This document shows positions 1 to 64,000 of a stretch of DNA of 64,000 nt, piece by piece. The stretch is from a virus: positions 186,001-250,000 of IMG/VR virus record IMGVR_UViG_3300042868_007959; one strand, given 5' to 3'. The notes under the pieces were generated by a model. That model did not search any database, was not told the origin of the DNA, and worked only from the letters and a program-made list of their open reading frames with translations. Positions within the stretch are counted from its first letter, which is position 1; every line of letters begins with the position of its first letter. The position numbers and the translations under genes were made by a program.

Positions 1-86
1 TGAACATCTTGTATATCTTGAGTGGAAATACTTTCTATTAGAATATTTATATCTTCTATAGTTTTTAAATACTTATTTATATCCAT
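1..86 (-). CDS. Partial gene, probable tape measure protein N-terminus
   Basis: Only the first 28 codons lie in the window; the frame runs off the left edge. The start is the ATG at 86, reading MDINKYLKTIEDINILIESI and onward, a helical stretch without Cys or Pro. The gene follows the gp26-like gene and its overlapping downstream frame on the same strand. In contractile- and long-tailed phages the tail assembly chaperone pair is normally followed by the tape measure gene, so tape measure is the best positional guess. The visible sequence alone does not identify it. An AATATTTAT motif sits about 15 bases upstream (102-110). Confidence 0.5.
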   Translation of the reverse strand, partial: MDINKYLKTIEDINILIESISTQDIQDV

Positions 87-101
87 AACATATTTTTATA
101 T

Positions 102-110
102 ATAAATATT
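102..110 (-). promoter_or_regulatory. AATATTTAT late-type motif before the left-edge gene
   Basis: In gene direction the 123-87 gap reads GAATATTTATATATAAAAA before the ATG at 86. This is one of about 17 such motifs placed before transcription units in this window. Its promoter role is inferred from recurrence and position. Confidence 0.4.
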
Positions 111-122
111 CTATTTTTTAGT

Positions 123-353
123 TTATTCTTTTGGTATTAGATAATCTATATAATATTTACGCATATAAGTTGGCATAATCAGAATATCTGAATATGAAAA
201 ACCTCTATTAACTAAAAATAATATCTCCCTAAGAAGATATTGTTGATGGTTAGATGTCAGGCCAAAATAAATTTTTATTGATTCTAAGAAAGGTATTAAC
301 GGACTCTCCCCCCTGAGTCCTAGCAATGACATTAAAATTAATTCCTGGCTCAA
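123..353 (-). CDS. Small protein overlapping the gp26-like gene; possible frameshift extension
   Basis: A 76-residue frame begins inside the 3' end of the gp26-like gene and overlaps it by 104 bases in the other (+1/-2) frame. The C-terminal half (FSYSDILIMPTYMRKYYIDYL) looks like a real folded protein with a conserved Phe-Ser-Tyr, Met-Pro and Arg-Lys-Tyr-Tyr pattern. It may start independently at 353. It may instead be the C-terminal domain of a frameshifted gp26-like product: the overlap contains a run of six G (308-313) at which a -2 slip would join the frames into about 301 residues. This arrangement resembles G/GT tail assembly chaperones. The function is inferred from context. Confidence 0.6.
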   Translation of the reverse strand: MSQELILMSLLGLRGESPLIPFLESIKIYFGLTSNHQQYLLREILFLVNRGFSYSDILIMPTYMRKYYIDYLIPKE

Positions 354-1026
354 TCTCTAACAAATACTTATTAAGATTTCTAATATCCATGATAGGTAAC
401 GCTTTTAAAATATTGGATATTTTAATCTTATCTCTTTCACCGTCTATATCCATTATCGATCTTTCTAATCTTAAAGTTGTTTTAGTAGAAATTTCATTTT
501 TAGACCTTTCCATAATTTGTTGATCTAAAATTTCTATTTCTTCCTCATCTTTACCTGTCAATAATCTAAATTTTAAATTTTTATTTGATTTAGGAAGAAT
601 GAAATCAAATAACCCATTTTCGTCTGGTTTAACAGTTAATTTTTTTTGTTCTAAAGTAGATAAATCAACCTCCCCTTCTACCACCTTTTTAGAAAAAGGA
701 TCAATAATAGGTTGTATATATTTTTCACCAAATGCAGAAACTCTTAAGAAAATAATTATTGCCATTCTATCACCTTCCAAAAGTAACTTATGATCAAATC
801 CTAAATCTTTAACTTTTCTTTCTAATAAAACATCTATAAGTTTCCCACTAGCCAATATATTTGGTGATGTCAATATGTTCTCATCAAAAGCAGTTAAGTA
901 TTCTACTTTAATTTTATCTTTTTTATTTGGGTATAATAAACCTTGTGAAGGTAATTCTATTATATCGTAAGGTACCTTATAATCTTCAGGTACAAAGTTT
1001 GGGTCATTAAAGCTATTTTTATCCAT
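250..1026 (-). CDS. T4 gp26-like baseplate hub / tail assembly protein
   Basis: This 258-residue protein resembles the T4 baseplate (gp26) family: an N-terminal VPYDIIELPSQGLLYP segment, then YLTAFDENILTSPNIL and a helical C-terminal half. In T4, gp26 is needed for assembly of the baseplate hub beside the tape measure gene. T4 gp26 is about 208 residues, so this one is slightly longer. It lies upstream of an overlapping small frame and the probable tape measure gene, the usual order for tail assembly chaperones. The start is the ATG at 1026. A TAATATTTAC motif (1056-1064) lies about 30 bases upstream, overlapping the end of the preceding gene. The family assignment is by motif recognition without a search. 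Confidence 0.7.
   Translation of the reverse strand: MDKNSFNDPNFVPEDYKVPYDIIELPSQGLLYPNKKDKIKVEYLTAFDENILTSPNILASGKLIDVLLERKVKDLGFDHKLLLEGDRMAIIIFLRVSAFGEKYIQPIIDPFSKKVVEGEVDLSTLEQKKLTVKPDENGLFDFILPKSNKNLKFRLLTGKDEEEIEILDQQIMERSKNEISTKTTLRLERSIMDIDGERDKIKISNILKALPIMDIRNLNKYLLEIEPGINFNVIARTQGGESVNTFLRINKNLFWPDI
306..314 (-). promoter_or_regulatory. Candidate programmed frameshift site (G-run)
   Basis: On the coding (minus) strand the gp26-like frame reads CAG GGG GGA GAG. A glycyl-tRNA on GGA (codon 240) could re-pair two bases back on GGG, after which GAG AGT CCG is read in the downstream frame. A -1 slip would meet TAA four codons later, so -2 (or +1) is the productive shift. As I recall, phage Mu tail genes use a -2 shift at a similar G-run. 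No experiment supports this site. Confidence 0.45.
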
Positions 1027-1062
1027 ATTATAAAACTATTTATTAATTATTAAAAGTAAATA

Positions 1063-3231
1063 TTATACTATTTCTATTGGTTCAACAAGAACTTCTATTT
1101 TACCAAACATTTTATCTAATTCATTTTGATCGATAACTTTATTGGTATCTACATCATCATCAAAATCGTCTGGATCTACAATTATACCACCTTCTGATCC
1201 TGCATCAACTTCTCTTTTCTTATTCCAATACTCTGAACAAGTTTGATCTAATTTATTTTCTAAATCTACTAATTTCCCAACAGATAAAGGTTTCCCATCT
1301 ACACTTGTTTTAGGTAAAAATCCCGCTATTAATTCGTCAACTGTTGGGACTTTGGGGAATGCACCACCGACCAATGGGGTATTTCTTAAAAAATCACTTA
1401 TGTCTTTGAACCATTCATTATCTCTTTCTTTACCTTTAAATTGTTCATTAGTTTCTTTTTCAAAATTTTGTAAAGATTCCTTTAAGTATTTTATACGCTC
1501 TCTTAATTTTGTAGATTTACCTTCTTTATCATTACAAAAATCTTCAATTTCTTTTTGATTCCATGAGGCAATATTTACTATATTATTATATTCTACACTA
1601 AATTCTTCTAATGCCGTCATATATTCATCTTTTTTATTAAAAAAAGCGTCTACTTTTTGGTTACATTCACTTATACAACTATTAGTATTAGCATTACCAT
1701 AACCGAATTTACTTTCACATTTTGATCTACATCTAGCGTAACCAATTTTCCTTAAATTTTCTAAATCTCTTTTAACAGATTTCAGTGGTTCTACTACTAA
1801 AAATCCTAAAGGATGATACTTCCATAGTTTACTATTACCATAATCGGCACCTGCAGTCATTATTAAGGATTCTGAATCAGGTAAACTACCTCTTTGGGTT
1901 GATACATAAATTTCATTTAAACTAATTAAAGCGACTTGTTCTACCACAATTATTCTAAGGACATCTTCTATATTTTTCATTCTTTTACCTGACCAACCTT
2001 CAGCATTTTTAGGCATGTTATAGTCAACAAAACTAAATCTTTTATTACTATATAACTTTTTTCCTGAAGTAAGAAAACGAACCACTTTTAAACTTTCAGA
2101 TATTGTTGGGAATATATATCTAAAAGTTTGTCCTAGTTTATCGTTAATTTTACCCGCAAAATTATTTTTTGGGGTATTGTCTACAATTGTTTTTTGTATT
2201 ATTGGGTTTTCACCACTAGTTGGATCTACGTCAAAGTCTTTAATAGGACTCGATGGTGGAGTAACATCTATAGGTTTTAAATTTTTCTGACTAATTAAAT
2301 TTAAATTATCATCAAATATCAATTCAAACCCCTCAACAATATTAACACTTCTATAACCACCATTTGGTAATTTTACTATTAATACTTTCCCACCGTCAAT
2401 TTCTTTTGCTAATCCTTCAGGTGTAATACTTCTCCCTTTTCCGTCACCTAAATTTTTAAGTGCTCGTTCAATAGCATCTATTATTTCACCTTTTATTACA
2501 TCAGGATTACCATTCGCATTTATTTCATCTGTTGTTGCTTTAGTTGGTCCAGCAGAAGAACCACCATCAACACCATCATAATAGTCATTTACTTCCTTAC
2601 TAGCACTATTAGGATCATATGTATCATCTTTTTTAATATTATCACCTTCTATTTTATAAGTTTCTATTTTTTCTTTACCACCCACAGTCTCTACTTTATG
2701 AACAACATTTTCACCTGTATTAGATTTAGTAACTATGGTAGTTTTAGATTTAGTTTTTGGTGGTGTATATTTACCTTTACTTTCTTTCCATAAATCAAAT
2801 ACCATACCTCTTAAATCACCTTCAGCGGGTAAATCATTTATCACCTGTAAGATTAATTTATCATCCGCAGTTTTTAAGAATCCACTATCTGACCATTTTT
2901 TAAATGATAAAATTGCGTCATTTGCGTAATCCCAGTTAATGCCCATAGATCTCCATAAAGATTTATAGTCGTTTAAATGTCTAGCTAAATCATCAAAAGT
3001 ATTAATTTCGGCATTTAAAAAATTAGTTGCAAGTTTTGGGTCAACATTTTTAATAGCTTTTGCAACTGAAGAACTAGCCGTCTCTAATGCATCAGATAAT
3101 CTTCTACCAATACCTTGTTCAGTTAATAGTTTATTTTCTTTTAAATTACCATATAATCTTTCCTCAGTAAATAAAGATTTAATTCTCTTCATTTCTTCAT
3201 TTAAATTATTATATTTTTTTTTCATATTCAT
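1063..3231 (-). CDS. Tagged virion protein with SEQGIGRRL-type domain
   Basis: 722 residues. The N-terminus carries the recurrent tag (LNEEMKRIKSLFTEERLYGN), followed by LLTEQGIGRRL, where LLTE and LFTE fit the T4 prohead-protease site (L/I)xE. Residues about 38-165 are close to the N-terminal domain of the 998-residue protein at 7636-10632 (shared AKAIKNVDPKLATNFLN, DYKSLW, LPxEGDLRG, FDLWK), so the domain is duplicated. A Lys/Thr/Asp-rich linker follows. The C-terminal half has a small Cys cluster (CRSKCES, CISECNQ, about residues 500-525) and a helical region, ending in an acidic tail. No enzyme motif was found. I infer an internal capsid protein, perhaps injected. Confidence 0.65.
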   Translation of the reverse strand: MNMKKKYNNLNEEMKRIKSLFTEERLYGNLKENKLLTEQGIGRRLSDALETASSSVAKAIKNVDPKLATNFLNAEINTFDDLARHLNDYKSLWRSMGINWDYANDAILSFKKWSDSGFLKTADDKLILQVINDLPAEGDLRGMVFDLWKESKGKYTPPKTKSKTTIVTKSNTGENVVHKVETVGGKEKIETYKIEGDNIKKDDTYDPNSASKEVNDYYDGVDGGSSAGPTKATTDEINANGNPDVIKGEIIDAIERALKNLGDGKGRSITPEGLAKEIDGGKVLIVKLPNGGYRSVNIVEGFELIFDDNLNLISQKNLKPIDVTPPSSPIKDFDVDPTSGENPIIQKTIVDNTPKNNFAGKINDKLGQTFRYIFPTISESLKVVRFLTSGKKLYSNKRFSFVDYNMPKNAEGWSGKRMKNIEDVLRIIVVEQVALISLNEIYVSTQRGSLPDSESLIMTAGADYGNSKLWKYHPLGFLVVEPLKSVKRDLENLRKIGYARCRSKCESKFGYGNANTNSCISECNQKVDAFFNKKDEYMTALEEFSVEYNNIVNIASWNQKEIEDFCNDKEGKSTKLRERIKYLKESLQNFEKETNEQFKGKERDNEWFKDISDFLRNTPLVGGAFPKVPTVDELIAGFLPKTSVDGKPLSVGKLVDLENKLDQTCSEYWNKKREVDAGSEGGIIVDPDDFDDDVDTNKVIDQNELDKMFGKIEVLVEPIEIV

Positions 3232-3241
3232 ATATTTTATG

Positions 3242-3925
3242 TTAATGTTGTAATAATTTTAATATTTCTGTTTTATCCATACCCTTATTGAGAACATTAC
3301 CATTAACAATATTACTACTATTTAGATAATAAGTAAGGACATCACCAAATTTTAATACACCTGAAGGTATATTCATAGAACTAGATTCACTACTACTAAT
3401 TGTCACATCTACTAAACTACCTGAACCATCTTTCTTTTTAAATGGTGAATTTTCCCAATCAGAGCTACCTCCTTTAAAAACACCTACATATTTAAAGGTA
3501 GAGGTTCCGCCTTTTATTTTGATGTCGGTACCATCACATTCGTATTTTGATCGGTACATTAATTTTTTACTACCATTTTCTGGATTTAATAAAAAAGTTA
3601 ATATTAATTGATTATCGGAATAAAATGTTAAATGAAAAGTAGGTATACCACTTGTTTTATAATTACTTTTAGCCAATACGAAACAATCTTCTACAGTATT
3701 ACCAGCAGAAGCAACAGATATTCTACCACTTACATCTGATAAAGCTTGTTTTGTACATTTTATATTGTCGTTACTATCACATATATTTTCAGATTCAGTA
3801 GGATTAAAAACTTTATATCCATTAGATTCTAAATCTTCCTCACATTGTTCTAAATCTCCACCACATTGTTCTTTAAGCAACATTAAAGTTTTAATTCTAT
3901 TTAATTGCTCCGTTAAGTTCTTCAT
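3242..3925 (-). CDS. Tagged virion protein, unknown function
   Basis: 227 residues starting MKNLTEQLNRIKTLMLLKEQ, the clearest short form of the shared tag; LLKE followed by Q fits the (L/I)xE cleavage pattern. Six Cys occur in the first 60 residues after the tag (CGGDLEQCEED, ENICDSNDNIKC), followed by a Ser/Gly-rich beta-type body (VSGRISVASAGNTVEDCFV, LTFYSDNQLILTF). The gene sits between two other tagged genes and its 5' end overlaps the 62-residue coiled-coil gene by 29 bases, so the two are probably translationally coupled. No family recognised. Confidence 0.55.
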   Translation of the reverse strand: MKNLTEQLNRIKTLMLLKEQCGGDLEQCEEDLESNGYKVFNPTESENICDSNDNIKCTKQALSDVSGRISVASAGNTVEDCFVLAKSNYKTSGIPTFHLTFYSDNQLILTFLLNPENGSKKLMYRSKYECDGTDIKIKGGTSTFKYVGVFKGGSSDWENSPFKKKDGSGSLVDVTISSSESSSMNIPSGVLKFGDVLTYYLNSSNIVNGNVLNKGMDKTEILKLLQH

Positions 3926-4085
3926 TAAATATTTTTTTTAATTCTTCTTTATATAATTGTATTTCTTCTTGTAAGATTTCAATACTCTCTTTATCATTTA
4001 TATTATAAATATTAAATAAATTATTAATTTCATCTAATCTATTTTTTATAATATCTATTCTTTCTTGTATTTCTAAAACTATCAT
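3897..4085 (-). CDS. Small coiled-coil protein
   Basis: 62 residues, almost entirely charged helix with heptad-like spacing (IQERIDIIKNRLDEINNLF, then IEILQEEIQLYKEELKKIF). The start overlaps the stop of the 612-residue gene by four bases (ATGA type), and its end overlaps the next gene by 29 bases. Such tight coupling on both sides supports a genuine gene in the operon. It could be an assembly partner or chaperone of a neighbouring tagged protein; this is a guess from size and context. Confidence 0.55.
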   Translation of the reverse strand: MIVLEIQERIDIIKNRLDEINNLFNIYNINDKESIEILQEEIQLYKEELKKIFNEELNGAIK

Positions 4086-5920
4086 TTTTGATTTTTTAAA
4101 TAATCCTCTTGTTGTTGATTTAATAAATCTATTGCATCCGATCCTTTTTTACCGTCATCTACACCAGACACTGCATCCATCTCTTCTTTATTATCAACGT
4201 ATCTAACATTATCTTTTCTATTCTTTTCATCGGTAGGTGCCATTTCTATATTAGATACTTCTTTACCACTTATACTTTTATTCATTAAATCAGAAGTTTG
4301 TGTAGATAACCAATCCTTAAATTTTTTAGTTTGAAATTTAGGGTTATTTAGTAACCACTCTCTTGATTTTTTTATATCGTCTTCAGTTGGTATTTCTTCA
4401 CTTTTTGTCCAAGGTCTCCATCCTTTAGTATAAGCGTTATTAAGTAATGTATTATCTGTAATTGATCCATCAGAAAGAAATATTTCTTTAGTAGACTTCC
4501 AGTCATAACCATCATTTTTAATATTAGTTTGCACAGTTGGTTTAAGAGAATGTTGTACTAAATTAATTTTATCCGATAACCATTTAGCTACTTCAGGTTC
4601 ACTTAAAACCTCTGATAATATAACATACATACCTAACTCTTGTAAAGCTTCTTTTCCTGCAATAGTTTTCATATACGCATTTAATGATGTAACTACATCA
4701 CCATTATTTTGTAAAACTAAATTTTTAAAGTTTTTATTTTTTGAAACTGTAAGTAAGTTAGCCCTACCTACCCTACTTTCTATTTTTGTTAATGCGTCAC
4801 TGTAAATTTTTGCAGATTTAGGATCAATTTTAGCAAAATTATTAATTATATCGTGTCCGACTAATATCTCAGATTGATTAAGTCCGTATTTATCTGCAGT
4901 TTCTTTATAAATTTTTACTAATTTTTGATTTTTTACATCGGTTGATACATTTTTTAAAAGAGGTAATTCATTATCAACCCTTTTAATTACATCATCCGCA
5001 TACTTATAAACTTTAATATTTGCACTACCTTTAGTCAATATTCTATTAGTTTGACTAACACCTCCTCCTAAAAATCCACCAAAAAGTGTTAACCCACCAG
5101 CGAGTATAGCGGCATCTCTTTCTTCTTTTGTTTTCGCATTAAAAGCCTCGACACCATATGTAGAAGCATTCGCAAAATCTATTCCCGCACTTAACGCTAA
5201 CCCAACTCCTGGTATTGCTAGTACTGCAATAGAAGCGATATCCAAAGCACAATGATAGTCACTAAAACAATCCCCAATATACTCCCATACACTGGTAGAT
5301 TTTTCATATTGATTTAAAGTTCCCTTATTGTATGAAATATCATAACTAGCAATTTTTTGTATTCTGTTTTTTATTTGACTGTAATTATCTGACCCAAAAT
5401 ACTTAGTAAAAAAGTTCCACCAACCTTCAGGAAAATAAGACGACCTCCAAGCATTTTTATCATACTTAAAAGTTGCTTCTAATTCTTTTTGAATTTTTCC
5501 CCACTGAAAATAAATAGTATCATTATTTGCGATATCAGATGCTCTCTGTTTACCTATCATTTTATCCGATATTTGATCAGCCAAATCACTGAAATCTTTT
5601 GCAACATATAGTCCACCTCCCGCTGCCACATTACATGTACCTAATTCCGCTTTTGAAATACAAACATCATACATACCTTTGGTACCTGTAATTACTTTTT
5701 CAGCGATATAAACATTATTTAATTCCTTTATAGCATTTAATGCTGATTGAGCAAAAACATGATTGGCAGACAATGAACCACCTATTAAATAATTGGGCCA
5801 ACCATTACTTCTTAAAAAATTTTTAGTAGATTCAACCTCATTACTAATAGATGATTTAGTTTCTTCTTTTAAAAATATTCTTTTATATTGATTTTCCGTT
5901 ATGAAAATTTTTTTTTTCAT
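4082..5920 (-). CDS. Tagged virion protein with pre-toxin-like hydrophobic region
   Basis: 612 residues. The N-terminus (FITENQYKRIFLKEE) is a variant of the shared tag with FLKE as the likely cleavage point. Residues about 225-295 form a hydrophobic Gly/Ala-rich stretch (CALDIASIAVLAIPGVGLAL, then ILAGGLTLFGGFLGGG), which recalls the pre-toxin regions that precede toxin domains in bacterial polymorphic toxins and could insert in a membrane. The middle is helical (KYADDVIKRVDNELPLL, AETADKYGLNQ-like segments). The C-terminus is hydrophilic with repeated Lys/Asp. No catalytic motif was identified. I infer a head-packaged protein that may cross or perturb the host membrane on infection. Confidence 0.55.
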   Translation of the reverse strand: MKKKIFITENQYKRIFLKEETKSSISNEVESTKNFLRSNGWPNYLIGGSLSANHVFAQSALNAIKELNNVYIAEKVITGTKGMYDVCISKAELGTCNVAAGGGLYVAKDFSDLADQISDKMIGKQRASDIANNDTIYFQWGKIQKELEATFKYDKNAWRSSYFPEGWWNFFTKYFGSDNYSQIKNRIQKIASYDISYNKGTLNQYEKSTSVWEYIGDCFSDYHCALDIASIAVLAIPGVGLALSAGIDFANASTYGVEAFNAKTKEERDAAILAGGLTLFGGFLGGGVSQTNRILTKGSANIKVYKYADDVIKRVDNELPLLKNVSTDVKNQKLVKIYKETADKYGLNQSEILVGHDIINNFAKIDPKSAKIYSDALTKIESRVGRANLLTVSKNKNFKNLVLQNNGDVVTSLNAYMKTIAGKEALQELGMYVILSEVLSEPEVAKWLSDKINLVQHSLKPTVQTNIKNDGYDWKSTKEIFLSDGSITDNTLLNNAYTKGWRPWTKSEEIPTEDDIKKSREWLLNNPKFQTKKFKDWLSTQTSDLMNKSISGKEVSNIEMAPTDEKNRKDNVRYVDNKEEMDAVSGVDDGKKGSDAIDLLNQQQEDYLKNQK

Positions 5921-5931
5921 ATTACTATTAG

Positions 5932-6972
5932 TTATTTAACTTTTGGTTCGACTCTAAATGTACAATCATTAAGATTATTATCTGCATCTATAATTGTAAT
6001 ATTATGTTCCGATGGTTTTAAATTTAATGTAGTATATACCGCATTAAGTGAATCTGATCTAAAACTAATTTTTATTTTCCCGTTTTGAGGATTTTCTTTT
6101 TTCTGCATAAAAGTATAACCTCTTTCACCATTAAATTTATATTGGTTTCCTGTAATTTTCTTTATTTTACCAATTACCCTACCTCTAGTATCTTTGACAT
6201 CATATTTTTGACCTTCTACTCCTTTTGAAACTGAGGCTTCCCCACTTCTATAATCAGATATATATTTATTCTCCTCAAATGAAGATATCATAGTCATAAG
6301 TTTTTCATTACCCTCAAATTTATTATAGAAATTAGCCATACATCTCTCTACAGTTTTATATGCATCTGGATCAAACCCAAATTCTTCTAAATCTCCAGGA
6401 CCAGCCCCTTTAGACCAAGCTTTATACATTGCTTTAAGATGTTCTTTACAACTATCTATATTATTGCTAATATCTTTTCTATCTACTTTTACGTCAGTTT
6501 TAATATCTTTTTTGATACCTTTACCTTCTTTTTTGGACATAAACTGTAATTCCGCATCTTTTGTAATATAAATTTCTACGGGTGTACCACTATCATCATT
6601 AACTCTTTTTTTAACATAATACATATCTTTACCTGGTTTTGGTCTAGATACTGTCCCTAACTTCAATTTAATGTCAACAAATGACATTCTTTTCACATAA
6701 GTCTTTCCACCAATAACTTTTTGTTCATAGAAATCTAATGAATCACTTTCACTCCCTTCTATTTCTTTTTTCTTTTCATCTGTTAATTCAACAAATCCTT
6801 CAGGAATGTTCGGATTAGGTTTACCATCATCCTTTTTACCATCATCCTTCTTATCATCATCAACTGGTTTATCATCCTCACCTTCTACTAAATTCCCAAA
6901 CAATCTCTCTTCAGTAAATAAAGATTTCATTCTCAGTATTTGTTCATTTAAATTTAAAATATTTTTTCCCAT
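5932..6972 (-). CDS. Tagged virion protein with acidic linker
   Basis: 346 residues. The N-terminus LNEQILRMKSLFTEERLFGN matches the tag of the 722-residue protein almost residue for residue. It is followed by a low-complexity Asp/Lys linker (about residues 34-52) and then a mixed alpha/beta body (YEQKVIGGKTYVKRMSF, YVKKRVNDDSGTPVEIYI). The C-terminal part is beta-rich (GRVIGKIKKITGNQYKFNG). No known domain recognised. It is the first gene of the tagged group in transcription order, preceded by an AATATTTATT motif at 7005-7013. Confidence 0.55.
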   Translation of the reverse strand: MGKNILNLNEQILRMKSLFTEERLFGNLVEGEDDKPVDDDKKDDGKKDDGKPNPNIPEGFVELTDEKKKEIEGSESDSLDFYEQKVIGGKTYVKRMSFVDIKLKLGTVSRPKPGKDMYYVKKRVNDDSGTPVEIYITKDAELQFMSKKEGKGIKKDIKTDVKVDRKDISNNIDSCKEHLKAMYKAWSKGAGPGDLEEFGFDPDAYKTVERCMANFYNKFEGNEKLMTMISSFEENKYISDYRSGEASVSKGVEGQKYDVKDTRGRVIGKIKKITGNQYKFNGERGYTFMQKKENPQNGKIKISFRSDSLNAVYTTLNLKPSEHNITIIDADNNLNDCTFRVEPKVK

Positions 6973-7004
6973 AATTTTTCTATTATATACAATTATTCTA
7001 ATAA

Positions 7005-7013
7005 ATAAATATT
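7005..7013 (-). promoter_or_regulatory. AATATTTAT late-type motif before tagged-protein operon
   Basis: In gene direction: CTAATATTTATTTATTAG, about 32 bases before the ATG at 6972. It lies between the tail tube terminator and the start, as expected for a promoter of the following operon. Confidence 0.45.
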
Positions 7014-7027
7014 AGATAAAAATAAAA

Positions 7028-7049
7028 AATCCCACCTAAAGATGGGATT
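7028..7049 (-). terminator. Rho-independent terminator after tail tube gene
   Basis: On the minus strand AATCCCA pairs with TGGGATT around an 8-base loop, and the hairpin is followed by TTTTTTATTTTT. It lies 27 bases beyond the tail tube stop codon. Confidence 0.8.
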
Positions 7050-7075
7050 AATTAAAATATATGTCATTCTAAAAA

Positions 7076-7564
7076 TTAGAATACACTTATTGCTCTATCA
7101 AAACGAAGTGTTGCAGTAATATCTGCCAAATCAGAAGATGAATAATCTAATGACCCAAAGTCCACATCGTTTAATTGTGTCCCTTGTAAAATCCATTTTT
7201 GAACCACTACACCTGTTGGGTCTAACATCTCTAACTCTATGTCTTTCTTATAACCTGCAGCATAACCTTGTCTACCTGTTACAGATTCAGAGTGTAAACG
7301 AACCCACTCCATTAACGCCTGAGTCGCAGAAGGACCAATAGGGTCTCTAAAAGTTACAGAGATTGATTCCCAGTTAAATCTACCAATTACATATGTAGAA
7401 GTATTTAAAAAAGGTATCTCCACCTCTTGACTCGTATATTTTGGTCGGCTAGTTGTAGATACCCACCATTCTTGAATTCCCAATTCATCTGGAAATCTCA
7501 AAATAAACCTATTCTTTCTTAGCGGTTCGTAAGGAACAGGCATTCTCATTAATAAATCAGCCAT
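7076..7564 (-). CDS. Tail tube protein (T4 gp19-like)
   Basis: 162 residues, the usual size of T4-type tail tube subunits (T4 gp19 is 163). Typical features are the N-terminal RKNRFILRFPDELGIQEWWV, the VEIPFLNTSTYVIGRFNWESISVTFRDPIGPS region, the HSESVTGRQGYAAGYKKDIEL segment and the C-terminal LDYSSSDLADITATLRFDRA. Hexameric rings of this protein form the inner tail tube inside the contractile sheath. It is a single-gene unit with its own upstream motif (7611-7619) and a strong terminator, which fits a high-copy structural protein. Confidence 0.9.
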   Translation of the reverse strand: MADLLMRMPVPYEPLRKNRFILRFPDELGIQEWWVSTTSRPKYTSQEVEIPFLNTSTYVIGRFNWESISVTFRDPIGPSATQALMEWVRLHSESVTGRQGYAAGYKKDIELEMLDPTGVVVQKWILQGTQLNDVDFGSLDYSSSDLADITATLRFDRAISVF

Positions 7565-7610
7565 CTTAATTTTTTTTTAATTTTTTTTTATTAGTTGTAT
7601 TATTTATTAT

Positions 7611-7619
7611 ATAAATATT
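7611..7619 (-). promoter_or_regulatory. AATATTTATA late-type motif before tail tube gene
   Basis: In gene direction: TTCAATATTTATATAATAAA, about 46 bases upstream of the tail tube ATG, followed by an A-rich leader with no Shine-Dalgarno sequence. Confidence 0.5.
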
Positions 7620-7635
7620 GAATTTTTAGAAAAAT

Positions 7636-10632
7636 TTATTTTTCAATAATAATTCTTTTCTTTTTAGGGTTATTTGGGTCAGATGTATCATACACATTAA
7701 AATGTATCTCTGGATATTTCACACTCAATTCTTTCCTTATTAAATTTTCAATAATCTCTATATTACTTAAATCGTCATCACTATAACCAACACTAATACC
7801 CTCAAAATCAGGGTTATCCTTTATTTCTTCAATTTGTTCTATAACTCTTTCCACAAAACTCCTAAACGCAATTTCTTTTCCTTTTTCGGGATTTGTACTT
7901 GATATATCTAAACCAAAACTATTTAAAAATTCTTTTGAAGATACTGGATGATAATCTTGTAATTTAAGATAATCATTTATTGATGTGTCTTTAAGGTTAC
8001 CCATCATTTTTTCTTTTTCACTATAAGAAAAGTTTTTATCTATTAATACTTTAATACCATCTATTAGTGACTGTGGTGAATTTGATCTGGCAGTAATGAT
8101 AGAGAAGTCATCTCCATTAATTAAAGCCTCTTTAAAATCATTAAAACTAGGTCCGTAACTTCTACTATCTATTGCATATTTAACATCTCTAATAAAAGAA
8201 TCGTACTCTCTAAAATCTTTAAACGCTTCTAATATGTCATTATTAATATATCTAAACTCATCACCTAATTTATGTCTAATAGATCTAAATTGTTCGGTAG
8301 AAACTGAAACAGGTACCCAATGTAATCCACCAACTTTATATTCTAAATGAATTCTTGTTGGCATTTTTAAAATATTATCATCCCAATCGAATGAATATGT
8401 TTTTTTGATTGATTCAGTTAAATAACTTTTTTTATATATAATAGATTCATTTTTGGGAGTTTCATTCTCATCATCGGTTAAACCACTAACAATAAATGGT
8501 AATAACGCTGGAAATCCAGCCTCAATCAACTTATAAGCTTGTCTATATAAATCCTTTTCAAGTTTTTTTGCTTGTTCAGGATAAATTTTTTTCCATTTAC
8601 GTTCTAATTTACCTAGTACATCAAAAAATTCTCTTGGTATATTATTAACCCAAGCATCAACATCTTTTAACTCATTTCCTAATTTAACTTGATCAGTAAC
8701 ATTTTTATTTAAAAATTTATCTATAAATGTTTTAAAATAATCTTTTATTTTTTCTACACCTGTTAGATTATTAATATTTGGTTTTTCTGCACTCAACATA
8801 GTTTTATATTTTTGTAAGTCAATATCTACTAATTTCTGAGATTTATTTGTCCCCCTTAAATAATCAACTAGAAAAGTTGCAAAACCTTTATTTTTTTCTA
8901 AAGTACCTAACTCCAACAAAGTTTTAATATTTGCAGTGAATTCCGCCTCAATTTCCTTAACATGACTCCAATAACTTAAATCACTTGCAGATTCTTTTAC
9001 AATCCTCTCAATTTCGGGTGTAGTTATATTATTCTCTATATATTTTAAAAATTGTCTATCATTTAAATTTTCTGTTTTGTTTTTTATTTTTTTATAATTA
9101 TCCCCAAACTCAGACCAACTATCAATTGATAATTTTAGAGATCTAATTTTAACATCGTTACCAAATAAATTTATATCAAACTTAGTAAGTGGGATTTTCA
9201 CTGTATCCTTACTTATATATTTTTCAGGTATAATTTTATTTTCTAAAGCCCATTTTTTGAATTCATGTACCCAACTGTAATCCTTACTAGTATCTATATT
9301 TTTTTCCACCCCAAATTGACTAACCGCCTTTTCAGCAGCGTCATTATCCTCTCTTTGCCATTGGAAAAAATCTGCGTTATCTACTTCCTCATTTTTTATG
9401 GGTGTCTTTTCTCTTTTACTTTTTAAATAATCCCAAGCCTCTTTCCCATCTACGAATTCGCTTGATTTATAAGTATTAAAACTATGATTACTTTTTTTTT
9501 GTATGACGTGTGTTAATTCATGATAAATCGTATGAAATATAGTATTTTTTAATTCTTCTAAATCTTTAGGATTTCTAGCTTTTTTTATTTCTTTTGTATT
9601 GATTATAACCCATTGACCCCAATTACCATTTATTTCATCTGCATACATTCTTACCCCTAAAGGAACATCGTATCTATAAACATACTTTTCTTTTAATTTA
9701 GGATCTTTTAATATTTTTTCATTTTTAACCCAGTCCTTTATATACGGTTTTTTATCCCAATCAGCATTTTCAAAAGTCTTATCATATTCCTCTTTATATA
9801 GATCAAATAATTTATCATCATCAATTTTTGCATTATTAAACTGCTCAGGACCTTTATCATTTAAAGAAAATTTTACGTTATCACCATTTATCTGTAATGT
9901 AACATAAATAGGTTCACCAGTATTTGTATCATACCCCCATTGATCCTCAAAACCATATTTTTTAAACGACGCATCTATAATATCCCACTCATCTTTTGGA
10001 ATATCAGATAATTTTAATCCAGATACTTGTTGTGGTATTTCTTTAGAATCTGTATCTAAATCTATTTTAGTATCGTCTATATTTGATAAATTACCTTCAT
10101 TATCTATAGTATAATTTTTTATCTCACCACCTTCAGTTTTTTGTACTATATTCTTACCACTTTTTTTATCTTTAACTACAATAGTTTGTGATTTAGGTTT
10201 CGTTGGTGAGTACGTACCTTTACTTTTTTTCCATAAATCAAAAACTATCCCCCTTAAATCTCCTTCAGTTGGTAAATCATTTATCACTTGTAAAATTAAA
10301 TTATCATCTGCAGTTTTTAAGAATCCACTATCTGACCATTTTTTGAAATTAATAACTGCCTTATTTGTGTAATCCCAGTCAATTCCTGTTGATTTCCATA
10401 AAGATTTATAGTCATTTAAATGTTTACCTAGATCATCAAAACTTTTTATTTCAGTATTTAAAAAATTAGTTGCAAGTTTTGGATCAACATTCTTAATAGC
10501 CTTAGCGACTGCGGAAGAACTATCTTCTAAAGCATCCACTAATCTTCTACCAATTCCTTGTTCAGAAATTAAATTATTATTTAAAAATTTTTTTAATTTT
10601 TTAATTTCCTTTTCTGAAAATAATTTACTCAT
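7636..10632 (-). CDS. Tagged virion protein: SEQGIG domain + zinc metallopeptidase + HAD domain
   Basis: 998 residues with three recognisable parts. Residues about 20-150 repeat the SEQGIGRRL domain of the 722-residue protein, behind a short basic helix ending LISEQ, a candidate (L/I)xE cleavage site. Around residue 370 is FHTIYHELTHVIQK, an HExxH zinc peptidase motif in a helix, with Glu/His-rich sequence downstream. From about residue 744, YSFDWDDNILKMPT, SIITARSNSPQ and VGYSDDDLSN match HAD motifs I, II and late-motif Asp residues of a phosphatase-like fold. The middle is helical. I infer a capsid-packaged multi-enzyme protein delivered with the DNA; the substrates are unknown. It begins three bases after an AATATTTATT motif. 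Confidence 0.7.
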   Translation of the reverse strand: MSKLFSEKEIKKLKKFLNNNLISEQGIGRRLVDALEDSSSAVAKAIKNVDPKLATNFLNTEIKSFDDLGKHLNDYKSLWKSTGIDWDYTNKAVINFKKWSDSGFLKTADDNLILQVINDLPTEGDLRGIVFDLWKKSKGTYSPTKPKSQTIVVKDKKSGKNIVQKTEGGEIKNYTIDNEGNLSNIDDTKIDLDTDSKEIPQQVSGLKLSDIPKDEWDIIDASFKKYGFEDQWGYDTNTGEPIYVTLQINGDNVKFSLNDKGPEQFNNAKIDDDKLFDLYKEEYDKTFENADWDKKPYIKDWVKNEKILKDPKLKEKYVYRYDVPLGVRMYADEINGNWGQWVIINTKEIKKARNPKDLEELKNTIFHTIYHELTHVIQKKSNHSFNTYKSSEFVDGKEAWDYLKSKREKTPIKNEEVDNADFFQWQREDNDAAEKAVSQFGVEKNIDTSKDYSWVHEFKKWALENKIIPEKYISKDTVKIPLTKFDINLFGNDVKIRSLKLSIDSWSEFGDNYKKIKNKTENLNDRQFLKYIENNITTPEIERIVKESASDLSYWSHVKEIEAEFTANIKTLLELGTLEKNKGFATFLVDYLRGTNKSQKLVDIDLQKYKTMLSAEKPNINNLTGVEKIKDYFKTFIDKFLNKNVTDQVKLGNELKDVDAWVNNIPREFFDVLGKLERKWKKIYPEQAKKLEKDLYRQAYKLIEAGFPALLPFIVSGLTDDENETPKNESIIYKKSYLTESIKKTYSFDWDDNILKMPTRIHLEYKVGGLHWVPVSVSTEQFRSIRHKLGDEFRYINNDILEAFKDFREYDSFIRDVKYAIDSRSYGPSFNDFKEALINGDDFSIITARSNSPQSLIDGIKVLIDKNFSYSEKEKMMGNLKDTSINDYLKLQDYHPVSSKEFLNSFGLDISSTNPEKGKEIAFRSFVERVIEQIEEIKDNPDFEGISVGYSDDDLSNIEIIENLIRKELSVKYPEIHFNVYDTSDPNNPKKKRIIIEK

Positions 10633-10636
10633 ACTA

Positions 10637-10645
10637 ATAAATATT
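10637..10645 (-). promoter_or_regulatory. AATATTTATT late-type motif before the 998-residue gene
   Basis: In gene direction: CACAATATTTATTAGTATG. The motif ends only four bases before the start codon, so a transcript initiated from it would be leaderless or nearly so. Confidence 0.4.
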
Positions 10646-10656
10646 GTGGTTAATTA

Positions 10657-10682
10657 AAAAACCCAATCTAAGATGGGTTTTT
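10657..10682. terminator. Bidirectional hairpin terminator
   Basis: AAAACCCA pairs with TGGGTTTT, with one bulged A and a short loop, flanked by A-run and T-run so it can act in both directions. It lies between divergent genes and would stop minus-strand read-through from the 11-12 kb genes. Confidence 0.65.
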
Positions 10683-10708
10683 ATTAATGAAAAATAAATA
10701 CACATAAA

Positions 10709-10740
10709 TTTTGTATATTCAAAAAATAATTATATATTTG
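10709..10740 (+). promoter_or_regulatory. Bacteroidota-type host promoter
   Basis: TTTTG at 10709-10713, a 19-base spacer, then TATATTTG at 10733-10740 match the Bacteroidota consensus (-33 TTTG, -7 TAnnTTTG). The predicted transcript start is about 10 bases before the ATG at 10756. Confidence 0.75.
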
Positions 10741-10755
10741 TTTAAAATAACTGAT

Positions 10756-11097
10756 ATGTGTAAAATTAAAAAAGAAGCCGAACAATATAAAGATTCGTCA
10801 ACATCTAAATTAAAAAGGGTTATTATTAATTATAAATTTCTATCCTTCTCTAATACAAAAAATTTTAATTTTGTAATTACACTACTTTTTATTTTGATAC
10901 CATTTTTTTTAATGTCAAAAATAACTGTTTTTACATTATCATTAGTTATTGTTTCACATTATTTCATTTTCTGTAAATATCTTTATGAAAAGAAAAAATG
11001 GAAAATGGTTAGTGATGAAGAAAAAAATGAAATAGATGAAATCATTATAATATTAGAATCTTACTTAGAAGATAGAAAAAACAAAAAACCCCTATAA
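10756..11097 (+). CDS. Small membrane protein
   Basis: 113 residues from the ATG at 10756. An upstream in-frame TTG at 10711 is part of the promoter -33 element, so the longer form is not used. After a basic N-terminal third (CKIKKEAEQYKDS, KLKRVIINYKF) there are two adjacent hydrophobic segments (NFVITLLFILIPFFLM and VFTLSLVIVSHYFIF), then a charged helical tail. It is a lone plus-strand gene among late minus-strand genes, with its own host-type promoter and terminator. This pattern suits an early accessory function at the host membrane, such as exclusion of other phages. No family recognised. Confidence 0.6.
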   Translation: MCKIKKEAEQYKDSSTSKLKRVIINYKFLSFSNTKNFNFVITLLFILIPFFLMSKITVFTLSLVIVSHYFIFCKYLYEKKKWKMVSDEEKNEIDEIIIILESYLEDRKNKKPL

Positions 11098-11109
11098 TAA
11101 GGGGTTTTT
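11084..11109. terminator. Bidirectional terminator between convergent genes
   Basis: AAAAACCCCT pairs with AGGGGTTTTT around a 6-base loop. It overlaps the stop codon of the plus-strand membrane gene and also follows the minus-strand gene at 11122. Confidence 0.85.
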
Positions 11110-11121
11110 ATATTTTATTAA

Positions 11122-11712
11122 TTATCTTCCTGTTCTTCCGTATTGTCTTGATCTTCCTTTGAAAGCCAATGCTAATCCTGCTGCAACCATAGCCAACGAT
11201 ATTGGTCCACCATAATTTCCTGCTCCAGCCATTTCTACGAAATCATGAATTTTTGTAGTCAACTCAAATTCTGACCAACCAGTTATATTTCCAAGTGCAG
11301 TGATTGCTCCCGATAAAGCTAAACCAGCTCCACCACCCATCATTGCTTTCTCACCGAATGCAGCATTTCTACCACCCATTCTTCTTGGTGTGTCTTCATT
11401 TTCTCTAATTCTTCTTTCAGACATACGACCAGAATTTGGTTCATTTACCTTTCTTTCTAACATTCTAGATTCCTCTGGTGTTAATTCGGGTAAAATTTCT
11501 TCTTTAAAGAAGTCTGAAATTAAATCAACAACTTCACTTTTAGATAATTCACCACCTTCTAAATCATTAAGATCATCATTAGAATATTTCGATAAATTTA
11601 AATTACCGTATGTTGGGTGAACATCATCCATTCCACCCATATCCTCTTTAATAACTCTTTTGACTATTCTTCTTAAATCAGTCTCAGTTAATCTTACTAT
11701 TCTTTTTGCCAT
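11122..11712 (-). CDS. Tagged virion protein with hydrophobic C-terminus
   Basis: 196 residues. The N-terminus RIVRLTETDLRRIVKRVIKE is the classic form of the tag, with VIKE before D as the likely cleavage site. The middle is acidic and contains SKSEVVDLISDFFKEEILPE and a Met/Arg-rich segment. The C-terminal third has two Gly/Ala-rich hydrophobic stretches (MMGGGAGLALSGAITALGNI and GGPISLAMVAAGLALAFKG) that could span a membrane, ending in a basic tail. I infer a small packaged protein that may enter the host membrane. Not recognised by family. Confidence 0.6.
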   Translation of the reverse strand: MAKRIVRLTETDLRRIVKRVIKEDMGGMDDVHPTYGNLNLSKYSNDDLNDLEGGELSKSEVVDLISDFFKEEILPELTPEESRMLERKVNEPNSGRMSERRIRENEDTPRRMGGRNAAFGEKAMMGGGAGLALSGAITALGNITGWSEFELTTKIHDFVEMAGAGNYGGPISLAMVAAGLALAFKGRSRQYGRTGR

Positions 11713-11736
11713 TTTGTAAAATATTTTTTATTTTTA

Positions 11737-12021
11737 TTAGGATTGTACTCCTGAATTTTGTTTGTCTTTAAGACAATTTAGTGCTGCAATAGCTTTCATA
11801 CCTTCACCCATAGGATCCTTAAGTATTATTCCCCCAATTTCCTTAACACATTTAGTATAATCTCCTGTTGTACAAGACATAGGTGCTTTAATACCTGCAT
11901 CCTCACAACATTTCACTAAATCTTCTTTTGGATCTGATTCTTCCTTCAAAAGTTTGTTTACGATTCTCTTCATATCTGATTCAGACAAAGTTATCGTTTT
12001 ACCGTTTTTTCTAATTTTCAT
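11737..12021 (-). CDS. Small tagged Cys-rich protein
   Basis: 94 residues. The N-terminus ITLSESDMKRIVNKLLKEES is the shared tag, with LLKE as the predicted cleavage point, leaving a mature product of about 66 residues. The mature part has five Cys (KCCEDAGIKAPMSCTT, YTKCVKEIGG, LNCLKD), which would suit a disulfide-linked or metal-binding mini-protein. It is followed closely by the 196-residue tagged gene in the same direction. Function unknown. Confidence 0.6.
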   Translation of the reverse strand: MKIRKNGKTITLSESDMKRIVNKLLKEESDPKEDLVKCCEDAGIKAPMSCTTGDYTKCVKEIGGIILKDPMGEGMKAIAALNCLKDKQNSGVQS

Positions 12022-12043
12022 CTTTTTTGTTTTTAAAATTGTT

Positions 12044-12063
12044 AAAAGGGGTTATTACACCCC
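12044..12063 (-). terminator. Terminator after tail sheath gene
   Basis: On the minus strand GGGGT pairs with ACCCC around a 6-base loop and is followed by TTTT. It lies 11 bases beyond the sheath stop codon. Confidence 0.65.
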
Positions 12064-12073
12064 ATATTTATTA

Positions 12074-14923
12074 TTAAATGTTATCAAAACTAGCACCTGT
12101 GTTAGTGATATTAAATTCTATCGAAATAAATTCTAATGATCTAGTTGGTTTGATAAATATTCTTCCGTTTAATTCGTTTCTGTCAATAGATTCTGGTGTA
12201 TCATCTAATGTTACTCTAAAATCAGTTAACCCTCTTTCTTTTCTGATATTATCTAATATTGGATTAACTAAACTTAAGAACTGATTTCTTACAACATCAT
12301 CATTTTGTTCAAACAACAATCTGATAGATACTGCGGATATAAGTTTTCTAGCTTGTAGTAACAATCTTCTAACGTTAATTCTGTTAAGAGCACTTTCTCT
12401 AACTTGTAATGTTTTATTACCAAAGATAACAACCCCTACATCAGAGAATGTCGCCATAGGATTAATTCTACCTTCATATAAATTATCTCTTTCGTCTAAT
12501 TTAAGTTTAACTCTAGCTTTAATTGCGGTAGTTGTACCTCTATTTAAACCTGCTGCTGCGAACCAAGGGAATGCAACATTATCAGTCAATGCGATGTTTC
12601 TTACAACTTCTACAGTTGGTGGTAACCAAACATATCTATTATTTTCTGAATCATTCATTTGTAACCAAGGCCAATATGTAGCGGAATAATTAGAATCTAT
12701 TCCTGAATCTTCTACAACACTAACTGCCTCTTCCGCTGACAATACAACCCCATCCACATCTACGTCAGGTGTGGTAATTATATATAGTGAATCCGCTCTA
12801 TCAGTTTCAACCATATCAACTGCATTTTCAATTAAACTTGTATTATCTCTCAAATCAATACCAGGTGTTGCAAATACATTTATATTTACCGCTTCTGGAT
12901 TATTAAATGTGTAAATACCATTTAAAAATGCGTAATAATCAGAAGTTATTCCGTCATCACCTTCACTAGTGACAAATGTATTAAATATTCCTTTACTTAA
13001 ACCTAAAATTCCTTTAGTTCCGTTTTTAACGTAATTATCACCATTAGTTCTTTTAGTTCTATATTCGTCCCATCCGTCCCATCCACCGTAAGGTGCGAAA
13101 GTGAATTTTCTAGACGCTATCTTTTCATATGGTCCACCTACTAATGATAAGTCAGTTGTAAATGCTGATATACCAACTTGTAAAGTAGGTACATAACTTA
13201 CACTACCTAAATCTATTAAAGAACCAGTTGCGTTCACATCTAAATGGAAACCATCCGTTCTACCTGTATATATACCGTCATTAACTGCATTTAATCCCTT
13301 ATAATCAAAGAAATCTTGATCCACTCCAATATCACTATTTAAACCTAAGTAAGTTTTTCTTAATTTAGATGTATTGAAATCTGAGTATTTAGTTTTATAT
13401 TCTATTTTTGGTGGTAACGCAGTTCTATTAGAACCAACATATGTTCTATTTAACACACCCTCAAATCCTGATGGGAAATGGTTACCTAAATCTGGATCGT
13501 TTCCGTCCCATAATTCAACCATAACACATTTACTTCTTAATGGAAATTCACCATCAATTGTACCAATTTTTCTTCCTATAAATCCAATAGAATTACTATC
13601 CATAGATAAAGAAGAATATTTCTCTATTACATTAGGGTTAGCGTCTGTATCGTTAAAACTTCTAATTAACAAATCAAATGTTTTATTATCAGGTTGAATG
13701 TTTATAATAGAGAACTTAATATCTTGATTTGCAGCATTACCGTCAGATATTGTTACAAACCTAAATAACCTTTGTAATGTTGACCCTACACCGATACCTT
13801 TAACTTCCGAAAGAACCCAAGGAGATAATGCAGTTTTCCAACCCTCTAAATAATTATTAAGGTTATTTGTAATTGTCCCACCTATTTCTACAAATGATGT
13901 ATCTAAACCTCTAACTTTACCTGCACTAATCAAATCTTCCAATACATTAGTATAGATTTCTTCTACCCATAATTCAGTTTCCTTATCTTGTGTAGATTGA
14001 CCGAATACTCTAGGTAAGAAATTCTTTTTAGTTCTATCCATAGAAACTTCATAGTTAAAGTTTACCCCATTGAATGTGGTACCAGTAATATTAAATGAAG
14101 CCAATGAGTTTGATGGTAATAATGATGTATTAGTCATTATTGTGTCAGTGGCACCTGTTACATCATATGTTAATGTTTCTGTCCCATCATAAGATCCTCT
14201 CGATCTTAAAGTAGCAATTACACTACCATCTATATCTGTATAACAAGTTGCAGTATAACTAACAACTGTACCACTTGTAGTTCCTGTTACAAATCCTGTA
14301 GAACCACTCCCTTTTGTAAGGACTGTCATATCAAATGTTGCCCCACTGAAATTACAACCATTTTTAACATAATATGGTGTAGTTACATTAATTGTGTCAC
14401 CAGTACTTAATAAACCTACTGATGTAAATAACCCATTAATTTGTCCATCCGCATATAATGCAGTTAAATTAGGATCATTAAATGTAATAGTAACAGGTAA
14501 TCCCGCAGTAGTTGCAGAATATGTTAATAGTAATGGGTAACTTGTTGTATTTGTAATACCAGTTGTAGTTGGATCCTCTGAAGAATCTAGTGTGATAGAC
14601 CACGCATTACCAGCTTTATATCCTGATAAACCTAAAACTCTACTAACATATAATTGATTAGTTTGAGATAGGAACGATTTTGCGATGTAATTTAATTCAT
14701 ATTTGTTAAAACCATTAGCTTTATATTTTTCGGGGTTTAGTCCACCAAAATAACTAATGAATTCACCGTAATTAGAGATGAATACAGGTTCAAAAGCTGG
14801 TCCTTTAGGTGTCTCACCTAATAGTCCCAACGTAGTAACCCCAACTTGTCTAGTTACGAATGTTAAGTCTTTTTCAGATGTGAACACACCTGGACTCACA
14901 AAAATTCTGTCTGTTGATGCCAT
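12074..14923 (-). CDS. Tail sheath protein (T4 gp18-like)
   Basis: 949 residues. The N-terminus (RIFVSPGVFTSEKDLTFVTR, GLLGETPKGPAFEPVFISNY, FGGLNPEKY) and the C-terminal domain (YEGRINPMATFSDVGVVIFG, then NKTLQ, and INVRRLLLQARKLISAVS) are typical of myovirus sheath subunits. It polymerises around the tail tube and contracts to drive it into the host. T4 gp18 is 659 residues; the extra length lies mainly in a Thr/Ser/Gly-rich insertion at about residues 110-290 and further loops in the middle, probably surface-exposed domains. It forms its own unit with an upstream motif at 14967-14975 and a terminator downstream. Confidence 0.93.
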   Translation of the reverse strand: MASTDRIFVSPGVFTSEKDLTFVTRQVGVTTLGLLGETPKGPAFEPVFISNYGEFISYFGGLNPEKYKANGFNKYELNYIAKSFLSQTNQLYVSRVLGLSGYKAGNAWSITLDSSEDPTTTGITNTTSYPLLLTYSATTAGLPVTITFNDPNLTALYADGQINGLFTSVGLLSTGDTINVTTPYYVKNGCNFSGATFDMTVLTKGSGSTGFVTGTTSGTVVSYTATCYTDIDGSVIATLRSRGSYDGTETLTYDVTGATDTIMTNTSLLPSNSLASFNITGTTFNGVNFNYEVSMDRTKKNFLPRVFGQSTQDKETELWVEEIYTNVLEDLISAGKVRGLDTSFVEIGGTITNNLNNYLEGWKTALSPWVLSEVKGIGVGSTLQRLFRFVTISDGNAANQDIKFSIINIQPDNKTFDLLIRSFNDTDANPNVIEKYSSLSMDSNSIGFIGRKIGTIDGEFPLRSKCVMVELWDGNDPDLGNHFPSGFEGVLNRTYVGSNRTALPPKIEYKTKYSDFNTSKLRKTYLGLNSDIGVDQDFFDYKGLNAVNDGIYTGRTDGFHLDVNATGSLIDLGSVSYVPTLQVGISAFTTDLSLVGGPYEKIASRKFTFAPYGGWDGWDEYRTKRTNGDNYVKNGTKGILGLSKGIFNTFVTSEGDDGITSDYYAFLNGIYTFNNPEAVNINVFATPGIDLRDNTSLIENAVDMVETDRADSLYIITTPDVDVDGVVLSAEEAVSVVEDSGIDSNYSATYWPWLQMNDSENNRYVWLPPTVEVVRNIALTDNVAFPWFAAAGLNRGTTTAIKARVKLKLDERDNLYEGRINPMATFSDVGVVIFGNKTLQVRESALNRINVRRLLLQARKLISAVSIRLLFEQNDDVVRNQFLSLVNPILDNIRKERGLTDFRVTLDDTPESIDRNELNGRIFIKPTRSLEFISIEFNITNTGASFDNI

Positions 14924-14966
14924 TTAATTTATTTTTTTTACTTATTATTAATTAATTTCTTTAATT

Positions 14967-14975
14967 ATAAATATG
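14967..14975 (-). promoter_or_regulatory. CATATTTAT late-type motif before sheath gene
   Basis: In gene direction: CCGCATATTTATAATTAAAG, about 43 bases before the sheath ATG. The same sequence stands before the fibre gene at 17279 because it is part of the direct repeat. Confidence 0.45.
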
Positions 14976-15022
14976 CGGTTTTTTATGAAAAAATATTTTT
15001 TGAGTTTGATAAAATAAATTTA

Positions 15023-15051
15023 GTATGAATTTTATCATACTTTTGTCATAC
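15023..15051. promoter_or_regulatory. Operator-like dyad with extra half-site, copy 1
   Basis: GTATGA (15023-15028), 6 bases, then TCATAC (15035-15040) form a perfect inverted repeat about 30 bases before the RHH gene. An 11-base near-duplication adds a third half-site, TCATAC at 15046-15051. RHH proteins bind such short dyads cooperatively, so autoregulation is likely. Confidence 0.6.
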
Positions 15052-15068
15052 TTATATATAAAAAGGAA

Positions 15069-15227
15069 ATGAAGAGGGATAAAAATTTAAAAATCACGCC
15101 TCAAACGCATAAACTTCTAAAGGAATATTGTGAAAATAATGGACTTAAAATGTTTGCGTTTGTGGAGAAATTAATAAAAGAAAAGTGTAAACCAAAAACA
15201 GATTTATATGGTGATGAAATTAATTAA
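15069..15227 (+). CDS. Small ribbon-helix-helix DNA-binding protein, copy 1
   Basis: 52 residues from the ATG at 15069. The pattern NLKITPQTHKLLKEYCENNG followed by LKMFAFVEKLIKEKC fits the ribbon-helix-helix (Arc/MetJ) fold: one beta strand (KNLKIT), helix A, a Gly turn, helix B. It is 80-90% identical to the product at 17381-17530 over the first 40 residues. It is transcribed against its neighbours from an intergenic repeat that carries an inverted repeat, so it is probably an autoregulated repressor that may also affect the divergent sheath promoter. AAGGA just before the ATG is a weak ribosome-binding sequence, unusual here. Confidence 0.75.
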   Translation: MKRDKNLKITPQTHKLLKEYCENNGLKMFAFVEKLIKEKCKPKTDLYGDEIN

Positions 15228-15243
15228 TAATCACCTTCACCTT

Positions 15244-15570
15244 TTAAATAATAGTTTTAATCTGATTATAAACAGTTACTACGCCTTCACCATAAGAAGT
15301 ATAGGAATCCATTTCAGTTTTAGTTTTATTTAATTCATTTAATTTTGTGCCGTCAGATAAAATATAAAAATTGGCTGAATCCCATTTACCTTGAGTTGAC
15401 ACATCAATATCAATCCTATAAAGTAAATCATTAATCATAGCTTCAAAAATACCATCCATTAACTCTGTTAAATCATTTTGGTTATTTATGGTAAACGTAC
15501 TTTCAGGTAAAGAATAAGTGTTAATAATTAAATTATTATATACTAGTTCTATGTTAAGATAATCATTCAT
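15244..15570 (-). CDS. Small virion-associated protein of unknown function
   Basis: 108 residues, mixed alpha/beta, with IELVYNNLIINTYSLPESTF at the N-terminus and a C-terminal YGEGVVTVYNQIKTII. No Cys. It follows the 567-residue fibre gene by five bases and is presumably co-transcribed, so it may be a fibre assembly chaperone or an attachment subunit. It lies inside the cassette bounded by the two direct repeats. Confidence 0.5.
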   Translation of the reverse strand: MNDYLNIELVYNNLIINTYSLPESTFTINNQNDLTELMDGIFEAMINDLLYRIDIDVSTQGKWDSANFYILSDGTKLNELNKTKTEMDSYTSYGEGVVTVYNQIKTII

Positions 15571-15575
15571 TTTAA

Positions 15576-17279
15576 TTAATTTTTAATAATCATTATATAT
15601 AATTCACCCTGTCTATTAAGGGTTAAGTCGGAAGAAATTAAACCACTCATTGATATACCAGCAGAAGTATTCCTAAAAATTGCTCTAACATCTAAAGTGT
15701 GGTTACCAACACTTAAATTTAATAGTGCCCCCATTGACCAAAGAGCACTCGTCCAACCAGCGTTTACGGTGTTTGGGTTAGTTGTTGTAATTCTTCTAAA
15801 TGATCCGTTTGATAGTGGTCCAACACCATCCACCCATAACGCTATATCTACAGTAAAACTATTGCTCGAACCATTTGAATTTTGCATACCACCTGATGTG
15901 AAAACATAAACTGAACAGTTATTAGGTACAGTTATTGTTTGTGTTAAACCAGGTATTAACTGATAACCAACAGTAGCGTTAGTCATCGTCAGTGTTGATG
16001 TACCATAAGAAGCATAAGTTGTTTGTCCTAATGTACCTACCCCAGCAACTAACTTACCTCCCGTATCGAATGATGCCACTTGAGATGGTGTCCCCGATCT
16101 ATTTGTTACAGTAACAGTAGATGCGGTAGTACTTTGTAACGAAGTATTTCCGTTAACAGTTAAATTTCCTGATACAGTTCCCCCACTTTTATCATACTTA
16201 TTTGAAATATTAGTTTGAATTGTTTGAATAATAGTACAACCACTTAAAGTATCACAAGTTAAACCTTGTTGTGTCGGTATTGTTGAAACCGCATATGAAT
16301 AATGAGTGGACCCTTCCGTAACCAATGTTATTATATGTGCTTGATTACTCGTATTAGTTGCTCTAACTTTCGCAACTATACTATCACTAACCGTTAATGG
16401 TGTTCCACTAAAATAACCATCAGTAAGTTGCATTGATGGATTAGGTGAATTAGTCGTTACAGGTGTGGGGTCGGTTGCGAATAACAACGTTTCAGTCCCA
16501 CCACTTGTTCTTTTATAAACCTCAACAAATATATTAAAAGATGCATTATTATTTTGTTTATAAGAATGTAAATAAAAACTCCAAATACCTCCTGGTAATA
16601 ATGTTCTGTTTAATGGATTTGTTTGAAAAGAGACAATTGTACCAGTTAAACCAGCATTAATTGTCACACCACTTGTTTGTTCAGACGCAGTGCTAGCAGT
16701 TGTACTCAAAAACCTATACCCATTTTTTGGTTGTGATAAGTTTAAGTAAAAAGTTTGACCTCCACCACCACCTCCCGTTGAGCCAGTAAAATTAATACCA
16801 AAATTTGGATATGTTCCATTCACACTTATATTCGTTCCACCTGTTATAGTTACCGTTTGGTCAGGTGATGTATTTACGATGGTTACAAGACCGTTAGTTG
16901 TGTTTGCAGAAATTCCTGTTCCACCTGTTACACCACTTACAGGTAAATTAAAATATGTTGTAGCCGATATTGTTGTTGCGGTTAATCCATTCGTAAATGT
17001 TGTTGGTCCTGTTACAGTTCCACCACTAAACAATGTATCGGCATAATTAGGTACATTTAAATTATTACCTATATATGTAGATGGTCCTGAAGTTCCTGAT
17101 GTGGTTAGAACTAATGATCCACCACCACCTCCTATTGCATTCGCAAGTTGTTGTACTGTTCCCTTATATGATGATCCATATGGATTTTGCGATGTATCAC
17201 CAGTATTAACTATGTGAATTAAATCATTTAAACCTATACTACTAGCAATTAATCTATCGGTTAATCTTTGTTTACTCAT
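15576..17279 (-). CDS. Tail fibre / appendage protein
   Basis: 567 residues, rich in Gly, Thr, Ser and Asn with low charge, as in trimeric beta-structured fibres. The N-terminus (SKQRLTDRLIASSIGLNDLI) is a likely attachment segment. A Gly run follows, then GLTATTISATTYFNLPVSG, a motif shared with the neighbouring 419-residue protein (LTANTISATTYLNLP), and TGGTGISANTTNGLVTIVNT. The C-terminal half is a beta-sandwich-like region that may be the receptor-binding part. It belongs to the appendage gene set and starts right at direct repeat copy 2. Confidence 0.65.
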   Translation of the reverse strand: MSKQRLTDRLIASSIGLNDLIHIVNTGDTSQNPYGSSYKGTVQQLANAIGGGGGSLVLTTSGTSGPSTYIGNNLNVPNYADTLFSGGTVTGPTTFTNGLTATTISATTYFNLPVSGVTGGTGISANTTNGLVTIVNTSPDQTVTITGGTNISVNGTYPNFGINFTGSTGGGGGGQTFYLNLSQPKNGYRFLSTTASTASEQTSGVTINAGLTGTIVSFQTNPLNRTLLPGGIWSFYLHSYKQNNNASFNIFVEVYKRTSGGTETLLFATDPTPVTTNSPNPSMQLTDGYFSGTPLTVSDSIVAKVRATNTSNQAHIITLVTEGSTHYSYAVSTIPTQQGLTCDTLSGCTIIQTIQTNISNKYDKSGGTVSGNLTVNGNTSLQSTTASTVTVTNRSGTPSQVASFDTGGKLVAGVGTLGQTTYASYGTSTLTMTNATVGYQLIPGLTQTITVPNNCSVYVFTSGGMQNSNGSSNSFTVDIALWVDGVGPLSNGSFRRITTTNPNTVNAGWTSALWSMGALLNLSVGNHTLDVRAIFRNTSAGISMSGLISSDLTLNRQGELYIMIIKN

Positions 17280-17289
17280 TTCTTTAATT

Positions 17290-17298
17290 ATAAATATG
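17290..17298 (-). promoter_or_regulatory. CATATTTAT late-type motif before fibre gene
   Basis: Copy of the sheath-gene motif within the direct repeat; it ends 11 bases before the fibre ATG at 17279. Confidence 0.45.
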
Positions 17299-17345
17299 CG
17301 GTTTTTTATGAAAAAATATTTTTTGAGTTTGATAAAATAAATTTA

Positions 17346-17363
17346 GTATGAATTTTATCATAC
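17346..17363. promoter_or_regulatory. Operator-like dyad, copy 2
   Basis: GTATGA, 6 bases, TCATAC, 18 bases before the RHH start. It lacks the third half-site present in copy 1. Confidence 0.6.
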
Positions 17364-17380
17364 TTATATATAAAAAGGAA

Positions 17381-17530
17381 ATGAAGAGGGATAAAAATTT
17401 AAAAATCACGCCTAACACTCACAAATTACTTAAAGATTATTGTGAGGAAAATGGACTTAAGATGTTCTCTTTTGTTGAGAAATTAATAAAGGAAAAGTGT
17501 ATTAAACCTAAAGATATTTATGGTGAATGA
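17381..17530 (+). CDS. Small ribbon-helix-helix DNA-binding protein, copy 2
   Basis: 49 residues from the ATG at 17381; an upstream in-frame start at 17348 falls in the operator and is rejected. The sequence (NLKITPNTHKLLKDYCEENG, LKMFSFVEKLIKEKC) is a close paralogue of copy 1, with differences concentrated at the C-terminus (IKPKDIYGE here). The two proteins may bind each other's operators, since the dyads are identical. Another possibility is a small selfish module that duplicated among the fibre genes. Confidence 0.75.
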   Translation: MKRDKNLKITPNTHKLLKDYCEENGLKMFSFVEKLIKEKCIKPKDIYGE

Positions 17531-17536
17531 AAATCC

Positions 17537-18796
17537 CTAATATAGAGTCCAACCCTGTAAACTACTAATAGACATCTCCACTGAAGATGCAGTGGCACCA
17601 TTAGTTCTTCCTGCCCAAAATGAAAGTAGTGTAGTATTTGATGGTAGGTTTGTTGTTATAGTTCCACTTTCTTGACCCAATTGAGTTGTACCGCTAATAG
17701 AAGTTATTCTCCATTGTACTGTTGATCCACCAAATGCATTATATAATTCCAAAGAATAGAATTTTGTATTGGCAGCACCTGCAGTTCTATTAGATGGGAA
17801 ATTAGTCGCATTTAATGGTATTTTAGTTGCGACACCACTTCCGTCATTATGGAAAATACTCATAAAAGAATCTGCTGGTGCGGAACCGACACCAATAATA
17901 TTTAATAATGAACTTACTGCACTTGCACCTATAAGTGTATCATTTAAAGTACCTGATAAACCTGCAAAAAGAAATGAGTTTGAATTATAAGTAGATTCTG
18001 TACCAAAAGTGAAATTTAAAATTGTATAAAAACCTGTTCCCAAACAAAAATCGGTTGGTGATGCCCCTGCCGAATTTGCACCTCTATATCCACAAGTTGA
18101 GTTTGACGATACGTTACTATTAAAACGACAACGTGGTATTTTTATGGTGCTTGATCCTGCTAAAAAAACAGTTGTTGGTGTACCCATTGCTACACCTGTT
18201 GCTAATCCTGAAACATATACAGTTGTTGTATTAAAACCAAAAGTATAATATCTATCAATATTATAAGCTTGTGGTGTTGTAAGTGAACCATAAGATGAAT
18301 TAAAAGAAGTAGGTAAATTTACATATGTAGTTGCAGATATTGTAGAAAAACCACCATAACCATCTGCCCTAATAAAAGCCGTTTCAGATGATGTGTTATT
18401 TTCAACTATTATATTTTTATCCGTATTACTTCCAGTCCCCCCTTTAAATTGGACACCCCCTAATGTTGAGTTAGTGACAATTTCTGGGTTTACTGAATTA
18501 TTATATGCTTGTTGTAATGTTGTTGTTGATAATGGTAAATTTAAATAAGTTGTTGCGGATATTGTATTAGCCGTTAGACCACCATTAATTACAAAATTAC
18601 CAGTTACTGTATCACCTGTTCTATGTACTCTATCCCAACCAATAGGGATGATATCATTAGCGGTTGTACCTGACGTATATAAAATAACATCTGAGGTATT
18701 TAATGCAATTTCACCTAATTTTATATCACCAGGTAATGGAATTTTACCTGGTACATTAGATCTTTTTAAAAGAAATGTACTCTGTCTTTTAGCCAT
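17537..18796 (-). CDS. Tail fibre / appendage protein
   Basis: 419 residues. The N-terminus LKRSNVPGKIPLPGDIKLGE followed by IALNTSD is a common start of phage fibre and tail-spike proteins, probably the virion attachment domain. It is followed by GDTVTGNFVINGGLTANTIS and two copies of a SATTYxNLP linker (about residues 80 and 155) also found in the 567-residue fibre. The C-terminal part (ILNFTFGTESTYNSNSFLFA and on) resembles a beta-sandwich receptor-binding domain. It stands alone behind RHH copy 2 with its own upstream motif. Confidence 0.65.
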   Translation of the reverse strand: MAKRQSTFLLKRSNVPGKIPLPGDIKLGEIALNTSDVILYTSGTTANDIIPIGWDRVHRTGDTVTGNFVINGGLTANTISATTYLNLPLSTTTLQQAYNNSVNPEIVTNSTLGGVQFKGGTGSNTDKNIIVENNTSSETAFIRADGYGGFSTISATTYVNLPTSFNSSYGSLTTPQAYNIDRYYTFGFNTTTVYVSGLATGVAMGTPTTVFLAGSSTIKIPRCRFNSNVSSNSTCGYRGANSAGASPTDFCLGTGFYTILNFTFGTESTYNSNSFLFAGLSGTLNDTLIGASAVSSLLNIIGVGSAPADSFMSIFHNDGSGVATKIPLNATNFPSNRTAGAANTKFYSLELYNAFGGSTVQWRITSISGTTQLGQESGTITTNLPSNTTLLSFWAGRTNGATASSVEMSISSLQGWTLY

Positions 18797-18837
18797 ATTT
18801 ATGACAATTTTTATAAATCCTAATTAAAGGTAATTAA

Positions 18838-18866
18838 AGCATATGTATGCTATTTTAATAAATATC
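18838..18866 (-). promoter_or_regulatory. Late-type motif and adjacent palindrome before fibre gene
   Basis: GATATTTATT (18858-18866, minus) lies about 60 bases before the ATG at 18796. Just downstream is the dyad AGCATATGTATGCT (18838-18851), a possible operator between promoter and gene. Confidence 0.4.
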
Positions 18867-18876
18867 ATAAAAAATA

Positions 18877-18902
18877 AAAAAGGAAAGATTAACTTTCCTT
18901 TT
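18877..18902 (-). terminator. Terminator after the 405-residue appendage gene
   Basis: On the minus strand AAAGGAAAG pairs with CTTTCCTTT around a 5-base loop, followed by TTTTTATTTTTT. It is 22 bases beyond the stop codon. Confidence 0.85.
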
Positions 18903-18923
18903 ATCTTAATAAAGTATATATGA

Positions 18924-20141
18924 TTAATAAGAACCACCATCTAAAGTGTCAAATTCGGTAAGAACTCTAACACCTTTTATACTACCTGCGGAACCGTTAT
19001 CAGTAACACCCGTACTTCTTATAATTATATCATTTAATTGTGTAATCCACCCTCTATTAGAATATCCTGTTAAAGATGTATATTCTGAAATATTAGGAAC
19101 TTGTGTTGAGGTTAACCCAGTAAGATTTTGTAACCTAACAATATCAAAATTAACATCTCCATTAGAAACACCATTACCATCTTGTATAGCAAAACCTGAA
19201 TTAACAGATGTTAGTGTAGTACTACCAGTTGGGTTATAATTTAATGTTATATTAGGATCCTCAACATATAATTCACTTGTAAAAGCAGATATTGAAGGTC
19301 CAAATACTTTTAAACTACCTTGTATTGTAACATCACCTGAAGCCTCTATATTACCAACACCTAAAGTATTTGTACCATCTTCATATGTAAATTCACTTTC
19401 ATCAACTAACAACCCACCACTACCAACATAAACAACTCTTCCTGATGTTAAATTACTAAATGATAATCCTGAAACAGTATTAATTGATTCGGATAATGGT
19501 AATACACCACCATTTTGTTCAATACTTAATGTATTGGTTGCGGGATTATAAGTAAATCCTGTGACATATGTATCAGTAAAAGTGAGAGAAGATAAACTAA
19601 CTGAATATGGTAAACCCCCATCATTTTTATAAAAATCAATTGAAGTAGTGCCACTATTATATGTACCACCCGTAGTAAAAGTATTTTCTGTAACTAAAAT
19701 AAAAGGACCCCCAGACGGTGATATATTATATTCTAATTGTAGTGTTTGGTTATTGGAGTTATTTGTAGCCCCACTAGTTAAAGTTCCACCAGTAACATAC
19801 GTACCTATTCCTTGAATCGATGATATATCTGCCAATACAAAACCATTTGTTGTACCTGAAAGAAATTTACCTATTAAACCACTACCTGATTGATTTTCAT
19901 ATTTAGTTATTCTATTCCTAATTTTTAACTCATAAAGATTTGATCCTACTTCGAAGAAAGTTGCATTACCTCCCGTACCCGCTGGAGTCCATTCAGATGT
20001 GGATGATGTTACACCTGAGAACATCATTATACCATCCGCAGTGTTTACTATAGGTTCTCCTTTAAGTAATGTTGCCCCCGAAAAAGGTGCATTAGGGACA
20101 GTATTATTTTTTATTACTAATTTAGTCTGTCTATTTGCCAT
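18924..20141 (-). CDS. Appendage / fibre-like structural protein
   Basis: 405 residues. The N-terminus RQTKLVIKNNTVPNAPFSGA, then TLLKGEPIVNTADGIMMFSG, is the same kind of attachment domain as in the 419-residue fibre. Residues about 290-345 (LYVEDPNITLNYNPTGSTTL) correspond to a segment in the 1714-residue fibre (IIRSKDNNIILNYSGTHLTA), so a module is shared. The C-terminus FDTLDGGSY resembles the end of the next protein (DTLMGGTY), perhaps a common docking tail. The start is preceded by an AATATTTATA motif (20156-20164). Confidence 0.6.
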   Translation of the reverse strand: MANRQTKLVIKNNTVPNAPFSGATLLKGEPIVNTADGIMMFSGVTSSTSEWTPAGTGGNATFFEVGSNLYELKIRNRITKYENQSGSGLIGKFLSGTTNGFVLADISSIQGIGTYVTGGTLTSGATNNSNNQTLQLEYNISPSGGPFILVTENTFTTGGTYNSGTTSIDFYKNDGGLPYSVSLSSLTFTDTYVTGFTYNPATNTLSIEQNGGVLPLSESINTVSGLSFSNLTSGRVVYVGSGGLLVDESEFTYEDGTNTLGVGNIEASGDVTIQGSLKVFGPSISAFTSELYVEDPNITLNYNPTGSTTLTSVNSGFAIQDGNGVSNGDVNFDIVRLQNLTGLTSTQVPNISEYTSLTGYSNRGWITQLNDIIIRSTGVTDNGSAGSIKGVRVLTEFDTLDGGSY

Positions 20142-20155
20142 TTTTTATTTTTTTT

Positions 20156-20164
20156 ATAAATATT
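20156..20164 (-). promoter_or_regulatory. AATATTTATA late-type motif
   Basis: In gene direction: AAAATATTTATAAAAAAAAT, 14 bases upstream of the 405-residue gene. Confidence 0.4.
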
Positions 20165-20172
20165 TTATTTTT

Positions 20173-20793
20173 TTAATAAGTACCACCCATTAAAGTATCA
20201 TTTTGTATTATAGAACTATCTGCAGTTATAATTCTTAATTCACTATTACTGTCTAAACCTAAATTTAATGTAGGTGTAGTTACACTAATAGATGAAGTCC
20301 AAACCGTAGAATTACCACTAACAGTATTTATTTCTCTAAATCTTTTTAAATGTGTACCGACATCAGATGTTCCGTCATTAGTAGGTGTTATATTCCCACC
20401 CACTTCAGTATTACCCGTCACCAATAAATCACCATTTATAGTAAAACCAGTAACTTTATTTATTGTTGCGGAAAATTCTGCATTATCACCTCTAGTGATA
20501 ATAAAAGTATTTTTATCATCGTATTCAAAATCTATGACACCCGAAGCTCCAGAAATGATAGTATTTATATTCCTATATTGGACTAATCCCGTCAAATTAT
20601 CAATAACTAATATACGATTAAGTGTGTTGTTATTAGATACGGAATTTAATTTTAATTGATCTTGAACAGTTACGGGGGAACAACCATATATATTACTTGT
20701 CCATATACCTGTACACGCAGTAAGTGTCTCAAACTCATTTGTGTTTGTTACAATATAATTTTGTTTTATATTTGAATTATCACAACTACTCAT
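20173..20793 (-). CDS. Small appendage protein
   Basis: 206 residues, low charge and Thr/Asn-rich, with VNTNEFETLTACTGIWTSNI near the start and LVTGNTEVGGNITPTNDGTS in the middle. The C-terminal DSSIIQNDTLMGGTY resembles the end of the 405-residue protein. The start overlaps the stop of the gp15-like gene by four bases, indicating coupled translation. Probably a structural component of the fibre complex. Confidence 0.5.
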   Translation of the reverse strand: MSSCDNSNIKQNYIVTNTNEFETLTACTGIWTSNIYGCSPVTVQDQLKLNSVSNNNTLNRILVIDNLTGLVQYRNINTIISGASGVIDFEYDDKNTFIITRGDNAEFSATINKVTGFTINGDLLVTGNTEVGGNITPTNDGTSDVGTHLKRFREINTVSGNSTVWTSSISVTTPTLNLGLDSNSELRIITADSSIIQNDTLMGGTY

Positions 20794-21821
20794 AGTATTA
20801 TTCCACTTATTTCTACTTCTGAAGATTTACTAACATCAGTTTTATTAACCTTAATGTATAATTGATCTCCGTTATTTACGGTAAATGGTAAAGTTACTAT
20901 ACTACCATTTTTCTTAAATAAAACTGAATTTGCATTTGTCACTGTTAAATCATTATACGTTGCAGATATATCTATTGGTATTGTGACATTGTTTGTCCCT
21001 GATTTAAAAATAACATTTAAACATATCCCATTATTTTTAGTATCTAAATTAACTTGATACGATGCCCTATATAATTCTTCACTAATTTCGAAAAAATTTA
21101 TTGCTCTACTTATTGCTGGTGTTACTATAAAATCATCTTCGTCTAATAAGTAACCTAACATTTTTATGGTAAATAGTTGAACATAATATTTCCTCTCATC
21201 TAAGTTTGATATCACACTCTCATCACCAATACTATCCATTATTAATGGTATTGGGTGACCGTTAACTTTAATATATTTTTCTAAAGATGAAAAAGAAGTT
21301 AACATTTTTCTATTCATAAAATTTAAATCCCTCATCCTATTACAAAATAATCTAACTTCATACAGAATATCAACTGATACTGGTTGTGGAATTTTATAAA
21401 TATCGAAACCATTTCTATTACCATCCCATGTCGGTATCTTCATATAAGTGAAGGTAGGTCTACCAGGTATATTAAATTTTCCCGCATAATTAGTACCTTG
21501 TTGTGCATCAGGTTTTCTTACTATGGTAATAAATGGTAGTTTTATATTTTTATCTATATCGGTAAATTGCCAAGTTTTAGAGAATTCCGCCCATCTTTGT
21601 GCACTTAAAAATAAAACAGGAACTTTTTCTCCCGCCAAACTTAAATCTATATCATTATTTACATAGTTAATCATTTCACTATCCATATCTTCATGTAAAA
21701 TACCTTTAGGGAGATAAGTTCCTTTATCGGCAATTTCATCAAGTATACTTTGTCTCTGCTCAAAACCTTGTTTATGAGGAGTTATGTTAACATATTTTTT
21801 ATAATTTTTTGGTAAACCCAT
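20790..21821 (-). CDS. Probable tail terminator / sheath stabiliser (T4 gp15-like)
   Basis: 343 residues. The region VPVLFLSAQRWAEFSKTWQF to PFITIVRKPDAQQG, then VSVDILYEVRLFCNRMRDLN, MLTSFSSLEKYIKVNGHPIP and DERKYYVQLFTIKMLGYL, follows the layout of T4 gp15 (conserved Tyr-Glu-Leu strand, the HPIP/NDIP turn and a final helix-strand). gp15 forms the ring at the top of the tail that binds the neck. The C-terminal 75 residues form an extra beta domain (TYNDLTVTNANSVLFKKNGS). The pairing with the gp14-like gene next door supports the call. The similarity is remote and was judged by eye. Confidence 0.55.
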   Translation of the reverse strand: MGLPKNYKKYVNITPHKQGFEQRQSILDEIADKGTYLPKGILHEDMDSEMINYVNNDIDLSLAGEKVPVLFLSAQRWAEFSKTWQFTDIDKNIKLPFITIVRKPDAQQGTNYAGKFNIPGRPTFTYMKIPTWDGNRNGFDIYKIPQPVSVDILYEVRLFCNRMRDLNFMNRKMLTSFSSLEKYIKVNGHPIPLIMDSIGDESVISNLDERKYYVQLFTIKMLGYLLDEDDFIVTPAISRAINFFEISEELYRASYQVNLDTKNNGICLNVIFKSGTNNVTIPIDISATYNDLTVTNANSVLFKKNGSIVTLPFTVNNGDQLYIKVNKTDVSKSSEVEISGIIL

Positions 21822-21822
21822 A

Positions 21823-22335
21823 TTACATTCCGTTAAATTCGTCTAAGTCAGTTGGTACACAAGTTATTGATCGATAAAACCCTTTATACCCACCAATAGT
21901 ATGTGTGTTATCTGAGAATAATTTACCGTCATTTGAAACTGTAAAATATTTAATTTTTGTTTCTGTTTCAGGATACGCAATATAATCACCATAATTAATA
22001 TCTATACCTAATTCATCCAATTGATCTTGATATACACCTAAAGTAATATTACCCCTTTCAAGTAATCTTAATGAACCATCACTGTTATAACTTTTATTGG
22101 TAGGTGTTGCGTAACTAAAACTAACAGGTATTTCTATTGGTGGTTTGAACCTTATTTCGTTCTTACCTGCCTCACCATAAATATCATCATTGGTGGTATC
22201 AACTCTATCGACACGATAAAGAATTACCTTAATATTGATATCTCCTTCTAACCACTCTCTTCCAAAGTCAATTTCTAATTCAAAATCGTCTTGTGAAAAA
22301 AATTTGTTTAATCTTTCTATTGGTACTTTACGCAT
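21823..22335 (-). CDS. Probable neck protein (T4 gp14-like)
   Basis: 170 residues. VILYRVDRVDTTNDDIYGEA, then KPPIEIPVSFSY, and LGIDINYGDYIAYPETETKI recall the T4 gp14 features of a Tyr-Arg strand, an (I/L)(Y/F)GE motif and a GD(Y/L)I(A/Y)(Y/F)P strand. gp14 with gp13 forms the neck that joins head and tail. T4 gp14 is longer (256 residues). It is followed one base later by the gp15-like gene, and gp13 is encoded 3 kb away. The assignment is tentative. Confidence 0.5.
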   Translation of the reverse strand: MRKVPIERLNKFFSQDDFELEIDFGREWLEGDINIKVILYRVDRVDTTNDDIYGEAGKNEIRFKPPIEIPVSFSYATPTNKSYNSDGSLRLLERGNITLGVYQDQLDELGIDINYGDYIAYPETETKIKYFTVSNDGKLFSDNTHTIGGYKGFYRSITCVPTDLDEFNGM

Positions 22336-22357
22336 AATTATTAAATCTTATTTATAG

Positions 22358-22369
22358 ATAAATATTTAT
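22358..22369. promoter_or_regulatory. Overlapping divergent late-type motifs
   Basis: ATAAATATTTATT reads as AATATTTAT in both directions: minus at 22358-22366 for the gp14-like gene, plus at 22361-22369 for the helicase gene. A second minus-strand CATATTTATAATT overlaps the helicase start codon. Confidence 0.35.
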
Positions 22370-22400
22370 TTTTAAGAAAAAATTCCCTATAATTATAAAT

Positions 22401-24194
22401 ATGTTAGATATTAACGATATTAACAATTTGGATTGCGAAAGTTTATTGTCATCATATGAGGGTAAAAACCCTTATATACGTTATATGCGTAAAAAATTAA
22501 CCACTGAAAAGAATTATTTTTTAACCAATAGTCAGTCTAATTATATAAAAAATTACTATTATTGTGAACCTAAAATCATAAATAGGGTTGTTGAGTTAAC
22601 TAACTATTTTTCTGATCAACTTAAAGAAGAACATAAATTAAAAATTACACCTAAAAGAATTTTTATTGACACTCTTTTAGCGGAATCTGATAAGGCAATT
22701 CATGTTCTCTGTAAATTTCATAAGAATCAAGAGGATTTTAAACTGATATGGATACCTGTAACTCAACTTTTAGATGACATTCATTATGAAGAATTAACTA
22801 TCGATGTTGATTTTGAAAAATATAAAGATTTAGATAAAAGAGGTTGGAAGGCATTTAAACATCAAGAAGATGGAATTAAATTTTTAATTAATAATAAAAA
22901 GTGTATTCTTGCTGACGATATGGGATTAGGTAAAACTTATCAGTCAATAGTTGCGGCATTAGAAAGTAATTCTGAAAGAGTTTTAATTATATGTCCTTCA
23001 TCACTTAAAATAAATTGGAAAAGGGAAATTGAAAATTTTTGTGAAGATGTATCTATTATTAATGGTAATCAGTGGAATCCTGAACGTTTTACTATAATTA
23101 ACTACGACATTTTAAAAAATTTCCATACCGTAAAGGAAAGGGGAAAAGAGTATGAAGATTGGGAACTTAGAAAAGAATTACTAGATTTTAATCCTGACTT
23201 AATAATTTTAGATGAGGCTCACTACATAAAAAATCATAAAAGTATAAGGGGGAAAATCATTAAGGATATATCTAAAAGTTTTAACAATGCTAGAGTTTGG
23301 TTATTAACGGGAACACCTATCGCAAATAGACCTATGGATTATTATAATTTATTATCTATAATTGATTCTCCTGTCGCAAACAATTGGGTTCATTTTGCAA
23401 AAACATATTGTGAAGGGATGAGGTTTAAAAAAGGTGGTAAATTTGTATGGGTTACTAAGGGTGCGTCTAATTTAGATGAATTATCTTCTAAAACTAGAAG
23501 AACAATACTTAGAAGAAAAAAGGATGAAGTTTTAGATTTACCTGAAAAATTAATTACACCTGTTTATTTAGAATTACAAAATGTTAATGGATATCGAAAT
23601 GTTTGGGAAGACTATTTAAAAAATAGGAAAATTGATGGTAAGAAGGGTAACCCTGCTAAGGATCTTGTTGAGATGACTCTATTAAGAAGTTTTATCGCAA
23701 TGGAAACTGTACCATACTCAATTGAAAAAGCGGAGGAAGCTTTAGAATTAAATAAAAAGGTTATTATCTTTTGTAATTTCAATGAAGAGATGGATACTTT
23801 TATACGACATTTTGGTAATAAATGTGTTTCAGTAAGAGGTGGGATGACAGATAAACAAAAACAACAGTCAGTAGATAGATTTCAAGAGGACGATAATTGT
23901 ATGGTATTTATAGGACAAATAAAAGCTGCGGGTGTTGGGTTAACTTTAACTAAGGCAGAAATTGTAATTATGAATTCTTTAGATTGGGTACCAGGTAATC
24001 ATGAGCAGGCAGAGGATAGAGCATATAGAATTGGACAAAAAGAAACTGTGAATATTTATTATATGTTGATAGATGAAACTATTGATACTTTAATATGGCA
24101 CATATTAAATGAAAAAAGAAAAATTATCGGAACTATAATGGGTGAAGATGAAATAATAAATGAATTTTTAAAAAATATTGAAAATGGAAAATGA
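22401..24194 (+). CDS. SNF2-family DNA helicase / translocase
   Basis: 597 residues with the full SNF2 set: motif I ADDMGLGKTYQS (about residue 172), Ia LIICPSSLKINW, II DEAHYIKN, III LLTGTPIANRP, IV IIFCNFNEEMDTFI, V GVGLTLTKAE and VI QAEDRAYRIGQKE. These enzymes translocate on double-stranded DNA using ATP and remodel forks or protein-DNA complexes; in a T4-like phage a role in replication, recombination or repair is likely. The first 145 residues are an unassigned domain. The glutaredoxin gene overlaps the last 11 bases. The plus-strand start shares its short upstream region with the divergent gp14-like gene. Confidence 0.93.
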   Translation: MLDINDINNLDCESLLSSYEGKNPYIRYMRKKLTTEKNYFLTNSQSNYIKNYYYCEPKIINRVVELTNYFSDQLKEEHKLKITPKRIFIDTLLAESDKAIHVLCKFHKNQEDFKLIWIPVTQLLDDIHYEELTIDVDFEKYKDLDKRGWKAFKHQEDGIKFLINNKKCILADDMGLGKTYQSIVAALESNSERVLIICPSSLKINWKREIENFCEDVSIINGNQWNPERFTIINYDILKNFHTVKERGKEYEDWELRKELLDFNPDLIILDEAHYIKNHKSIRGKIIKDISKSFNNARVWLLTGTPIANRPMDYYNLLSIIDSPVANNWVHFAKTYCEGMRFKKGGKFVWVTKGASNLDELSSKTRRTILRRKKDEVLDLPEKLITPVYLELQNVNGYRNVWEDYLKNRKIDGKKGNPAKDLVEMTLLRSFIAMETVPYSIEKAEEALELNKKVIIFCNFNEEMDTFIRHFGNKCVSVRGGMTDKQKQQSVDRFQEDDNCMVFIGQIKAAGVGLTLTKAEIVIMNSLDWVPGNHEQAEDRAYRIGQKETVNIYYMLIDETIDTLIWHILNEKRKIIGTIMGEDEIINEFLKNIENGK

Positions 24195-24453
24195 TGTTAG
24201 AGTAAAAGTATTTTCGATGAAAGGTTGCCCTCATTGTGAAAATCTGAAAAATAAATTAAATGAAAACAATATAGATTATATTGAAATCGATATTGATGAG
24301 AATGAAAAGTTATATGAAACCTTTTCTAAAAAGGTTGACAATGAATTTTTACCCGCAATACTAATTGATAGAACCGCATTTGTTCCAGAAAAATCTTTTA
24401 ATACGATTGATGAGGCAGTAGAATTAGTTAAGAACCACTTTCTTCTGGATTAA
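24184..24453 (+). CDS. Glutaredoxin
   Basis: 89 residues from the ATG at 24184; the TTG two codons earlier is less likely. KVFSMKGCPHCENLKNKL contains the redox CPHC motif after the first strand, followed by IDYIEIDIDEN and FLPAILIDRTAFVPEKS with the expected cis-Pro (LPA). It probably supplies electrons to a phage or host ribonucleotide reductase. It overlaps the helicase gene and its 3' end overlaps the convergent gene at 24428 by 26 bases. Confidence 0.88.
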   Translation: MENDVRVKVFSMKGCPHCENLKNKLNENNIDYIEIDIDENEKLYETFSKKVDNEFLPAILIDRTAFVPEKSFNTIDEAVELVKNHFLLD

Positions 24454-24796
24454 TTTCATCATGTATATTTGAGTCCCAATTTTTGGGTGTATGTTTGTCG
24501 ATAAATTTTGCGATTCTATTGATTAAGTTATTCTCATTCTCATTGTCTTCGACATGACCAAAACCCTCACCGTCATTGTGACCTAAATCATGTACCAAAT
24601 CTTTTTTAAATTCAATGATTTCCTTTCTTTTTTCCTCATCATCGCATTCCTGATAAGCGTTTTCAATTAACCTTAAAGCGTCTATCAGTAATTGTTGTGC
24701 CTTATGTAGTGATGACATACAAGCATTATCTCTACCATTAAGGGGATCACCTAATTCATTTGTATAAGATTCCTTTATGATGTCACCAAATTTCAT
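24428..24796 (-). CDS. Small protein of unknown function, possible tag
   Basis: 122 residues. The start MKFGDIIKESYTNELGDPLN resembles T4 internal-protein targeting peptides (short basic start, IIKE as an (L/I)xE site), but the tag is weaker than in other members. A helical region follows (SLHKAQQLLIDALRLIENAY) and then a His/Asp/Gly/Asn-rich segment (VHDLGHNDGEGFGHVEDNEN). The start abuts the stop of the ferritin-like gene, so the two form an operon. Function unknown. Confidence 0.5.
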   Translation of the reverse strand: MKFGDIIKESYTNELGDPLNGRDNACMSSLHKAQQLLIDALRLIENAYQECDDEEKRKEIIEFKKDLVHDLGHNDGEGFGHVEDNENENNLINRIAKFIDKHTPKNWDSNIHDEINPEESGS

Positions 24797-25167
24797 TATT
24801 TTAGTGACAACAAGTATCTTAATTTATTTAATTCAGCCATAACTTCATCTCTTATATTTAAAAGGTCACTATCGTTTTCAGAATTAAGTTTTTCGTTTAA
24901 ACTTTTTAACCAAGAAATATTTTCTTTTATAAATGAATTTAAATCTAATGTTTCAGTATTTTTTAAGATAATACTACCCTCACCACTTTCAAAAGTTACT
25001 CTACCATATTTTCCCATATAAGTTTCAATAAACCCATCGATTAAGTCATCTAATGAATCATAAATCCCTCCATAGGCACTATGTTTTGCAAATGATTTAG
25101 TTTGCCAATGCAATACTCTGAATTGTTGTTGCATTCCAACAAATTTTATTACTAGTTCCTCTTTCAT
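24796..25167 (-). CDS. Ferritin-like / Dps-like small protein
   Basis: 123 residues. FRVLHWQTKSFAKHSAYGGI, then YDSLDDLIDGFIETYMGKYG, is the pattern of the first two helices of Dps-type ferritin-like proteins (His-Trp-x-Thr, His, Asp-x-x-x-Asp). The protein lacks the full-length four-helix bundle of bacterial Dps (about 160 residues) but is the right size for the short phage-encoded family of this type. Any metal-binding or host-DNA role is unproven. It is divergent from the gp13-like gene across a 55-base gap with a palindromic A/T motif. Confidence 0.6.
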   Translation of the reverse strand: MKEELVIKFVGMQQQFRVLHWQTKSFAKHSAYGGIYDSLDDLIDGFIETYMGKYGRVTFESGEGSIILKNTETLDLNSFIKENISWLKSLNEKLNSENDSDLLNIRDEVMAELNKLRYLLSLK

Positions 25168-25196
25168 ATTTTTTACTATACATTTATCAATTATTA

Positions 25197-25216
25197 GATA
25201 TTTATTAATAAATATA
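25197..25216. promoter_or_regulatory. Palindromic divergent late-type motif
   Basis: GATATTTAT (plus, 25197-25205) and its mirror ATATATTTAT (minus, 25208-25216) serve the gp13-like gene and the ferritin-like gene, forming the palindrome ATATTTATTAATAAATAT. Confidence 0.45.
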
Positions 25217-25222
25217 TCAGTT

Positions 25223-26365
25223 ATGCCAAATTATTTAAATGATGACTTAAAAAATGAATTATTTACACAAATAAAACATAGATTAGGTGCACCAATTCGA
25301 AAAATTGAGTTAGATTGGGATCAGATGAATTCCCTTTTAGAGACCGCAATTGAGGATTATGCTCAAAGAGTACAAGATTGGTTGATAGAAAACCAATGGT
25401 CTTCAGTATTAGGGAAACAAGCGGATAAAATTGATATTGCATTTGCGTTAACAACAAGATCATTGGATTTTGAAAGTAATTTTTCTTATGCGTATTCTAA
25501 ACAAGTTGGATTACAACAAAGAGGTCCTTGGGAATTAAAGAAAGATTATGTAACTATCATAAGAAATCAACAAGTATATCAGATACCTGCTGGTAGAGAA
25601 ATAAATGAAATATTATGGTTAACACCGAACTCTACTAATCACGCATTATATTCATTTGCGGGATTTGGTGATTATGGTTTTGGTGGTGGTTTTGGTCAAG
25701 TACCTTACGCTGGTTGGGGACAAGGTGGTGGATTAGGTAATGGTGGATTTTATGTAGCACCCGCTTTTGATGTATTACTTAGGGCAGCTGATTTTAGTTT
25801 AAAATCTAAATTATTAAGAAGTGAGTTATCTTATAAAGTTACTGCAGGACCTAATGGTACTAGATTATTACATCTTATGCCGATACCTGGTAGTAGAATA
25901 TCTTTTGCATCCGCAGGTTTACAAGGTGGACAATTAGGGATATCGGGTACAAAAGTTTGGTACCACTACTATGAATCGGGAGATGATAGAGATAAATGTT
26001 TAGCAGAAAACTCTGACATTATAAAATTACCTAATGATGTACCATTATCTAAATTAAGATACTCTGATTTAAATGAACCTACAAAGATTTGGGTTAGAAG
26101 ATATTTAACTGCATTATTTAAAGAATCTTTAGGTAGAGTAAGAGGTAAATTTAGTGGGGCATTAAAAGTACCAGACGCTGAGTTAACTATGGATTTTGAT
26201 AGTTTACTTAATGAAGGTAAAGAAGAACAATTAAAGTTATTAGAACAATTGGATTTAAGATTAGAAAGATTATCTAACGTAAAACAATTGGAGAATAAAG
26301 CTTTAGAGGCAGAAAATTTAAACAAATCATTGACTTATCGACCTTTGGGTCTTTACGTCATATGA
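25223..26365 (+). CDS. Neck / head completion protein (T4 gp13-like)
   Basis: 380 residues. The start LKNELFTQIKHRLGAPIRKI, then ELDWDQM, corresponds to T4 gp13 LKDVILRRLGAPIINVEL and its following strand. The C-terminal RRYLTALFKESLGRVRGKFS, then a P(D/G)xxLTxD-type turn and a long helix, matches the end of gp13. gp13 sits in the neck between portal and tail. The Gly-rich middle (FGDYGFGGGFGQVPYAGWGQ) likewise has a counterpart in gp13. T4 gp13 is 309 residues; extra sequence lies in the centre. The last 39 bases overlap the 3' end of the convergent polymerase gene. Confidence 0.83.
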   Translation: MPNYLNDDLKNELFTQIKHRLGAPIRKIELDWDQMNSLLETAIEDYAQRVQDWLIENQWSSVLGKQADKIDIAFALTTRSLDFESNFSYAYSKQVGLQQRGPWELKKDYVTIIRNQQVYQIPAGREINEILWLTPNSTNHALYSFAGFGDYGFGGGFGQVPYAGWGQGGGLGNGGFYVAPAFDVLLRAADFSLKSKLLRSELSYKVTAGPNGTRLLHLMPIPGSRISFASAGLQGGQLGISGTKVWYHYYESGDDRDKCLAENSDIIKLPNDVPLSKLRYSDLNEPTKIWVRRYLTALFKESLGRVRGKFSGALKVPDAELTMDFDSLLNEGKEEQLKLLEQLDLRLERLSNVKQLENKALEAENLNKSLTYRPLGLYVI

Positions 26366-29194
26366 GAATTCATCTGCAATTCCATAATCCTCAAACATAT
26401 ATGTAGGAGATACACCTATACGGTTCCAGAATTCTAATTCTTCATCAGTTATAGTTAATAAATCTATTAATTTATCTTGATCACTTTCGTTAAATGGTTT
26501 ACCTGATGTTAAAGTTAATTCTTGTGCAGTAAAATACTTTCTTTCTAATGGTGATGTTATCATTATATCTTCCCTAACAGAAGGATCGAAACATACTAAT
26601 AATGGTTTTACTCTTTTATTGAAGGCATCTAAATATCTTTCTACATTGTATTCACCTGTCGCATTTGGATCATTTTCTAAAAGATTATTTGGTATGTATC
26701 TACAATTTACAACAATATCTACCTTTGAGGTGTCAGGCATCTTACCATTACTAATATAATAAAGTTCAGTTTCTTTTTTGGTAAATTTACTATGTGCCTT
26801 TGTCTGAACATCTCCATGTGATTTTTTACTACCTGTATTTACATAATAAATTGTATCACCTAAATTAACATTTAAATTTTCATTAATAATTAATTCCATA
26901 TGAGCTTGTCTAGCCATTGACCCACCAGATTTATTTGTAGTTTTCATTTTCTTTTTGTACTCATCTAAAGATATCCTTACTCTAGATTTATTGGCAATTT
27001 TAGAAAGTGGTATTTCTTGATTATAAATCATTTCTATTGTTTCATAATATTCAGTCACAAATTCTAATCCGTTACCATCTAAAAGAAGTCTGATACCTTT
27101 ATCGATAAATTCAGAAATATAAACTGGCATTTTTTTAGACTTAATAGAGTTACCCACTAATTTAACTTTACCATCTATTAAATCTGCGTAATTTTTTCTC
27201 GCTAAGTTAATAGTTGCGGAACATATTTCATCTACATCTAATCCCATCACACCTTTCATATACTTATCATTATATTCAGAAACTACTGCAGACATTCCTT
27301 TATATGTTTTACCTAATTTATTGAAGTGATGATTACCATTTGACGTATAAACATATCTATCTACATCGTTTGGTACAGAGAAGTTGAATCCATCTGTATC
27401 TCCCACTAATGGTTTAAATCCTTTTGATGCGAAAAATCTAATCATATGTCTTAGATATTGTCTACCTGTACATGTAATTTTTTCACCCATATCTGAATCA
27501 CCCCAAGGATAAACGTTTGGTGCGGAAATAGAGCCAAACATTCCATTATTAAGAATTTTAAGTGGTAATTGTTTTTTATCATAATATGAAGATTTTTCTG
27601 AATCACCCTCAACCTCATATTTCTTCTTTAATTCTTTATAAAGATTTCTATAGTCATAGTTGTATTGTAATAACCCTCTCATTGCACCCATAACATCACA
27701 ATCAGTAAATACATTATGTGTCAACTGAATAGATGGGTATAGGGAAGCAAAGTCAAATTTAACTACATTTTGACTAAAACCTACTTCTAATAATCTAGAT
27801 AAACCACCTATAAACCCTTTAGATGGCATAGTATGTGGGATTGCAATACCACTTCTATAATACCACCCTAACATAAGTAATTTCCATGTTGCGGCAGTAC
27901 CCATTGTGGATGATCTCATAAATGATGTTGGTAAAACTTTAGATAAAAGAAAAGTTGCTTGATTAAAAATATTATCTACCTTTTCTGTTTCCCATAAGTC
28001 ATCTATTAGATATCGTTCTACAATATCGCAACCTTTTAGTTTAATTAATCCACCATTATTTAATAATTGTTCTACAGTTTCATCAGATAGGTTAACCTCA
28101 CCAGCGATATCCTTTATCTTACCCCAGTTACCATTTTCTTCGTTTAACCAATAATCATTTTCAGTATCTCCATATATTTTACCTAACTTATCACCTTGTA
28201 TATAAACTCGATTTGATTTTGCAACATTGGAGTATTTTGTTATATATTTTAATCCTGCCTCTTTAATAGAAGAATTAATCGCTTGTGCCCTTCTAACTGC
28301 ATGATATACATCCATAATATTATACCCCCACATATGTGTCTGTTCATAATTTTCCATTTCAGGACCCATTTTAAGTGTTTGAGTCTTTCTATAAAATGGG
28401 ATACTTCCTAATGTCTTGGCAATTTTTGTAATATCAATACCTAAAATCCTGCATCTCTCAACTATAAAATACCAGTCAAAGTTCTCTGAATTATATCCTG
28501 ATATAATTGCTGGTTTAAGATGGTTAATAACTTTAAAAAATGTTGTTATTGCTTCTGACTCTCTATCGTTTATTTCTTCTTCTGTATCACCGTTTATAGA
28601 AAGTACATGTTGGAAATCTCTATTATCCTTCATACCAACCTGAAATATCCTACAAGTTTTAGGATCTAATCCAGTTGTTTCTAAGTCAAATGAAAATCTA
28701 TGGACATCATCATATTCGTCCATCCCTTTAAAAAGTCTTTTACCTGATTGTATTAAAAATTGTTCAGTAGGACTGATAGATAAAAAGTTACTTCTATTTT
28801 CTTCTAAGAATATATCCATCTTTCCCTTTTTGAAAAAATTTAATAAATCCCCATAAGTACCTCTCGATCTAACTAAAAATTTATAACCATTTTCTAAACG
28901 TGATACCGTATCATCATTTTCATCTTTTATCGATAATGGTATAAACTTAATTTTATATTCTTTGATTTTGTTTCTAATTTCTCTTCTATCTCCACCATAT
29001 AACTTACTTAAGTCAATACTCTTCATCCATAAAAAGGGAGTAAACTTATGTTTTTCTATACGTTTCCCATTTTCTGGGTCGTGTATGATAAGATAAACTT
29101 TGTTTTCGTAGTATGAGGATTCTACCCCAACTATATATTTTTGTTCATCGTATCCCTCTAAATACTCTTTAATGTCATCTACTGAAGCAAGCAT
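26327..29194 (-). CDS. Family B DNA polymerase (T4 gp43-like)
   Basis: 955 residues. The 3'-5' exonuclease has motif I SFDLETTGLD (about residue 170), motif II SGYNSENFDW and a motif III Tyr-x-x-x-Asp region (ERYLIDDLWETE). The polymerase has motif A KFDFASLYPSIQ, motif B-like LKILNNGMFGSIS and motif C GDTDGFNFS; the usual DTDS is DTDG here. It replicates the phage genome. T4 gp43 is 898 residues. A Bacteroidota-type promoter lies just upstream (29223-29253) and no late-type motif was found, which fits early expression among late genes. Confidence 0.95.
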   Translation of the reverse strand: MLASVDDIKEYLEGYDEQKYIVGVESSYYENKVYLIIHDPENGKRIEKHKFTPFLWMKSIDLSKLYGGDRREIRNKIKEYKIKFIPLSIKDENDDTVSRLENGYKFLVRSRGTYGDLLNFFKKGKMDIFLEENRSNFLSISPTEQFLIQSGKRLFKGMDEYDDVHRFSFDLETTGLDPKTCRIFQVGMKDNRDFQHVLSINGDTEEEINDRESEAITTFFKVINHLKPAIISGYNSENFDWYFIVERCRILGIDITKIAKTLGSIPFYRKTQTLKMGPEMENYEQTHMWGYNIMDVYHAVRRAQAINSSIKEAGLKYITKYSNVAKSNRVYIQGDKLGKIYGDTENDYWLNEENGNWGKIKDIAGEVNLSDETVEQLLNNGGLIKLKGCDIVERYLIDDLWETEKVDNIFNQATFLLSKVLPTSFMRSSTMGTAATWKLLMLGWYYRSGIAIPHTMPSKGFIGGLSRLLEVGFSQNVVKFDFASLYPSIQLTHNVFTDCDVMGAMRGLLQYNYDYRNLYKELKKKYEVEGDSEKSSYYDKKQLPLKILNNGMFGSISAPNVYPWGDSDMGEKITCTGRQYLRHMIRFFASKGFKPLVGDTDGFNFSVPNDVDRYVYTSNGNHHFNKLGKTYKGMSAVVSEYNDKYMKGVMGLDVDEICSATINLARKNYADLIDGKVKLVGNSIKSKKMPVYISEFIDKGIRLLLDGNGLEFVTEYYETIEMIYNQEIPLSKIANKSRVRISLDEYKKKMKTTNKSGGSMARQAHMELIINENLNVNLGDTIYYVNTGSKKSHGDVQTKAHSKFTKKETELYYISNGKMPDTSKVDIVVNCRYIPNNLLENDPNATGEYNVERYLDAFNKRVKPLLVCFDPSVREDIMITSPLERKYFTAQELTLTSGKPFNESDQDKLIDLLTITDEELEFWNRIGVSPTYMFEDYGIADEFSYDVKTQRSISQ

Positions 29195-29222
29195 ATTTTA
29201 TTTATTAAAAACTTTTTAAGTA

Positions 29223-29253
29223 CAAATATACTAAATTATTTTTAATATATCAA
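29223..29253 (-). promoter_or_regulatory. Bacteroidota-type host promoter before DNA polymerase
   Basis: On the minus strand TTG (29253-29251), 20 bases, then TATATTTG (29230-29223), about 28 bases before the polymerase ATG. The -33 element overlaps the stop codon of the upstream gene. Confidence 0.65.
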
Positions 29254-29618
29254 TTATCTAAAACATTTATAAATAATTCGTCTCTAATAGGTGCGATTAA
29301 TTTACCTGTACCATCTAGAAAATTAATTGTAAAGTACCCATTATATCTTCCAGACTTATTTGTTTGTTGTTCTGTAAACTTATATGTTATAAAATATGTT
29401 GGGGTTTCACTATTTTCACAATCATTGGCAACCGACATTTCTATGTATGATGGTGAACATGAAATTTTTTTGACTTTTGTTTCTACATCGTACATAGTAA
29501 ATGTTATAGTAGCGTTTTGTATTTTCTCATAAAACTTACGAAAATCATTTCTACCGTCATTAACTAATTCCATTTTTAGTTTTGGTAGTGTACTATCTTT
29601 GTTGATAAAAAATTCCAT
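29250..29618 (-). CDS. Small structural protein, possibly baseplate-like
   Basis: 122 residues. The pattern STLPKLKMELVNDGRNDFRK, then QNATITFTMYDVETKVKKIS, is reminiscent of the N-terminal domain of some baseplate upper proteins, in which a beta domain begins with a short polar lead and a (T/S)ITFxMxD strand. It is the last gene of the appendage operon after the 554- and 1714-residue genes. The similarity is weak, and the function is inferred mainly from position. Confidence 0.5.
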   Translation of the reverse strand: MEFFINKDSTLPKLKMELVNDGRNDFRKFYEKIQNATITFTMYDVETKVKKISCSPSYIEMSVANDCENSETPTYFITYKFTEQQTNKSGRYNGYFTINFLDGTGKLIAPIRDELFINVLDN

Positions 29619-29623
29619 ATTAT

Positions 29624-29632
29624 ATAAATATT
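29624..29632 (-). promoter_or_regulatory. AATATTTATA late-type motif before small structural gene
   Basis: In gene direction: GGTTAATATTTATATAAT directly before the ATG at 29618, overlapping the previous stop codon. Confidence 0.35.
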
Positions 29633-31295
29633 AACCATTATTAATTTCTTCCCTTATTGTTGTAATATCTAAACTACAACCAAATAATTTAAATTTACTA
29701 ATCCCACCTTCAAAAGTACCAGCAAAATTTTCTTGTAGTACTAAGTTTTCGTCCTTAATATCAGGACCATTAACCGTATTAGATTCTATTAATCCTTGAG
29801 TACCTCCACCTAAACTGTAATTAAATGGAACACCTTGTTGTTTTTCTCTATATTCATCTAATTCCCTAAAAATAAACTCATCAAAATCCTCTAAAGTCCA
29901 TTTTAAATATCCATTAACATAAACTGTTAATACACCTTTTCTTCTAGGTTTATTCACTAATTCACATTGGGTATATTGTTCATAAGGTTTAAACCTTATT
30001 GCAACATTTGTCCACACATCTTCTGATATAATACCAGGAGAACTATAACATTCATAAATACTAGTTCCTGTAACATATTTTGTGGTTACCGAAGTTGCCG
30101 TAGTAGTTCCTGTACACCCACATCCACATTGTTCATGACAATCTACTATTGTCGTTGCCGTAACTGCCGAACAAACTCCTGTCAATATTATAGTTCTAAA
30201 CCCTATACTTCCATCATCCTTAATTCTAAACCCTAATGCGTTATCTATAATGTCCGCATTTTTATCTTTTTCTTGTGTTATTTCTGTAGTTATACCACTA
30301 AAACAACAACAACTTGATGGTTGATATACTAAAAAAGGATTATTATTTAACACTTCTTCTGAAATCACAGGTGGGGGTAAAGGATATCCTGATGAGGTAG
30401 TATACCCAGTTTCACCACTAAATAAATCCCAAAACTTATTTTCTGCCCTAGTACCCATATAAAAGAAAAATCCTTTATTATTAGGGTATGTATTATTAAG
30501 TGTATTACCTACACAAGATTCGGAACTTTTATTTAATAAGAACGTTGCCGTCCACCCATCTAAACATTCGACATCTAAACCACCTAATCTTTCAGGTAAT
30601 ATTTGATAATTGTATGGAATTGGTTTTGTATCTAAATAACATTGATACGCCTTATTCGGATCGACAGTACAAGTTTGTCCTGTTGTATCACCCGTACCAC
30701 AACAATCAGTTACGGTGTCTCCACTACAAATAGTAGGACATCTAAACCAATCTAACGGCCAAATAAATTTATTATCACTTATTTCATTGAAATAGGTGAT
30801 ATCAGATAATTTAAAGAATCCTTGATAAAACCCACCACATAATTGAGAATATCTACCTACCTCTAAGTCCGTAAGAACATCTATTGGGTAATCGTATGTA
30901 CAACCAGTAACTCTAGTCATAGAGAACCTTGTATCTGCTGATGTTAATGTTAAAGATGATCCTGTAAACGATGATAAAAAAGTTGCCCCACTGGTTGGTG
31001 TATTACAATCGTATATTATAAAACCATTATCAATACCCGTCAAACCAATATCATTTAATGTGATTCCACTACCATTGATTGTTGCACCTGTCCAAGTAGT
31101 TAAACTATAAAGAGTATTTCCTGAGTAACACGCATCATTATCAATATCAATGTCAACTAAAATACAATCCTCTAATATTTGATCATTATCTTGTTCGTCT
31201 GTACAATCATAACATAAAAATAAGTCCCAGTAGTCACTGTTACTTAATCTCATTTTTAAACAATTGTCAAAATTATGTTGGTATATATTACTCAT
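29631..31295 (-). CDS. Cys-rich appendage protein with lectin-like region
   Basis: 554 residues with an unusually high Cys content (about 30), including CGGFYQG, SCCCFSG, DCHEQCGCGCTG and DTVTDCCGTGDTTGQTC. The C-terminal 150 residues (SEDVWTNVAIRFKPYE, KGVLTVYVNGYLKWTLEDFD, FEGGISKFKLFGCSLDI) have the strand pattern of a LamG/concanavalin-type jelly roll, a fold often used for glycan binding. The Cys may form disulfides or bind metal outside the cell. Its start overlaps the 1714-residue fibre gene by four bases, so it is probably part of the same appendage. Confidence 0.55.
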   Translation of the reverse strand: MSNIYQHNFDNCLKMRLSNSDYWDLFLCYDCTDEQDNDQILEDCILVDIDIDNDACYSGNTLYSLTTWTGATINGSGITLNDIGLTGIDNGFIIYDCNTPTSGATFLSSFTGSSLTLTSADTRFSMTRVTGCTYDYPIDVLTDLEVGRYSQLCGGFYQGFFKLSDITYFNEISDNKFIWPLDWFRCPTICSGDTVTDCCGTGDTTGQTCTVDPNKAYQCYLDTKPIPYNYQILPERLGGLDVECLDGWTATFLLNKSSESCVGNTLNNTYPNNKGFFFYMGTRAENKFWDLFSGETGYTTSSGYPLPPPVISEEVLNNNPFLVYQPSSCCCFSGITTEITQEKDKNADIIDNALGFRIKDDGSIGFRTIILTGVCSAVTATTIVDCHEQCGCGCTGTTTATSVTTKYVTGTSIYECYSSPGIISEDVWTNVAIRFKPYEQYTQCELVNKPRRKGVLTVYVNGYLKWTLEDFDEFIFRELDEYREKQQGVPFNYSLGGGTQGLIESNTVNGPDIKDENLVLQENFAGTFEGGISKFKLFGCSLDITTIREEINNG

Positions 31296-34200
31296 CTAAT
31301 TAAATATAGGGCGATATCATTATTTATATCTTTCATTTTTATCCACCTACTTGGTATCTGTTGATTTTTCAGTACCCTTACTTGACCGACTAACCCAACA
31401 ACATTCCATTCAGGTCTTTCAGATCTAGGGATATATAACATATTAGGATCAAAATTTTGACTTAATTTTGGTGTTTGTTCCGTTATTGTTTTGTAAATGG
31501 TTTCACCACTTTCAGTTATATAATCTATCATATCATATGAATAGTCTTCCATAATATATCTACCCCATTCATCTTTTTCATATTTTCCTACCCATTCATC
31601 TGCGGTACCTCCTTCATTGTTACCGATAAGTGTAGGGTTAGAAGAAATAACACCCATAGCGTTATTTGCGTCAACACATACTTTTATTTTATCATCTACT
31701 AATTCGACTACTGTACCGTAAGGTATTGAATCTCCTGATAAAGATTCAAAGTATTCAGCGTAATCCGCACCAGAGTTATATGTTGCACCAGCACCATAAA
31801 CATTACCAGCCGAATCGACTCTAAATGCATTTGATCTAGAGGCGTTACTGGTACCTTTACCGATAATGAAGTATTGGTTAGCGTTTGTTATATTATTATA
31901 TTTACCAGATACGTGTTGTCCTGCTTCATAAGCAATAGTACCCAAACCCTCTGAGTGAGAATATTGAGTAGTTGCAGATGTTTGGTAACCCTCTGAGTGC
32001 GAATAATCTCCAGTAGATTCTGTGGAATACCCTTCAGCGTGAGAATATTGACCAATAGATTCTGACCTAAAACCTTCAGAATGTGAATATGCCCCAATAG
32101 AATCAGTATCATATCCTTCAGAATGTGAAGCAGTACCTTGAGCTATTGTAAATCTACCTTCAGAATGTGAATATGACCCAATAGAATCTGATCTATCACC
32201 TTCAGCGTGTGAACTAATTCCTGATGCCAAAGTCTGAAACCCTTCTGAGTGTGAATAGGAAGTTGTTGCAGATGTTTGGAATCCTTCAGCGTGTGAAGCA
32301 ATTCCTGATGATAAAGTTTCTCTACCTTCAGCGTGTGAATGTGAATTAGTTGCACTTGTTTGAAGTCCTTCAGCGTGTGAACTTAGTCCTGATGCCAAAG
32401 TTTGTTGACCTTCAGCGTGTGAATAGAAAGTTGTTGCACTTGTTTGATTGCCTTCAGCGTGTGAACTAGTTCCTGTAGCCAAAGTCTCTGCCCCTTCAGC
32501 GTGTGAATAGGAAGTTGTTGCACTTGTTTGATCACCTTCAGCGTGTGAATATACCCCCAATGCTAAAGTAAAGCTACCTTCAGCGTGTGAACCAGTTCCT
32601 GATGCCAAAGTTTGGTTCCCTTCAGCGTGTGAATAGGCAGTTGTTGCAGACGTACTTATACCCTCTGCGTGAGAAGCAGTTCCTGACGCTAAAGTACCTA
32701 TACCTTCAGCGTGTGAAGAGTAAGTTGTTGCACTTGTCGGATTAGGAACTAACCCAGATTTACCGAAAAATACCCCACCTTCTGCGTGTGAAGCAGTTCC
32801 TGAAGCAATATTACCGACACCTTCAGAGTGTGAATATTGTCCTGATGCAGTTGTTCCCGATCCTTCAGCGTGTGAAGCAGTTCCTGATGCAATAGTTGTA
32901 CCTCCTTCAGCATGAGAAACATCTCCAGATGCTAAAGTACTTACACCTTCAGAGTGTGAATTAATACCACTAGCAGTTGTAGTATCCCCTTCAGCGTGTG
33001 AATTTTGTCCTGATGCCAAAGTCACACGTCCTTCTGCGTGTGACCCAAATCCTGATGCAATAGTTGATTGACCTTCAGCGTGTGAATGTCGTCCTGACGC
33101 TAAAGTACCTATACCTTCAGCGTGTGAAGAGTAAGTTGTTGCACTTGTTGGTATACCTACTAACCCTAACTTACCTAAAAATGCCCCACCCTCAGCGTGT
33201 GAAGCAATACCTGAGGCAATATTAAAATAACCTTCAGCGTGTGAATAATCACCACTTGCGGTTGTAATCCAACCCTCAGAGTGAGAACTAGTACCACTAG
33301 CAGTTGTCTGATAACCTTCAGAGTGTGAATAATCCCCACTCGCAATTGTTTGAAATCCTTCCGCATGTGATGTAGCCCCACTTGCGGTTGATAAATTACC
33401 TTCAGCATGTGAATAATCACCGATAGCACTTGTTTGAACTCCTTCAGAGTGCGACATAATCCCAATTGCAAATGTATCCGCCCCTTCAGCGTGTGAAAAA
33501 TCACCACTAGCAGTTGTTTGGAATCCTTCAGCGTGTGAACCAAAGTTTCCACCTGCAATTGTTTGATAACCTTCCGCATGTGATGTATCACCACTTGCGG
33601 TTGTCTGATAACCCTGAGCCAATGATAATAAACCACTAGCGACTGATCCACTATTTTTAACCACTATTGCGTCTACACCTGTTGATGCCGTCCAAAATGT
33701 TACTCCTGATGTGGCACCCGATGCAGATAACCAAGTGGCGTTACCAACAGAGTCGGAAACTAAAACATAACCATTTGTTGCTCCTGATGTAACTTGTAAA
33801 GTTGTTGTTTTTGTCTTACCACTAACATCTAGTTTTTCAGATGGTGTCGTAGTTCCAATACCTAAATAACCTGCAATATAATTATATCCCTCATCTTTTA
33901 TATATATACCCCATCTATTTGTTGGTGGGGGGATATTTCCAGATCTTGTGGATTGATCATCCATATAAAACCCATATATATTATTTGTTGATCCATTATG
34001 GGTTAAAGTTATATCAAAACCATTCATCCAAAAACCAACATACTCATTTATAGTACCACCTGCAGTCAAATTCCTTAATACAGATGACGAACTTTTAACT
34101 ATATCATTGTAAGTTCCTGTGTTTGTTTGAATTTGTACTACATTAATTTCGGATGTTAAAGCTTCATTACTATTTAATAATGATAAATCACCTGTATATA

Positions 34201-36436
34201 ATATTAGATTTGCCTTTGAATAAAATTCCCCATTTGTTGGTGATGTTATGTTTGGATATAATAGTGTACCGTCACCAACAACATTAGATGATGATGTGGT
34301 TGTTGGTCTAAATTCTTTGTATATAGATTTTATAGTAGATGTGTCCGTAGGTGTTGAAACTCCGTCTAAATAATAAAAAGATGGTGATGTACCTGTTGTT
34401 AATGAAGACGTTTTAAAAAACGATGTACCACTAACTGTTAATCTTTCCGTAGGTGAAGACGTACCGATACCAACGTACCCTCTTGTTACACCACTACCTT
34501 GTATATGTATATCGGGTGTATTTCCTGAAGACGCATCTTGACCAGCATAAAATCTTATATAATCTGCACTAGTAGCACCGTATTCACTTATAATATTTAA
34601 ACCGTAAGCGTTTACACCTGCATATAAGTGAACATCTCCCGGATTACCATAGTCTGGATATAGTAAATCATCCCAAGACCTAATACCTAAACTGACAGAT
34701 GCTTGTGGTTTTGTTAAATATGGTGGAATCTCCACGCTAAATCTAGGAACATTTGTTTTTCCACTTATTGCAAATCTACCCCCTACGGATGTTGGATCAT
34801 AAAAAAGTCTAGAATTTGTGTTAACGACATCTAATAAATATTGTGGGTTAGATGTATTAATACCAACGTACCCTCTTGTTACACCACTACCTTGTATATG
34901 TATATCAGGAGTTGTACCATTTGCAGTTTGTCCCGCATAGAATCTAATATAGTCTTCAGTACCCGTACCAGGTGAATTAATTAAGTTTAACCCATTTGAC
35001 GCATTACCCGCATATGTAAACATATCCCCTACTTTACCATACACAGGAGTAAGTGTATCATCCCAAGCCCTCATACCTAATTGACCTCCCGCAACTGGTT
35101 TAGTCAAATATGGTGCAATTGTTATACCTAATCTTGGTAGATTTGTATTTCCACTTATTACAACCAATCCACCAAACGATGTGGGATCATAATAAAGTCT
35201 AGAATTTGTGTTAACAACATCTAAAGAATATTGTGGAGTCTCTGTACCGATACCTAATCTACTATTGGTAACATCAATTGTAACTCCACTAGTGGAACCA
35301 AAATAAACATTTCCTTCATCCAAAGGATTAACATTTAAAGGAGAACAAGAATGTATGTTCGATACATATAAATCATTGACACAATCTCCTGACGAACCTA
35401 TTGTATCTGCAGAAAAATTAATTATTGTCCCTGAATTCGCACTTAATGATGGATCAAATAACCAAACACCGTTTGAGTCCGAATATATTCTAGAATCTAC
35501 ACCATTACTGACACCATCTTCTAGTGTAAAACCACCACCGATTGCGGTTAAATGTGTTCCACTATAATTTAAAATAATATTATTATCTTTAGATCTAATA
35601 ATTTCTGTGTTTATTGTAGTGGCAGAACCATTTACAATTACATCACCATTTATAGTAACATCCGAATTGAATGTAATACCTGAAGAACAATCATTTATTG
35701 TTTCTAAATTAACTATTGGTAAACATGATCCTGAAAGTAATGAAGATAAGGAATTCCAACCCCCTTTACCCGTATCATCTATTTGAGTCAATACATAATT
35801 AGTTGTCGCTGAACTAGCACCATTACTTATAGTAATTTTATTTGTAATTAATCTACCATCTACTGATATATTTTCTTTAGATGATAAATAATCTAACGGT
35901 CCTTTATAATCTAAGGTACCCGCAGAAAAGTTTTCTTGGGAAGCACTTGTGACACCACTAAATACATTGGGATTAAATTGAGATACATTGATAAAACTAT
36001 ATGTTACACTATAACCAGTATATTCTGTACCTATTATATAGTCACCAGTATACCCTGTTTGTGTTAATGTCCAAAACGGACCAACCACTTGTGTGTCCGC
36101 ACTCAGTATTGTAATGGGTAATGTTAACCCCGAAGTCGTAGCCGAAAATAAAGGATTAGTCCAAGTGGTTGCGGTATACCCACTAAAAAGTGGATTGTAA
36201 TAAGGTGATAATGGGTTTGAGACATCGAAAACGGTAGTTCCTGTGTTCCCACTAAACACTGCGTTTTCTGTCGAAACAACCCCTAATGAAACAGTTGTTG
36301 CGGTATTGACACCTGTTGGGTAACTACTAAATGGTATTCCTGATAGTATTTTACCGTCAAAAGTTGCAGTTTCACCAGTTATTATCTTAGCTTGTCTTGA
36401 AAGATCTAATAATGTTGTAAATTTATTTATAGGCAT
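31292..36436 (-). CDS. Giant tail fibre with SHAEG repeats and self-cleaving C-terminal domain
   Basis: 1714 residues. The N-terminal 390 residues are beta-rich and include a module shared with the 405-residue protein (NNIILNYSGTHLTAIGGGFT). Residues about 395-655 hold two tandem repeats of about 128 residues (NTSNPQYLLDVVNTNSRLFY, DYIRFYAGQ, DIHIQGSGVTRGYVGI). Residues about 939-1504 contain 38 SH(A/S)EG units of 14 residues, like the YadA-type trimeric beta-roll head. From about 1540, YNSGADYAEYFESLSGDSIP starts a Peptidase_G2-type intramolecular chaperone, which trims itself from the folded trimer. It probably recognises the host surface. Confidence 0.85.
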   Translation of the reverse strand: MPINKFTTLLDLSRQAKIITGETATFDGKILSGIPFSSYPTGVNTATTVSLGVVSTENAVFSGNTGTTVFDVSNPLSPYYNPLFSGYTATTWTNPLFSATTSGLTLPITILSADTQVVGPFWTLTQTGYTGDYIIGTEYTGYSVTYSFINVSQFNPNVFSGVTSASQENFSAGTLDYKGPLDYLSSKENISVDGRLITNKITISNGASSATTNYVLTQIDDTGKGGWNSLSSLLSGSCLPIVNLETINDCSSGITFNSDVTINGDVIVNGSATTINTEIIRSKDNNIILNYSGTHLTAIGGGFTLEDGVSNGVDSRIYSDSNGVWLFDPSLSANSGTIINFSADTIGSSGDCVNDLYVSNIHSCSPLNVNPLDEGNVYFGSTSGVTIDVTNSRLGIGTETPQYSLDVVNTNSRLYYDPTSFGGLVVISGNTNLPRLGITIAPYLTKPVAGGQLGMRAWDDTLTPVYGKVGDMFTYAGNASNGLNLINSPGTGTEDYIRFYAGQTANGTTPDIHIQGSGVTRGYVGINTSNPQYLLDVVNTNSRLFYDPTSVGGRFAISGKTNVPRFSVEIPPYLTKPQASVSLGIRSWDDLLYPDYGNPGDVHLYAGVNAYGLNIISEYGATSADYIRFYAGQDASSGNTPDIHIQGSGVTRGYVGIGTSSPTERLTVSGTSFFKTSSLTTGTSPSFYYLDGVSTPTDTSTIKSIYKEFRPTTTSSSNVVGDGTLLYPNITSPTNGEFYSKANLILYTGDLSLLNSNEALTSEINVVQIQTNTGTYNDIVKSSSSVLRNLTAGGTINEYVGFWMNGFDITLTHNGSTNNIYGFYMDDQSTRSGNIPPPTNRWGIYIKDEGYNYIAGYLGIGTTTPSEKLDVSGKTKTTTLQVTSGATNGYVLVSDSVGNATWLSASGATSGVTFWTASTGVDAIVVKNSGSVASGLLSLAQGYQTTASGDTSHAEGYQTIAGGNFGSHAEGFQTTASGDFSHAEGADTFAIGIMSHSEGVQTSAIGDYSHAEGNLSTASGATSHAEGFQTIASGDYSHSEGYQTTASGTSSHSEGWITTASGDYSHAEGYFNIASGIASHAEGGAFLGKLGLVGIPTSATTYSSHAEGIGTLASGRHSHAEGQSTIASGFGSHAEGRVTLASGQNSHAEGDTTTASGINSHSEGVSTLASGDVSHAEGGTTIASGTASHAEGSGTTASGQYSHSEGVGNIASGTASHAEGGVFFGKSGLVPNPTSATTYSSHAEGIGTLASGTASHAEGISTSATTAYSHAEGNQTLASGTGSHAEGSFTLALGVYSHAEGDQTSATTSYSHAEGAETLATGTSSHAEGNQTSATTFYSHAEGQQTLASGLSSHAEGLQTSATNSHSHAEGRETLSSGIASHAEGFQTSATTSYSHSEGFQTLASGISSHAEGDRSDSIGSYSHSEGRFTIAQGTASHSEGYDTDSIGAYSHSEGFRSESIGQYSHAEGYSTESTGDYSHSEGYQTSATTQYSHSEGLGTIAYEAGQHVSGKYNNITNANQYFIIGKGTSNASRSNAFRVDSAGNVYGAGATYNSGADYAEYFESLSGDSIPYGTVVELVDDKIKVCVDANNAMGVISSNPTLIGNNEGGTADEWVGKYEKDEWGRYIMEDYSYDMIDYITESGETIYKTITEQTPKLSQNFDPNMLYIPRSERPEWNVVGLVGQVRVLKNQQIPSRWIKMKDINNDIALYLIR
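31925..33620 (-). repeat. 42-bp tandem repeat (38 SHAEG units)
   Basis: The DNA repeats with a 42-base period encoding xxTxASGxxSHAEG. Two units carry an extra loop (GAFLGKLGLVGIPTSATTYS and GVFFGKSGLVPNPTSATTYS, units 11 and 20). The segment around each is alike, which points to duplication of a nine-unit block of about 400 bases. Confidence 0.95.
34470..35250 (-). repeat. Two tandem repeats of about 390 bp within the fibre gene
   Basis: The segments at about 34470-34860 and 34860-35250 encode similar 128-residue blocks. The strings CTCTTGTTACACCACTACC (both at the block ends) and AGTCTAGAATTTGTGTTAAC are kept at DNA level, which suggests a recent duplication or ongoing gene conversion. Confidence 0.85.
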
Positions 36437-36450
36437 AACTTTATTTTTAA

Positions 36451-36479
36451 ATAAATATTTAGAATTGTGTTATATTTAT
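36451..36479. promoter_or_regulatory. Divergent late-type motifs between the giant fibre and the 279-residue gene
   Basis: On the minus strand AAATATTTATT (36451-36459) lies 15 bases before the fibre ATG. On the plus strand TATATTTATA (36471-36480) lies 16 bases before the ATG at 36496. Confidence 0.45.
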
Positions 36480-36495
36480 ATAAAAAAGATTTATT

Positions 36496-37335
36496 ATGAA
36501 TAAAACATTTAAAAAGTCCGATATTAATACGTATTTAGGTAAAAAAAATGTTCTGAGGGAGAATGAGTTAAATGAATTAATAGGTACCAATGGGGCATTA
36601 ATTAATCCTAGTAATAGCTACAAACAAAATAGAAATTTTATAAAATCTAAAAAAACTACTGATGATTATGTTAGAAGTTCTACTCAAGGACCTGAGGCAT
36701 ACTTTATATATGGTGGACCATATTATGGTATCAATTACGCATATATTGTTAATGAAGAAGAAAATATTTTAGATAGTGATACTGAAGAAATCTATGATGA
36801 GTTGGATGTTGTACCATCTAAAAAATATAGTAGAGACGATAAAGAAAGAAAGTATAGGGAAGCCAAAAAAATGGCGGATAAAGATATAAGTTCACATTAT
36901 TTCAGACAATCTGATCCTGTATATGATCATTTACCATCAGATGAGTGGAGAAATTATAAATTACCTAATGACACTAAATTTGATTTTGATATTACAGAAA
37001 ATGAAGATTCTATGAAATCATTGGTTGATGAGATAATTAGAAACAAAAAAGATACTACTAGAGATTTTGTTAAAAAAATGAAAGAGTCTGATATTATAGT
37101 AGGGATGGATAAAATAGCAGACATTAGCGAATTAAAAGATGTACATGAAAAACCAATGGTTATAAGAAAAATAAATAGTCTATTGGATTTAATACATAAA
37201 GAAAATCTAAAAGGTGATGAGTTGGGAATATTATTGAACCACTTAATTGATAATTTAGATATTTATAGTATGAAAGAAGAACATAGAGAAATAATTGGTG
37301 ATAAAATAAAGTATGGCGAGCAGGAAGGAAAATAA
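36496..37335 (+). CDS. Unknown protein, first gene of a five-gene operon
   Basis: 279 residues, hydrophilic. The N-terminus SDINTYLGKKNVLRENELNE is basic and helical and may be a divergent tag. A Gly/Tyr-rich patch follows (GPEAYFIYGGPYYGINYAYI), then acidic and basic helices (DDKERKYREAKKMADKDISS; ENLKGDELGILLNHLIDNLD). The gene overlaps the next by 23 bases. The operon has a late-type motif and ends at a strong terminator at 39171, consistent with virion or assembly roles. No family recognised. Confidence 0.5.
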   Translation: MNKTFKKSDINTYLGKKNVLRENELNELIGTNGALINPSNSYKQNRNFIKSKKTTDDYVRSSTQGPEAYFIYGGPYYGINYAYIVNEEENILDSDTEEIYDELDVVPSKKYSRDDKERKYREAKKMADKDISSHYFRQSDPVYDHLPSDEWRNYKLPNDTKFDFDITENEDSMKSLVDEIIRNKKDTTRDFVKKMKESDIIVGMDKIADISELKDVHEKPMVIRKINSLLDLIHKENLKGDELGILLNHLIDNLDIYSMKEEHREIIGDKIKYGEQEGK

Positions 37336-37861
37336 AGGTGGTAATAGTAAGTTACATGGGAAATATTATAATTGCCCAAATTATGTACTTAATGCAGTTA
37401 CCAATGCCGTAAAAACTTATGAAACTTTAAAAAAGGAAGATATCAGTAATAATAAAGCTACTGAAGGATATAAAAGAGCTAAAGGTATTCTAGAAAATAA
37501 AAAAATAGAATATAAACAAATGAAAAGGATAAAAAACTGGTTCGATAATTATGATGGTAAACATGAGGATATCGAATATAGACTTAATGGTGGTAAAACA
37601 ATGCACAATTGGGTAGACTCAACTCTTAATAAAGAAACACAGTCTATTAAAGCACCTAAAAAAATAAAAAGTGAAACAGGTTTGTCAAATCAATTTATTA
37701 AACAACACGAAAAAGATACTACTAAAGTTAATAGACAAACATTGAAGATAAAATTACCTAAACTTAGTAAAGATATAAGTGGACAATTATCGAGAGGAAA
37801 ACCTGTTTATGAAGAAATTTTAAGAATACAAAAATTAATAATATATGAATCTAAAATATAA
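37313..37861 (+). CDS. Basic unknown protein
   Basis: 182 residues, very Lys-rich. HGKYYNCPNYVLNAVTNAVK, then KRIKNWFDNYDGKHEDIEY and LNGGKTMHNWVDSTLNKETQ, look like a conserved N-terminal domain. The C-terminal helix (KPVYEEILRIQKLIIYESK) may be an interaction segment. Basic charge suggests nucleic acid contact. It overlaps the previous gene by 23 bases and precedes the 114-residue gene by five bases. No family recognised. Confidence 0.5.
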   Translation: MASRKENKGGNSKLHGKYYNCPNYVLNAVTNAVKTYETLKKEDISNNKATEGYKRAKGILENKKIEYKQMKRIKNWFDNYDGKHEDIEYRLNGGKTMHNWVDSTLNKETQSIKAPKKIKSETGLSNQFIKQHEKDTTKVNRQTLKIKLPKLSKDISGQLSRGKPVYEEILRIQKLIIYESKI

Positions 37862-37866
37862 AAACT

Positions 37867-38211
37867 ATGGCAAAGACTAAATTAATGGAATTAGGTGATC
37901 AATTTAGAGTTGATAACGTAATTAAAAACGTATACTTAGATAGTGATGGTAAAAAGTACGGACCTACTCACCCAAACGCATTATCAGATGGTGATAATAA
38001 AGGTAGAGGTACTAGTGGTAATAGTGATCAATTAAATACTATTAATGGTGGAAACGATATAGACATCAATGGTAACCCTACTTATCCAGGTAGTGGTAGA
38101 AAACAATTAATCGCTAGAAATGAATCAAAATATGGTAACCCTACAGGACCTAATGGTTACGGTCCAAGTAAACCTTACTATCCTAACTATATATTTAATA
38201 ATAATCAATAA
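37867..38211 (+). CDS. Small Gly/Asn-rich protein
   Basis: 114 residues. After a folded-looking start (MELGDQFRVDNVIKNVYLDS) the sequence is low-complexity with repeated Gly, Asn, Pro and Asp (NALSDGDNKGRGTSGNSDQL, YGNPTGPNGYGPSKPYYPNY), so it is probably extended or disordered. No Cys. It sits in the middle of the 36.5-39.2 kb operon. Function unknown; a minor structural role is possible. Confidence 0.45.
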   Translation: MAKTKLMELGDQFRVDNVIKNVYLDSDGKKYGPTHPNALSDGDNKGRGTSGNSDQLNTINGGNDIDINGNPTYPGSGRKQLIARNESKYGNPTGPNGYGPSKPYYPNYIFNNNQ

Positions 38212-38219
38212 TATATAAA

Positions 38220-38588
38220 ATGAAGCTTTACTATTTAGCCGAAGGACTTATACTTGAATTAGCAAATAAAGAAACTGTTAAAAAAATAATGGACGGAAAA
38301 CGTTTAGCTTCTGTTTATTATGACGATGGTGAAGATCCAGGTGGTAAGAATAAAAGATGGATTGAAATATATTGTTATGGAATCTCAAAAAGAAATAATG
38401 ATATGGTTCGAGTTTATCAGATAGGTGGAGATACTAAAACAATCCAACCTGGATGGAAAACGTTTAGGGTTGATAGAATGGATAATTTAGAAATGTTAGG
38501 TGGTACATTTGAAGAACCTAGACCACTATTTAATCCTAGTGGAGACAAGGATATGATACAGATTTATAAAATTTTAAATTTTGATTAA
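38220..38588 (+). CDS. WYL-like small protein
   Basis: 122 residues. RWIEIYCYGISKRNNDMVRV, then YQIGGDTKTIQPGWKTFRVD and RMDNLEML, resembles the WYL-type Sm-like fold found in regulators (strand, Tyr-Cys-x-Gly turn, conserved Arg/Tyr, then W(K)xFRxDR(I/M)). The C-terminal PRPLFNPSGDKDM is shared with small stand-alone bacterial and phage members of this type, as I recall. WYL domains bind nucleic acids or nucleotides. There is no DNA-binding helix-turn-helix attached, so its target here is unknown. Confidence 0.55.
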   Translation: MKLYYLAEGLILELANKETVKKIMDGKRLASVYYDDGEDPGGKNKRWIEIYCYGISKRNNDMVRVYQIGGDTKTIQPGWKTFRVDRMDNLEMLGGTFEEPRPLFNPSGDKDMIQIYKILNFD

Positions 38589-38590
38589 AA

Positions 38591-39169
38591 ATGAGTAATG
38601 CAGAAAGATTAAAAGAAATTTTAAGTAGATCAAAAGCGGTTATGCAAATTACGGAGCAAAACCACGGATCAACTTCTAATGGAAGTCAAAGTAATGAATA
38701 TAGTAGTGAAGAAAAAGAAATACCTAATTTAACTGAAAATTTTATTAGGGAAAACCAAAGAACCTCTTCTTCCTCAGTAGCCCCAGTAAATGGTAAATAT
38801 AGAAACATAAATAAATCTAAAATGCCTGAAGCAATTAAAAGGGCGATGATAGATAATCCAATAGATATTCCAGAATCACCATACCATACATTTGAGTTAG
38901 AAGATGTTCCTGAGTTATTGGTGAATGAACAAAGAACTAATAACCAACCTAAAAAAACTAACAAAGTTTCTAATGTAAATGAAACTGTTAAAAGTACTAT
39001 TAACGAAAGTACAATAAGAAAAATAGTTAGAGAAGAAATAGAGAGTGTAGTTAGAACAGTGGTAGAAGAATATTTTGATAAATCACTAGTTACTGAAGAT
39101 ATACAAATCAAAGTAGGACAAACTATATTTTCAGGTAAATTAAAACCGTTACCATCTAAAAGAAAATAA
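38591..39169 (+). CDS. Unknown hydrophilic protein, last gene of the operon
   Basis: 192 residues. The N-terminal helix (NAERLKEILSRSKAVMQITE) resembles the shared tag in spacing, but its order is different. A disordered Ser/Asn/Gln-rich middle follows, then IKRAMIDNPIDIPESPYHTF, a helical TINESTIRKIVREEIESVVR segment, and the basic C-terminal GKLKPLPSKRK. The helical core with disordered arms recalls scaffold or prohead core proteins, but this is a guess. A terminator begins at 39171. Confidence 0.45.
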   Translation: MSNAERLKEILSRSKAVMQITEQNHGSTSNGSQSNEYSSEEKEIPNLTENFIRENQRTSSSSVAPVNGKYRNINKSKMPEAIKRAMIDNPIDIPESPYHTFELEDVPELLVNEQRTNNQPKKTNKVSNVNETVKSTINESTIRKIVREEIESVVRTVVEEYFDKSLVTEDIQIKVGQTIFSGKLKPLPSKRK

Positions 39170-39170
39170 T

Positions 39171-39192
39171 AAAACCCTCATTAGAGGGTTTT
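39171..39192. terminator. Bidirectional terminator
   Basis: AAAACCCTC pairs perfectly with GAGGGTTTT around ATTA, between convergent genes. It follows the 36.5-39.2 kb operon directly and the zinc-ribbon gene on the other strand. Confidence 0.9.
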
Positions 39193-39201
39193 ATTTTATA
39201 T

Positions 39202-39771
39202 TCACAATTGTGAAACTAATTCATTAAGTCCCTCATCAATCTGAGACTTAGGTAACCAAAAAGTTAAATCTCCGATAGAATCGATTTTTAATCTAAGCAT
39301 TTTTTTAAATACCTCAACATCCTCTTGTTTTTTAACATATGGGATATTTAATGCTTTTGAACATACTGGACCAACACCTGTCGCTTGTGATCTCCAATCA
39401 GTCAAATCTTTACCACAACATCTACAAGAAGATACATCTGAAGTATTCATTCTACCCGTAACTTGATACGCTTTAGTTGTTTCGTTAAGAACTTTAGTGA
39501 TAGTAACTAAAAACGGATTAAATTCTAATTCATTGTCAACGGCAATTCTTTTGGCAATAAATTTAGTGACTTTCAGATTAACATTAACTTCTTTAAAATT
39601 TGGTTCTGTTTTAACCACTACTGTCTTAGAGAAAAATTTTGATGCTGCGTCTAATTGTTTAGGTGTTAGTGAACCATATTTAATAAGACCACCTTTTAAA
39701 GAAAGAATAAAAACATTTGTCCCTACATATTCCTTAACATTTTTTGTAATTACTGAATTTTCCATAGTCAT
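39202..39771 (-). CDS. Zinc-ribbon protein (DUF6011-like)
   Basis: 189 residues. Around residues 113-145, CRCCGKDLTDWRSQATGVGP, then VCSKALNIPY, has the CxCC...GVGPVC pattern of small zinc ribbons seen in many phage and bacterial proteins, where the Ser-x-x-x-G(I/V)GP(V/E)C tail is typical. The preceding part is a mixed alpha/beta domain with VTITKVLNETTKAYQVTG. It may bind nucleic acid. A second in-frame ATG two codons on (39765) is equally possible. A host-type promoter lies at 39787-39816, suggesting early expression. Confidence 0.6.
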   Translation of the reverse strand: MTMENSVITKNVKEYVGTNVFILSLKGGLIKYGSLTPKQLDAASKFFSKTVVVKTEPNFKEVNVNLKVTKFIAKRIAVDNELEFNPFLVTITKVLNETTKAYQVTGRMNTSDVSSCRCCGKDLTDWRSQATGVGPVCSKALNIPYVKKQEDVEVFKKMLRLKIDSIGDLTFWLPKSQIDEGLNELVSQL

Positions 39772-39786
39772 TTAGTTTTGATATTG

Positions 39787-39816
39787 TAAAGATACAATAA
39801 TTATTTTAATATACAA
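39787..39816 (-). promoter_or_regulatory. Bacteroidota-type host promoter before zinc-ribbon gene
   Basis: On the minus strand TTG, 19 bases, then TATCTTTA (consensus TAnnTTTG with one mismatch), 16 bases before the ATG. Confidence 0.5.
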
Positions 39817-39833
39817 ATTTTTTATCATTTTTT

Positions 39834-39842
39834 TATATTTAT
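39834..39842 (+). promoter_or_regulatory. TATATTTAT late-type motif before the tagged paralogue pair
   Basis: TATATTTATAGG lies 17 bases before the ATG at 39860. Confidence 0.45.
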
Positions 39843-39859
39843 AGGAAAACTAATTTTTT

Positions 39860-41653
39860 ATGTCAAAAACTAATTTAACTGAAGAACTAAGAAGAATGAA
39901 AAACTTAATGGTGTATAATAATGGACAATATAATAATCCATTAAGGGAGGCAGTTGATACAACTACCCTACCATCGTTTAGTGAAAAGGTGGATTTCGGA
40001 GGAGGATGGTATACATTAGATGGAGAATATAAAGGGACAACTTGGAACATTCCTGATGATTTGAAGGATGAGTTGTCGTCAGTTAAAGAATTTTTATTAA
40101 AAAATCCATCTGGGTATATTGTTGACGTAAGAATAGATTCGGGTGAATCAAAAATACCTAATGTGGATGCGACAGGTAAAAAAGGAACTTATCCTAGTAA
40201 CAAAGTACCACCTAAATATCTATCTAATGAACGAATGAAAACAATTAAAGATTATGTTACAAGCGTTTTTGATACTTGGGTTGAAGAAGGTGTTATAAAA
40301 GATAAATTAAATATTGTTACAACAGAACCAGTTATTGGGGGAACTAAATGGGTTGGTCAGGAATTTTGTCCAGAAGATAAAAGAGCTGGTGATCCTGAGG
40401 GATATAAATGTACAACCGCATTTAATGATGGATTGGCTAAGGGTAAATATGCCGATTTTAAGAAAGCGTATATTGAGGAGCAGTATGTTGAGGTAGTAAT
40501 TAAAGTTAATAAAATTGAGGGTGAAGAAGAGACGCCAAAAGAGGTAACAGGTAAAGATCCATTAGAATGTGCAACAAATTTAAAAATACGAATTTGGGTT
40601 GCGTCACACGACTGTCAAAATGCCGAATTTTTTGTTTATGCAAATAATACCCCATTAAAAAATACAGTGGGGGGAATGACTGCAAATTTAAATAATAGTA
40701 GTGTTGATAGAGGGGTACCTAGAACAAACTCACAACCAACATTTCAGTCGGAATTCTTAAATCCAGGATATGGATATTTACCAAATGGAGATGGTACGTA
40801 TGGTTATAAATACGGTTCAATAAATAAAGAAGGAAATTTAAGGGGGGGTAGATCCGATACATTTATTTTAAGCGAACAACAAGTTAAAGATATAATCAAT
40901 GAAAATCAAAATAAAAATAGTAAATCAATAATCTCTTTATGGATGATAGCCACTACAAGTAATGCACATAAGGATATCCCTCAAGTGACAATAACTTTGG
41001 GTGACGAAGTTATTTACGACAAAGCCCCTAAAATTACTAAAGGAAAACTATTATCTTTTGATGTTTGTACAAAGAAAGTAACTGAAAGTAGTGATACTCA
41101 AGAACCTGATTTAGGGGCACAAATTAATAAAATAGTTAGGGAAAAAAGAGAATTACAGGAAAAAAATATTACATCTGGTAAAGTCACAAAGAAAAAACAA
41201 ATGAAATTAGATCAAAAAGGTGTAGTCTTAGAAAGATCCGAAATTCTAGTAGATAAAATTACATCTTTATTATCTTTTCTATCTAAAAATATAACATCTA
41301 CAACAGAGGTAAGTGATGACGTTAAAAAAAGACTATCAGATGATTTTATTGAGATGCAGAAAGAATTAAAAGGAGATATAGAATCGGGAATACCATCATT
41401 AGAGGCAACTTGGGATGGTGAAAAATTAACATTTGTAGATAAAACTATTAGAAATAGTGATTTATATGGTGATATAAGAATGGATATTACTAAATTTTAT
41501 AAAGGATTTATCTTAGCGTATTATAGATTTAAAAAATTCAACCCAAAAGGGATACCGACTGAATCGGATTGGGCGGGTAATGTAGATGGTAAAAAACTTT
41601 TAGAAAGAATGAAAGTACCTAAAATATCACAAGAATTTGGATTAACGGTATAA
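39860..41653 (+). CDS. Tagged virion protein, OmpA-like domain, paralogue 1
   Basis: 597 residues. The tag is TNLTEELRRMKNLMVYNNGQ, almost identical to the next gene's. Residues about 90-200 (IVDVRIDSGESKIPNVDATG, then LSNERMKTIKDYVTSVFDTW) follow the OmpA C-terminal pattern (strand, helix with Ser-x-x-Arg, helix), a peptidoglycan-binding fold. A beta-rich centre includes NLKIRIWVASHDCQNAEFFV, repeated in the paralogue. The C-terminal 170 residues are helical and basic (KREL..., KKRLSDDFIEMQKELKGDIE). I infer an internal virion protein that may contact the host cell wall. Confidence 0.6.
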   Translation: MSKTNLTEELRRMKNLMVYNNGQYNNPLREAVDTTTLPSFSEKVDFGGGWYTLDGEYKGTTWNIPDDLKDELSSVKEFLLKNPSGYIVDVRIDSGESKIPNVDATGKKGTYPSNKVPPKYLSNERMKTIKDYVTSVFDTWVEEGVIKDKLNIVTTEPVIGGTKWVGQEFCPEDKRAGDPEGYKCTTAFNDGLAKGKYADFKKAYIEEQYVEVVIKVNKIEGEEETPKEVTGKDPLECATNLKIRIWVASHDCQNAEFFVYANNTPLKNTVGGMTANLNNSSVDRGVPRTNSQPTFQSEFLNPGYGYLPNGDGTYGYKYGSINKEGNLRGGRSDTFILSEQQVKDIINENQNKNSKSIISLWMIATTSNAHKDIPQVTITLGDEVIYDKAPKITKGKLLSFDVCTKKVTESSDTQEPDLGAQINKIVREKRELQEKNITSGKVTKKKQMKLDQKGVVLERSEILVDKITSLLSFLSKNITSTTEVSDDVKKRLSDDFIEMQKELKGDIESGIPSLEATWDGEKLTFVDKTIRNSDLYGDIRMDITKFYKGFILAYYRFKKFNPKGIPTESDWAGNVDGKKLLERMKVPKISQEFGLTV

Positions 41654-41667
41654 TAAATTAATAAATT

Positions 41668-43725
41668 ATGAAAAAAAACAATTTAACAGAAGAATTAAAT
41701 AGGATAAAGAATCTAATGGTTTACAATAATGGAGACTATAGAAATCCTATATATGAATTTGAGTTATTAAATGAAGCCCCTACTGATGAAGTAAAAGAAG
41801 TTTCTTTACAAGCCAATTTTAAATCAGGTAGATGGAAAGATACATCGTTACCAAAAACAGAAATTTTGGCTGAACTTAAAGAAGCAATAGATTGGCTAAA
41901 ACAAAAATCTAAAGAAATAAAAGATAGTGGTGGTATAATAGGTGGACAAGCAAAAATTTTAACAGTTCAAATAGAAGCTGGAGAATCACAAGTAACCAAT
42001 TACGATGCTGAAGTAGATCCTAAAGTCAAATTAGAAGAAAAAGTTTTATCTGAAAGAAGGGCTAAGACTATACAAACTTTCTTAACTAATTACTTTAAAA
42101 AATTACAAAAAGATAAGACTATTGATGCAATACCTGTATTTGAGGCACCTGTAGTTAAAATTGGTCCAACACCTTGGAATCCTAAAGGAGGTGATGAAGC
42201 GACAGATAAAAAATTTACTAAAGAACAATATATAAAAGTTAATTTTAAATTAACTCCACCTTCAGCTTGTTTGGAGGGATTAGTTATTGAGGTTATGTAT
42301 GTAAAAGAACCGAATCCTTCATTTCCATGTAGAGGAGGACACCAATGTGACGACGCATTATTTGATGTTTATTTGAATGAGACTAAATTAGATGGGGTAG
42401 CTAACTTAAATAATGCCGAAGATGGTGGAAGTAGAAGTTCTAAATTTGTAGTTTCACCACAACAAGCGTTATCGATATTAGGTAATAAACCAGGAAACAT
42501 TATGATATCTTTTGTATGTAAAAACAAAGATAAAAGATGTCACTCAAGTACACCTGAGATTAGATTAAGTAAAGGTGGTACAGTTGTATATCACGAATGT
42601 ACACCCTCAATCAGTGAAACTAATGATTATTCTAAAATAGATGTGATGGAATTAGATGCGTGTGGTAATTTAATTAAAAAGGGTCAAGAAAAGAAAACTG
42701 CACAAAAAGATGAATCTTTAATGAAACCACCTGCAGGTATCAAAAAAGGGTGGGTGGTTTACGACATTGCAACTAAATTACCTGTTTTTAAAGATACTTC
42801 GGCTTCTACAGATTTACAAGAAAATATTTACAAAAAATACTTACCATTATACGGTTATAATTTTGGTGGTTACGAACCTGAGATTTATAAAGGTAATTGT
42901 AATGAAGCAAAAATTTACGGTGGATGGTGTTTGTGGTCAGGTATAAAAATTAATTATGTAAATGATCAATTTTGTGGTGGAGCTGAATCGGGTTCGTCAT
43001 ATAAATTAGGTTCAGAAAGTACGGTTAATACTAATTTAGGTAAAAGTATAACTAATAGTATGAGGAATTATATGTTAGATAATTGTGATAGTTCTACTAT
43101 GGGAGTAGAATTGGGTGACATAATAACAGTTAAAAAAGATGATATACCAAAACAATTTAATTTTAAAAGATTATATTCTCCATTAGGAGTTTATTCTAAC
43201 CCAAAAATTGTCGGTAATGCATCTACACCATTTAAATTAGTTCCAAATGAAAAACCTAATGGTATAAATTTCACACCTAAATTATTTACAGATTTTGTTA
43301 ATAATATATATGGCACAGAACAAACCACAATAAAAACTCAAAACCTAATCAATTTAATCACAACCACTACTGTTTCTGATTTAAGTGATTCGACAAATGC
43401 AATATCATTCTTCATCACCACTACAGATGAAACTTTTGGATCTACAACATTTCCTAATTCAACAAAAATCGATTCGTATGTTAGTAAATATAATACATTT
43501 AAAAATGAAAAATTAACGGGAAGTGTTGTAGTTGGTGGATTTAAAGAAATACAAAATACATTTCTTAGTTTAAGTGTTATCAGAAAATATGAAAAGGGTA
43601 TTTTTAAAAACAATACTTTACGTGTTATGTTATATGGAAATCAACCATATTCATCAGTTGCGCAAAAATTGATATCTTTAGGATTGATTAAAGAAAAAAG
43701 TGGTAAATTAGTTTTATCTAAATAA
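41668..43725 (+). CDS. Tagged virion protein, OmpA-like domain, paralogue 2
   Basis: 685 residues. The tag NNLTEELNRIKNLMVYNNGD and following NPIYEFELLNE parallel the previous gene. The OmpA-like region (ILTVQIEAGESQVTNYDAEV, then LSERRAKTIQTFLTNYFKKL) has the typical Ser-x-x-Arg-Ala helix. The beta centre (CLEGLVIEVMYVKEPNPSFP, ALFDVYLNETKLDGVANLNN) is homologous to that of paralogue 1. The C-terminal 300 residues are different and have a Cys/Trp/Gly-rich part (KGNCNEAKIYGGWCLWSGIK) and a final helical domain. Tandem duplication followed by divergence of the C-terminal halves is evident. Confidence 0.6.
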   Translation: MKKNNLTEELNRIKNLMVYNNGDYRNPIYEFELLNEAPTDEVKEVSLQANFKSGRWKDTSLPKTEILAELKEAIDWLKQKSKEIKDSGGIIGGQAKILTVQIEAGESQVTNYDAEVDPKVKLEEKVLSERRAKTIQTFLTNYFKKLQKDKTIDAIPVFEAPVVKIGPTPWNPKGGDEATDKKFTKEQYIKVNFKLTPPSACLEGLVIEVMYVKEPNPSFPCRGGHQCDDALFDVYLNETKLDGVANLNNAEDGGSRSSKFVVSPQQALSILGNKPGNIMISFVCKNKDKRCHSSTPEIRLSKGGTVVYHECTPSISETNDYSKIDVMELDACGNLIKKGQEKKTAQKDESLMKPPAGIKKGWVVYDIATKLPVFKDTSASTDLQENIYKKYLPLYGYNFGGYEPEIYKGNCNEAKIYGGWCLWSGIKINYVNDQFCGGAESGSSYKLGSESTVNTNLGKSITNSMRNYMLDNCDSSTMGVELGDIITVKKDDIPKQFNFKRLYSPLGVYSNPKIVGNASTPFKLVPNEKPNGINFTPKLFTDFVNNIYGTEQTTIKTQNLINLITTTTVSDLSDSTNAISFFITTTDETFGSTTFPNSTKIDSYVSKYNTFKNEKLTGSVVVGGFKEIQNTFLSLSVIRKYEKGIFKNNTLRVMLYGNQPYSSVAQKLISLGLIKEKSGKLVLSK

Positions 43726-43944
43726 TTATTCAGATTCCACACTAAAACGAGTGGATTTAATAATTTTTTTATCTTCTTTAGACATTTCTCTAATAGTCTC
43801 TTTGTATGCACGTTTTAGGATTCTATCGTATTGACGTTCAGTTATACATGTGCCATCCGTCAACTCAATCGATTTTTCAGTCGCACAAGACGTAAGTGAA
43901 AAAATACTTACAAAGAATACTGTTTTAAAAATTAAATTTTTCAT
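43726..43944 (-). CDS. Small lipoprotein
   Basis: 72 residues. The N-terminus KNLIFKTVFFVSIFSLTSC is a lipoprotein signal peptide with lipobox LTSC; the mature protein starts at Cys20 and has about 53 residues (ATEKSIELTDGTCITERQYD, then a basic helix RILKRAYKETIREMSKEDKK). It would be anchored in the host outer or inner membrane. A good host-type promoter precedes it and it is oriented against its neighbours, features of an early superinfection exclusion or host-takeover gene. No family recognised. Confidence 0.7.
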   Translation of the reverse strand: MKNLIFKTVFFVSIFSLTSCATEKSIELTDGTCITERQYDRILKRAYKETIREMSKEDKKIIKSTRFSVESE

Positions 43945-43964
43945 AGTGTTTGATTTTATATAAA

Positions 43965-43996
43965 CAAATGTATATAAAACATTTTAAACTGCCAAA
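43965..43996 (-). promoter_or_regulatory. Bacteroidota-type host promoter before lipoprotein gene
   Basis: On the minus strand TTTG, 20 bases, then TACATTTG (43972-43965), which matches the -33 and -7 consensus fully, 20 bases before the ATG. Confidence 0.75.
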
Positions 43997-44066
43997 TTTT
44001 TAATTAATTTTTTTTTAATATTTAAAAATAAAACTTTAATATCTATACTTAGATAAAAAGTTTATT

Positions 44067-45323
44067 ATGAGTAAAATTAAAGTATTAGTTGTCCCAAGTG
44101 ACAGAACAGGAGTTTCGTATTATAGATCTACAATACCCCATATTAAATTAGAAGAATATTTTCCGAATGACTTTCATGTTGATATTGATTATGAACCTGA
44201 ATTATTAAATGATAATTTTTTAAAACAGTATGACTTAATACATTATCATAGAACTTTAGGTGACTATAACGATATAAAAGGAATATTAGATAGATGTGAT
44301 AGATTAGGTATCGCAACAATTATGGATATAGATGATCATTGGGCACCAGGATCAGATCACCCAGCTTGGGAAATTATTAAGTCTAATGAGTTAGATAAGA
44401 AAATCCTTAACAATATAAAGGTATCTAAAAATGTCACTACTACAACAAAAATATTTGCTGATGAGATAAGTAAACATAATAAAAATGTATTTGTAATACC
44501 AAATGCAATCGATCCTTTAGAAAAACAATATCAAAATAACTCTGAAAAAAGTGAAAGGATAAGAATTGGATGGTTAGGTGGTTCATCTCATTTAAAGGAT
44601 TTGGAAATATTAAAAGGTTTAATGACTAAATTGAGACATGATGGTTTAATCGATAAAGTACAATTTGTCTTATGTGGATTTGATTTAAGAGGTACTATGA
44701 CTTTAATCGATCAAAAGACTGGACAACAAACACAAAGACCGATAAAACCAAAAGAATCTGTTTGGTATTTATATGAAAAAATATTTACTGATGATTATAA
44801 AATTGTTAGTGAAGAGTATAGAGATTTTTTACTTTCTTTTGAAAATAAAGAATATGAAAATGTTATGAATGAGCCATATAGAAGAGTATGGACAAAACCT
44901 ATTACTTCTTATGCCTCAAATTATAATCTATTTGATATATCATTGGCACCATTAAAAGAGAGTAACTTCAATAAAGTTAAATCACAATTAAAAATAATTG
45001 AGTCTGGATTCCATAAAAAAGCGGTAATCGCACAAGATTTTGGACCTTATCAAATAGATGTCATTGATTCATATGAAAAAGGTGGTACTATAAATCAAAA
45101 CGGTAACGGGTTTTTAGTCCCTACATCAAAAAACCATAAATTATGGTATTCGCATTTAAAAAGATTAATAGAAAATCCTGAATTAATTACTAGTATGGGT
45201 GAAAATCTATATAATACTGTTAATGGTAGATACGATATGAAAACAGTTTGTGGACAAAGAAGTGAATTATATAAAAAATTAGTTTCAGAAAAAAAATATG
45301 TCGATGTTGATTTAGTCAATTAA
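44067..45323 (+). CDS. GT-B fold glycosyltransferase (family 4-like)
   Basis: 418 residues. The N-terminal VLVVPSDRTGVSYYRSTIPH, DLIHYHRTLGDY and IMDIDDHWAPGSDHPAW are followed by VFVIPNAIDP and IRIGWLGGSSHLKDLEIL, and then by SLAPLKESNFNKVKSQLKII, the E-x7-E-like acceptor/donor loop region. This is the layout of retaining GT-B glycosyltransferases. It opens a 12-kb plus-strand region of glycosyltransferases and nucleotide genes. The acceptor could be DNA, virion protein or a host polysaccharide; the sequence does not say which. Confidence 0.8.
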   Translation: MSKIKVLVVPSDRTGVSYYRSTIPHIKLEEYFPNDFHVDIDYEPELLNDNFLKQYDLIHYHRTLGDYNDIKGILDRCDRLGIATIMDIDDHWAPGSDHPAWEIIKSNELDKKILNNIKVSKNVTTTTKIFADEISKHNKNVFVIPNAIDPLEKQYQNNSEKSERIRIGWLGGSSHLKDLEILKGLMTKLRHDGLIDKVQFVLCGFDLRGTMTLIDQKTGQQTQRPIKPKESVWYLYEKIFTDDYKIVSEEYRDFLLSFENKEYENVMNEPYRRVWTKPITSYASNYNLFDISLAPLKESNFNKVKSQLKIIESGFHKKAVIAQDFGPYQIDVIDSYEKGGTINQNGNGFLVPTSKNHKLWYSHLKRLIENPELITSMGENLYNTVNGRYDMKTVCGQRSELYKKLVSEKKYVDVDLVN

Positions 45324-45352
45324 AATCTTTATTCTTATATAAAAATATTAAT

Positions 45353-45919
45353 ATGGAATTAAAAGAAAAAATTATTAAAAACAGAGAAAAGTTCGACAAG
45401 ACTTCAAAGACTAATGATATATTTAGTGAATCTTTAGTGAATTTTTTAGGTGAAGATTTATTCACTGCACCTGCATCTAATATGGAAAGTATGTACAATG
45501 CATTTCCAGGAGGTTTAATCGATCACATTTTAAAAGTCACCAAATATGCAGTTTATTTAAATGATAGTTTACCTGAAAATATAAGGGTAGATAAAAAATC
45601 TATCATTAAGGTATGTTTCTTACACCAGATAGGTAAGACATTTTTATATAAATTTTGTGAATCTGAATGGCATAGAAATAATTTAGGTAAAATGTATGAT
45701 TTTAATGAGGATTTAATCTCTATGAAAATAGGTGAAAGATCCGCATACTACGCCTTATCTAATGGAGTTGAGTTAACAGAAGAGGAATACCAATCGATTA
45801 TTAATTATGATAAATCGGAAGATGATAAACAATCTAAATGGTATGGATCAACATTATCCACTCTACTAAGACAGGCAAATGAATTATCAATAATAGAATG
45901 TAAAAAAATAAATAAATGA
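45353..45919 (+). CDS. HD-domain-like protein with altered HD motif
   Basis: 188 residues. PGGLIDHILKVTKYAVYL supplies the first His and KVCFLHQIGKTFLYKF the place where HD phosphohydrolases have HD; here it is HQ. The remaining layout (helix, NDSLPENIRVDKKSI, a later ISMKIGERSAYYAL helix) fits a small HD protein. Loss of the metal-binding Asp suggests a non-catalytic or altered-metal role. The next gene (dUTPase) overlaps by four bases, which links it to nucleotide metabolism. Confidence 0.65.
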   Translation: MELKEKIIKNREKFDKTSKTNDIFSESLVNFLGEDLFTAPASNMESMYNAFPGGLIDHILKVTKYAVYLNDSLPENIRVDKKSIIKVCFLHQIGKTFLYKFCESEWHRNNLGKMYDFNEDLISMKIGERSAYYALSNGVELTEEEYQSIINYDKSEDDKQSKWYGSTLSTLLRQANELSIIECKKINK

Positions 45920-46494
45920 TAGATAACGATGATTTTGACTCTTCTTTTGCGAAAGACCTTAGAGAGTTAGACGAATTAAATGCGTTGATGTCTCAAATAG
46001 AGACATTAGATAACAAAAATTTATTTGATCTTGATATCAATGATTTTAAAATAAGAACAAAATTTACAAATAATTCTAATAATCCAGATCCTGAATACGC
46101 AAAGATTGGTGATAGTGGATTCGATTTAAGGGCATTTATTTCAGAACCGATTACTTTGAAACCTTTGGAAAGAAAGTTAATACCTACTGGTTTACGTTTT
46201 GAATTAACCCCAAATACTGAATTACAAGTTAGACCTAGAAGTGGTATGGCACTTAAATATGGTATTTCTGTTTTAAACACTCCTGGTACAGTGGACGAGG
46301 GTTACAGAGGTGATGTAGGTATTATCGCAGTTAACTTAAGTAACGATGACTATACGATACAACCAGGGGAAAGAATCGCACAAGGAGTTATTGTCAATGT
46401 AATAGGGCAAGGAATTAGTGATCTTTCCAAAGTAAATAATTTATCTGAAACTGAAAGAGGTGAAGGTGGATTTGGATCAAGTGGTAAATATTAA
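45916..46494 (+). CDS. dut: dUTPase
   Basis: 192 residues with all five motifs of trimeric dUTPase: I KIGDSGFDLRA, II RPRSGMALKYG, III NTPGTVDEGYRGDVGI, IV PGERIAQGVI and V ERGEGGFGSSGKY. It hydrolyses dUTP to dUMP and keeps uracil out of DNA. An N-terminal extension of about 50 acidic residues (IDNDDFDSSFAKDLRELDEL) precedes the catalytic domain. It overlaps the HD-like gene by four bases and is followed by a glycosyltransferase gene. Confidence 0.95.
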   Translation: MIDNDDFDSSFAKDLRELDELNALMSQIETLDNKNLFDLDINDFKIRTKFTNNSNNPDPEYAKIGDSGFDLRAFISEPITLKPLERKLIPTGLRFELTPNTELQVRPRSGMALKYGISVLNTPGTVDEGYRGDVGIIAVNLSNDDYTIQPGERIAQGVIVNVIGQGISDLSKVNNLSETERGEGGFGSSGKY

Positions 46495-46500
46495 TGTTAT

Positions 46501-48075
46501 ATGATTAGTGTAGTATTCTCAACAAGAACTGATAACCAAAAACATATTAACCATTTAAAGCATTCATCAGGATTATCTAAAAATATAGAAATTTTACAAT
46601 ATGTTAATAATGGAGAATATTCGTTAACTGAAATATATAATAGAGGCTTAAAAGATTCTAAATATGACATTGTAATTTTCTGTCATGATGATATTCTATT
46701 TAATAAGGATGGTTGGGGTAAAAAAATAATTAATCACTTTAATCGCAGTGACTTTTCTATCTTAGGTATTGCAGGAACTACTGATATACCTTTATCAGGT
46801 AAATGGTGGGAAGATAGCACCAAAATGGTAGGTATTGTAAAACACTCTAATGGTGGTAGAACTTGGGAATCCAAGTATTCATCGAATTTCGGTGATGATA
46901 TTTTAGAAGTGGTAACTACTGATGGATTATTTTTTGCGTGTCACAAACAAAGAATAAAAACAGATTTCGATGAGAATTTAAAAGGTTTTCACTTCTACGA
47001 CATAGATTTTACTTATAACAATCATCTACTAGGTTCAAAAGTGGGGGTAATCTTTGATGTTAAAGTTACACATATGTCTATAGGTGAGACTAATTCTCAA
47101 TGGGAAAGTAATCGTCTACAGTTTGTTGAGAAATATAAAGATAGTTTACCTCATAAAATTGAACCTGAAATAAGGGTAGAACACAAAGAAATCAATTTAA
47201 AAGAAACCCCAAAATTATCGATAATTATACCAACTAAAGGTAATGTTGATTTTTTAAAACAATGTATTGACTCTATATATGATAATGATGGGTATACTAT
47301 GTTTAAAATTTATATTGCAGATACAGGATCAACTGAAGAAGAAATTAATATCATTAAAGAATATATTTCTAAAATGGGTGATCAGATAAAATTAATTGAG
47401 TACGATTATTATAATTTTGCCAAAATAAATAATGATGTAGTCAATAATCATATAGAAAAAGATACTGAAGTTTTATTATTTTGTAATAATGATATTAAGT
47501 TAGTAAATAATGCAATCACTAAAATGATTGATACCTATAATAAAAATAAAAACACTGTGGGTACTATTGGTGCCAGATTACATTATGGTAACAACACCAT
47601 ACAACACTCAGGAATTATAATGTATATATCACAAAATGGTAGAGTTAATGGACAAAAACGTTTAGTAAATATACATTTATCTCATTATGGGTTGCGTTCA
47701 TACTATAACTACCATGTAGACACTAAAAAAGATGTATTTGGTAATACTGCTGCATTTATGATGATATCTAAAAATCTTTTTTTGGATATTGGTGGCTTTA
47801 ATACTTCATACAATGAATGTTTCGAAGATGTCCAATTAAATGTTGAATGCATTAGTAGAAATAAAGTAAATATATTTGTTGGTGAATCTGTATGTTATCA
47901 CTATGAAAGTATAACTAGAAATAAAAGTGAGGAAAAATTAAAAAGAGAGTCAGAAGACTACACAAAAAGAATAATACCTTTTATTCTTAATAATAAAAAA
48001 ACATTTGACTACTTCACTAATATAAAAAGAAAAGATTTTGAAAATTTAATCGGAAATGGAAACACCCCTAATTAA
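46501..48075 (+). CDS. Two-domain family 2-type glycosyltransferase
   Basis: 524 residues. The first half (VVFSTRTDNQKHINHLKHSS, DIVIFCHDDILFNKDGW, TTDGLFFACHKQRI, FHFYDIDFTYNNHL) is a GT-A domain with a DD motif at about residue 62. From about residue 240, LSIIIPTKGNVDFLKQCIDS, LLFCNNDIKLVNNA and GGFNTSYNECFEDVQLNVEC make a second GT2 domain with NND as the metal-binding motif and ED as likely base. Two transferase domains in one chain suggest synthesis of an alternating or two-sugar structure. Confidence 0.78.
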   Translation: MISVVFSTRTDNQKHINHLKHSSGLSKNIEILQYVNNGEYSLTEIYNRGLKDSKYDIVIFCHDDILFNKDGWGKKIINHFNRSDFSILGIAGTTDIPLSGKWWEDSTKMVGIVKHSNGGRTWESKYSSNFGDDILEVVTTDGLFFACHKQRIKTDFDENLKGFHFYDIDFTYNNHLLGSKVGVIFDVKVTHMSIGETNSQWESNRLQFVEKYKDSLPHKIEPEIRVEHKEINLKETPKLSIIIPTKGNVDFLKQCIDSIYDNDGYTMFKIYIADTGSTEEEINIIKEYISKMGDQIKLIEYDYYNFAKINNDVVNNHIEKDTEVLLFCNNDIKLVNNAITKMIDTYNKNKNTVGTIGARLHYGNNTIQHSGIIMYISQNGRVNGQKRLVNIHLSHYGLRSYYNYHVDTKKDVFGNTAAFMMISKNLFLDIGGFNTSYNECFEDVQLNVECISRNKVNIFVGESVCYHYESITRNKSEEKLKRESEDYTKRIIPFILNNKKTFDYFTNIKRKDFENLIGNGNTPN

Positions 48076-48703
48076 CATATTAACTAGAACATCTAATAGA
48101 CCTAAAGGGTTTAAAATTAATGTTGAAAATATAAAAAATCAGACATACAAAAATATTAACCATATTGTCTGTACTGATAATAAAGATTCTATAAACTATA
48201 TTAAAGAAAATGGTATAGAAAATTTTATTTTTATAGATAGAGAGGAGATTATTAAAAATGATAAATCCCCAAACCCGCACACTGGAGTATATTCACCACA
48301 TAACCTTTATTTTAATGAAATGATAAAATTGGTTAATGAGGGATGGGTAATTTATTTAGATGATGACGATAGATTTACTTCATTAGATACAGTAGAAAAA
48401 ATAGTTAATATTATTAATGAATGTAATGAAGATTTTTTAATCTATTGGAGAATGATTTATTCGAATGGTGTAGTGTTACCAGTGGATATGTCAAATGGTA
48501 GATATCCATTCATAGGTGGTATTGGTGGATCGTGTTTTACTTTTAATAGTAAATATCGAAATTTATCTATATGGGATGGATGGAAATGTGGTGATTTTAG
48601 AGTAATCAAAAAATTACATGATAATATACCAAATAAAGTATGGGTACCTGAAAATTTTATTTTTGTACCATCACAGGGTTTTGGATTAAAAGAAGATTTA
48701 TAA
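48056..48703 (+). CDS. GT-A type glycosyltransferase
   Basis: 215 residues. INILTRTSNRPKGFKINVEN, then NQTYKNINHIVCTDNKDSIN, and WVIYLDDDDRFTSLDTV with the DDDD metal-binding motif, are typical of family 2-type enzymes. The C-terminal half (GGIGGSCFTFNSKYRNLSIW, GDFRVIKKLHDNIP) contains the acceptor side. It overlaps the previous gene by 20 bases. Confidence 0.75.
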   Translation: METPLINILTRTSNRPKGFKINVENIKNQTYKNINHIVCTDNKDSINYIKENGIENFIFIDREEIIKNDKSPNPHTGVYSPHNLYFNEMIKLVNEGWVIYLDDDDRFTSLDTVEKIVNIINECNEDFLIYWRMIYSNGVVLPVDMSNGRYPFIGGIGGSCFTFNSKYRNLSIWDGWKCGDFRVIKKLHDNIPNKVWVPENFIFVPSQGFGLKEDL

Positions 48704-49344
48704 TGGATTTTTTTAACGATAATAACACAGAAATTTTAATAGTAAATTATAATACACCAGATTATATTATAAGATTACATAGTCAAATAAGAGAATATAT
48801 TTCTTCGGAAATAACAATTAATATTATTGACGGTAGTGATGAAAAATTAAAAATTAGGGGTGATGAGTTCCCTCAATTGAATAAAAGAATGGAACTTATT
48901 TTAAAAGAAGATAAGTTTACTAACCACCATTTAATAGGATACAATATCCATCATGGTCCAGGTATGGATTATGGATTAAAAAAAATACAGAAAAAATATG
49001 TCTTAATTTTAGATTCAGATGTTGAAGTTTGTAACAAAGGTTTATTAAATATTTTTTCTAAAAATATCACAAAAGAATTTTATACTATAGGTAGAATAGT
49101 GACAGTTGATGATGGTGGAAATAATACCCATAAAAATGGGTATAAATATGTTCACCCTAGTACAATGATGTTGGATAGGGAATTTTATATGGGATTTGAT
49201 ATACCTTTTATAAAACACGGTGCACCATGTTTGAATTTTATGAAAAAAATAAACCCTAAATTTTTAATAGATATTAAGAATATTGATGATTATGTGAAAT
49301 ACGTTGGTCGAGGTACTAGAAAATTTTTTGGTATGAATTTATAA
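48703..49344 (+). CDS. GT-A type glycosyltransferase-like protein
   Basis: 213 residues. ILIVNYNTPDYIIRLHSQIR, INIIDGSDEKL, YVLILDSDVEVCNKGLLNIF with a DSD motif, and a C-terminal HPSTMMLDREFYMGFDIPFI are characteristic. It starts at the last base of the previous stop, so the set is translated as a coupled series. Confidence 0.7.
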   Translation: MDFFNDNNTEILIVNYNTPDYIIRLHSQIREYISSEITINIIDGSDEKLKIRGDEFPQLNKRMELILKEDKFTNHHLIGYNIHHGPGMDYGLKKIQKKYVLILDSDVEVCNKGLLNIFSKNITKEFYTIGRIVTVDDGGNNTHKNGYKYVHPSTMMLDREFYMGFDIPFIKHGAPCLNFMKKINPKFLIDIKNIDDYVKYVGRGTRKFFGMNL

Positions 49345-49360
49345 AAATATTGAATAAGTT

Positions 49361-50053
49361 ATGAAGATAAGTTTTAATATGGCAACTATGCCTGAAAGGT
49401 TGAGTGGGGCAATAAAAACAATAGAATCTATTTATGATCAGGCAGACATAATAAGGTTGTATTTAAATAAATTTGATGAGGTACCTAATGAATTTAAAAG
49501 AGATAAAATTGTTACTCACATAGGAGATGATTTGAGATCGACAGGTAAATTGTTTTGGGCGTTAAATAAAGATGAGTATTATTTTTGTATTGATGACGAC
49601 TTAATTTATCCACCAACGTATTCTAATGATATGATTAGTAAATTAAATGAGTATAATGATGAAATAATTGTATCGTTACATGGTAAAATTTTAAAAGATG
49701 GTATAAAAAATAGTTATTTTAGGGATTTAAAATTAGGTCTACATTGTTTACATGATGTGAATGTAGATACTTGGGTACATGTAATTGGTAACGGTGTTAG
49801 TACATTTAATACTAATAAAATTGTAATTGATTATAAAAAATTTAAATATAACTATATGGACGATATTATGGTATCATTAGAAGTACAAAAACAAAATAAA
49901 GGTGCTTTAGTGATGGCACATAAATCAAACTATCTATTATATAATGCACCAAAAGGGGGTACATTACATGGTGAATATGCCAATAACGATTCGACTCAAA
50001 CAGAAATGGTTAATAGTATTGAGTGGGAAATATTACAAAAACCTAAAATTTAA
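49361..50053 (+). CDS. GT-A type glycosyltransferase-like protein
   Basis: 230 residues. SFNMATMPERLSGAIKTIES and KDEYYFCIDDDLIYPPTYSN (IDDD metal motif) indicate a GT-A enzyme. The C-terminal part includes LGLHCLHDVNVDTWVHVIGN and a MDDIMVSLEVQ acid pair that could be the catalytic base. Similar stand-alone proteins occur in phage and bacterial glycan clusters. Acceptor unknown. Confidence 0.68.
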   Translation: MKISFNMATMPERLSGAIKTIESIYDQADIIRLYLNKFDEVPNEFKRDKIVTHIGDDLRSTGKLFWALNKDEYYFCIDDDLIYPPTYSNDMISKLNEYNDEIIVSLHGKILKDGIKNSYFRDLKLGLHCLHDVNVDTWVHVIGNGVSTFNTNKIVIDYKKFKYNYMDDIMVSLEVQKQNKGALVMAHKSNYLLYNAPKGGTLHGEYANNDSTQTEMVNSIEWEILQKPKI

Positions 50054-50056
50054 AAT

Positions 50057-50764
50057 ATGGAAAAATATATTATAGGAACTGGATGGTGGTGTGATGGTAG
50101 CGGCACCCACACACACAGTAAACACCAACCTTATGTAGATAAAAAAACTAGACAAGTAGAATTTTTTGATTTATGGTATAAATCTGTTATGAAATTTACT
50201 AACCCACATAATATTGTTGTTATTGATTCGAATAGTCCAATAAAACCCAATATTATAGATAAAGAAAATGTTAAATTATTTTCTTTAAATCAAAATTATG
50301 GTGCTGCGGTAGATGGTACCAGTAAAGGTATTTTATCGGGTTGGGATAGAAGTGTTTTACTTTCCGCAAGTATTTCTTTTTTGGAAGATGTAGATTATTT
50401 TGTTTACGTAGAACAAGATTGTGTTTTATGGGGTACAAATATAATTGAGGATATAATTCGTAGTATGGGTGATAAAAAAATTGCGTTAGGTAGTGGAATT
50501 GGTACACCTCAGCCAATACAACAGTCTTTAATTGTAGTAAAAAGAGAATATATTCCTACATTTTTAAAACTAGAGTTTGATAATGATAAAGAAAATTTAA
50601 AAATATCGCCAGAAAATAGATATTATAAACATTTTACAAACGATATAAAATTTTTAGAAATAGATTATGGTAGAAAAAGACCCATAGATTTCAATAAAAA
50701 ACAATTCTATATACAACATTTAAACACTAGTGAATTAGAGCAATATAAAAATAAATTGTTATGA
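50057..50764 (+). CDS. Glycosyltransferase-like protein
   Basis: 235 residues. IGTGWWCDGSGTHTHSKHQP is an unusual His-rich start, then NIVVIDSNSPIKPNIIDKEN, LFSLNQNYGAAVDGTSKGIL and YFVYVEQDCVLWGTNIIEDI, where EQD stands in the DxD position. This altered motif is common in small GT-A relatives of phages. The downstream methyltransferase gene overlaps by four bases. Confidence 0.6.
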   Translation: MEKYIIGTGWWCDGSGTHTHSKHQPYVDKKTRQVEFFDLWYKSVMKFTNPHNIVVIDSNSPIKPNIIDKENVKLFSLNQNYGAAVDGTSKGILSGWDRSVLLSASISFLEDVDYFVYVEQDCVLWGTNIIEDIIRSMGDKKIALGSGIGTPQPIQQSLIVVKREYIPTFLKLEFDNDKENLKISPENRYYKHFTNDIKFLEIDYGRKRPIDFNKKQFYIQHLNTSELEQYKNKLL

Positions 50765-51330
50765 GTAAATTTAAGATAAATACGAAGGGTTATTGGGAAA
50801 GTGATACATCATATGGGCATCATTTTGACGGTGGTATATATAATGGTATTGTTTCTTTAATTGAAAAATTTGGGGTGACAAATGTAGTTGATTTTGGATG
50901 TGGGATGGGGGATTATATAAAACGTATTATGGATTTGGGATATAAATGTGAGGCGTATGATGGTAACCCTAACACACCTTTATTAACAAATGGAATAGGT
51001 AAAGTTTTAGATTTTTCCGAAAAGTTTAATCTTAACAGAAAATTTGATTTAGTTATCAGTTTAGAGGTTGGTGAACACATTCCGAAAGAGTATGAAAATA
51101 TTTATATCAATAACATATGTAATCATAGTAATAATTATATACTCATTAGTTGGGCAATTATTGGTCAAAGTGGTGATGGGCACGTAAATTGCCAAAACAA
51201 TGATTATGTCATAAAAGAAATGGATAAAAACGGTTTTGAGTATGACGAATTAAACAGTACCAACTTAAGGAACTTAACCACAAATGCGTGGTGGTTTAAA
51301 AATACAATAATGTTTTTTAAAAAAAAATGA
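50761..51330 (+). CDS. SAM-dependent methyltransferase
   Basis: 189 residues. TNVVDFGCGMGDYIKRIMDL is SAM-binding motif I, CEAYDGNP motif II, and FDLVISLEVGEHIPKE motif IV-like. This is the class I fold. Position after the glycosyltransferases suggests methylation of a sugar or an end-capping step in glycan synthesis. It ends the 44-51.3 kb series; a 153-base gap follows. Confidence 0.8.
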   Translation: MSKFKINTKGYWESDTSYGHHFDGGIYNGIVSLIEKFGVTNVVDFGCGMGDYIKRIMDLGYKCEAYDGNPNTPLLTNGIGKVLDFSEKFNLNRKFDLVISLEVGEHIPKEYENIYINNICNHSNNYILISWAIIGQSGDGHVNCQNNDYVIKEMDKNGFEYDELNSTNLRNLTTNAWWFKNTIMFFKKK

Positions 51331-51483
51331 GAATAAGTTGATACCCCTTATACTATTCATTTGTGGTATGAAAGAGTGAGTAAAAACATAACTCAAAACA
51401 GAAATCAAATTTATAATAACTTAATATTTAAATTAAAATGAATTTATAGTTTATAAATTGAAAAAATATATTAATATTTAAAT
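51331..51483 (+). other. Intergenic region with repeated A/T motif before PhoH gene
   Basis: The 153-base gap contains TTAATATTTAAAT twice (near 51420 and just before the ATG at 51484), close to the late-type motif but with TTTAA in place of TTTAT. No RNA gene or terminator with a clear stem was found. Confidence 0.4.
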
Positions 51484-52239
51484 ATGAGTAGAAATAGAAG
51501 AAAAAATAAACAACTTTCAGAGGAAGAAATCTTAGAAATGGAAGCGTTTCTTAATAGAAACAATATTGAGGAGGAAAAAGTTTTTAAAACTATAACCATC
51601 AATGTAAAATGTAAGACAGAAAATCAAAAAAAATTAGTAGACTCTATAAAAAATAATGAAATTACTATATGTAGTGGTTTACCTGGATCAGGTAAGACTT
51701 TTTTATCTTGTGCAGAGGCATTAAAACTGGTTACTCTCGAAGAAAGGTATAAAAGAATTGTACTAATAAAATCAATAACCCCATTAAAGAATGAGGAGAT
51801 TGGGCATTTACCTGGAGATTTAAAAGAAAAAATGGCACCGATAATGGAATCTTTTACTGATAATATTAGAAAATTAATTGGTAAAAGTAGAATGGATAAA
51901 TTAATTGAGTTAGGTGTGATAGAAATTGTACCAATCGCATTTGCTAGAGGTAGAAGTATCGATAACTCAGTAATATTAATCGATGAGGCTCAAAATATTA
52001 CATTAGATAATATACGCACACTTATGACTAGAATTGGAGATAATTCTAAAATGGTTATTATGGGTGACGTTAAACAAAAAGATTTAAGAAATAAAAAAGA
52101 TAGTTCTTTAGGTGTAGTATTAGAAAAATTTAAAGATGTTAAAGATTTTGGTTGTGTTGAATTAAGAAATCCAGAGGATGTTATTAGAAATCCTATAATA
52201 AAATTAATCGAAGAGATTTTTGAAACGTTAGAACCTTAA
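51484..52239 (+). CDS. phoH: PhoH-like ATPase
   Basis: 251 residues. CSGLPGSGKTFLSCAEALKL is the Walker A region (about residue 63), VILIDEAQNITLDNIRTLMT the Walker B, and KMVIMGDVKQKDLRNKKDSS the sensor region typical of PhoH. The central VLIKSITPLKNEEIGHLPGD is likewise conserved. PhoH is widespread in T4-like phages and is thought to act in RNA metabolism or helicase-like functions. It starts a new coupled series with the SET gene. Confidence 0.92.
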   Translation: MSRNRRKNKQLSEEEILEMEAFLNRNNIEEEKVFKTITINVKCKTENQKKLVDSIKNNEITICSGLPGSGKTFLSCAEALKLVTLEERYKRIVLIKSITPLKNEEIGHLPGDLKEKMAPIMESFTDNIRKLIGKSRMDKLIELGVIEIVPIAFARGRSIDNSVILIDEAQNITLDNIRTLMTRIGDNSKMVIMGDVKQKDLRNKKDSSLGVVLEKFKDVKDFGCVELRNPEDVIRNPIIKLIEEIFETLEP

Positions 52240-52240
52240 T

Positions 52241-52621
52241 ATGATTTTTATAAGTAATAAAATTGAAGTTAGGGATTCGTTAACACACGGTAGAGGTGTT
52301 TTCGCTAAAGAAGATATTAATGAAGGTGAAATCATAGAAAATTGTCATTTTACTATTTTAGAACAACCTTTCATTTCTATCGATAAAAAATTGCAAGAAT
52401 ATGTGTTTGCTTGGCCAAAAACTTCTTTTGCATCAAAATCTGTTGTAGTTTGGGGTTTTGGGTCAATCTATAATCACTCTAAAAATAATAATGCTGATTG
52501 GGTGACTAGTGAAGAAAATAATTTATTTACATTTTTTGCGATAAAGAATATTAAATCGGGTGAAGAGATTTATACTAATTATGGTGAGGGATATGAAAAA
52601 GTAGTAAAAACTGTACAGTAA
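52241..52621 (+). CDS. SET-domain protein (lysine methyltransferase-like)
   Basis: 126 residues, the size of a minimal SET domain. VRDSLTHGRGVFAKEDINEG is the start (GRGVFA), FGSIYNHSKNNNADW holds the NHS motif that binds SAM, and FAIKNIKSGEEIYTNYGEGY has the GEE(I/L)xxxYG tail with the catalytic Tyr. SET enzymes methylate lysine side chains, usually on histones or ribosomal proteins in other organisms. Targets in a phage infection could be host ribosomal or virion proteins. It begins one base after the PhoH stop. Confidence 0.82.
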   Translation: MIFISNKIEVRDSLTHGRGVFAKEDINEGEIIENCHFTILEQPFISIDKKLQEYVFAWPKTSFASKSVVVWGFGSIYNHSKNNNADWVTSEENNLFTFFAIKNIKSGEEIYTNYGEGYEKVVKTVQ

Positions 52622-52788
52622 TGGGTAAGTATCTATTAAAAACAAAAAAAGACGAAGTGATAAATAATACCACACAAGAAAATTTAGAAGTGGCATTAGA
52701 ATTTTTTTCGTCATTAAAAAAAATAACCGTTAAAGAGTTATTAAAGATATATAAAGTAGAAAAATATGAAAGTAGGAATAACAATTAA
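52621..52788 (+). CDS. Small basic protein of 55 residues
   Basis: 55 residues from the ATG at 52621, whose first base is the last base of the SET stop codon. Its end overlaps the next gene by 23 bases. The sequence is Lys- and Glu-rich and helical (QENLEVALEFFSSLKKITVK). Coupled placement on both sides supports a real gene. Function unknown. Confidence 0.55.
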   Translation: MGKYLLKTKKDEVINNTTQENLEVALEFFSSLKKITVKELLKIYKVEKYESRNNN

Positions 52789-53377
52789 TGGGGTAGTAAG
52801 AGATTTTATGACTAAGTTTGAATCTGTCTACGATAAATACTATCCTTCTGAGTTAGATGAGGAACCAATCAAAAGAGAAATAACTACATCTAACCTGTTA
52901 GATCATTTTAATTTTACTGGTGGAACTGAGGAGTTAAATAAATTTCTTTATGTCGATTCATCGTTAGAGATATTTGGTCACGCTGGTGAAACTAAATTAA
53001 ATTCTGTAGAACATTTAAATCAGTTACATAACCTAATAGAGGATATGGGACATACACCTATTGTAGTTAGTAGGGAATTAAATAATAGTAAACCTGCAAC
53101 TTTATTTTTCTTATCTAAATTATCTGCAAAAATTAATAAAATTATTTTTATTAAAGACTATGATAAAGTTTGGGATTATGTGGATGTAATAATAACTGCA
53201 GATCCTGAAATTTTAGACAATAAACCAAATAGTAAAATAACTATAAAAGTTATTAATCACTATAATAAAGATAGTGAATCAGACTATACTATTTTGGATC
53301 TAAAAGAAATTTTAGACGATAAAAAATTATTAGAAAAAATATTAAATACTAAAACAATCGAATTTGAAGATGTTTAA
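52766..53377 (+). CDS. HAD-like protein lacking the catalytic Asp pair
   Basis: 203 residues. The start VGITINGVVRDFMTKFESVY matches the first strand and loop of HAD-type 5'-nucleotidases (IGIDIDGVL...), but both Asp are replaced (TIN). The middle LHNLIEDMGHTPIVVSRELN and IIFIKDYDKVWDYVDVIITA follow motifs II and IV in layout. It may be a catalytically dead relative used for binding. Neighbours on the same strand are a SET protein and glycosyltransferases. Confidence 0.55.
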   Translation: MKVGITINGVVRDFMTKFESVYDKYYPSELDEEPIKREITTSNLLDHFNFTGGTEELNKFLYVDSSLEIFGHAGETKLNSVEHLNQLHNLIEDMGHTPIVVSRELNNSKPATLFFLSKLSAKINKIIFIKDYDKVWDYVDVIITADPEILDNKPNSKITIKVINHYNKDSESDYTILDLKEILDDKKLLEKILNTKTIEFEDV

Positions 53378-53384
53378 TATTTAC
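53376..53384 (+). promoter_or_regulatory. AATATTTAC late-type motif variant
   Basis: Lies 37 bases upstream of the ATG at 53422, overlapping the preceding stop codon. Confidence 0.3.
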
Positions 53385-53421
53385 TTATCTAAATTTTATA
53401 ATAAAATAATAATAAAAACTT

Positions 53422-53760
53422 ATGGAAAACGATAATTTACTTTTAGAGATTGGCGGAAAAGAACTTTATTTCGATATTGACAAACTTTCAGATGTTGTTA
53501 AAATAGAAAATAAAGTAGTAGACAATGTTATAATAAAAAAAGAATCCATCGATAATGGTGATGATGATATTATGGATGAAAGTGCAATCCAGATAGACAT
53601 CACTAAATATGAATTATATAGAGAGATGATTGCAACTATATTAGGATATATGGACGAAATCGATGATAAAATGGGTTCAGTCGCACTTAATAAAACAAAT
53701 ATCCCATTTAAAATGGCGTATAATACTTTACTAATGAAGGGTATTATAAAAGAATTATAA
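53422..53760 (+). CDS. Small acidic protein of unknown function
   Basis: 112 residues. The first strand pair (LLLEIGGKELYFDIDKLSDV) and acidic centre (DNGDDDIMDESAIQIDITKY) are followed by a helix (YREMIATILGYMDEIDDKMG) and a C-terminal helix-turn. It resembles small virion or assembly proteins in general character only. It precedes the GT-B gene by 22 bases. Confidence 0.5.
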   Translation: MENDNLLLEIGGKELYFDIDKLSDVVKIENKVVDNVIIKKESIDNGDDDIMDESAIQIDITKYELYREMIATILGYMDEIDDKMGSVALNKTNIPFKMAYNTLLMKGIIKEL

Positions 53761-53782
53761 TAACAAAAAAAAATAAACTATT

Positions 53783-54907
53783 ATGAGTGAACAATTAGAA
53801 AAAATTAAAGAATCGATCGAAAAAATAAATAATAAGGATTTTGGTATTTATTTTTTCACTATCGACACAAAAGGTAACCCAACTGCGGGAGTTGCAACAA
53901 TTTACGAACACGTAAAAAAATTAAGAGATTTAGGTTACAACGCACAAATCTTACATGATAAGGATGACTATAAACTTAGGGAAGATGAAAATGGTATTGG
54001 TATTGCGGACTGGTTAGGTGAAGAATACGCTAACTTACCACACATATCTATAGAATCCCAAAAATTACAAGTTGGGACTTCTGATTTTGTTGTTATACCT
54101 GAAGCGTTTGCTAGTATTATGAAACAAACAGTCAACTTCCCATGTAAGAGAATCGTATTTTTACAATCATATGAATATATTTTTGAAATGTTAGAGATCG
54201 GTGAGGGTTGGGAACAGTTTGGTATTAAAGATGTAATTACAACTAACGAAAATTTAAGTAAGTATGTAAATTCATTATTTAGAGGAATGACAACTGATAT
54301 TATTCCATTAGGTATCCCTTCTTATTTTGAGAATGATGGTAAACCTAAAGTACCTACCGTTGCAATGGTTGCGAGAGATAAAAGAGAATTACTGAAAATA
54401 GTAAAAATATTTTATCAAAAATATCCACACTATAGATTTCTTACCTTTAGAGATATGTCAGGGTTACCTAGAAAGACTTTTGCTAATGAATTATCCAAAT
54501 CCTTTTTAAGTGTGTGGATTGATGAGTTATCAAGTTTTGGCACATTCCCATTAGAATCGATAAAAACTAACACACCTGTTATCGGTAAAATACCTAGAAT
54601 GGTTCCTGAGTGGATGGGGACAATCGATGAAGCAGGTAATCTTAATTTAAATGATAATGGTATATGGACGGCAAATCTTAATTCTATACCAGATATCATT
54701 GCTACTATGGTAGGACTTTATTTGGAGGACGCTTTACCACAAAATATTATGAATGGTATGGTTGAATGGTCAGATAAATATTCTACAGAGGACTCAGATA
54801 AAATTTTGGGTGAAGTTTATGACAAAATTTTTAAGAGAAGAATTGTTGAATTGGAATTTAGTTATCAACAAATTTCTAATACAGAAGAAAACGTAGAGGT
54901 TAAGTAA
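53783..54907 (+). CDS. GT-B fold glycosyltransferase-like protein
   Basis: 374 residues. The N-terminal domain has GIYFFTIDTKGNPTAGVATI, VKKLRDLGYNAQILHDKDDY and DFVVIPEAFAS; the C-terminal domain has TVAMVARDKRELLKIVKIFY and LSVWIDELSSFGTFPLESIK, where the ExxG...E-like donor loop of GT-B enzymes would be. It resembles glycosyltransferases that modify virion or surface glycans. It forms a series with the next GT2-like gene. Confidence 0.68.
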   Translation: MSEQLEKIKESIEKINNKDFGIYFFTIDTKGNPTAGVATIYEHVKKLRDLGYNAQILHDKDDYKLREDENGIGIADWLGEEYANLPHISIESQKLQVGTSDFVVIPEAFASIMKQTVNFPCKRIVFLQSYEYIFEMLEIGEGWEQFGIKDVITTNENLSKYVNSLFRGMTTDIIPLGIPSYFENDGKPKVPTVAMVARDKRELLKIVKIFYQKYPHYRFLTFRDMSGLPRKTFANELSKSFLSVWIDELSSFGTFPLESIKTNTPVIGKIPRMVPEWMGTIDEAGNLNLNDNGIWTANLNSIPDIIATMVGLYLEDALPQNIMNGMVEWSDKYSTEDSDKILGEVYDKIFKRRIVELEFSYQQISNTEENVEVK

Positions 54908-54937
54908 AATAATAACATAAAATTAAAGTAAAAAAAT

Positions 54938-55714
54938 ATGAATAGTATTTCATTAATAGTACCAGTACATAAATTAGAAAAAACATATTTAGATTCTTGT
55001 ATAACAAGTATTAAAAATCAAAAAGAAAAACCTGATGAAGTTTTATTTGTCACATCAAATGATACAGAATTAAAAGAATATCTTAATAGTTATGATTTCG
55101 ATCAAATTAAAGATATTGTTAGAATTGTAGAAAATGAAAGTGGAGATTACGGATTCCAATCACAAATGAATTACGGTGTAAAAGAAAGTAAATCAGAATA
55201 TTTTACTTTTGTAGAATATGATGATGAAATATCCCCAATATGGATTAAAAATGGTAAAGAGTATTCTGAACATTATCCTGAGGTAGGAGTATTTTTACCT
55301 ATAATATATGAAACAGATGAAAATGGTAGATTTATCTCATTCACTAATGAGAGTGTTTGGGCAAAAGATTTTTCTGAAGTAAGTGGATACTTAGATAACA
55401 ACGCACTACAAAGAGTTCAAAACTTTAATTTTGACGGTATGGTTGTTAAAAAAAGTATTTATGAAGATAATGGTGGGTTAAAATCAAATATGAAATTAAC
55501 ATTCACATATGAATTTTTATTAAGAATGACATATTTTTCTGTTCCAGTTATGGTAATCCCTAAATTAGGTTATAAACACACAAACAATAGAGAAGGTTCA
55601 CTTTTTGTGGAATATAAATCAACTATAGATGTATTAGAAAGTAAATTTTGGGTTAACAAAGCTAAAAAAGAATATTTTTACACACAAGATAGGGGAATAA
55701 CATACGAAGTATAA
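54938..55714 (+). CDS. Family 2-type glycosyltransferase
   Basis: 258 residues. SLIVPVHKLEKTYLDSCITS, then KNQKEKPDEVLFVTSN and YFTFVEYDDEISPIWIKNGK (YDDE metal motif) define a GT-A domain. NALQRVQNFNFDGMVVKKSI and the later TYEFLLRMTY stretch complete it. It is the last glycosyltransferase of the cluster, followed directly by the late sigma factor gene. Confidence 0.8.
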   Translation: MNSISLIVPVHKLEKTYLDSCITSIKNQKEKPDEVLFVTSNDTELKEYLNSYDFDQIKDIVRIVENESGDYGFQSQMNYGVKESKSEYFTFVEYDDEISPIWIKNGKEYSEHYPEVGVFLPIIYETDENGRFISFTNESVWAKDFSEVSGYLDNNALQRVQNFNFDGMVVKKSIYEDNGGLKSNMKLTFTYEFLLRMTYFSVPVMVIPKLGYKHTNNREGSLFVEYKSTIDVLESKFWVNKAKKEYFYTQDRGITYEV

Positions 55715-55721
55715 ATTTTTT

Positions 55722-56456
55722 ATGTTAGAAGAACCTAAGAAAAGAGGTAGAAAGAGAACAAACAATTTATATTTTGGTCCTGAACAGGAAGAAGCAGTAG
55801 TTAAATTTTTAACATGTGAGTCATATAACGAAAGAAATAAAATTTATAATGAATATCTAAAAGCCCCAATAGATAAGATGGTAGAATCCATCATAAGACG
55901 ATATAAATTATATAGGAAAGAGTATGAGTATGAAGATGTTCATTCAGACACTCTTTCTTTTTTAATAACTAAAATGCACAATTTTAAACCAGATAAGAAT
56001 AAAAAAGCTTATTCCTATTTTGGTACGATATGTAAACATTATCTTTTAGGTCAACTTATAAAAGACGATAAGAAGTTAAAATCTGATGTATCCTATGAAG
56101 ATGTATATCGGACTGTAGAAACTATGGAAGAATTTACTTATACCATAGATGATGACAAAATACAATTAGATACTTTTATAGATGAAATTTCTGCAAGTAT
56201 TAAAGGTGAAATGAAATATAATAAATTATCTGAAATAGAACTTAAAGTTGGTTTAGCATTGACTACTATTTTAGATAACTGGGAAACTATATTTGAACAA
56301 ATTGAAAGTGGTAACAAATATAACAAAAATTTAATTTTATCTTATATAAGAGAAATATCTGATCTATCTACTAAAGATATAAGAGTAGGTATGAGAAGAT
56401 TTAAGAAGATTTATGGTTTATTGAAAAACGATAAATTAGAAGACGATTCTTTGTAA
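55722..56456 (+). CDS. Late transcription sigma factor (T4 gp55-like)
   Basis: 244 residues. After a basic start (EEPKKRGRKRTNNLYFGPEQ), EEAVVKFLTCESYNERNKIY, NEYLKAPIDKMVESIIRRYK and EYEYEDVHSDTLSFLITKMH, then NFKPDKNKKAYSYFGTICKH, correspond to sigma-70 region 2 in its reduced phage form. The C-terminal half (TTILDNWETIFEQIESGN; LSTKDIRVGMRRFKKIYGLL) has a helix-turn-helix-like end. gp55 directs host RNA polymerase to late promoters in T4. The AATATTTAT motif found before most structural genes here may be its target. Confidence 0.82.
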   Translation: MLEEPKKRGRKRTNNLYFGPEQEEAVVKFLTCESYNERNKIYNEYLKAPIDKMVESIIRRYKLYRKEYEYEDVHSDTLSFLITKMHNFKPDKNKKAYSYFGTICKHYLLGQLIKDDKKLKSDVSYEDVYRTVETMEEFTYTIDDDKIQLDTFIDEISASIKGEMKYNKLSEIELKVGLALTTILDNWETIFEQIESGNKYNKNLILSYIREISDLSTKDIRVGMRRFKKIYGLLKNDKLEDDSL

Positions 56457-56469
56457 AAATTTATTATTA

Positions 56470-56478
56470 GATATTTAT
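56470..56478 (+). promoter_or_regulatory. GATATTTAT late-type motif before baseplate-region genes
   Basis: TTAGATATTTATAG lies 15 bases upstream of the ATG at 56494. Confidence 0.45.
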
Positions 56479-56493
56479 AGTTAAACAATAGAC

Positions 56494-56877
56494 ATGAGTA
56501 GACCTAAAAAAACTAAAATCAATTTAGATAAAAATAGTTTACAGGAATTAATGCAAGAAATTTATAATGATTGTAGTAATATAATGAATAGTGCTAGAAG
56601 AGAAATAAATGAAAGAAAAGTTAGAGTTAATATAGAAGACGTTAATGACGAATACCAAATTGGTAAAGTTAATAATGAAACTCTTAAAATTTTAGAAACC
56701 ACTATTGATAAAAAAATAGCTTTAGCAAAATTACAATCTCAGATACTTGGTAATAAAAGTAATGAAGATGATGGCAATAATGTAGGTAATGGTATTACAG
56801 AAGAAGATAAAAATATTCTAAGAGAATTATTTAAAGAAAAGGCTGGTAATAAAAATACTAAATACGATATAGATTAA
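56494..56877 (+). CDS. Small helical protein of unknown function
   Basis: 127 residues. A basic start (SRPKKTKINLDKNSLQELMQ), a helix (EIYNDCSNIMNSARREINER), then TLKILETTIDKKIALAKLQS and a Gly/Asn/Asp-rich linker leading to a C-terminal helix (EEDKNILRELFKEKAGNK). The layout recalls small terminase or assembly proteins, but there is no family match by eye. It precedes the 568-residue gene by one base. Confidence 0.45.
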   Translation: MSRPKKTKINLDKNSLQELMQEIYNDCSNIMNSARREINERKVRVNIEDVNDEYQIGKVNNETLKILETTIDKKIALAKLQSQILGNKSNEDDGNNVGNGITEEDKNILRELFKEKAGNKNTKYDID

Positions 56878-56878
56878 A

Positions 56879-58585
56879 ATGAACGAAAAATTTAAGAATG
56901 TTGTTTGTGAACCTAAAGATGCTATTGGAGATGTTAAGAGAAATATTCTAGAGTTAATATCACTGAATCAGACTATATGTAATAATTTACCTAATTTATC
57001 TATACCTACTGCAATTCCAGATGTACCCGATTTAAATTTTAGTCAGAGAGTTGTTGACTTATTAAATGATATTTTAGCAACTGTTTCAGGTATTAATATT
57101 GATGAGATGAGGATGCAGTTGATAAATTGGCTAGTTGAACAATTACAACCACTTTCTGAGGATTTATCCATTACAATGATAGATACTATAAAATGTTGTT
57201 ACGCTTGTAAGATTAATCCTCAGATACCAAATTGGTTATTTGTGACTGACCCATCAACTATAACATTTGATGCAACTGGAACCCCTATACCAAATAGTGG
57301 ATCACCTGGGTTAGGTATAAATATTGAGTTAAATAAATTAGATTTAACTTGTTTATTTTCGGTTGACCCTAATTCTACAGTAGGTAAACTATTTTATGAT
57401 GGTACTGCAATAGATGATATAAATGTGTTCCTATGGGAAGTGATACAAGAAAATGGTAACCCTTTAATATGGAAAGATCCTACATCTGGTAAAGAGATTA
57501 TGGAAGTTAGATATATTGAGGATAGTCCTACCTCATTTGTTGAAAATAATGGATCTAGTGAATTTCAAAATATAGAATCTAGACCTAGAGTTTTTAATAT
57601 TAGAATTGTTAATCAGACATACCAAAGTAAAACACTTATAACTTTTTTAGTGGATTATTTTAATAGTCAAAATCCATTATTCAATCCTGATAAAGTTATA
57701 CCAAATGTAATAGATTTAATTTATGGTAGTTTAACTAATAAAGTTAATTTACCTGATGAATGTTTAAACAAAGTAGTTGAAACCGAAAAGGCAATAGAAG
57801 ATTATATAGATAAAGGTATCGATAATCCAGATGTTGAATTTGATGAAAGTTTCTATACTTTTACAACTGCACAAATTGTTAATATAAAACAAACTGTAAA
57901 TGAAAAAAAATTAGGTGTTAAACAATTTAAAAAATGTTGTGCAAAACAAATTAGTAGTATTTCGTTTGAAACTTTAAAAGAGATAGATGATAACATTAAA
58001 GCAACTTCCACTCTTCAAGAAAAAATTCAAGTATATACAAAATCTCTTAATAATTTAATTTCTGAATCTTCAGAAGGTGTAAAAAATTTAGATAAAAATA
58101 GTGCGAATGGCGAATTTTTAGCCAATTTTATAAGTGCATTACAAGTTGCATTAACTAAAATTGTATTGTCACCAAAAAATCTATTAATGTTAAATACGTT
58201 CTATTATTTGGTTAATTCTGAACCCGTTAAAAAAGTAAAAATAAAAGAATTACTTAAGGAATTTGAATGTATTATTGCGGTGATAATTGGGAATTTATTA
58301 AAAAAGATAATTTATGAATTTCTTTTACCTATGATATTAAAAGCTCTGAAACAAATTGTATTATGTGCGATTAGAAAAAAAATAAAAGAAATAAATGAAA
58401 ATTTCTTAAAAACAAAAAGAAGTTTATTACCTCCTTTTGTTAATGATACTTTAAATGCGATAGAAGGTTTATTAGGTAAAGCTGAAAATGTTGTAGATAA
58501 AGCTAGAGGTTTTACGGATAAAGTTAATTTAGATTCATTGAGTAATGTGAGTCTATTCAATAAGAAAAATAGATTTTGTGATTAA
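56879..58585 (+). CDS. Probable baseplate-associated structural protein with hydrophobic C-terminus
   Basis: 568 residues. The N-terminal part (LELISLNQTICNNLPNLSIP, VVDLLNDILATVSGINIDEM) is helical; CCYACKINPQIPNWLF supplies a short Cys cluster. The middle is mixed, with TFDATGTPIPNSGSPGLGIN and WEVIQENGNPLIWKDPTSGK. The region ECIIAVIIGNLLKKIIYEFL, LPMILKALKQIVLCAIRKK (about 465-500) is strongly hydrophobic with basic ends. A membrane-contacting or oligomerising baseplate component is possible. No family recognised. Confidence 0.45.
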   Translation: MNEKFKNVVCEPKDAIGDVKRNILELISLNQTICNNLPNLSIPTAIPDVPDLNFSQRVVDLLNDILATVSGINIDEMRMQLINWLVEQLQPLSEDLSITMIDTIKCCYACKINPQIPNWLFVTDPSTITFDATGTPIPNSGSPGLGINIELNKLDLTCLFSVDPNSTVGKLFYDGTAIDDINVFLWEVIQENGNPLIWKDPTSGKEIMEVRYIEDSPTSFVENNGSSEFQNIESRPRVFNIRIVNQTYQSKTLITFLVDYFNSQNPLFNPDKVIPNVIDLIYGSLTNKVNLPDECLNKVVETEKAIEDYIDKGIDNPDVEFDESFYTFTTAQIVNIKQTVNEKKLGVKQFKKCCAKQISSISFETLKEIDDNIKATSTLQEKIQVYTKSLNNLISESSEGVKNLDKNSANGEFLANFISALQVALTKIVLSPKNLLMLNTFYYLVNSEPVKKVKIKELLKEFECIIAVIIGNLLKKIIYEFLLPMILKALKQIVLCAIRKKIKEINENFLKTKRSLLPPFVNDTLNAIEGLLGKAENVVDKARGFTDKVNLDSLSNVSLFNKKNRFCD

Positions 58586-58587
58586 TT

Positions 58588-59037
58588 ATGGCAGCAAGTG
58601 ACGGATGTAATAGTAATAAAGGTGATATTTACAAAAATATTGGCATTGCGGGTGCATTAGTAACTATCGCATTACTCCTTAAAAAGGCATTTAAAACACC
58701 TAAGAAATTACCACCTATATCTAAAGAAGAAATTCTAATAGGTGTTAAATTTAGAGAGGGAATGAGTTCTATTGAAATCGCCTCTAGAATTATAGAAAGA
58801 AAAAAGGAGATCGGTATTGGTATCGGTCCATTACCTAGCGGTGCGGAGAATCTCGAATTAAAGATGGAAGTAATACGAGTAGAAGAAATTGTTAATGCGA
58901 TACAAACAAAAATGAAAATAGAGGGTGCATTTCCCGCAGGTGTCGCAATAACTGCAACAGGTGGAAATGCTGGAGGACCAATTGTTGTACAAGGTGCAAC
59001 AACACAATCAGTTAAAGTAGAAGGTATTGCAAGATAA
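58588..59037 (+). CDS. Small protein with one membrane-like segment
   Basis: 149 residues. IGIAGALVTIALLLKKAF (about 17-34) is hydrophobic and followed by basic residues. A helix with KFREGMSSIEIASRIIERKK follows, and then a Gly/Ala/Thr-rich C-terminal part (AFPAGVAITATGGNAGGPIV). It is one of four closely spaced genes upstream of the spike gene, so a baseplate or tail-tip role is likely. Function unknown. Confidence 0.5.
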   Translation: MAASDGCNSNKGDIYKNIGIAGALVTIALLLKKAFKTPKKLPPISKEEILIGVKFREGMSSIEIASRIIERKKEIGIGIGPLPSGAENLELKMEVIRVEEIVNAIQTKMKIEGAFPAGVAITATGGNAGGPIVVQGATTQSVKVEGIAR

Positions 59038-59041
59038 AATT

Positions 59042-59233
59042 ATGGAAAATAGTGTAATCAATTGGGAAAATATAGGTAATTCTTCTATTAAAATGAAATT
59101 AGAAGAATTATTACATGAACAAACGGCATTAAAGGATAGGATAATAAAACTTTCTGAAAAGTTAGAATCTGTAGAAAAGGAATATTACTATGGGAATAAA
59201 GTTTTAGTAAAAAGATATAAAGGAGAAGAGTAA
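59042..59233 (+). CDS. Small coiled-coil protein upstream of the spike gene
   Basis: 63 residues from the ATG at 59042; an upstream TTG at 59027 lies inside the previous gene and is less likely. NSSIKMKLEELLHEQTALKD, RIIKLSEKLESVEKEYY is a single long helix with heptad hydrophobics. The stop shares its last base with the first of the spike gene, suggesting coupled translation and a chaperone or stalk role. Confidence 0.6.
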   Translation: MENSVINWENIGNSSIKMKLEELLHEQTALKDRIIKLSEKLESVEKEYYYGNKVLVKRYKGEE

Positions 59234-60537
59234 TGAATAATTATTATACAGACAGTACTAATACTAACGTAATACCAATTATAAGGGTTGGTGAAGTTAT
59301 TTCTGTGGTAGACACAACTAAATCGGGAAGAATAAAAGTTAGAATTACAGGCGTTGATGACACAGAAAGTGATAAAAATTTAATAGATTGTGTACCATTA
59401 TTACCAAAATATTTAATAACATTACCTAAAGCTGGAGAATGTGTTTTCGTATTCCAATATGAATATAATGACTCATCCCCAACTGCCTCATTTAAAAACA
59501 AAAGATTTTGGATTGGACCACTAATAACTCAACCAAATAGGTTACCTGAAGAAACATATAATTCAGCACTTTCGATATTACCCGATGGATATACCAAATT
59601 AAAGGACCCAAATTTAGAAATTGGTGCCTATGGGGAAGATGAGGATATTATTTTACAAGGTAGATATAATACTGATATCTTACAAAAAGATAGACAAATT
59701 TGGTTAAGAGTTGGGAAGAATATTGAGGGTGAACTTAATAAATTTAATAACAAAACTTTAGGGTATGTACAGTTAAAGTTTGGTGGTGAAAAATTAAAAA
59801 GAAATTTAGTAGATAAAGAAATAGTTACGTATGTGGAACAACAACCTGATAAAATTATTAGTGTAATTTTAAATACTATTACAAATAATGGTAATATTTT
59901 ATCTGGTGATTTACCTGCAGACACTTATAGAAAGGATGATATTAATAGAACTGAAATAAGTGTAGTCATAAATGATGCAAAAAGTGGTGCGGAGATCGCT
60001 AGTTTCTCCAATAGTAATTCCTTTTTAGGTAGTTCCTCTAGGGATTCCTCATTGGAGGCGGCTAAGTCATTTATAGACGTAAATAAAGGTGAACGATGGA
60101 GAATAAAATCAAAATCGAATGATATAATTGCAATATATAAAGGGGATAATGGTATCGCAACATTTACAAGTAAACCTATTGAGGTTAGAAAGAAAATAAA
60201 AGAAGTTAAATTAGAAACTAATAAAAGTGATAAAACTAGTGTTGTTAACATTGTAGCAAATAAAATTAATTTTATTAGTCATGACGGTGAACACACATTT
60301 AATTTAACTGATCCTAAACAGTTGATAACTGATGATGAACAACAGAAGATAAATAATGAGGCTCATCCAGTAGTTTATGGAGATATTCTAGTAGAATTTT
60401 TACAATTAGTTAAAAAATATGTAGAGTTACACGTACACCCTTATCATGGATTAACTGCGGACCCAAGTACTGTTACAACAAACGTATTAAGTTTTGATTT
60501 AAATAAATTATTAAATAAGAATATTAATACTAATTAA
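59233..60537 (+). CDS. Baseplate spike / hub OB-fold protein (T4 gp5-like)
   Basis: 434 residues. IIRVGEVISVVDTTKSGRIK, VRITGVDD, then VPLLPKYLITLPKAGECVFV, is the OB-fold of gp5/VgrG-type central spikes. The C-terminal region includes KINFISHDGEHTFNLTDPKQ, then VVYGDILVEFLQLVKKYVEL and HVHPYHGLT, a typical end of phage spike/hub OB proteins. No lysozyme domain of the T4 gp5 type is present. The protein would form the trimeric tip that pierces the outer membrane. Confidence 0.75.
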   Translation: MNNYYTDSTNTNVIPIIRVGEVISVVDTTKSGRIKVRITGVDDTESDKNLIDCVPLLPKYLITLPKAGECVFVFQYEYNDSSPTASFKNKRFWIGPLITQPNRLPEETYNSALSILPDGYTKLKDPNLEIGAYGEDEDIILQGRYNTDILQKDRQIWLRVGKNIEGELNKFNNKTLGYVQLKFGGEKLKRNLVDKEIVTYVEQQPDKIISVILNTITNNGNILSGDLPADTYRKDDINRTEISVVINDAKSGAEIASFSNSNSFLGSSSRDSSLEAAKSFIDVNKGERWRIKSKSNDIIAIYKGDNGIATFTSKPIEVRKKIKEVKLETNKSDKTSVVNIVANKINFISHDGEHTFNLTDPKQLITDDEQQKINNEAHPVVYGDILVEFLQLVKKYVELHVHPYHGLTADPSTVTTNVLSFDLNKLLNKNINTN

Positions 60538-60546
60538 GATATTTAT
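60538..60546 (+). promoter_or_regulatory. GATATTTAT late-type motif
   Basis: AAGATATTTATTTATAAAAAG lies just downstream of the spike stop codon and 12 bases before the ATG at 60559. Confidence 0.4.
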
Positions 60547-60558
60547 TTATAAAAAGAA

Positions 60559-61965
60559 ATGGTATACAGAACTTATATAGATAAAAATAATACAATTATT
60601 TTTGGGACAAGTATTAACACAGGAAGAAATCCCATCGTAGAGTTGTATTATGGTGGTAAAGAAACACAAACTGATTACACAAGACATTTATTATATTTTG
60701 ATGTTTCCGATTTACAGGAAAAATATAATAATGGTGAATTAGGTGATTTATCTGAAGTAACTCACATATTAAGAATGACAAATAGTTCATTTTTTGATAA
60801 AGATTTGCAGGCACAAAAATTATTAGATGGTAAACAAAGAACATCTTCTTTTGATTTAGTACTATTTAAAATAAATCAATTTTGGGATGAGGGTTGTGGT
60901 TATGACTATAGAGAAACAAAATATGAAAATTATAATAGTGATATTACCTTTGTTGAATCCGCAAGTAATTGGTTAAATGCAACAACAGTAAATAGTTGGT
61001 TACAACCAGGTGTATATTCAGGATCACCCACATCAATTACAATTAATACACAACATTTTGATAAGGGAAATGAGAACATCGAAATGGACATCACTAATGA
61101 AGTTAATAAACTTATAACTGGTGGTAGTATAAATTATGGGTATGGGTTATCATTTGAAAGACCATTAGAGTTAAAAGAAATTGTACCCTCACAGTATGTA
61201 GGATTTTTTAGTAGACACACTCAAACTTATTATGAACCATTTTTAGAAACTATATGTGATAATACTATTAGAGATGATAGAAAAAATTTCTATAGGGGTA
61301 AATTAAATAGATTATATTTTTACACTAATTTAGGTAGTGAACCTACAAATTTAGATACTAAACCTACTGTAACCGTTAATGATAGTAATGGTACTATTAT
61401 ATCCGCATATACTAGTAGTGATGTTAAACAATCAGATAAGGGGGTTTATTATATTGAACTATTCGTACCTATATCAAACACCCAATGTGGATTATTTACC
61501 GATGTATGGTCAGATATAGTAATAGATGGTAATATACGTCCAGATGTTACATTAGAATTTGAGGTAAAAGACGATACTGAATATTATAACTTCGGAGATA
61601 GCGAATCTCTACCTATAGAATATATGGTTAATTTAAGTGGTATTATGAGGGATGAAAAAATAAAAAGAGGAGATAAAAGAAAAGTATTTGTCAATGCTAG
61701 ATTACCCTATACAGTTAATGAAAGTAGTGTAATCGATGGTTTACAATATAGATTGTGGGTTAAAGAAGGTAATGCAGAAGTTAATGTAATAGATTGGTCA
61801 GATGTTAATAGAGCCTATTTAAGGAATTATTTTATTTTAGATACTTCTTGGATGATACCTAATGAATATTTTATCGATATTAAATTAAAATCTAATCAAT
61901 TGGTAAAAACCTATACTAATACTCTCAAATTTAACATTATCAATCAAGTAGATTATTCACATTAA
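60559..61965 (+). CDS. Virion structural protein, probably baseplate or tail
   Basis: 468 residues, beta-rich and low in Cys. The N-terminus YRTYIDKNNTIIFGTSINTG, then NPIVELYYGG and TRHLLYFDVSDLQEKY, resembles the start of carbohydrate-binding or DNRLRE-type beta-sandwich proteins, and NVIDWSDVNRAYLRNYFILD is a conserved-looking patch near the end. Position after the gp5-like gene suggests a baseplate component. Its last four bases overlap the convergent gene at 61962. No firm family. Confidence 0.5.
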   Translation: MVYRTYIDKNNTIIFGTSINTGRNPIVELYYGGKETQTDYTRHLLYFDVSDLQEKYNNGELGDLSEVTHILRMTNSSFFDKDLQAQKLLDGKQRTSSFDLVLFKINQFWDEGCGYDYRETKYENYNSDITFVESASNWLNATTVNSWLQPGVYSGSPTSITINTQHFDKGNENIEMDITNEVNKLITGGSINYGYGLSFERPLELKEIVPSQYVGFFSRHTQTYYEPFLETICDNTIRDDRKNFYRGKLNRLYFYTNLGSEPTNLDTKPTVTVNDSNGTIISAYTSSDVKQSDKGVYYIELFVPISNTQCGLFTDVWSDIVIDGNIRPDVTLEFEVKDDTEYYNFGDSESLPIEYMVNLSGIMRDEKIKRGDKRKVFVNARLPYTVNESSVIDGLQYRLWVKEGNAEVNVIDWSDVNRAYLRNYFILDTSWMIPNEYFIDIKLKSNQLVKTYTNTLKFNIINQVDYSH

Positions 61966-62798
61966 TCAGTAATATTGATAGGTTCAATTCCTTCTGGTAA
62001 TTTAAAATTAGTTTCGGACAGTTTATTTAAAACATCTTTTATAGTTAAATCAAATGTCTTAAATATATTTTCCTTTGTCATAGGTGTAGGATATGGGACA
62101 TTAAATGACATTAAATCTATTTTATCTCTGTCATTAATTTCTCCCAATACGTTAGAATATGTACTAATAACCTTAAATTCATTTTGATTTATATTTTGAT
62201 ATCCATTCCTATCAAATTCCCAAGGTAACCGTTCTATCTTATTACCATCCCCATCAATAGAGTAAAAATCTATTGACACTGATAATGTTCTACTACTAAT
62301 TGCGTCCATAGTAAGATAATGTCTTCTATAAGTCCCATCTATTTGATAATTTGGTAAGGATATGTACATATAAAAACCTCTAAATCCGCTACTAAGACTA
62401 ACTACCCTACCTTCAATCGATTCTGCTCCCACATCTCCATCAAAATGTAAATTAACTTCGTAATTATTTTCATTTAATTTAGAAAATTCACTTGATAAAG
62501 AAGATAAATTTTCGTGAAATAATCTATAAATTGGTTCTTTTTTACGTATCGATTGATGTGGTGCAAATAATTCTCTAGCTGACCATGAAAATGTTTTGGT
62601 TAACGAATAAGCACTTTCATAATCTAAATTAAAATCCTCTATCAATTCTGCCGCAACATCCCACTGGTTAAAGTTGGTATTACTATCCCCGTATTTTTTA
62701 TACAACATCTCTAAAATTCTTTTTTCTTGTGGACTGAATTCAGATGACACATCAATTAACCTAGATTCTAAAATTACGTATTTCTTTTTTATTCTCAT
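61962..62798 (-). CDS. Unknown protein with possible tag
   Basis: 278 residues. RIKKKYVILESRLIDVSSEF resembles the shared basic tag with VILE as a possible cleavage point, but it lacks the LTE start. Helices follow (FSPQEKRILEMLYKKYGDSN, QWDVAAELIEDFNLDYESAY), then a beta-rich half (YEVNLHFDGDVGAESIEGRV, GFRGFYMYISLPNYQIDGTY). The AATATTTATT motif (62815-62823) lies before it. Function unknown. Confidence 0.5.
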   Translation of the reverse strand: MRIKKKYVILESRLIDVSSEFSPQEKRILEMLYKKYGDSNTNFNQWDVAAELIEDFNLDYESAYSLTKTFSWSARELFAPHQSIRKKEPIYRLFHENLSSLSSEFSKLNENNYEVNLHFDGDVGAESIEGRVVSLSSGFRGFYMYISLPNYQIDGTYRRHYLTMDAISSRTLSVSIDFYSIDGDGNKIERLPWEFDRNGYQNINQNEFKVISTYSNVLGEINDRDKIDLMSFNVPYPTPMTKENIFKTFDLTIKDVLNKLSETNFKLPEGIEPINITD

Positions 62799-62814
62799 AA
62801 TTACAAATATACTA

Positions 62815-62823
62815 ATAAATATT
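62815..62823 (-). promoter_or_regulatory. AATATTTATT late-type motif before the 278-residue gene
   Basis: In gene direction AAATATTTATTAGTATATTTG, 17 bases before the ATG; the TATATTTG at 62811-62804 could also be read as a host-type -7 element, but no -33 element was found at the right distance. Confidence 0.4.
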
Positions 62824-62835
62824 TTAAAAAATAAA

Positions 62836-62860
62836 AAAGGGTAGAAAAAATCTACCCTTT
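62836..62860 (-). terminator. Terminator after the major capsid gene
   Basis: AAAGGGTAGA pairs perfectly with TCTACCCTTT around five A; on the minus strand the hairpin is followed by TTTATTTTTTAAAA. It is 24 bases beyond the capsid stop codon. Confidence 0.9.
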
Positions 62861-62883
62861 AATAACTTTATTTTAAATTAAGA

Positions 62884-64000
62884 TTATCTTAATTCGTTAA
62901 GATCAAAAGTTTGAACTCCATCAACAGTTACAGTTCCGTAGAATCTGTTGTTCACCATTTTCTTAGCGTATCTCGTCATGATACCTTTAGTTGGTGCAAA
63001 GTTAAACGGATTTTGTAATGTAGGTGTCAATTGTAGAGGTACATACGGTGCGTAAATGTATCCTGTATCTAACAATGATTTACCTTTGTGTCCAATAATG
63101 ATTGAGTTAGCTGGTGCATAAGGGTCTCTAAATACAGTATATCTACCACCTAATGAACCGATTTTCTCAATACCCATATTGTATTGGTCTTGCTCTGGAG
63201 AAGCGTTTGATACGTGGAAGTATTCTAAATCGTCAAAAATTGCTGATACCTCAGAAGATACAACGATAAAGTTAGCTCCACCTCTCAAAGTAGACTTATG
63301 AATTTGAGCAGATACTTGATTTACTTTTGTAATCAATGTCTGATTCCACTCTTTTTGAGTGTATGCGTTGAAACCACCACCGTTGTTAGCTCTCTTCCAA
63401 CCGTTGTAATCCCATCTCAATTGCCATGCTGCTCCTTTTCTTAAATCTCTTAAGATCTCTCTATCAATCTCAGCAGCTACCTGCTCAGACAATAAAGCCG
63501 TAAGTTCAGCTTCAGCATCGATGTTATGGAATGCACTAACGTCTTGTGCTAATTCAGGTGACCAAGTAGCTCTTAGTTTTCTTTCTGTAACCGATACAAC
63601 TACTTCATCCAATTCAAAAGATACTTCACCCATTTCTGTAGCGAATTCTAATGTTGCATATTGTGCCCAAGATACAGATAAATTTCCCCACTGTTCTGCC
63701 GTTGTAGCTGAAGTAGCACCTACATAACCATCGAAGTTTGAAGATGTACAATTGATACAAGCTGGGTGAGTTAAATCTAATTCGATTAATAAACATCCGT
63801 CAGGTTGACAAATATTAGTATAATCAACAATACCTCTACCATATTTTTGAGATACTAATCTGAATGGTACTACACCACCTGCAGCGATAATAGTTTTACC
63901 ATCTTTATCTAAGATAGCGTCATCACTAGTTACTGTTAAAGAAGCTAAGAAAGACTCAGTATCCATTTCGTTTCCGTCTGGTCCTGTCAATCTACCTGCA
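62884..64000 (-). CDS. Major capsid protein, C-terminal part (T4 gp23-like)
   Basis: At least 372 codons; the frame continues past the right edge (reading AGR LTGPDGNE upstream), so the N-terminus is missing. The part present has AEQWGNLSVSWAQYATLEFA, RATWSPELAQDVSAFHNIDA, then SLGGRYTVFRDPYAP and the C-terminal YAPYVPLQLTPTLQNPFNFA and IMTRYAKKMVNNRFYG, which correspond closely to the end of T4 gp23. T4 gp23 has 521 residues before cleavage, so about 100-150 residues lie outside. It forms the hexamers of the head. Base composition is less AT-biased than in its neighbours, as expected for a highly expressed gene. Confidence 0.95.
   Translation of the reverse strand, partial: AGRLTGPDGNEMDTESFLASLTVTSDDAILDKDGKTIIAAGGVVPFRLVSQKYGRGIVDYTNICQPDGCLLIELDLTHPACINCTSSNFDGYVGATSATTAEQWGNLSVSWAQYATLEFATEMGEVSFELDEVVVSVTERKLRATWSPELAQDVSAFHNIDAEAELTALLSEQVAAEIDREILRDLRKGAAWQLRWDYNGWKRANNGGGFNAYTQKEWNQTLITKVNQVSAQIHKSTLRGGANFIVVSSEVSAIFDDLEYFHVSNASPEQDQYNMGIEKIGSLGGRYTVFRDPYAPANSIIIGHKGKSLLDTGYIYAPYVPLQLTPTLQNPFNFAPTKGIMTRYAKKMVNNRFYGTVTVDGVQTFDLNELR

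Follow-up and report, generated by a model that had tools for sequence, protein, structure and literature searches.

A hairpin with a Shine–Dalgarno-like loop upstream of a putative +1 frameshift site in a gp26-family tail assembly chaperone gene

The chaperone locus

The 64,000-nucleotide stretch analysed here, called the window, comprises bases 186001–250000 of a 253,879-base IMG/VR virus record, and the genes discussed lie on its minus strand (Table 1). Close relatives were collected by protein search and more than 100 others by profile searches. A 20-mer scan returned 16 viral contigs, each matching at the same point of the gp26-like gene, and one further member of the window's clade is a genome contig (L157). 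The clade has 22 members, of which 21 distinct, aligned sequences were used in the codon and loop counts; because these sequences share ancestry, counts within the clade are not independent.

Table 1. Features of the chaperone locus and of neighboring ORFs (window positions unless marked L002)
Feature	Position	Strand	Remarks
gp26-family tail assembly chaperone, short form (G / TAC-N), 258 aa	250..1026	-	profile and predicted fold
Downstream frame	123-353	-	overlaps the gp26-like ORF by 104 nt
T domain, 54 codons, LESIKIYFGL...YLIPKE	126..287	-	entered only after the shift; stop 123-125
RNA hairpin GGACUC-AGGGGGGA-GAGUCC, 6 bp stem	301..320	-	conserved across 22 relatives
Hairpin loop with SD-like core GGRGG	307..314	-	contains the G-run 308-313
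Proposed shift site UUU CUU AGA	283..291	-	+1 slip UUU_C -> UUC
Relic of family-wide slip site, TTA TTT TGG CCT	259..270	-	elsewhere TTT TTT TGG CCT
Next gene, start of 165-aa ORF	1..86	-	L002:15589-16086; mostly outside the window
Tape-measure-like 656-aa coiled-coil ORF	L002:13445-15415		after the 165-aa ORF, almost wholly outside the window
ORFs with N-terminal tag	1063-3231, 3242-3925, 4082-5920, 5932-6972	-	
ORF with N-terminal tag	41668-43725	+	

The short form of the gp26-like gene product matches the phrog_150 baseplate hub profile (E = 6.7e-5), and its relatives fall just above or below the cut-off of the Pfam family T4_baseplate (PF12322), with SP-15 reaching the threshold and nearer relatives remaining beneath it. 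The predicted structure of the short form, the only form modelled, has a pLDDT of 89, and a fold search with this model matches T4-like baseplate hub and hub assembly chaperones, the best named match being SP-15 (E = 6.7e-17, TM 0.80). The same model gave no significant match among PDB folds, where the HK97 chaperone 2ob9 reached no better than E = 5.6. Matches of sequence or predicted fold thus assign the gene to the gp26/T4_baseplate family.

Cultured relatives carry sheath, tube, chaperone, T and tape measure genes in that order. The window's record keeps this order with other ORFs in between, so that the gene sits between tail tube and tape measure genes, as G/GT genes do. The tape measure gene does not directly follow the overlap, as the original prediction had it; a 165-aa ORF precedes the tape-measure-like one. 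The G and T parts each occur as a single copy in the record, which may be incomplete, and no second, fused chaperone gene of the kind used in the T4-style two-gene solution was found in these 253,879 (possibly incomplete) bases. One copy of each fits a need for recoding.

Two further observations concern the ORFs nearby. The large ORFs at 1063-3231(-) and 7636-10632(-), near the tail genes, have in common a 183-residue stretch with 67% identity (EQGIGRRL...LWKESKG), a duplicated module, and are unlike in the remainder. Several ORFs of the window also open with a similar short N-terminal tag, L-x-E-x-x-x-R-I/M-K-S/T/N-L (for example, NLNEQILRMKSLFTEERLFGNL), which is perhaps a targeting or cleavage signal of virion proteins.

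The downstream T frame

The downstream frame lies at +1 (equivalently, −2) relative to gp26, and the 104-nt overlap on which the original prediction was built is present. Past the gp26 stop codon, the pN/pS of the T frame is 0.24 in the window's subgroup, versus 1.04 and 1.78 for the other frames; in a second subgroup the T-frame value is 0.32, and other frames range from 1.0 to 1.8 across subgroups. These values mark the T frame as a genuine protein extension under purifying selection. The motif YSD(I/L)..MPT..R of the T domain is kept in more than 100 relatives, and the C-terminus of T4 gp51 aligns with the T profile at this motif, with a score of only 1.1 bits to which we give no weight. 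In the deposited annotations of Flavobacterium immuto (L026), Microcystis Mel-JY01 (L024) and Rhodothermus RM378 (L163) phages, the T frame is a separate small gene, left out, or hypothetical, and the join is unannotated.

An overlapping downstream frame that is selected as protein and has no start of its own is what a G/GT arrangement would have. Because the upstream gene belongs to the gp26 family of tail assembly chaperones, the sequence comparisons give good support to the original view of the two frames as a G/GT-like chaperone pair connected by a frameshift.

A conserved hairpin around the G-run

The original prediction drew attention to a run of six G within the overlap, read as CAG GGG GGA GAG. 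The run is there, and such runs are unremarkable in frequency, numbering 6 in the window versus 8.5 expected in shuffles. What had been missed is that the run is enclosed by a perfect inverted repeat, GGACTC-AGGGGGGA-GAGTCC; it is this setting, and not the G6 alone, that is above chance.

The predicted stem is maintained by compensatory changes. In addition to GGACTC/GAGTCC, the clade contains CGACTC/GAGTCG (L043), GGATTC/GAATCC (L077), GGACGC/GCGTCC (L078) and GGATGC/GCATCC (L076), and in L047 and L048 the stem is formed in a two-base shifted register (CAATCC/GGGTTG), so that these two count against covariation in the unshifted register. Double changes are seen in three of the six pairs (9 cells), a result matched by none of 500 shuffles. 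The mean stem is 6.9 bp long versus 3.8 in synonymous-codon resamples (maximum of 2000 means, 4.7), in a test that takes the sequences as independent. An Rfam search at the locus gave only chance-like snoRNA matches below threshold.

Conservation extends to the loop, where GGRGG is found in all 21 distinct clade sequences with the variants AGGGGGGA, AGGGAGGA, AAGGAGG and CTGGAGGT; elsewhere in these genes only 30% of Gly codons end in A or G. On this comparison, the G-run is one version of a Shine–Dalgarno-like hairpin loop. The conservation of the run itself, proposed as a check on the original prediction, breaks down: G6 is absent from eight of the 22 clade members, five of which (L033, L034, L047, L048 and L049) also lack G5, and both frames are kept regardless, an outcome that the original prediction had itself named as speaking against it.

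Position and direction of the shift

The alignments bound the shift on both sides. On the 5′ side, a slip at the G-run would lead, in 14 of 22 clade members, into a frame closed by TAA or TAG no more than three codons on, immediately 3′ of the hairpin; L044, which hardly differs from the window, is one of the 14. On the 3′ side, 17 of 21 sequences follow AGA with a C-ending codon (ATC, TTC; backgrounds 7% and 14%), which keeps a serine in the +1 frame. Because of the +1-frame stop upstream and the conserved +1-frame Ser downstream, comparison confines the shift to TTT CTT AG (283-291). TTT CTT is invariant in 21 of 21 aligned genes, nine bases past the stem, and CTT makes up only 10.5% of the Leu codons in these genes.

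A +1 slip at UUU_C appears the most likely shift within this segment, and a +1 slip from CUU_A to UUA would yield the same product. Of the 117 sequences with T in the +1/−2 frame, 116 offer a site for strict +1 re-pairing, whereas 17 have none for strict −2. The tRNA-Leu might instead slip by −2 from CUU to UUC at the same site, with SD pairing of the loop pulling backward, an alternative that we consider unlikely but to which we allow a small real chance. It is retained because allowing a G-U first pair makes the slip possible in the window, where two Watson–Crick pairs would be kept as well. SD-like elements farther upstream usually drive backward shifts, a −2 shift is reported for phage Mu (PMC5009743), and the family nearly always uses TTT for the first Phe codon, a preference that a +1 slip at the second codon would not need. 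However, relatives with TTC TTT TGG or TTC TTT CGT (L096, L139, L153 and L164) cannot re-pair after a −2 slip, which gives UCU, and the re-pairing counts favor +1. The −2 direction of the original prediction is thus conceivable at a site other than the one named. Its product of about 301 residues would follow from a −2 slip, which at CUU would create the junction ...TFLLESIK; the +1 slip would give 300 residues.

The wider family and alternative sites

About 90 more distant relatives enter the same T extension at TTTTTTTGGCC, among them Microcystis phage Mel-JY01, Flavobacterium immuto phages, Bacillus phage SP-15, Listeria phage LIS04 and Rhodothermus phage RM378; the short-frame ending and a +1-frame T domain are common to them. 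The sequence is exactly TTT TTT TGG CCT in 63 of 87 general-family sequences. In 12 of the 87 a +1 stop lies no more than 2 nt upstream of the T-run, which places the shift at the T-run in those sequences. The window's clade forms one branch of the tree (100/99 support) nested among T-run lineages, so the T-run is likely ancestral, and TTTCTTAG with its hairpin derived.

A shift at the relic of this run, UUA UUU UGG near the gp26 stop, with the hairpin and TTTCTTAG serving as a distant stimulator or otherwise employed, ranks next and is likewise unlikely. The site is the ancestral one, and in the window its UUU_U can pair perfectly again once shifted by +1, but the run has decayed in the clade (for example, TTTTTCTGG, TTTTTCTTT and TTTTTCTAT) and the conserved +1-frame Ser already lies upstream of it. 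No +1 stop separates TTTCTTAG, the clade's proposed shift site, from the T-run in the 22 sequences.

Upstream elements also recur in the general family. Of 94 sequences, 63 have a GGAGG-type core that begins 20–45 nt ahead of the slip codon (11 expected from synonymous resampling, maximum 21), with clusters at 28 and 31 nt; other 30-nt stretches of these genes contain such a core in 3.5% of cases. Hairpins upstream of the T-run number 22 versus 10.4 expected (maximum 20), a mild enrichment that is suggestive. In a few relatives, Stenotrophomonas phage RAS14 among them, the T domain lies in the −1 frame (L029, L089, L098 and L165), with stretches of the type U UUU UUC or U UUU UUU A; judged by frame, the direction of shifting flips within one protein family. 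In a sister clade (L086, L090 and L091), a long stem (CGCCCCA/TGGGGTG type) carries AGGAG in its loop and finishes a few nucleotides ahead of TTTTTTCGG, possibly a second hairpin arrangement at the same locus.

The remaining explanations fare worse. That the downstream frame is an independent gene, translated from a start of its own, a counter-reading raised with the original prediction, is very improbable. TTG and ATG codons do occur upstream in the window, but these starts lack an SD and are not conserved. The TTG at 353 is cut off from the rest of the frame by a stop in 14 of 22 relatives, no conserved start codon for the T frame was found in the 22 clade relatives, and L042, L044, L045, L049, L050, L076 and L037 have no start codon at all from the +1 stop up to the T domain. 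The −2 slip at the G-run that was first proposed now seems scarcely credible: the G6 is present, GGA re-pairs with GGG after −2 and the frame is open in the window, but the early stops in most relatives, the relatives without G6 and the place of the G residues in the hairpin loop argue against it, and the locus shows neither the conserved G-run nor the open frame beyond it that mark a Mu-type −2 shift. Transcriptional slippage in place of ribosomal shifting is just as hard to credit, since T7 or G6 runs could slip in relatives but the bounded site TTTCTTAG has no run above three, and at the G-run the same stop codons are met.

These readings predict different tryptic junction peptides for the window: TQGGESVNTFLESIK for +1 at UUU CUU, TQGGESVNTFLLESIK for −2 at CUU, NLFGLTSNHQQYLLR for the relic site and TQGGESPLIPFLESIK for the G-run.

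Proposed mechanism

All of the evidence is comparative: it shows that the T frame is coding, where the shift lies and that hairpin and loop are conserved, while the occurrence of the shift, its +1 direction and efficiency and the part played by the hairpin are inferred. We think it probable that ribosomes shift at UUU CUU AGA, most likely by +1, to yield a long and a short chaperone, with the hairpin and its GGRGG loop acting as a 5′ stimulator. The gp26-like ORF would by itself give the short form, while some ribosomes would enter the +1 frame at 283–291, most likely when tRNA-Phe slips by +1 from UUU to UUC, and would continue as far as 126 to produce a 300-aa long form with the T domain. 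As in the lambda G/GT system, the task of the short form would be to coat the tape measure, and that of the long form to recruit the tail tube protein. The hairpin would refold once the ribosome has passed, some 9 nt 5′ of the P-site codon, where it could mimic an SD:anti-SD duplex or offer its loop to 16S rRNA; the SD-like sequence of the loop suggests 16S pairing as well.

Some observations count against this explanation. A +1 slip might equally take place at UUU_UGG, positions 262–267 of the window. Classically, GGAGG placed upstream stimulates backward shifts at 8–14 nt and +1 shifts only at about 3 nt; here the hairpin ends 9 nt before UUU and the GGAGG-type loop core lies 16 nt from it, which fits neither classical distance. 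The likely host group also barely uses SD pairing: among the window's ORFs of at least 100 aa, an SD-like sequence precedes the start codon in only 2 of 54, and the A/T-rich leaders suggest an SD-independent host. As for that host, relatives include Flavobacterium phages and flavobacterial MAG contigs, and one clade member was found within a Prochlorococcus single-cell assembly.

More tentatively, and as a possibility that we lean slightly against, the element may be a natural 5′ stimulator of forward shifting, in which a refolding hairpin presents an SD-like loop behind the ribosome. It would have arisen in a single phage lineage out of the GGAGG seen upstream across the family, and would work in hosts whose initiation scarcely relies on SD pairing.

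Comparison with known systems

Recoding of G/GT chaperones is known; the variant with a 5′ hairpin and an SD-like loop appears to be new. A large, mostly uncultured phage group with T4-like (gp26-family) chaperones would use frameshifting, with the site, direction and upstream elements of the shift readable from about 120 sequences. The locus offers a natural, covariation-supported 5′ hairpin at a putative shift site, and raises the question of what role GGAGG plays 16–30 nt upstream of a slip site.

The direction of G/GT frameshifting varies between phages (−1, −2 or +1), and a 2016 review names T4 as the exception to it (PMC5009743). As in lambda G/GT, a single gene would give two products, with an out-of-frame C-terminal T extension and adjacent tail tube and tape measure genes. 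Unlike lambda, the protein here belongs to the gp26 family and the +1 frame would be entered at UUU_YUU, with GGAGG and a hairpin upstream in place of a −1 heptamer. The T4 tail assembly chaperones gp26 and gp51 share the fold family. Some T4-like phages reportedly make short and long chaperones from two genes, which would account for the T4 exception (Vladimirov et al. 2022, PMID 34826709, as described in papers citing it); in those accounts the short gene and the fused long gene are separate, whereas the present locus has one gene with an out-of-frame extension.

The chaperones of Vandenendeviridae and Andersonviridae use a −1 frameshift at GTTTTT (PMC12846349). They resemble the present family in the chaperone locus and in a poly-T slip site close to where the short frame ends, and differ in that they shift −1 with no upstream hairpin described, whereas the frame here is +1/−2. 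The prfB gene, including that of Bacteroidia, where the anti-SD is occluded and shifting with AGGAGG nevertheless persists (PMC8710568), shares the +1 direction, the CUU codon and an SD-like sequence upstream. In prfB, however, the SD lies 3 nt from CUU with a stop codon in the A site, whereas here the SD-like core is farther off, in a hairpin loop, and the A site would hold a sense codon. Engineered hairpins likewise act from the 5′ side: set upstream of a CUU-type +1 site, they imitate an SD duplex and so stimulate +1 shifting in 70S extracts (PMC6321510). Those hairpins are artificial; the present one, recognized by sequence comparison, would be a conserved example from nature, and one whose loop is SD-like.

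Follow-up and report, generated by a model that had tools for sequence, protein, structure and literature searches.

Background

In bacteriophage T4, the Alt protein is cut by gp21 at both of its ends, after ITE-6 and LTE-619, and the capsid-targeting sequences (CTSs) of this phage comprise 10-20 residues (PMC5694885). In phages of the phiKZ/SPN3US type, the cleavage motif is S/A/G-x-E or A-x-E, and all identified substrate cleavages in SPN3US, apart from the protease's own, remove N-terminal propeptides (PMC10052503). Among the polyvalent proteins of phages and conjugative elements, the zincin-type metallopeptidase (MPTase) is the commonest hub domain (PMC5512222).

Here we analyze a 998-residue protein encoded in a 64,000-nucleotide stretch of DNA (the window; positions 186,001 to 250,000) of the virus record IMGVR_UViG_3300042868_007959, which comprises 253,879 bases. 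Its kind is known from the T4 internal proteins (IPs) and Alt and from the polyvalent proteins, and its combination of a zincin with a HAD-type domain appears to be new. A previous reading of the sequence alone had regarded this combination as undescribed in phage internal proteins. Zincins in injected phage proteins have in fact been described (PMC5512222), but we found no phage internal protein that joins a zincin to a HAD domain in the open PMC literature, which is weak evidence for novelty.

As in the T4 IPI-III and Alt, the N-terminal tag of this protein ends in [LI]xE, the genome encodes a gp21-type (Peptidase S77) protease, and the gene for a non-structural protein lies inside a cluster of virion genes, although no sequence similarity to the T4 IPs or Alt was found. 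Unlike them, the protein has a second tag between two predicted enzymes, where cutting would give two products. With the inner-head ejection proteins of phiKZ and SPN3US (PMC10052503) it shares an S77-related protease and the predicted removal of an N-terminal propeptide before ejection; it differs in the [LI]xE motif of its group and in a predicted internal cleavage site. Like the polyvalent proteins (PMC5512222), it joins several unrelated domains in a chain that is probably injected and has swapped N-terminal modules, whereas its processing looks like that of a prohead protease rather than of an MPTase; neither ArdC-N nor any other named polyvalent domain scored above threshold, and a text search of the cited paper found no haloacid dehalogenase or phosphatase. 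Crassviruses (PMC10172136) are comparable as Bacteroidota phages whose capsid and tail hold large cargo proteins, and a text search of that paper found no mention of cleavage or of a zinc peptidase.

Gene layout and domain exchange

The sequence-only reading had placed a gene of 998 residues at 7636-10632, which is correct; the coding strand is the minus strand, and the plus strand across this interval is full of stops. The tag, the duplicated module, the HELTH motif and the FDWDDN, ITARS and GYSDDD motifs that it listed were all found in the one chain. Our analysis adds a candidate third zinc ligand (E560/E562), the HAD lysine K919 and an internal second tag (residues 727-740). The features are listed below in window coordinates; a slash before the last residues of a motif marks the predicted cut.

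7636..10632, minus strand: precursor open reading frame, 998 residues, ATG start at 10632 and stop at 7636; full-length homologues L003-L010
10561..10632, minus strand: N-terminal tag, residues 1-24, predicted prohead-protease site ISE/Q (P1' Q enrichment at tagged N-termini)
10021..10560, minus strand: N-terminal module, residues 25-204, also present in the tagged gene at 1063-3231; relatives have other modules in its place
8455..10020, minus strand: zincin-type metallopeptidase region, residues 205-726 (alignments; weak in-register profile match to MPTase-PolyVal)
9508..9522, minus strand: HELTH, residues 371-375; HExxH is kept in all homologues including L067
8938..8955, minus strand: EIEAEF, residues 560-565, with a Glu as candidate third zinc ligand; EIEA is invariant in the alignment
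8413..8454, minus strand: internal tag KNESIIYKKSYLTE, residues 727-740, predicted cleavage LTE/S (14/14 residues kept relative to L005; ungapped match to standalone tags)
7639..8412, minus strand: HAD-type domain, residues 741-998 (64-sequence alignment, as for the four motifs that follow)
8374..8391, minus strand: HAD motif I, FDWDDN, residues 748-753 (D749, D751)
8083..8097, minus strand: HAD motif II, ITARS, residues 846-850 (T847)
7876..7878, minus strand: HAD motif III, K919
7771..7788, minus strand: HAD motif IV, GYSDDD, residues 949-954 (D952-D954)
1063..3231, minus strand: tagged protein with the duplicated N-terminal module (LLTE/QGIGRRL), from sequence comparison with the 998-residue protein
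7076..7564, minus strand: gene for the tail tube, directly downstream (tail tube in PHROGs, E 3e-26)
12074..14923, minus strand: gene for the tail sheath, bounding the conserved locus upstream (tail sheath in PHROGs, E 9e-61)

Residues 4-205 are 63% identical (E 5e-74) to the product of the neighbouring tagged gene at 1063-3231. The same module occurs in L008 and different modules (<31% identity) occur in other relatives; by this comparison, the N-terminal module appears to be exchangeable among them. Compared with the 998-residue protein, L003 and L004 show far less synonymous divergence in the HAD domain (dS 0.06-0.11) than in the zincin (dS 0.34-0.37), which suggests recombination at the border between the two domains.

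Conservation of the zincin and HAD domains

The labels 'zincin' and 'HAD' are assigned from motif order and conservation, and for the zincin also from a weak profile match. Searches with the whole protein against Pfam, PHROGs and PDB returned chance-level matches only, and neither domain was meaningfully matched in Pfam, NCBIfam, PHROG or PDB.

The zincin region is 63-81% identical in the full-length IMG/VR relatives L003-L010, and the divergent relative L067 keeps the same order of parts at 22% identity by BLASTP (29% in the multiple alignment). The HExxH motif (HELTH or HELVH) and the downstream EIEA motif, separated by ~170-190 residues in homologues, are invariant down to this level of 22-29% identity; among these residues is the HExxH Glu, whose conservation the sequence-only reading had named as a check. 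Shuffled versions of the protein contain HExxH by chance in 1.1% of cases. Pairwise dN/dS against close relatives, 0.26-0.39 in the zincin region and about 0.15-0.20 in the HAD domain, shows purifying selection on both catalytic domains. Read by eye, the order of parts fits the published description of the MPTase (N-terminal helix, strands, HExxH helix, Glu helix; PMC5512222). An hhalign comparison with MPTase-PolyVal gave a weak match that is in register on HExxH (probability 13%), while the protein lies below the cut-off of this family (PF18818) and has no Pfam match at E 1. A PDB profile match of the zincin to a designed helix bundle (E 2e-4) covered only a helical region and was rejected as compositional.

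An alignment of 64 HAD sequences shows no change at D749, D751, T847, K919 and D952-954, with motifs I-IV (DxD; T; K; DD) in order. The first Asp, the other residue named for checking, is thus conserved across homologues. Shuffling the C-terminal domain yields a loose HAD motif grammar in 0.07% of cases, and conservation of the motifs in homologues is stronger evidence than this rarity. No named HAD family was found among the Pfam matches of 18 family members at E 1, nor among the Pfam and NCBIfam matches listed for 64 members at the same E value (for Pfam, 25 of 43 families). The HAD profile did not match HAD_2 or NT5C in hhalign, and the comparison with HAD_SAK and PNK3P was made through Pfam only. 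A PDB profile match to helices of PTPN22 (E 0.05) was rejected as compositional. The family has no name in any library searched (Pfam, NCBIfam, PHROG, PDB) and appears to be new. Like the jumbo-phage HAD phosphatases (PNK-HAD, Swiss-army-knife HAD; PMC7824862), it presents the HAD motif set in large phages; unlike them, it combines a locus among virion genes with a capsid tag.

The family was detected in at least 591 viral stretches, reaching phages of 634-735 kb, and in 46 of 288 genomes from the phylum of a Kiritimatiellae MAG, with one match each. The huge phages L272-L275 (LR745206, LR756504, LR756502, LR756501; 634-735 kb) carry the HAD away from any obvious tube gene, and some HADs in phages of this size begin with a short tag-like start, e.g., MDILRFDQFIRES. 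Each of the 288 genomes gave either a match with E <1e-73 or none at all, and the gene neighbours of these cellular HADs (L147, L150, L152, L200, L242-L271 and other genome loci) vary.

Predicted capsid tags and the prohead protease

The N-terminal tag reads MSKLFSEKEIKKLKKFLNNNLISE/QGIG, with the predicted site LISE/QGIG. The same genome has genes for a T4 gp21-family prohead protease (S77) at G000:252169-252627(-) (E 4.4e-24) and for a major capsid protein of the gp23 type (E 1.8e-71) with LLNE/STSA at its N-terminus; an acidic 435-residue open reading frame between these two genes is probably the scaffold. Tag-like N-termini in the related phage group terminate in [LI]xE near residue 24. 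The residue that follows, which lay outside the search pattern for tags, is Q in 32 of 110 tagged N-termini; among internal controls it is Q in 11 of 171 matches (Fisher p 4e-7). The motif is short, with 11 [LI]xE matches in the 998-residue protein, and the tag-like regular expression fits 15% of N-termini versus 4.5% of internal Met-start controls. Comparison of these sequences supports an N-terminal tag with features of a T4-type capsid-targeting and prohead-protease sequence. About ten further tagged proteins are encoded in the window (1063-6972, 11122-12021 and 38591-43725); their bodies are varied, most have no family match, and they are probable internal head proteins.

A second tag at the domain junction

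Within the chain, the HAD domain is preceded by a second tag, KNESIIYKKSYLTE/SIKKTYS-FDWDDN. Related phages encode the HAD as a protein on its own, in most cases of 258-319 residues, which occupies the same sheath-tube locus and bears a tag of its own, for example MKLKLTESQYKLLKE/FKKRAYS-FDWDDN. Anchored on FDWDDN, the fused and standalone HADs align without gaps, and the Glu of the site stands seven residues before FDWDDN in both. An [LI]xE site is present 3-16 residues upstream in 81 of 88 non-redundant viral HADs (86 of 94 in another count) versus 1 of 11 cellular HADs, where the sequences are related and the counts do not represent independent events; some viral HADs carry no tag at all. 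We also considered the internal LTES as the start of a tag instead of a cleavage site, and the ungapped alignment with standalone tags favours the cleavage site. The internal tag appears to be new.

The 14-residue junction is identical between the 998-residue protein and L005 (pS 0.71, dN 0, synonymous sites saturated), while the zincin and HAD domains beside it are 67% and 77% identical. Because all 14 residues are kept despite saturated synonymous change, the junction is no free linker. In L067, an intact tag, KKIIINQHQKGLLTE/F, stands between the divergent zincin and the HAD. The HAD of L067 nests among standalone HADs in the HAD tree, by which the fusion was gained or lost at least twice; L067 represents a separate event, in which its divergent zincin joined a HAD. 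An assembly artefact is unlikely, as the same fusion occurs in a second contig (L139). In the close relative L055 (5353-7734), a second tag-like stretch, KNESFLMKKNFLSEKEKKGLKTYLKKELLIKNKFF, forms the end of the zincin protein and no enzyme follows it; no HAD was found elsewhere in this 26.9-kb contig.

Two alternatives to cleavage by the prohead protease bear on this junction. The protein could be packaged and ejected uncut as a bifunctional enzyme that loses only its N-terminal tag, the internal motif being a relic of fusion. The tag-like tail of L055 indicates that a junction can be kept where no enzyme follows; however, a junction more conserved than both flanking domains at saturated synonymous sites is unlike a relic, an intact tag was retained in the separate fusion of L067, and we regard an uncut protein as unlikely. 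Alternatively, the embedded metallopeptidase might itself free the HAD, before or after injection, in the way that MPTases of polyvalent proteins have been proposed to process their own polypeptide (PMC5512222). Such self-processing seems very improbable to us, given that the junction looks like an S77 site and is shared with the tags of standalone HADs that lack an adjacent zincin.

Genomic context

Whether tagged, untagged or fused, the HAD is encoded just upstream of the tail tube gene and on the same strand in nearly all related phage loci where a tube gene was found, and downstream of the sheath gene in loci where the sheath was also found. This strict synteny, which extends to untagged HADs, would suit an enzyme of virion assembly or a tail-associated protein that is not injected, with the HAD beside the tube gene serving assembly. 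The tags, the [LI]xE/Q sites and the S77 protease point instead to the head interior, as do the many unrelated tagged proteins in the same gene cluster, and a role in assembly or in the tail appears quite improbable. The architecture, the conserved catalytic residues, the second tag, the protease gene and the synteny are all direct observations on the sequence.

Several other loci were noted. L141, a 51-kb contig in the Prochlorococcus single-cell assembly AG-409-L21, carries this phage group's genes for the sheath, the tagged HAD and the tube and is probably a co-sorted or contaminating phage. In the window, a 1714-residue protein (31292-36436) with many SHAEG-type repeats, like the head repeats of trimeric adhesins, is probably a tail fibre, and several glycosyltransferase-like genes (44067-55714) are clustered beside a small SET-domain-like protein (52241-52621). 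Elsewhere in the same genome, G000:58850-58999 encodes a homologue of ribosomal protein S21, as is the case in the described bS21 phages that infect Bacteroidetes (PMC9723584).

Proposed processing and delivery

We consider it reasonably probable that the 998-residue protein is a capsid-targeted fusion precursor, which the prohead protease cuts into two enzymes that are then ejected. We favour this reading because the genome encodes an S77 protease and a capsid protein with a matching LLNE/S, and T4 Alt is cut at the same motif; because the fused LTE/SIKKTYS aligns ungapped with standalone HAD tags; because the junction is conserved relative to L005 and an intact tag is present in the separate fusion of L067; and because the HAD locus by the tail tube is conserved and the catalytic residues are invariant. 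Counted against it are the shortness of [LI]xE, the tag-like matches in controls, the untagged viral HADs and the lack of a HAD in L055, as well as the fact that neither domain matches a library family or a PDB sequence. The sequence-only reading had envisaged two catalytic activities delivered with the phage DNA; the tag features and the S77 protease agree with delivery, but a single chain is improbable in view of the second conserved site before the HAD.

We infer the packaging, cleavage and ejection, and likewise the folds, activities and substrates of the products. The precursor would have originated when a tag, module and zincin were joined in front of a HAD enzyme that had a tag of its own. 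While the head is being assembled, the N-terminal tag would steer the chain into the prohead core, where the gp21-type protease would cut after ISE-24 and LTE-740 to leave an 83-kDa module-zincin product and a 30-kDa HAD within the head. Both would be ejected along with the DNA to act at an early stage in the host; if this reading is true, the HAD family is probably active early in infection. The zincin may target a host protein or co-packaged proteins. The HAD substrate would be phosphorylated, possibly a nucleotide, a nucleic-acid end or a defence signal; by analogy with phage HADs (PMC7824862), nucleic-acid end repair or a signal nucleotide would be the likeliest substrate classes. The fusion would result in equal output of the two enzymes.

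For the wider proposal of a polyprotein strategy we see an even chance. In such a strategy, an internal second capsid-targeting and cleavage tag would allow one gene to supply a zinc peptidase and a HAD of an undescribed family in equal numbers, both released by the prohead protease in the head before ejection, and this fused state would have arisen more than once.

Implications

If the proposed processing is true, head proteases can free separate enzymes from a polyprotein. The [LI]xE/Q tags would then offer a sequence handle on ejected effectors in large phages, most of them uncultured, in which internal proteins lack annotation. The finding would also single out a HAD family that has no name in the libraries searched and is present in more than 590 viral stretches and in 46 of 288 genomes of one bacterial phylum.

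What the first reader, a model, noticed from the sequence alone, without database searches (positions are those of the whole stretch)
44067..55714. Eight glycosyltransferase-like genes with a methyltransferase
Eight genes (nine transferase domains, both GT-A and GT-B) and a SAM methyltransferase lie within 12 kb, mostly with overlapping starts and stops. That is more than needed for a single sugar on DNA, as in T4, and suggests assembly of a multi-sugar, possibly methyl-capped glycan on DNA or virions, or modification of host surface glycans.
Basis: partly seen in the sequence, partly recalled or inferred. Interest (0 to 1): 0.7.

Follow-up and report, generated by a model that had tools for sequence, protein, structure and literature searches.

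The report
Swappable sugar-coat gene cassette in phages
A large phage, probably of Bacteroidota bacteria, carries a fixed set of four sugar-adding enzymes that frame a slot where each related phage holds a different set of sugar-making genes, which probably gives each strain its own glycan, most likely on the virus particle.

Summary
The cluster is real. Seven of the eight proposed glycosyltransferase genes (eight of nine domains) are supported by profile, solved-structure or AlphaFold evidence; the eighth (50057-50764) rests on motifs only. The methyltransferase is confirmed. Gene overlap is overstated (4 of 15 junctions).

The larger finding is comparative. In about 100 related viral contigs four glycosyltransferases (44067, 46501, 53783, 54938) hold fixed positions beside dUTPase, PhoH, a sigma factor and baseplate genes, and the stretch beside 46501 (here 48056-51330) is a hypervariable slot: 39 distinct complete cassettes of 1-15 genes, 287 genes in 112 families, 59 families seen in one cassette only. 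They encode glycosyltransferases, GDP-fucose and other sugar-nucleotide enzymes, acetyltransferases, aminotransferases and methyltransferases. A 95-97% identical phage has swapped 2.8 kb cleanly between 48703 and 51462.

No lipid-linked initiating transferase or flippase was found in ten relatives, and no C5-cytosine methylase in nine. In Chitinophaga prophages a related four-gene cassette lies between terminase and portal. Best reading: cytoplasmic assembly of a strain-specific glycan on virion proteins (0.5), ahead of host-surface (0.25) or DNA (0.15) modification. The acceptor is inferred, not shown. New variant of a known kind.

The parts
44067..45323 (+). core glycosyltransferase 1, GT-B (GT4-like); conserved in position across the lineage
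   Evidence: homologue also in Chitinophaga prophages
45353..45919 (+). HD-domain-like protein, conserved neighbour in the closer relatives
   Evidence: PF01966 E 0.004; phrog_5889; synteny
45916..46494 (+). dUTPase, left anchor of the variable slot
   Evidence: phrog_135 E 1e-50
46501..48075 (+). core glycosyltransferase 2, two GT-A domains (PF13712 + PF00535); second domain resembles chondroitin synthase K4CP
48056..48703 (+). GT-A, semi-constant first gene of the slot (shared with G001; weak homologues at the same place in about ten other loci)
48703..51461 (+). variable cassette of this strain; replaced by unrelated DNA in the 95-97% identical phage L017/L066/G001
   Evidence: blastn junctions at 48703 and 51462
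48703..49344 (+). variable GT-A
   Evidence: PF00535 E 2.5e-4; no homologue in the loci
49361..50053 (+). variable GT-A, KfiA / heparosan synthase GlcNAc-transferase-like
   Evidence: PDB sequence match E 3e-23
50057..50764 (+). variable, putative GT-A (unproven)
   Evidence: no homologue found; motif layout only
50761..51330 (+). SAM methyltransferase, found in other cassettes at other places
   Evidence: PF13489 E 3e-7; homologues in L046, L094, L097, L126
51484..52239 (+). PhoH-like ATPase, right anchor of the slot
   Evidence: phrog_170 E 7e-66
52241..52621 (+). SET-domain protein, present only in the window, L017/L066 and L018
   Evidence: PF00856 E 1e-17
52766..53377 (+). HAD/NT5C-like protein, conserved
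   Evidence: weak PF06941; synteny
53422..53760 (+). conserved small protein of unknown function
   Evidence: synteny; no Pfam or PHROG match
53783..54907 (+). core glycosyltransferase 3, GT-B
   Evidence: conserved
54938..55714 (+). core glycosyltransferase 4, GT-A; nearest solved relative GalT1
   Evidence: conserved
55722..56456 (+). sigma-factor-like protein (late sigma family)
   Evidence: phrog_234 E 4e-5, Sigma70_r2 E 3e-4
59233..60537 (+). baseplate-hub-like virion protein downstream of the locus
   Evidence: 4 of 17 homologues match phrog_430 baseplate hub, best E 1e-6

Best explanation
The locus is a two-part glycan assembly system. Four conserved soluble glycosyltransferases (44067, 46501, 53783, 54938) build or start a common core glycan in the host cytoplasm. 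A variable slot beside 46501 holds a strain-specific set of further transferases, sugar-nucleotide enzymes and capping enzymes, here a KfiA-like GlcNAc-transferase, two or three other transferases and a methyltransferase. The outer sugars therefore differ from strain to strain, much as O-antigen loci vary between bacterial strains but without membrane export. The acceptor is most likely a virion protein (capsid, tail or fibre) that is decorated late in infection. Cassettes are replaced by recombination in the conserved flanks. Shown: the genes, the constant and variable layout, the clean swap, the gene families, the absence of the tested export and initiation families. Inferred: the common core glycan, the acceptor, the timing, and any selective reason (escape from glycan-binding defences or unproductive adsorption).
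For: Constant frame and variable middle in about 100 related loci, 39 distinct cassettes, cassette sharing falling to none for 6 of 12 pairs at 80-90% core identity and 65 of 88 at 70-80%. Clean swap between strains with 95-97% DNA identity. Cassette content typical of polysaccharide loci. No Bac_transf, WecA-type transferase or flippase in ten relatives although the controls rang; hardly any protein with a membrane-like segment, and six of eight checked are soluble-enzyme families. Nearest solved relatives of two core enzymes include cytoplasmic protein-glycosylation transferases: AmGGT of the ApAgt family, GtfA and SdgB for 53783 (ApAgt per PMC12159676), GalT1 for 54938. The core sits beside a sigma factor and baseplate-like genes. 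In Chitinophaga chromosomes a 44067-like gene with a methyltransferase-like and two GT-A-like genes, two of them resembling cassette genes, lies between terminase and portal, followed by scaffold and major head genes.
Against: No acceptor was seen, and no virion has been analysed. Structural similarity to protein-glycosylating enzymes is remote (17% identity or less for the best structural match) and the same fold acts on many acceptors. AmGGT itself does not use glycopeptides. Soluble transferases can also act on host lipid A-core or on DNA. Neighbourhood with structural genes is only association.
Confidence: 0.5

Rival explanations
1. The enzymes remodel the host's surface polysaccharide or LPS core from inside the cell during infection, blocking adsorption of competing phages and of the phage's own progeny to debris.
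For: This is the published reading for similar clusters in pelagimyophages (PMC7029224) and cyanophage P-SSM2 (PMC7824862). Cassettes hold GDP-fucose, acetyltransferase and methyltransferase genes typical of O-antigens. The tail fibre genes also differ between the two near-identical strains.
Against: No initiating phosphoglycosyltransferase or flippase in ten relatives and hardly any membrane proteins in the cassettes. The related prophage cassette lies inside the head operon.
Confidence: 0.25
2. The enzymes glycosylate the phage's own DNA with a variable multi-sugar modification that evades restriction.
For: Virus-encoded transferase sets that build DNA glycans are published (Pyle 2024, cited in PMC12619734). 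Variability could answer glycan-specific restriction enzymes. dUTPase and nucleotidase-like genes lie in the frame.
Against: No C5-cytosine methylase in nine relatives although the controls rang. No TET/JBP match, although that control was silent. No PF00303 enzyme in this record. Relatives that have one have a single copy, and the one read (G001) keeps the LPFN motif of dUMP-using thymidylate synthases. No transferase matches the T4 alpha or beta glucosyltransferase families. The record lacks about 27.5 kb present in G001, so absence is weak here.
Confidence: 0.15
3. The slot is a general-purpose island for exchanging cargo, and the glycan genes serve different acceptors in different phages.
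For: Cassette gene content is almost entirely non-homologous between phages, and one cassette holds an NAD synthase-like gene.
Against: Cargo is consistently sugar-related and always beside the same conserved transferases.
Confidence: 0.1

Closest known systems
Moraphages (PMC12619734)
   Same: Large aquatic phages, mostly predicted to infect Bacteroidota, with four core glycosyltransferase orthogroups, dUTPase, PhoH, sigma factor and tail sheath; the authors report variable islands of unknown content.
   Different: Not shown to be the same lineage here. Lysine-tRNA ligase, found in 24 of their genomes, was not found in this record. That paper does not describe the constant/variable glycan layout in the passages read.
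Polysaccharide gene clusters of cyanophages such as P-SSM2 (PMC7824862) and the host recognition cluster of pelagimyophages (PMC7029224)
   Same: Transferases, epimerases/dehydratases and methyltransferases in a polymorphic cluster of a T4-like phage.
   Different: Different hosts and location. Here four conserved transferases at fixed positions frame the variable slot, and no tail fibre lies inside it.
Virion glycosylation of mycobacteriophages (Freeman 2023, cited in PMC12619734)
   Same: Phage-encoded transferases decorating capsid and tail proteins; near structural genes.
   Different: That work is experimental; here the acceptor is inferred and the gene set is far larger and variable.
Chlorovirus glycosylation of the major capsid protein (from general knowledge; review PMC5408694 found, not read)
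   Same: Virus-encoded soluble transferases plus methyltransferase making a variable virion glycan.
   Different: Eukaryotic virus; no fixed swap slot known to me.
Phapecoctavirus glycosyltransferase cluster (Escherichia phage Mt1B1_P17)
   Same: Four adjacent glycosyltransferase genes, one a remote homologue of 44067 (about 22% identity; map).
   Different: Small cluster without sugar-nucleotide genes in the stretch examined.

Membership tests
Virion protein glycosylation system | transferase genes lie among virion or late genes | tested here: met
   sigma-like gene and baseplate-hub-like gene downstream; related prophage cassette between terminase and portal
Virion protein glycosylation system | glycan on a virion protein | not testable with these tools
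   needs purified virions
Membrane-exported surface polysaccharide (O-antigen, capsule) locus | lipid-linked initiating transferase | tested here: not met
   PF02397 and PF00953: 0 of 10 records, controls rang
Membrane-exported surface polysaccharide (O-antigen, capsule) locus | flippase | tested here: not met
   PF01943: 0 of 10 records, controls rang in 13 of 14
Membrane-exported surface polysaccharide (O-antigen, capsule) locus | variable set of transferases and sugar-nucleotide enzymes between constant flanks | tested here: met
T4-type DNA glucosylation | dCMP hydroxymethylase (PF00303 family) | tested here: inconclusive
   none in this record, but about 27.5 kb is missing relative to G001; G001 has one copy with LPFN
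T4-type DNA glucosylation | alpha/beta glucosyltransferase of T4 type | tested here: not met
   Pfam scans of the cluster proteins gave GT2, PF13712 and group-1 families only
TET/5hmC-type DNA hypermodification | C5-cytosine methylase | tested here: not met
   PF00145: 0 of 9 records, controls rang in 10 of 14
TET/5hmC-type DNA hypermodification | TET/JBP dioxygenase | tested here: inconclusive
   PF12851: no match, but no control rang
Moraphage lineage | four core glycosyltransferases, dUTPase, PhoH, sigma factor, tail sheath, DNA polymerase, helicase | tested here: met
   (same kinds of protein; orthogroups not compared)
Moraphage lineage | lysine-tRNA ligase (24 of the published genomes) | tested here: not met
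   PF00152 absent in G000, present in 1 of 10 records; record incomplete
Moraphage lineage | placement in the TerL/MCP/PolB trees | not tested
   their genomes are not in the collections at hand

The most novel reading that the evidence does not exclude
The locus is a phage 'serotype' system: conserved transferases put a common core glycan on virion proteins and interchangeable cassettes give each strain a chemically distinct coat, exchanged by recombination between constant flanks, implying frequency-dependent selection on the sugar coat of phage particles in natural waters.
Probability: 0.35. Interest if true: 0.85.

Novelty: new variant of a known kind. Interest (0 to 1): 0.62.

Why it matters
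Phage glycosyltransferases are usually explained as DNA protection or host-surface change. A lineage in which four of them are core genes and frame a slot with near-total turnover of sugar genes suggests strong selection for chemical diversity of a phage glycan. It makes a concrete question testable: what recognises phage glycans in nature? The cassettes are also a large unsampled set of soluble carbohydrate-active enzymes, and the Chitinophaga prophages give a culturable entry point.

Tried and rejected
(1) Close relatives of 49361 and 50057 in viral contigs: none. 50057 also has none in phages, PDB, Pfam or bacterial genomes. (2) hhalign of single cassette proteins against core profiles was uninformative even for proven transferases, so it says nothing about 50057. 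(3) Promoter scan around the junctions: no excess over shuffles (92 found, 101 expected), so no regulatory claim is made. (5) TET/JBP search had a silent control. (7) Filing this as a moraphage was rejected because lysine-tRNA ligase was not found and no tree was possible. (8) Filing it as an O-antigen-type export locus was rejected. (9) A profile of the baseplate-hub-like protein found nothing in PDB.
Full report
Setting. The window is bases 186001-250000 of a 253,879-base virus record. It carries tail sheath, DNA polymerase, an SNF2/UvsW-type helicase, dUTPase, PhoH and a late-sigma-like protein. Against a nearly identical contig, G001, the record lacks about 27.5 kb between its two ends, so it is incomplete and absences are weak.

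Observation. All genes exist at the stated coordinates. Pfam, PHROG, PDB-sequence and AlphaFold evidence supports transferases at 44067 (GT-B), 46501 (two GT-A), 48056, 48703, 49361, 53783 (GT-B) and 54938. The gene at 49361 has no Pfam match but resembles KfiA and heparosan synthase B (E 3e-13 and 3e-23), which suggests a GlcNAc-transferase. The methyltransferase at 50761 is confirmed. The gene at 50057 remains unproven. Four of 15 gene junctions overlap. Every PF00535 match of the record lies here, and profiles of the four core transferases find no second copy in the record.

Constant and variable parts. The 53783 protein found 35 loci and the 46501 protein 79 (the latter list was cut at 80). 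Gene maps show one order throughout the lineage: 44067, HD-like protein or another protein of 200-240 aa, dUTPase, 46501, then a stretch without homology to the window, then PhoH, 52766, 53422, 53783, 54938, sigma-like, 56494, 56879. A few loci differ, notably L069-L072, L074, L078, L080, L082, L124, L129 and L130, where 46501 homologues sit in other surroundings. The variable genes lie mostly after 46501; in some phages they lie before it, and some phages have almost none. A rumen contig binned with Paludibacteraceae keeps 44067, 53783 and 54938 side by side without the slot.

Turnover. Between dUTPase and PhoH (52766 where PhoH was not detected) I found 39 distinct complete cassettes with 1-15 genes, mean 7.4. 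Their 287 genes form 112 families, 59 seen in one cassette only. At 80-90% identity of dUTPase plus PhoH, half of the pairs (6 of 12) share no cassette gene; at 70-80%, 65 of 88 share none. The near-identical phage L017/L066 matches the window at 95-97% DNA identity up to base 48703, the last base of a stop codon, and again from 51462, 22 bases before the PhoH start, with unrelated DNA between (2,758 versus 2,851 bases). In L018, L046 and L021 homology resumes at 51461-51470. The other large differences between the two strains within the window are the tail-fibre-like genes at 29.6-34 kb and the gene at 39860 (36% identity).

Content. Of 122 non-redundant proteins from the slot region of the 35 loci, 20 are sugar-nucleotide dehydratases/epimerases (GDP-mannose 4,6-dehydratase E 5e-124, GDP-fucose synthase E 1e-73), 8 hexapeptide acyltransferases, 4 DegT aminotransferases, 4 GT10, 3 GT11, 4 GT2 and 4 PF13524 transferases, with FkbM, TylF and other methyltransferases. 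Where the left anchor was out of reach, some of these proteins could lie outside the slot. Of 287 slot genes only 7 have one hydrophobic segment and none has more; in the first set 4 of 150 have any, one being a truncated ORF at a contig edge. Six of eight such proteins checked are soluble-enzyme families and two are unmatched. PF02397, PF00953 and PF01943 are absent from ten relatives, including records of 272-318 kb, while the controls rang.

Acceptor. DNA: no C5-cytosine methylase in nine records; the TET/JBP search is inconclusive because its control was silent; PF00303 is absent here, and relatives that have it have one copy, of which the G001 protein keeps LPFN as expected of a dUMP enzyme (the residue rule is from general knowledge, and a dUMP hydroxymethylase is not excluded). 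Host surface: no export or lipid-carrier start, although soluble transferases could act on the LPS core. Virion: the locus adjoins a sigma-like and a baseplate-hub-like gene, and in two Chitinophaga chromosomes a 44067-like gene stands with a GT-A-like, a methyltransferase-like and a further GT-A-like gene between terminase and portal, upstream of scaffold and major head genes; two of these neighbours resemble slot genes of the aquatic phages. The PHROG identification was run on the L144 copy; L145 shows the same gene sizes and order. Closest solved relatives of 53783 and 54938 include AmGGT, GtfA, SdgB and GalT1; AmGGT is a homologue of ApAgt, which extends glucose on adhesin proteins in the cytoplasm, but AmGGT itself does not accept glycopeptides (PMC12159676). 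For 44067 the nearest structures are general GT4 enzymes, so nothing about its acceptor follows.

Conclusion. I think the most likely function is late, cytoplasmic assembly of a strain-specific glycan on a virion protein, with a conserved core and an exchangeable outer part (0.5). The layout and turnover are shown; the acceptor, timing and selective reason are inferred.

Known work. Polymorphic polysaccharide clusters are described in cyanophages (PMC7824862) and pelagimyophages (PMC7029224) and were read as host-surface modification. Four core glycosyltransferase orthogroups are reported for moraphages, with variable islands left for future study (PMC12619734). The fixed frame with a swap slot, its content and its prophage counterpart inside a head operon were not found described in the papers read. 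Only open-licence papers could be searched.

Noticed in passing
window 52241-52621: SET-domain protein (PF00856, E 1e-17), a protein-methyltransferase family unusual in phages; present only in this phage, L017/L066 and L018 among the loci.
   Followed up: partly
window 31292-36436 and 29631-31295: 1,714-aa fibre with YadA-head-like repeats (SHAEG..T.ASG) and a Peptidase_G2 self-cleaving end, plus a 554-aa neighbour; both diverge between near-identical strains.
   Followed up: partly
window 39860-41653, 41668-43725 and 3242-3925: Three proteins share an N-terminal motif like NLTEqLnRiKtLM, perhaps a propeptide or packaging signal; 39860 is only 36% identical in the near-identical strain.
   Followed up: partly
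L144 and L145 (Chitinophaga), about bases 3750-14530: Prophage head operon with a four-gene glycan cassette between terminase and portal.
   Followed up: partly
L143 (68.7 kb contig in a Paludibacteraceae rumen MAG): Relative with the glycosyltransferase core but no dUTPase, 46501, variable slot or PhoH at this site; also a host hint (Bacteroidota).
   Followed up: partly
G000 ends versus G001:50-77.5 kb: About 27.5 kb present in G001, including a thymidylate-synthase family gene, is missing from this record.
   Followed up: partly
window 12074-14923: Tail sheath protein of 949 aa, with the sheath match confined to the last third (residues 627-946); what the N-terminal two thirds do is unknown.
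   Followed up: no
L112:13870-14634: NAD synthase-like gene (PF02540 E 3e-49) inside a glycan cassette.
   Followed up: no
LR756501 (735 kb uncultured phage), L131:11998-13200: Remote 44067 homologue (35% identity over 96%) without the other genes of the locus nearby.
   Followed up: partly
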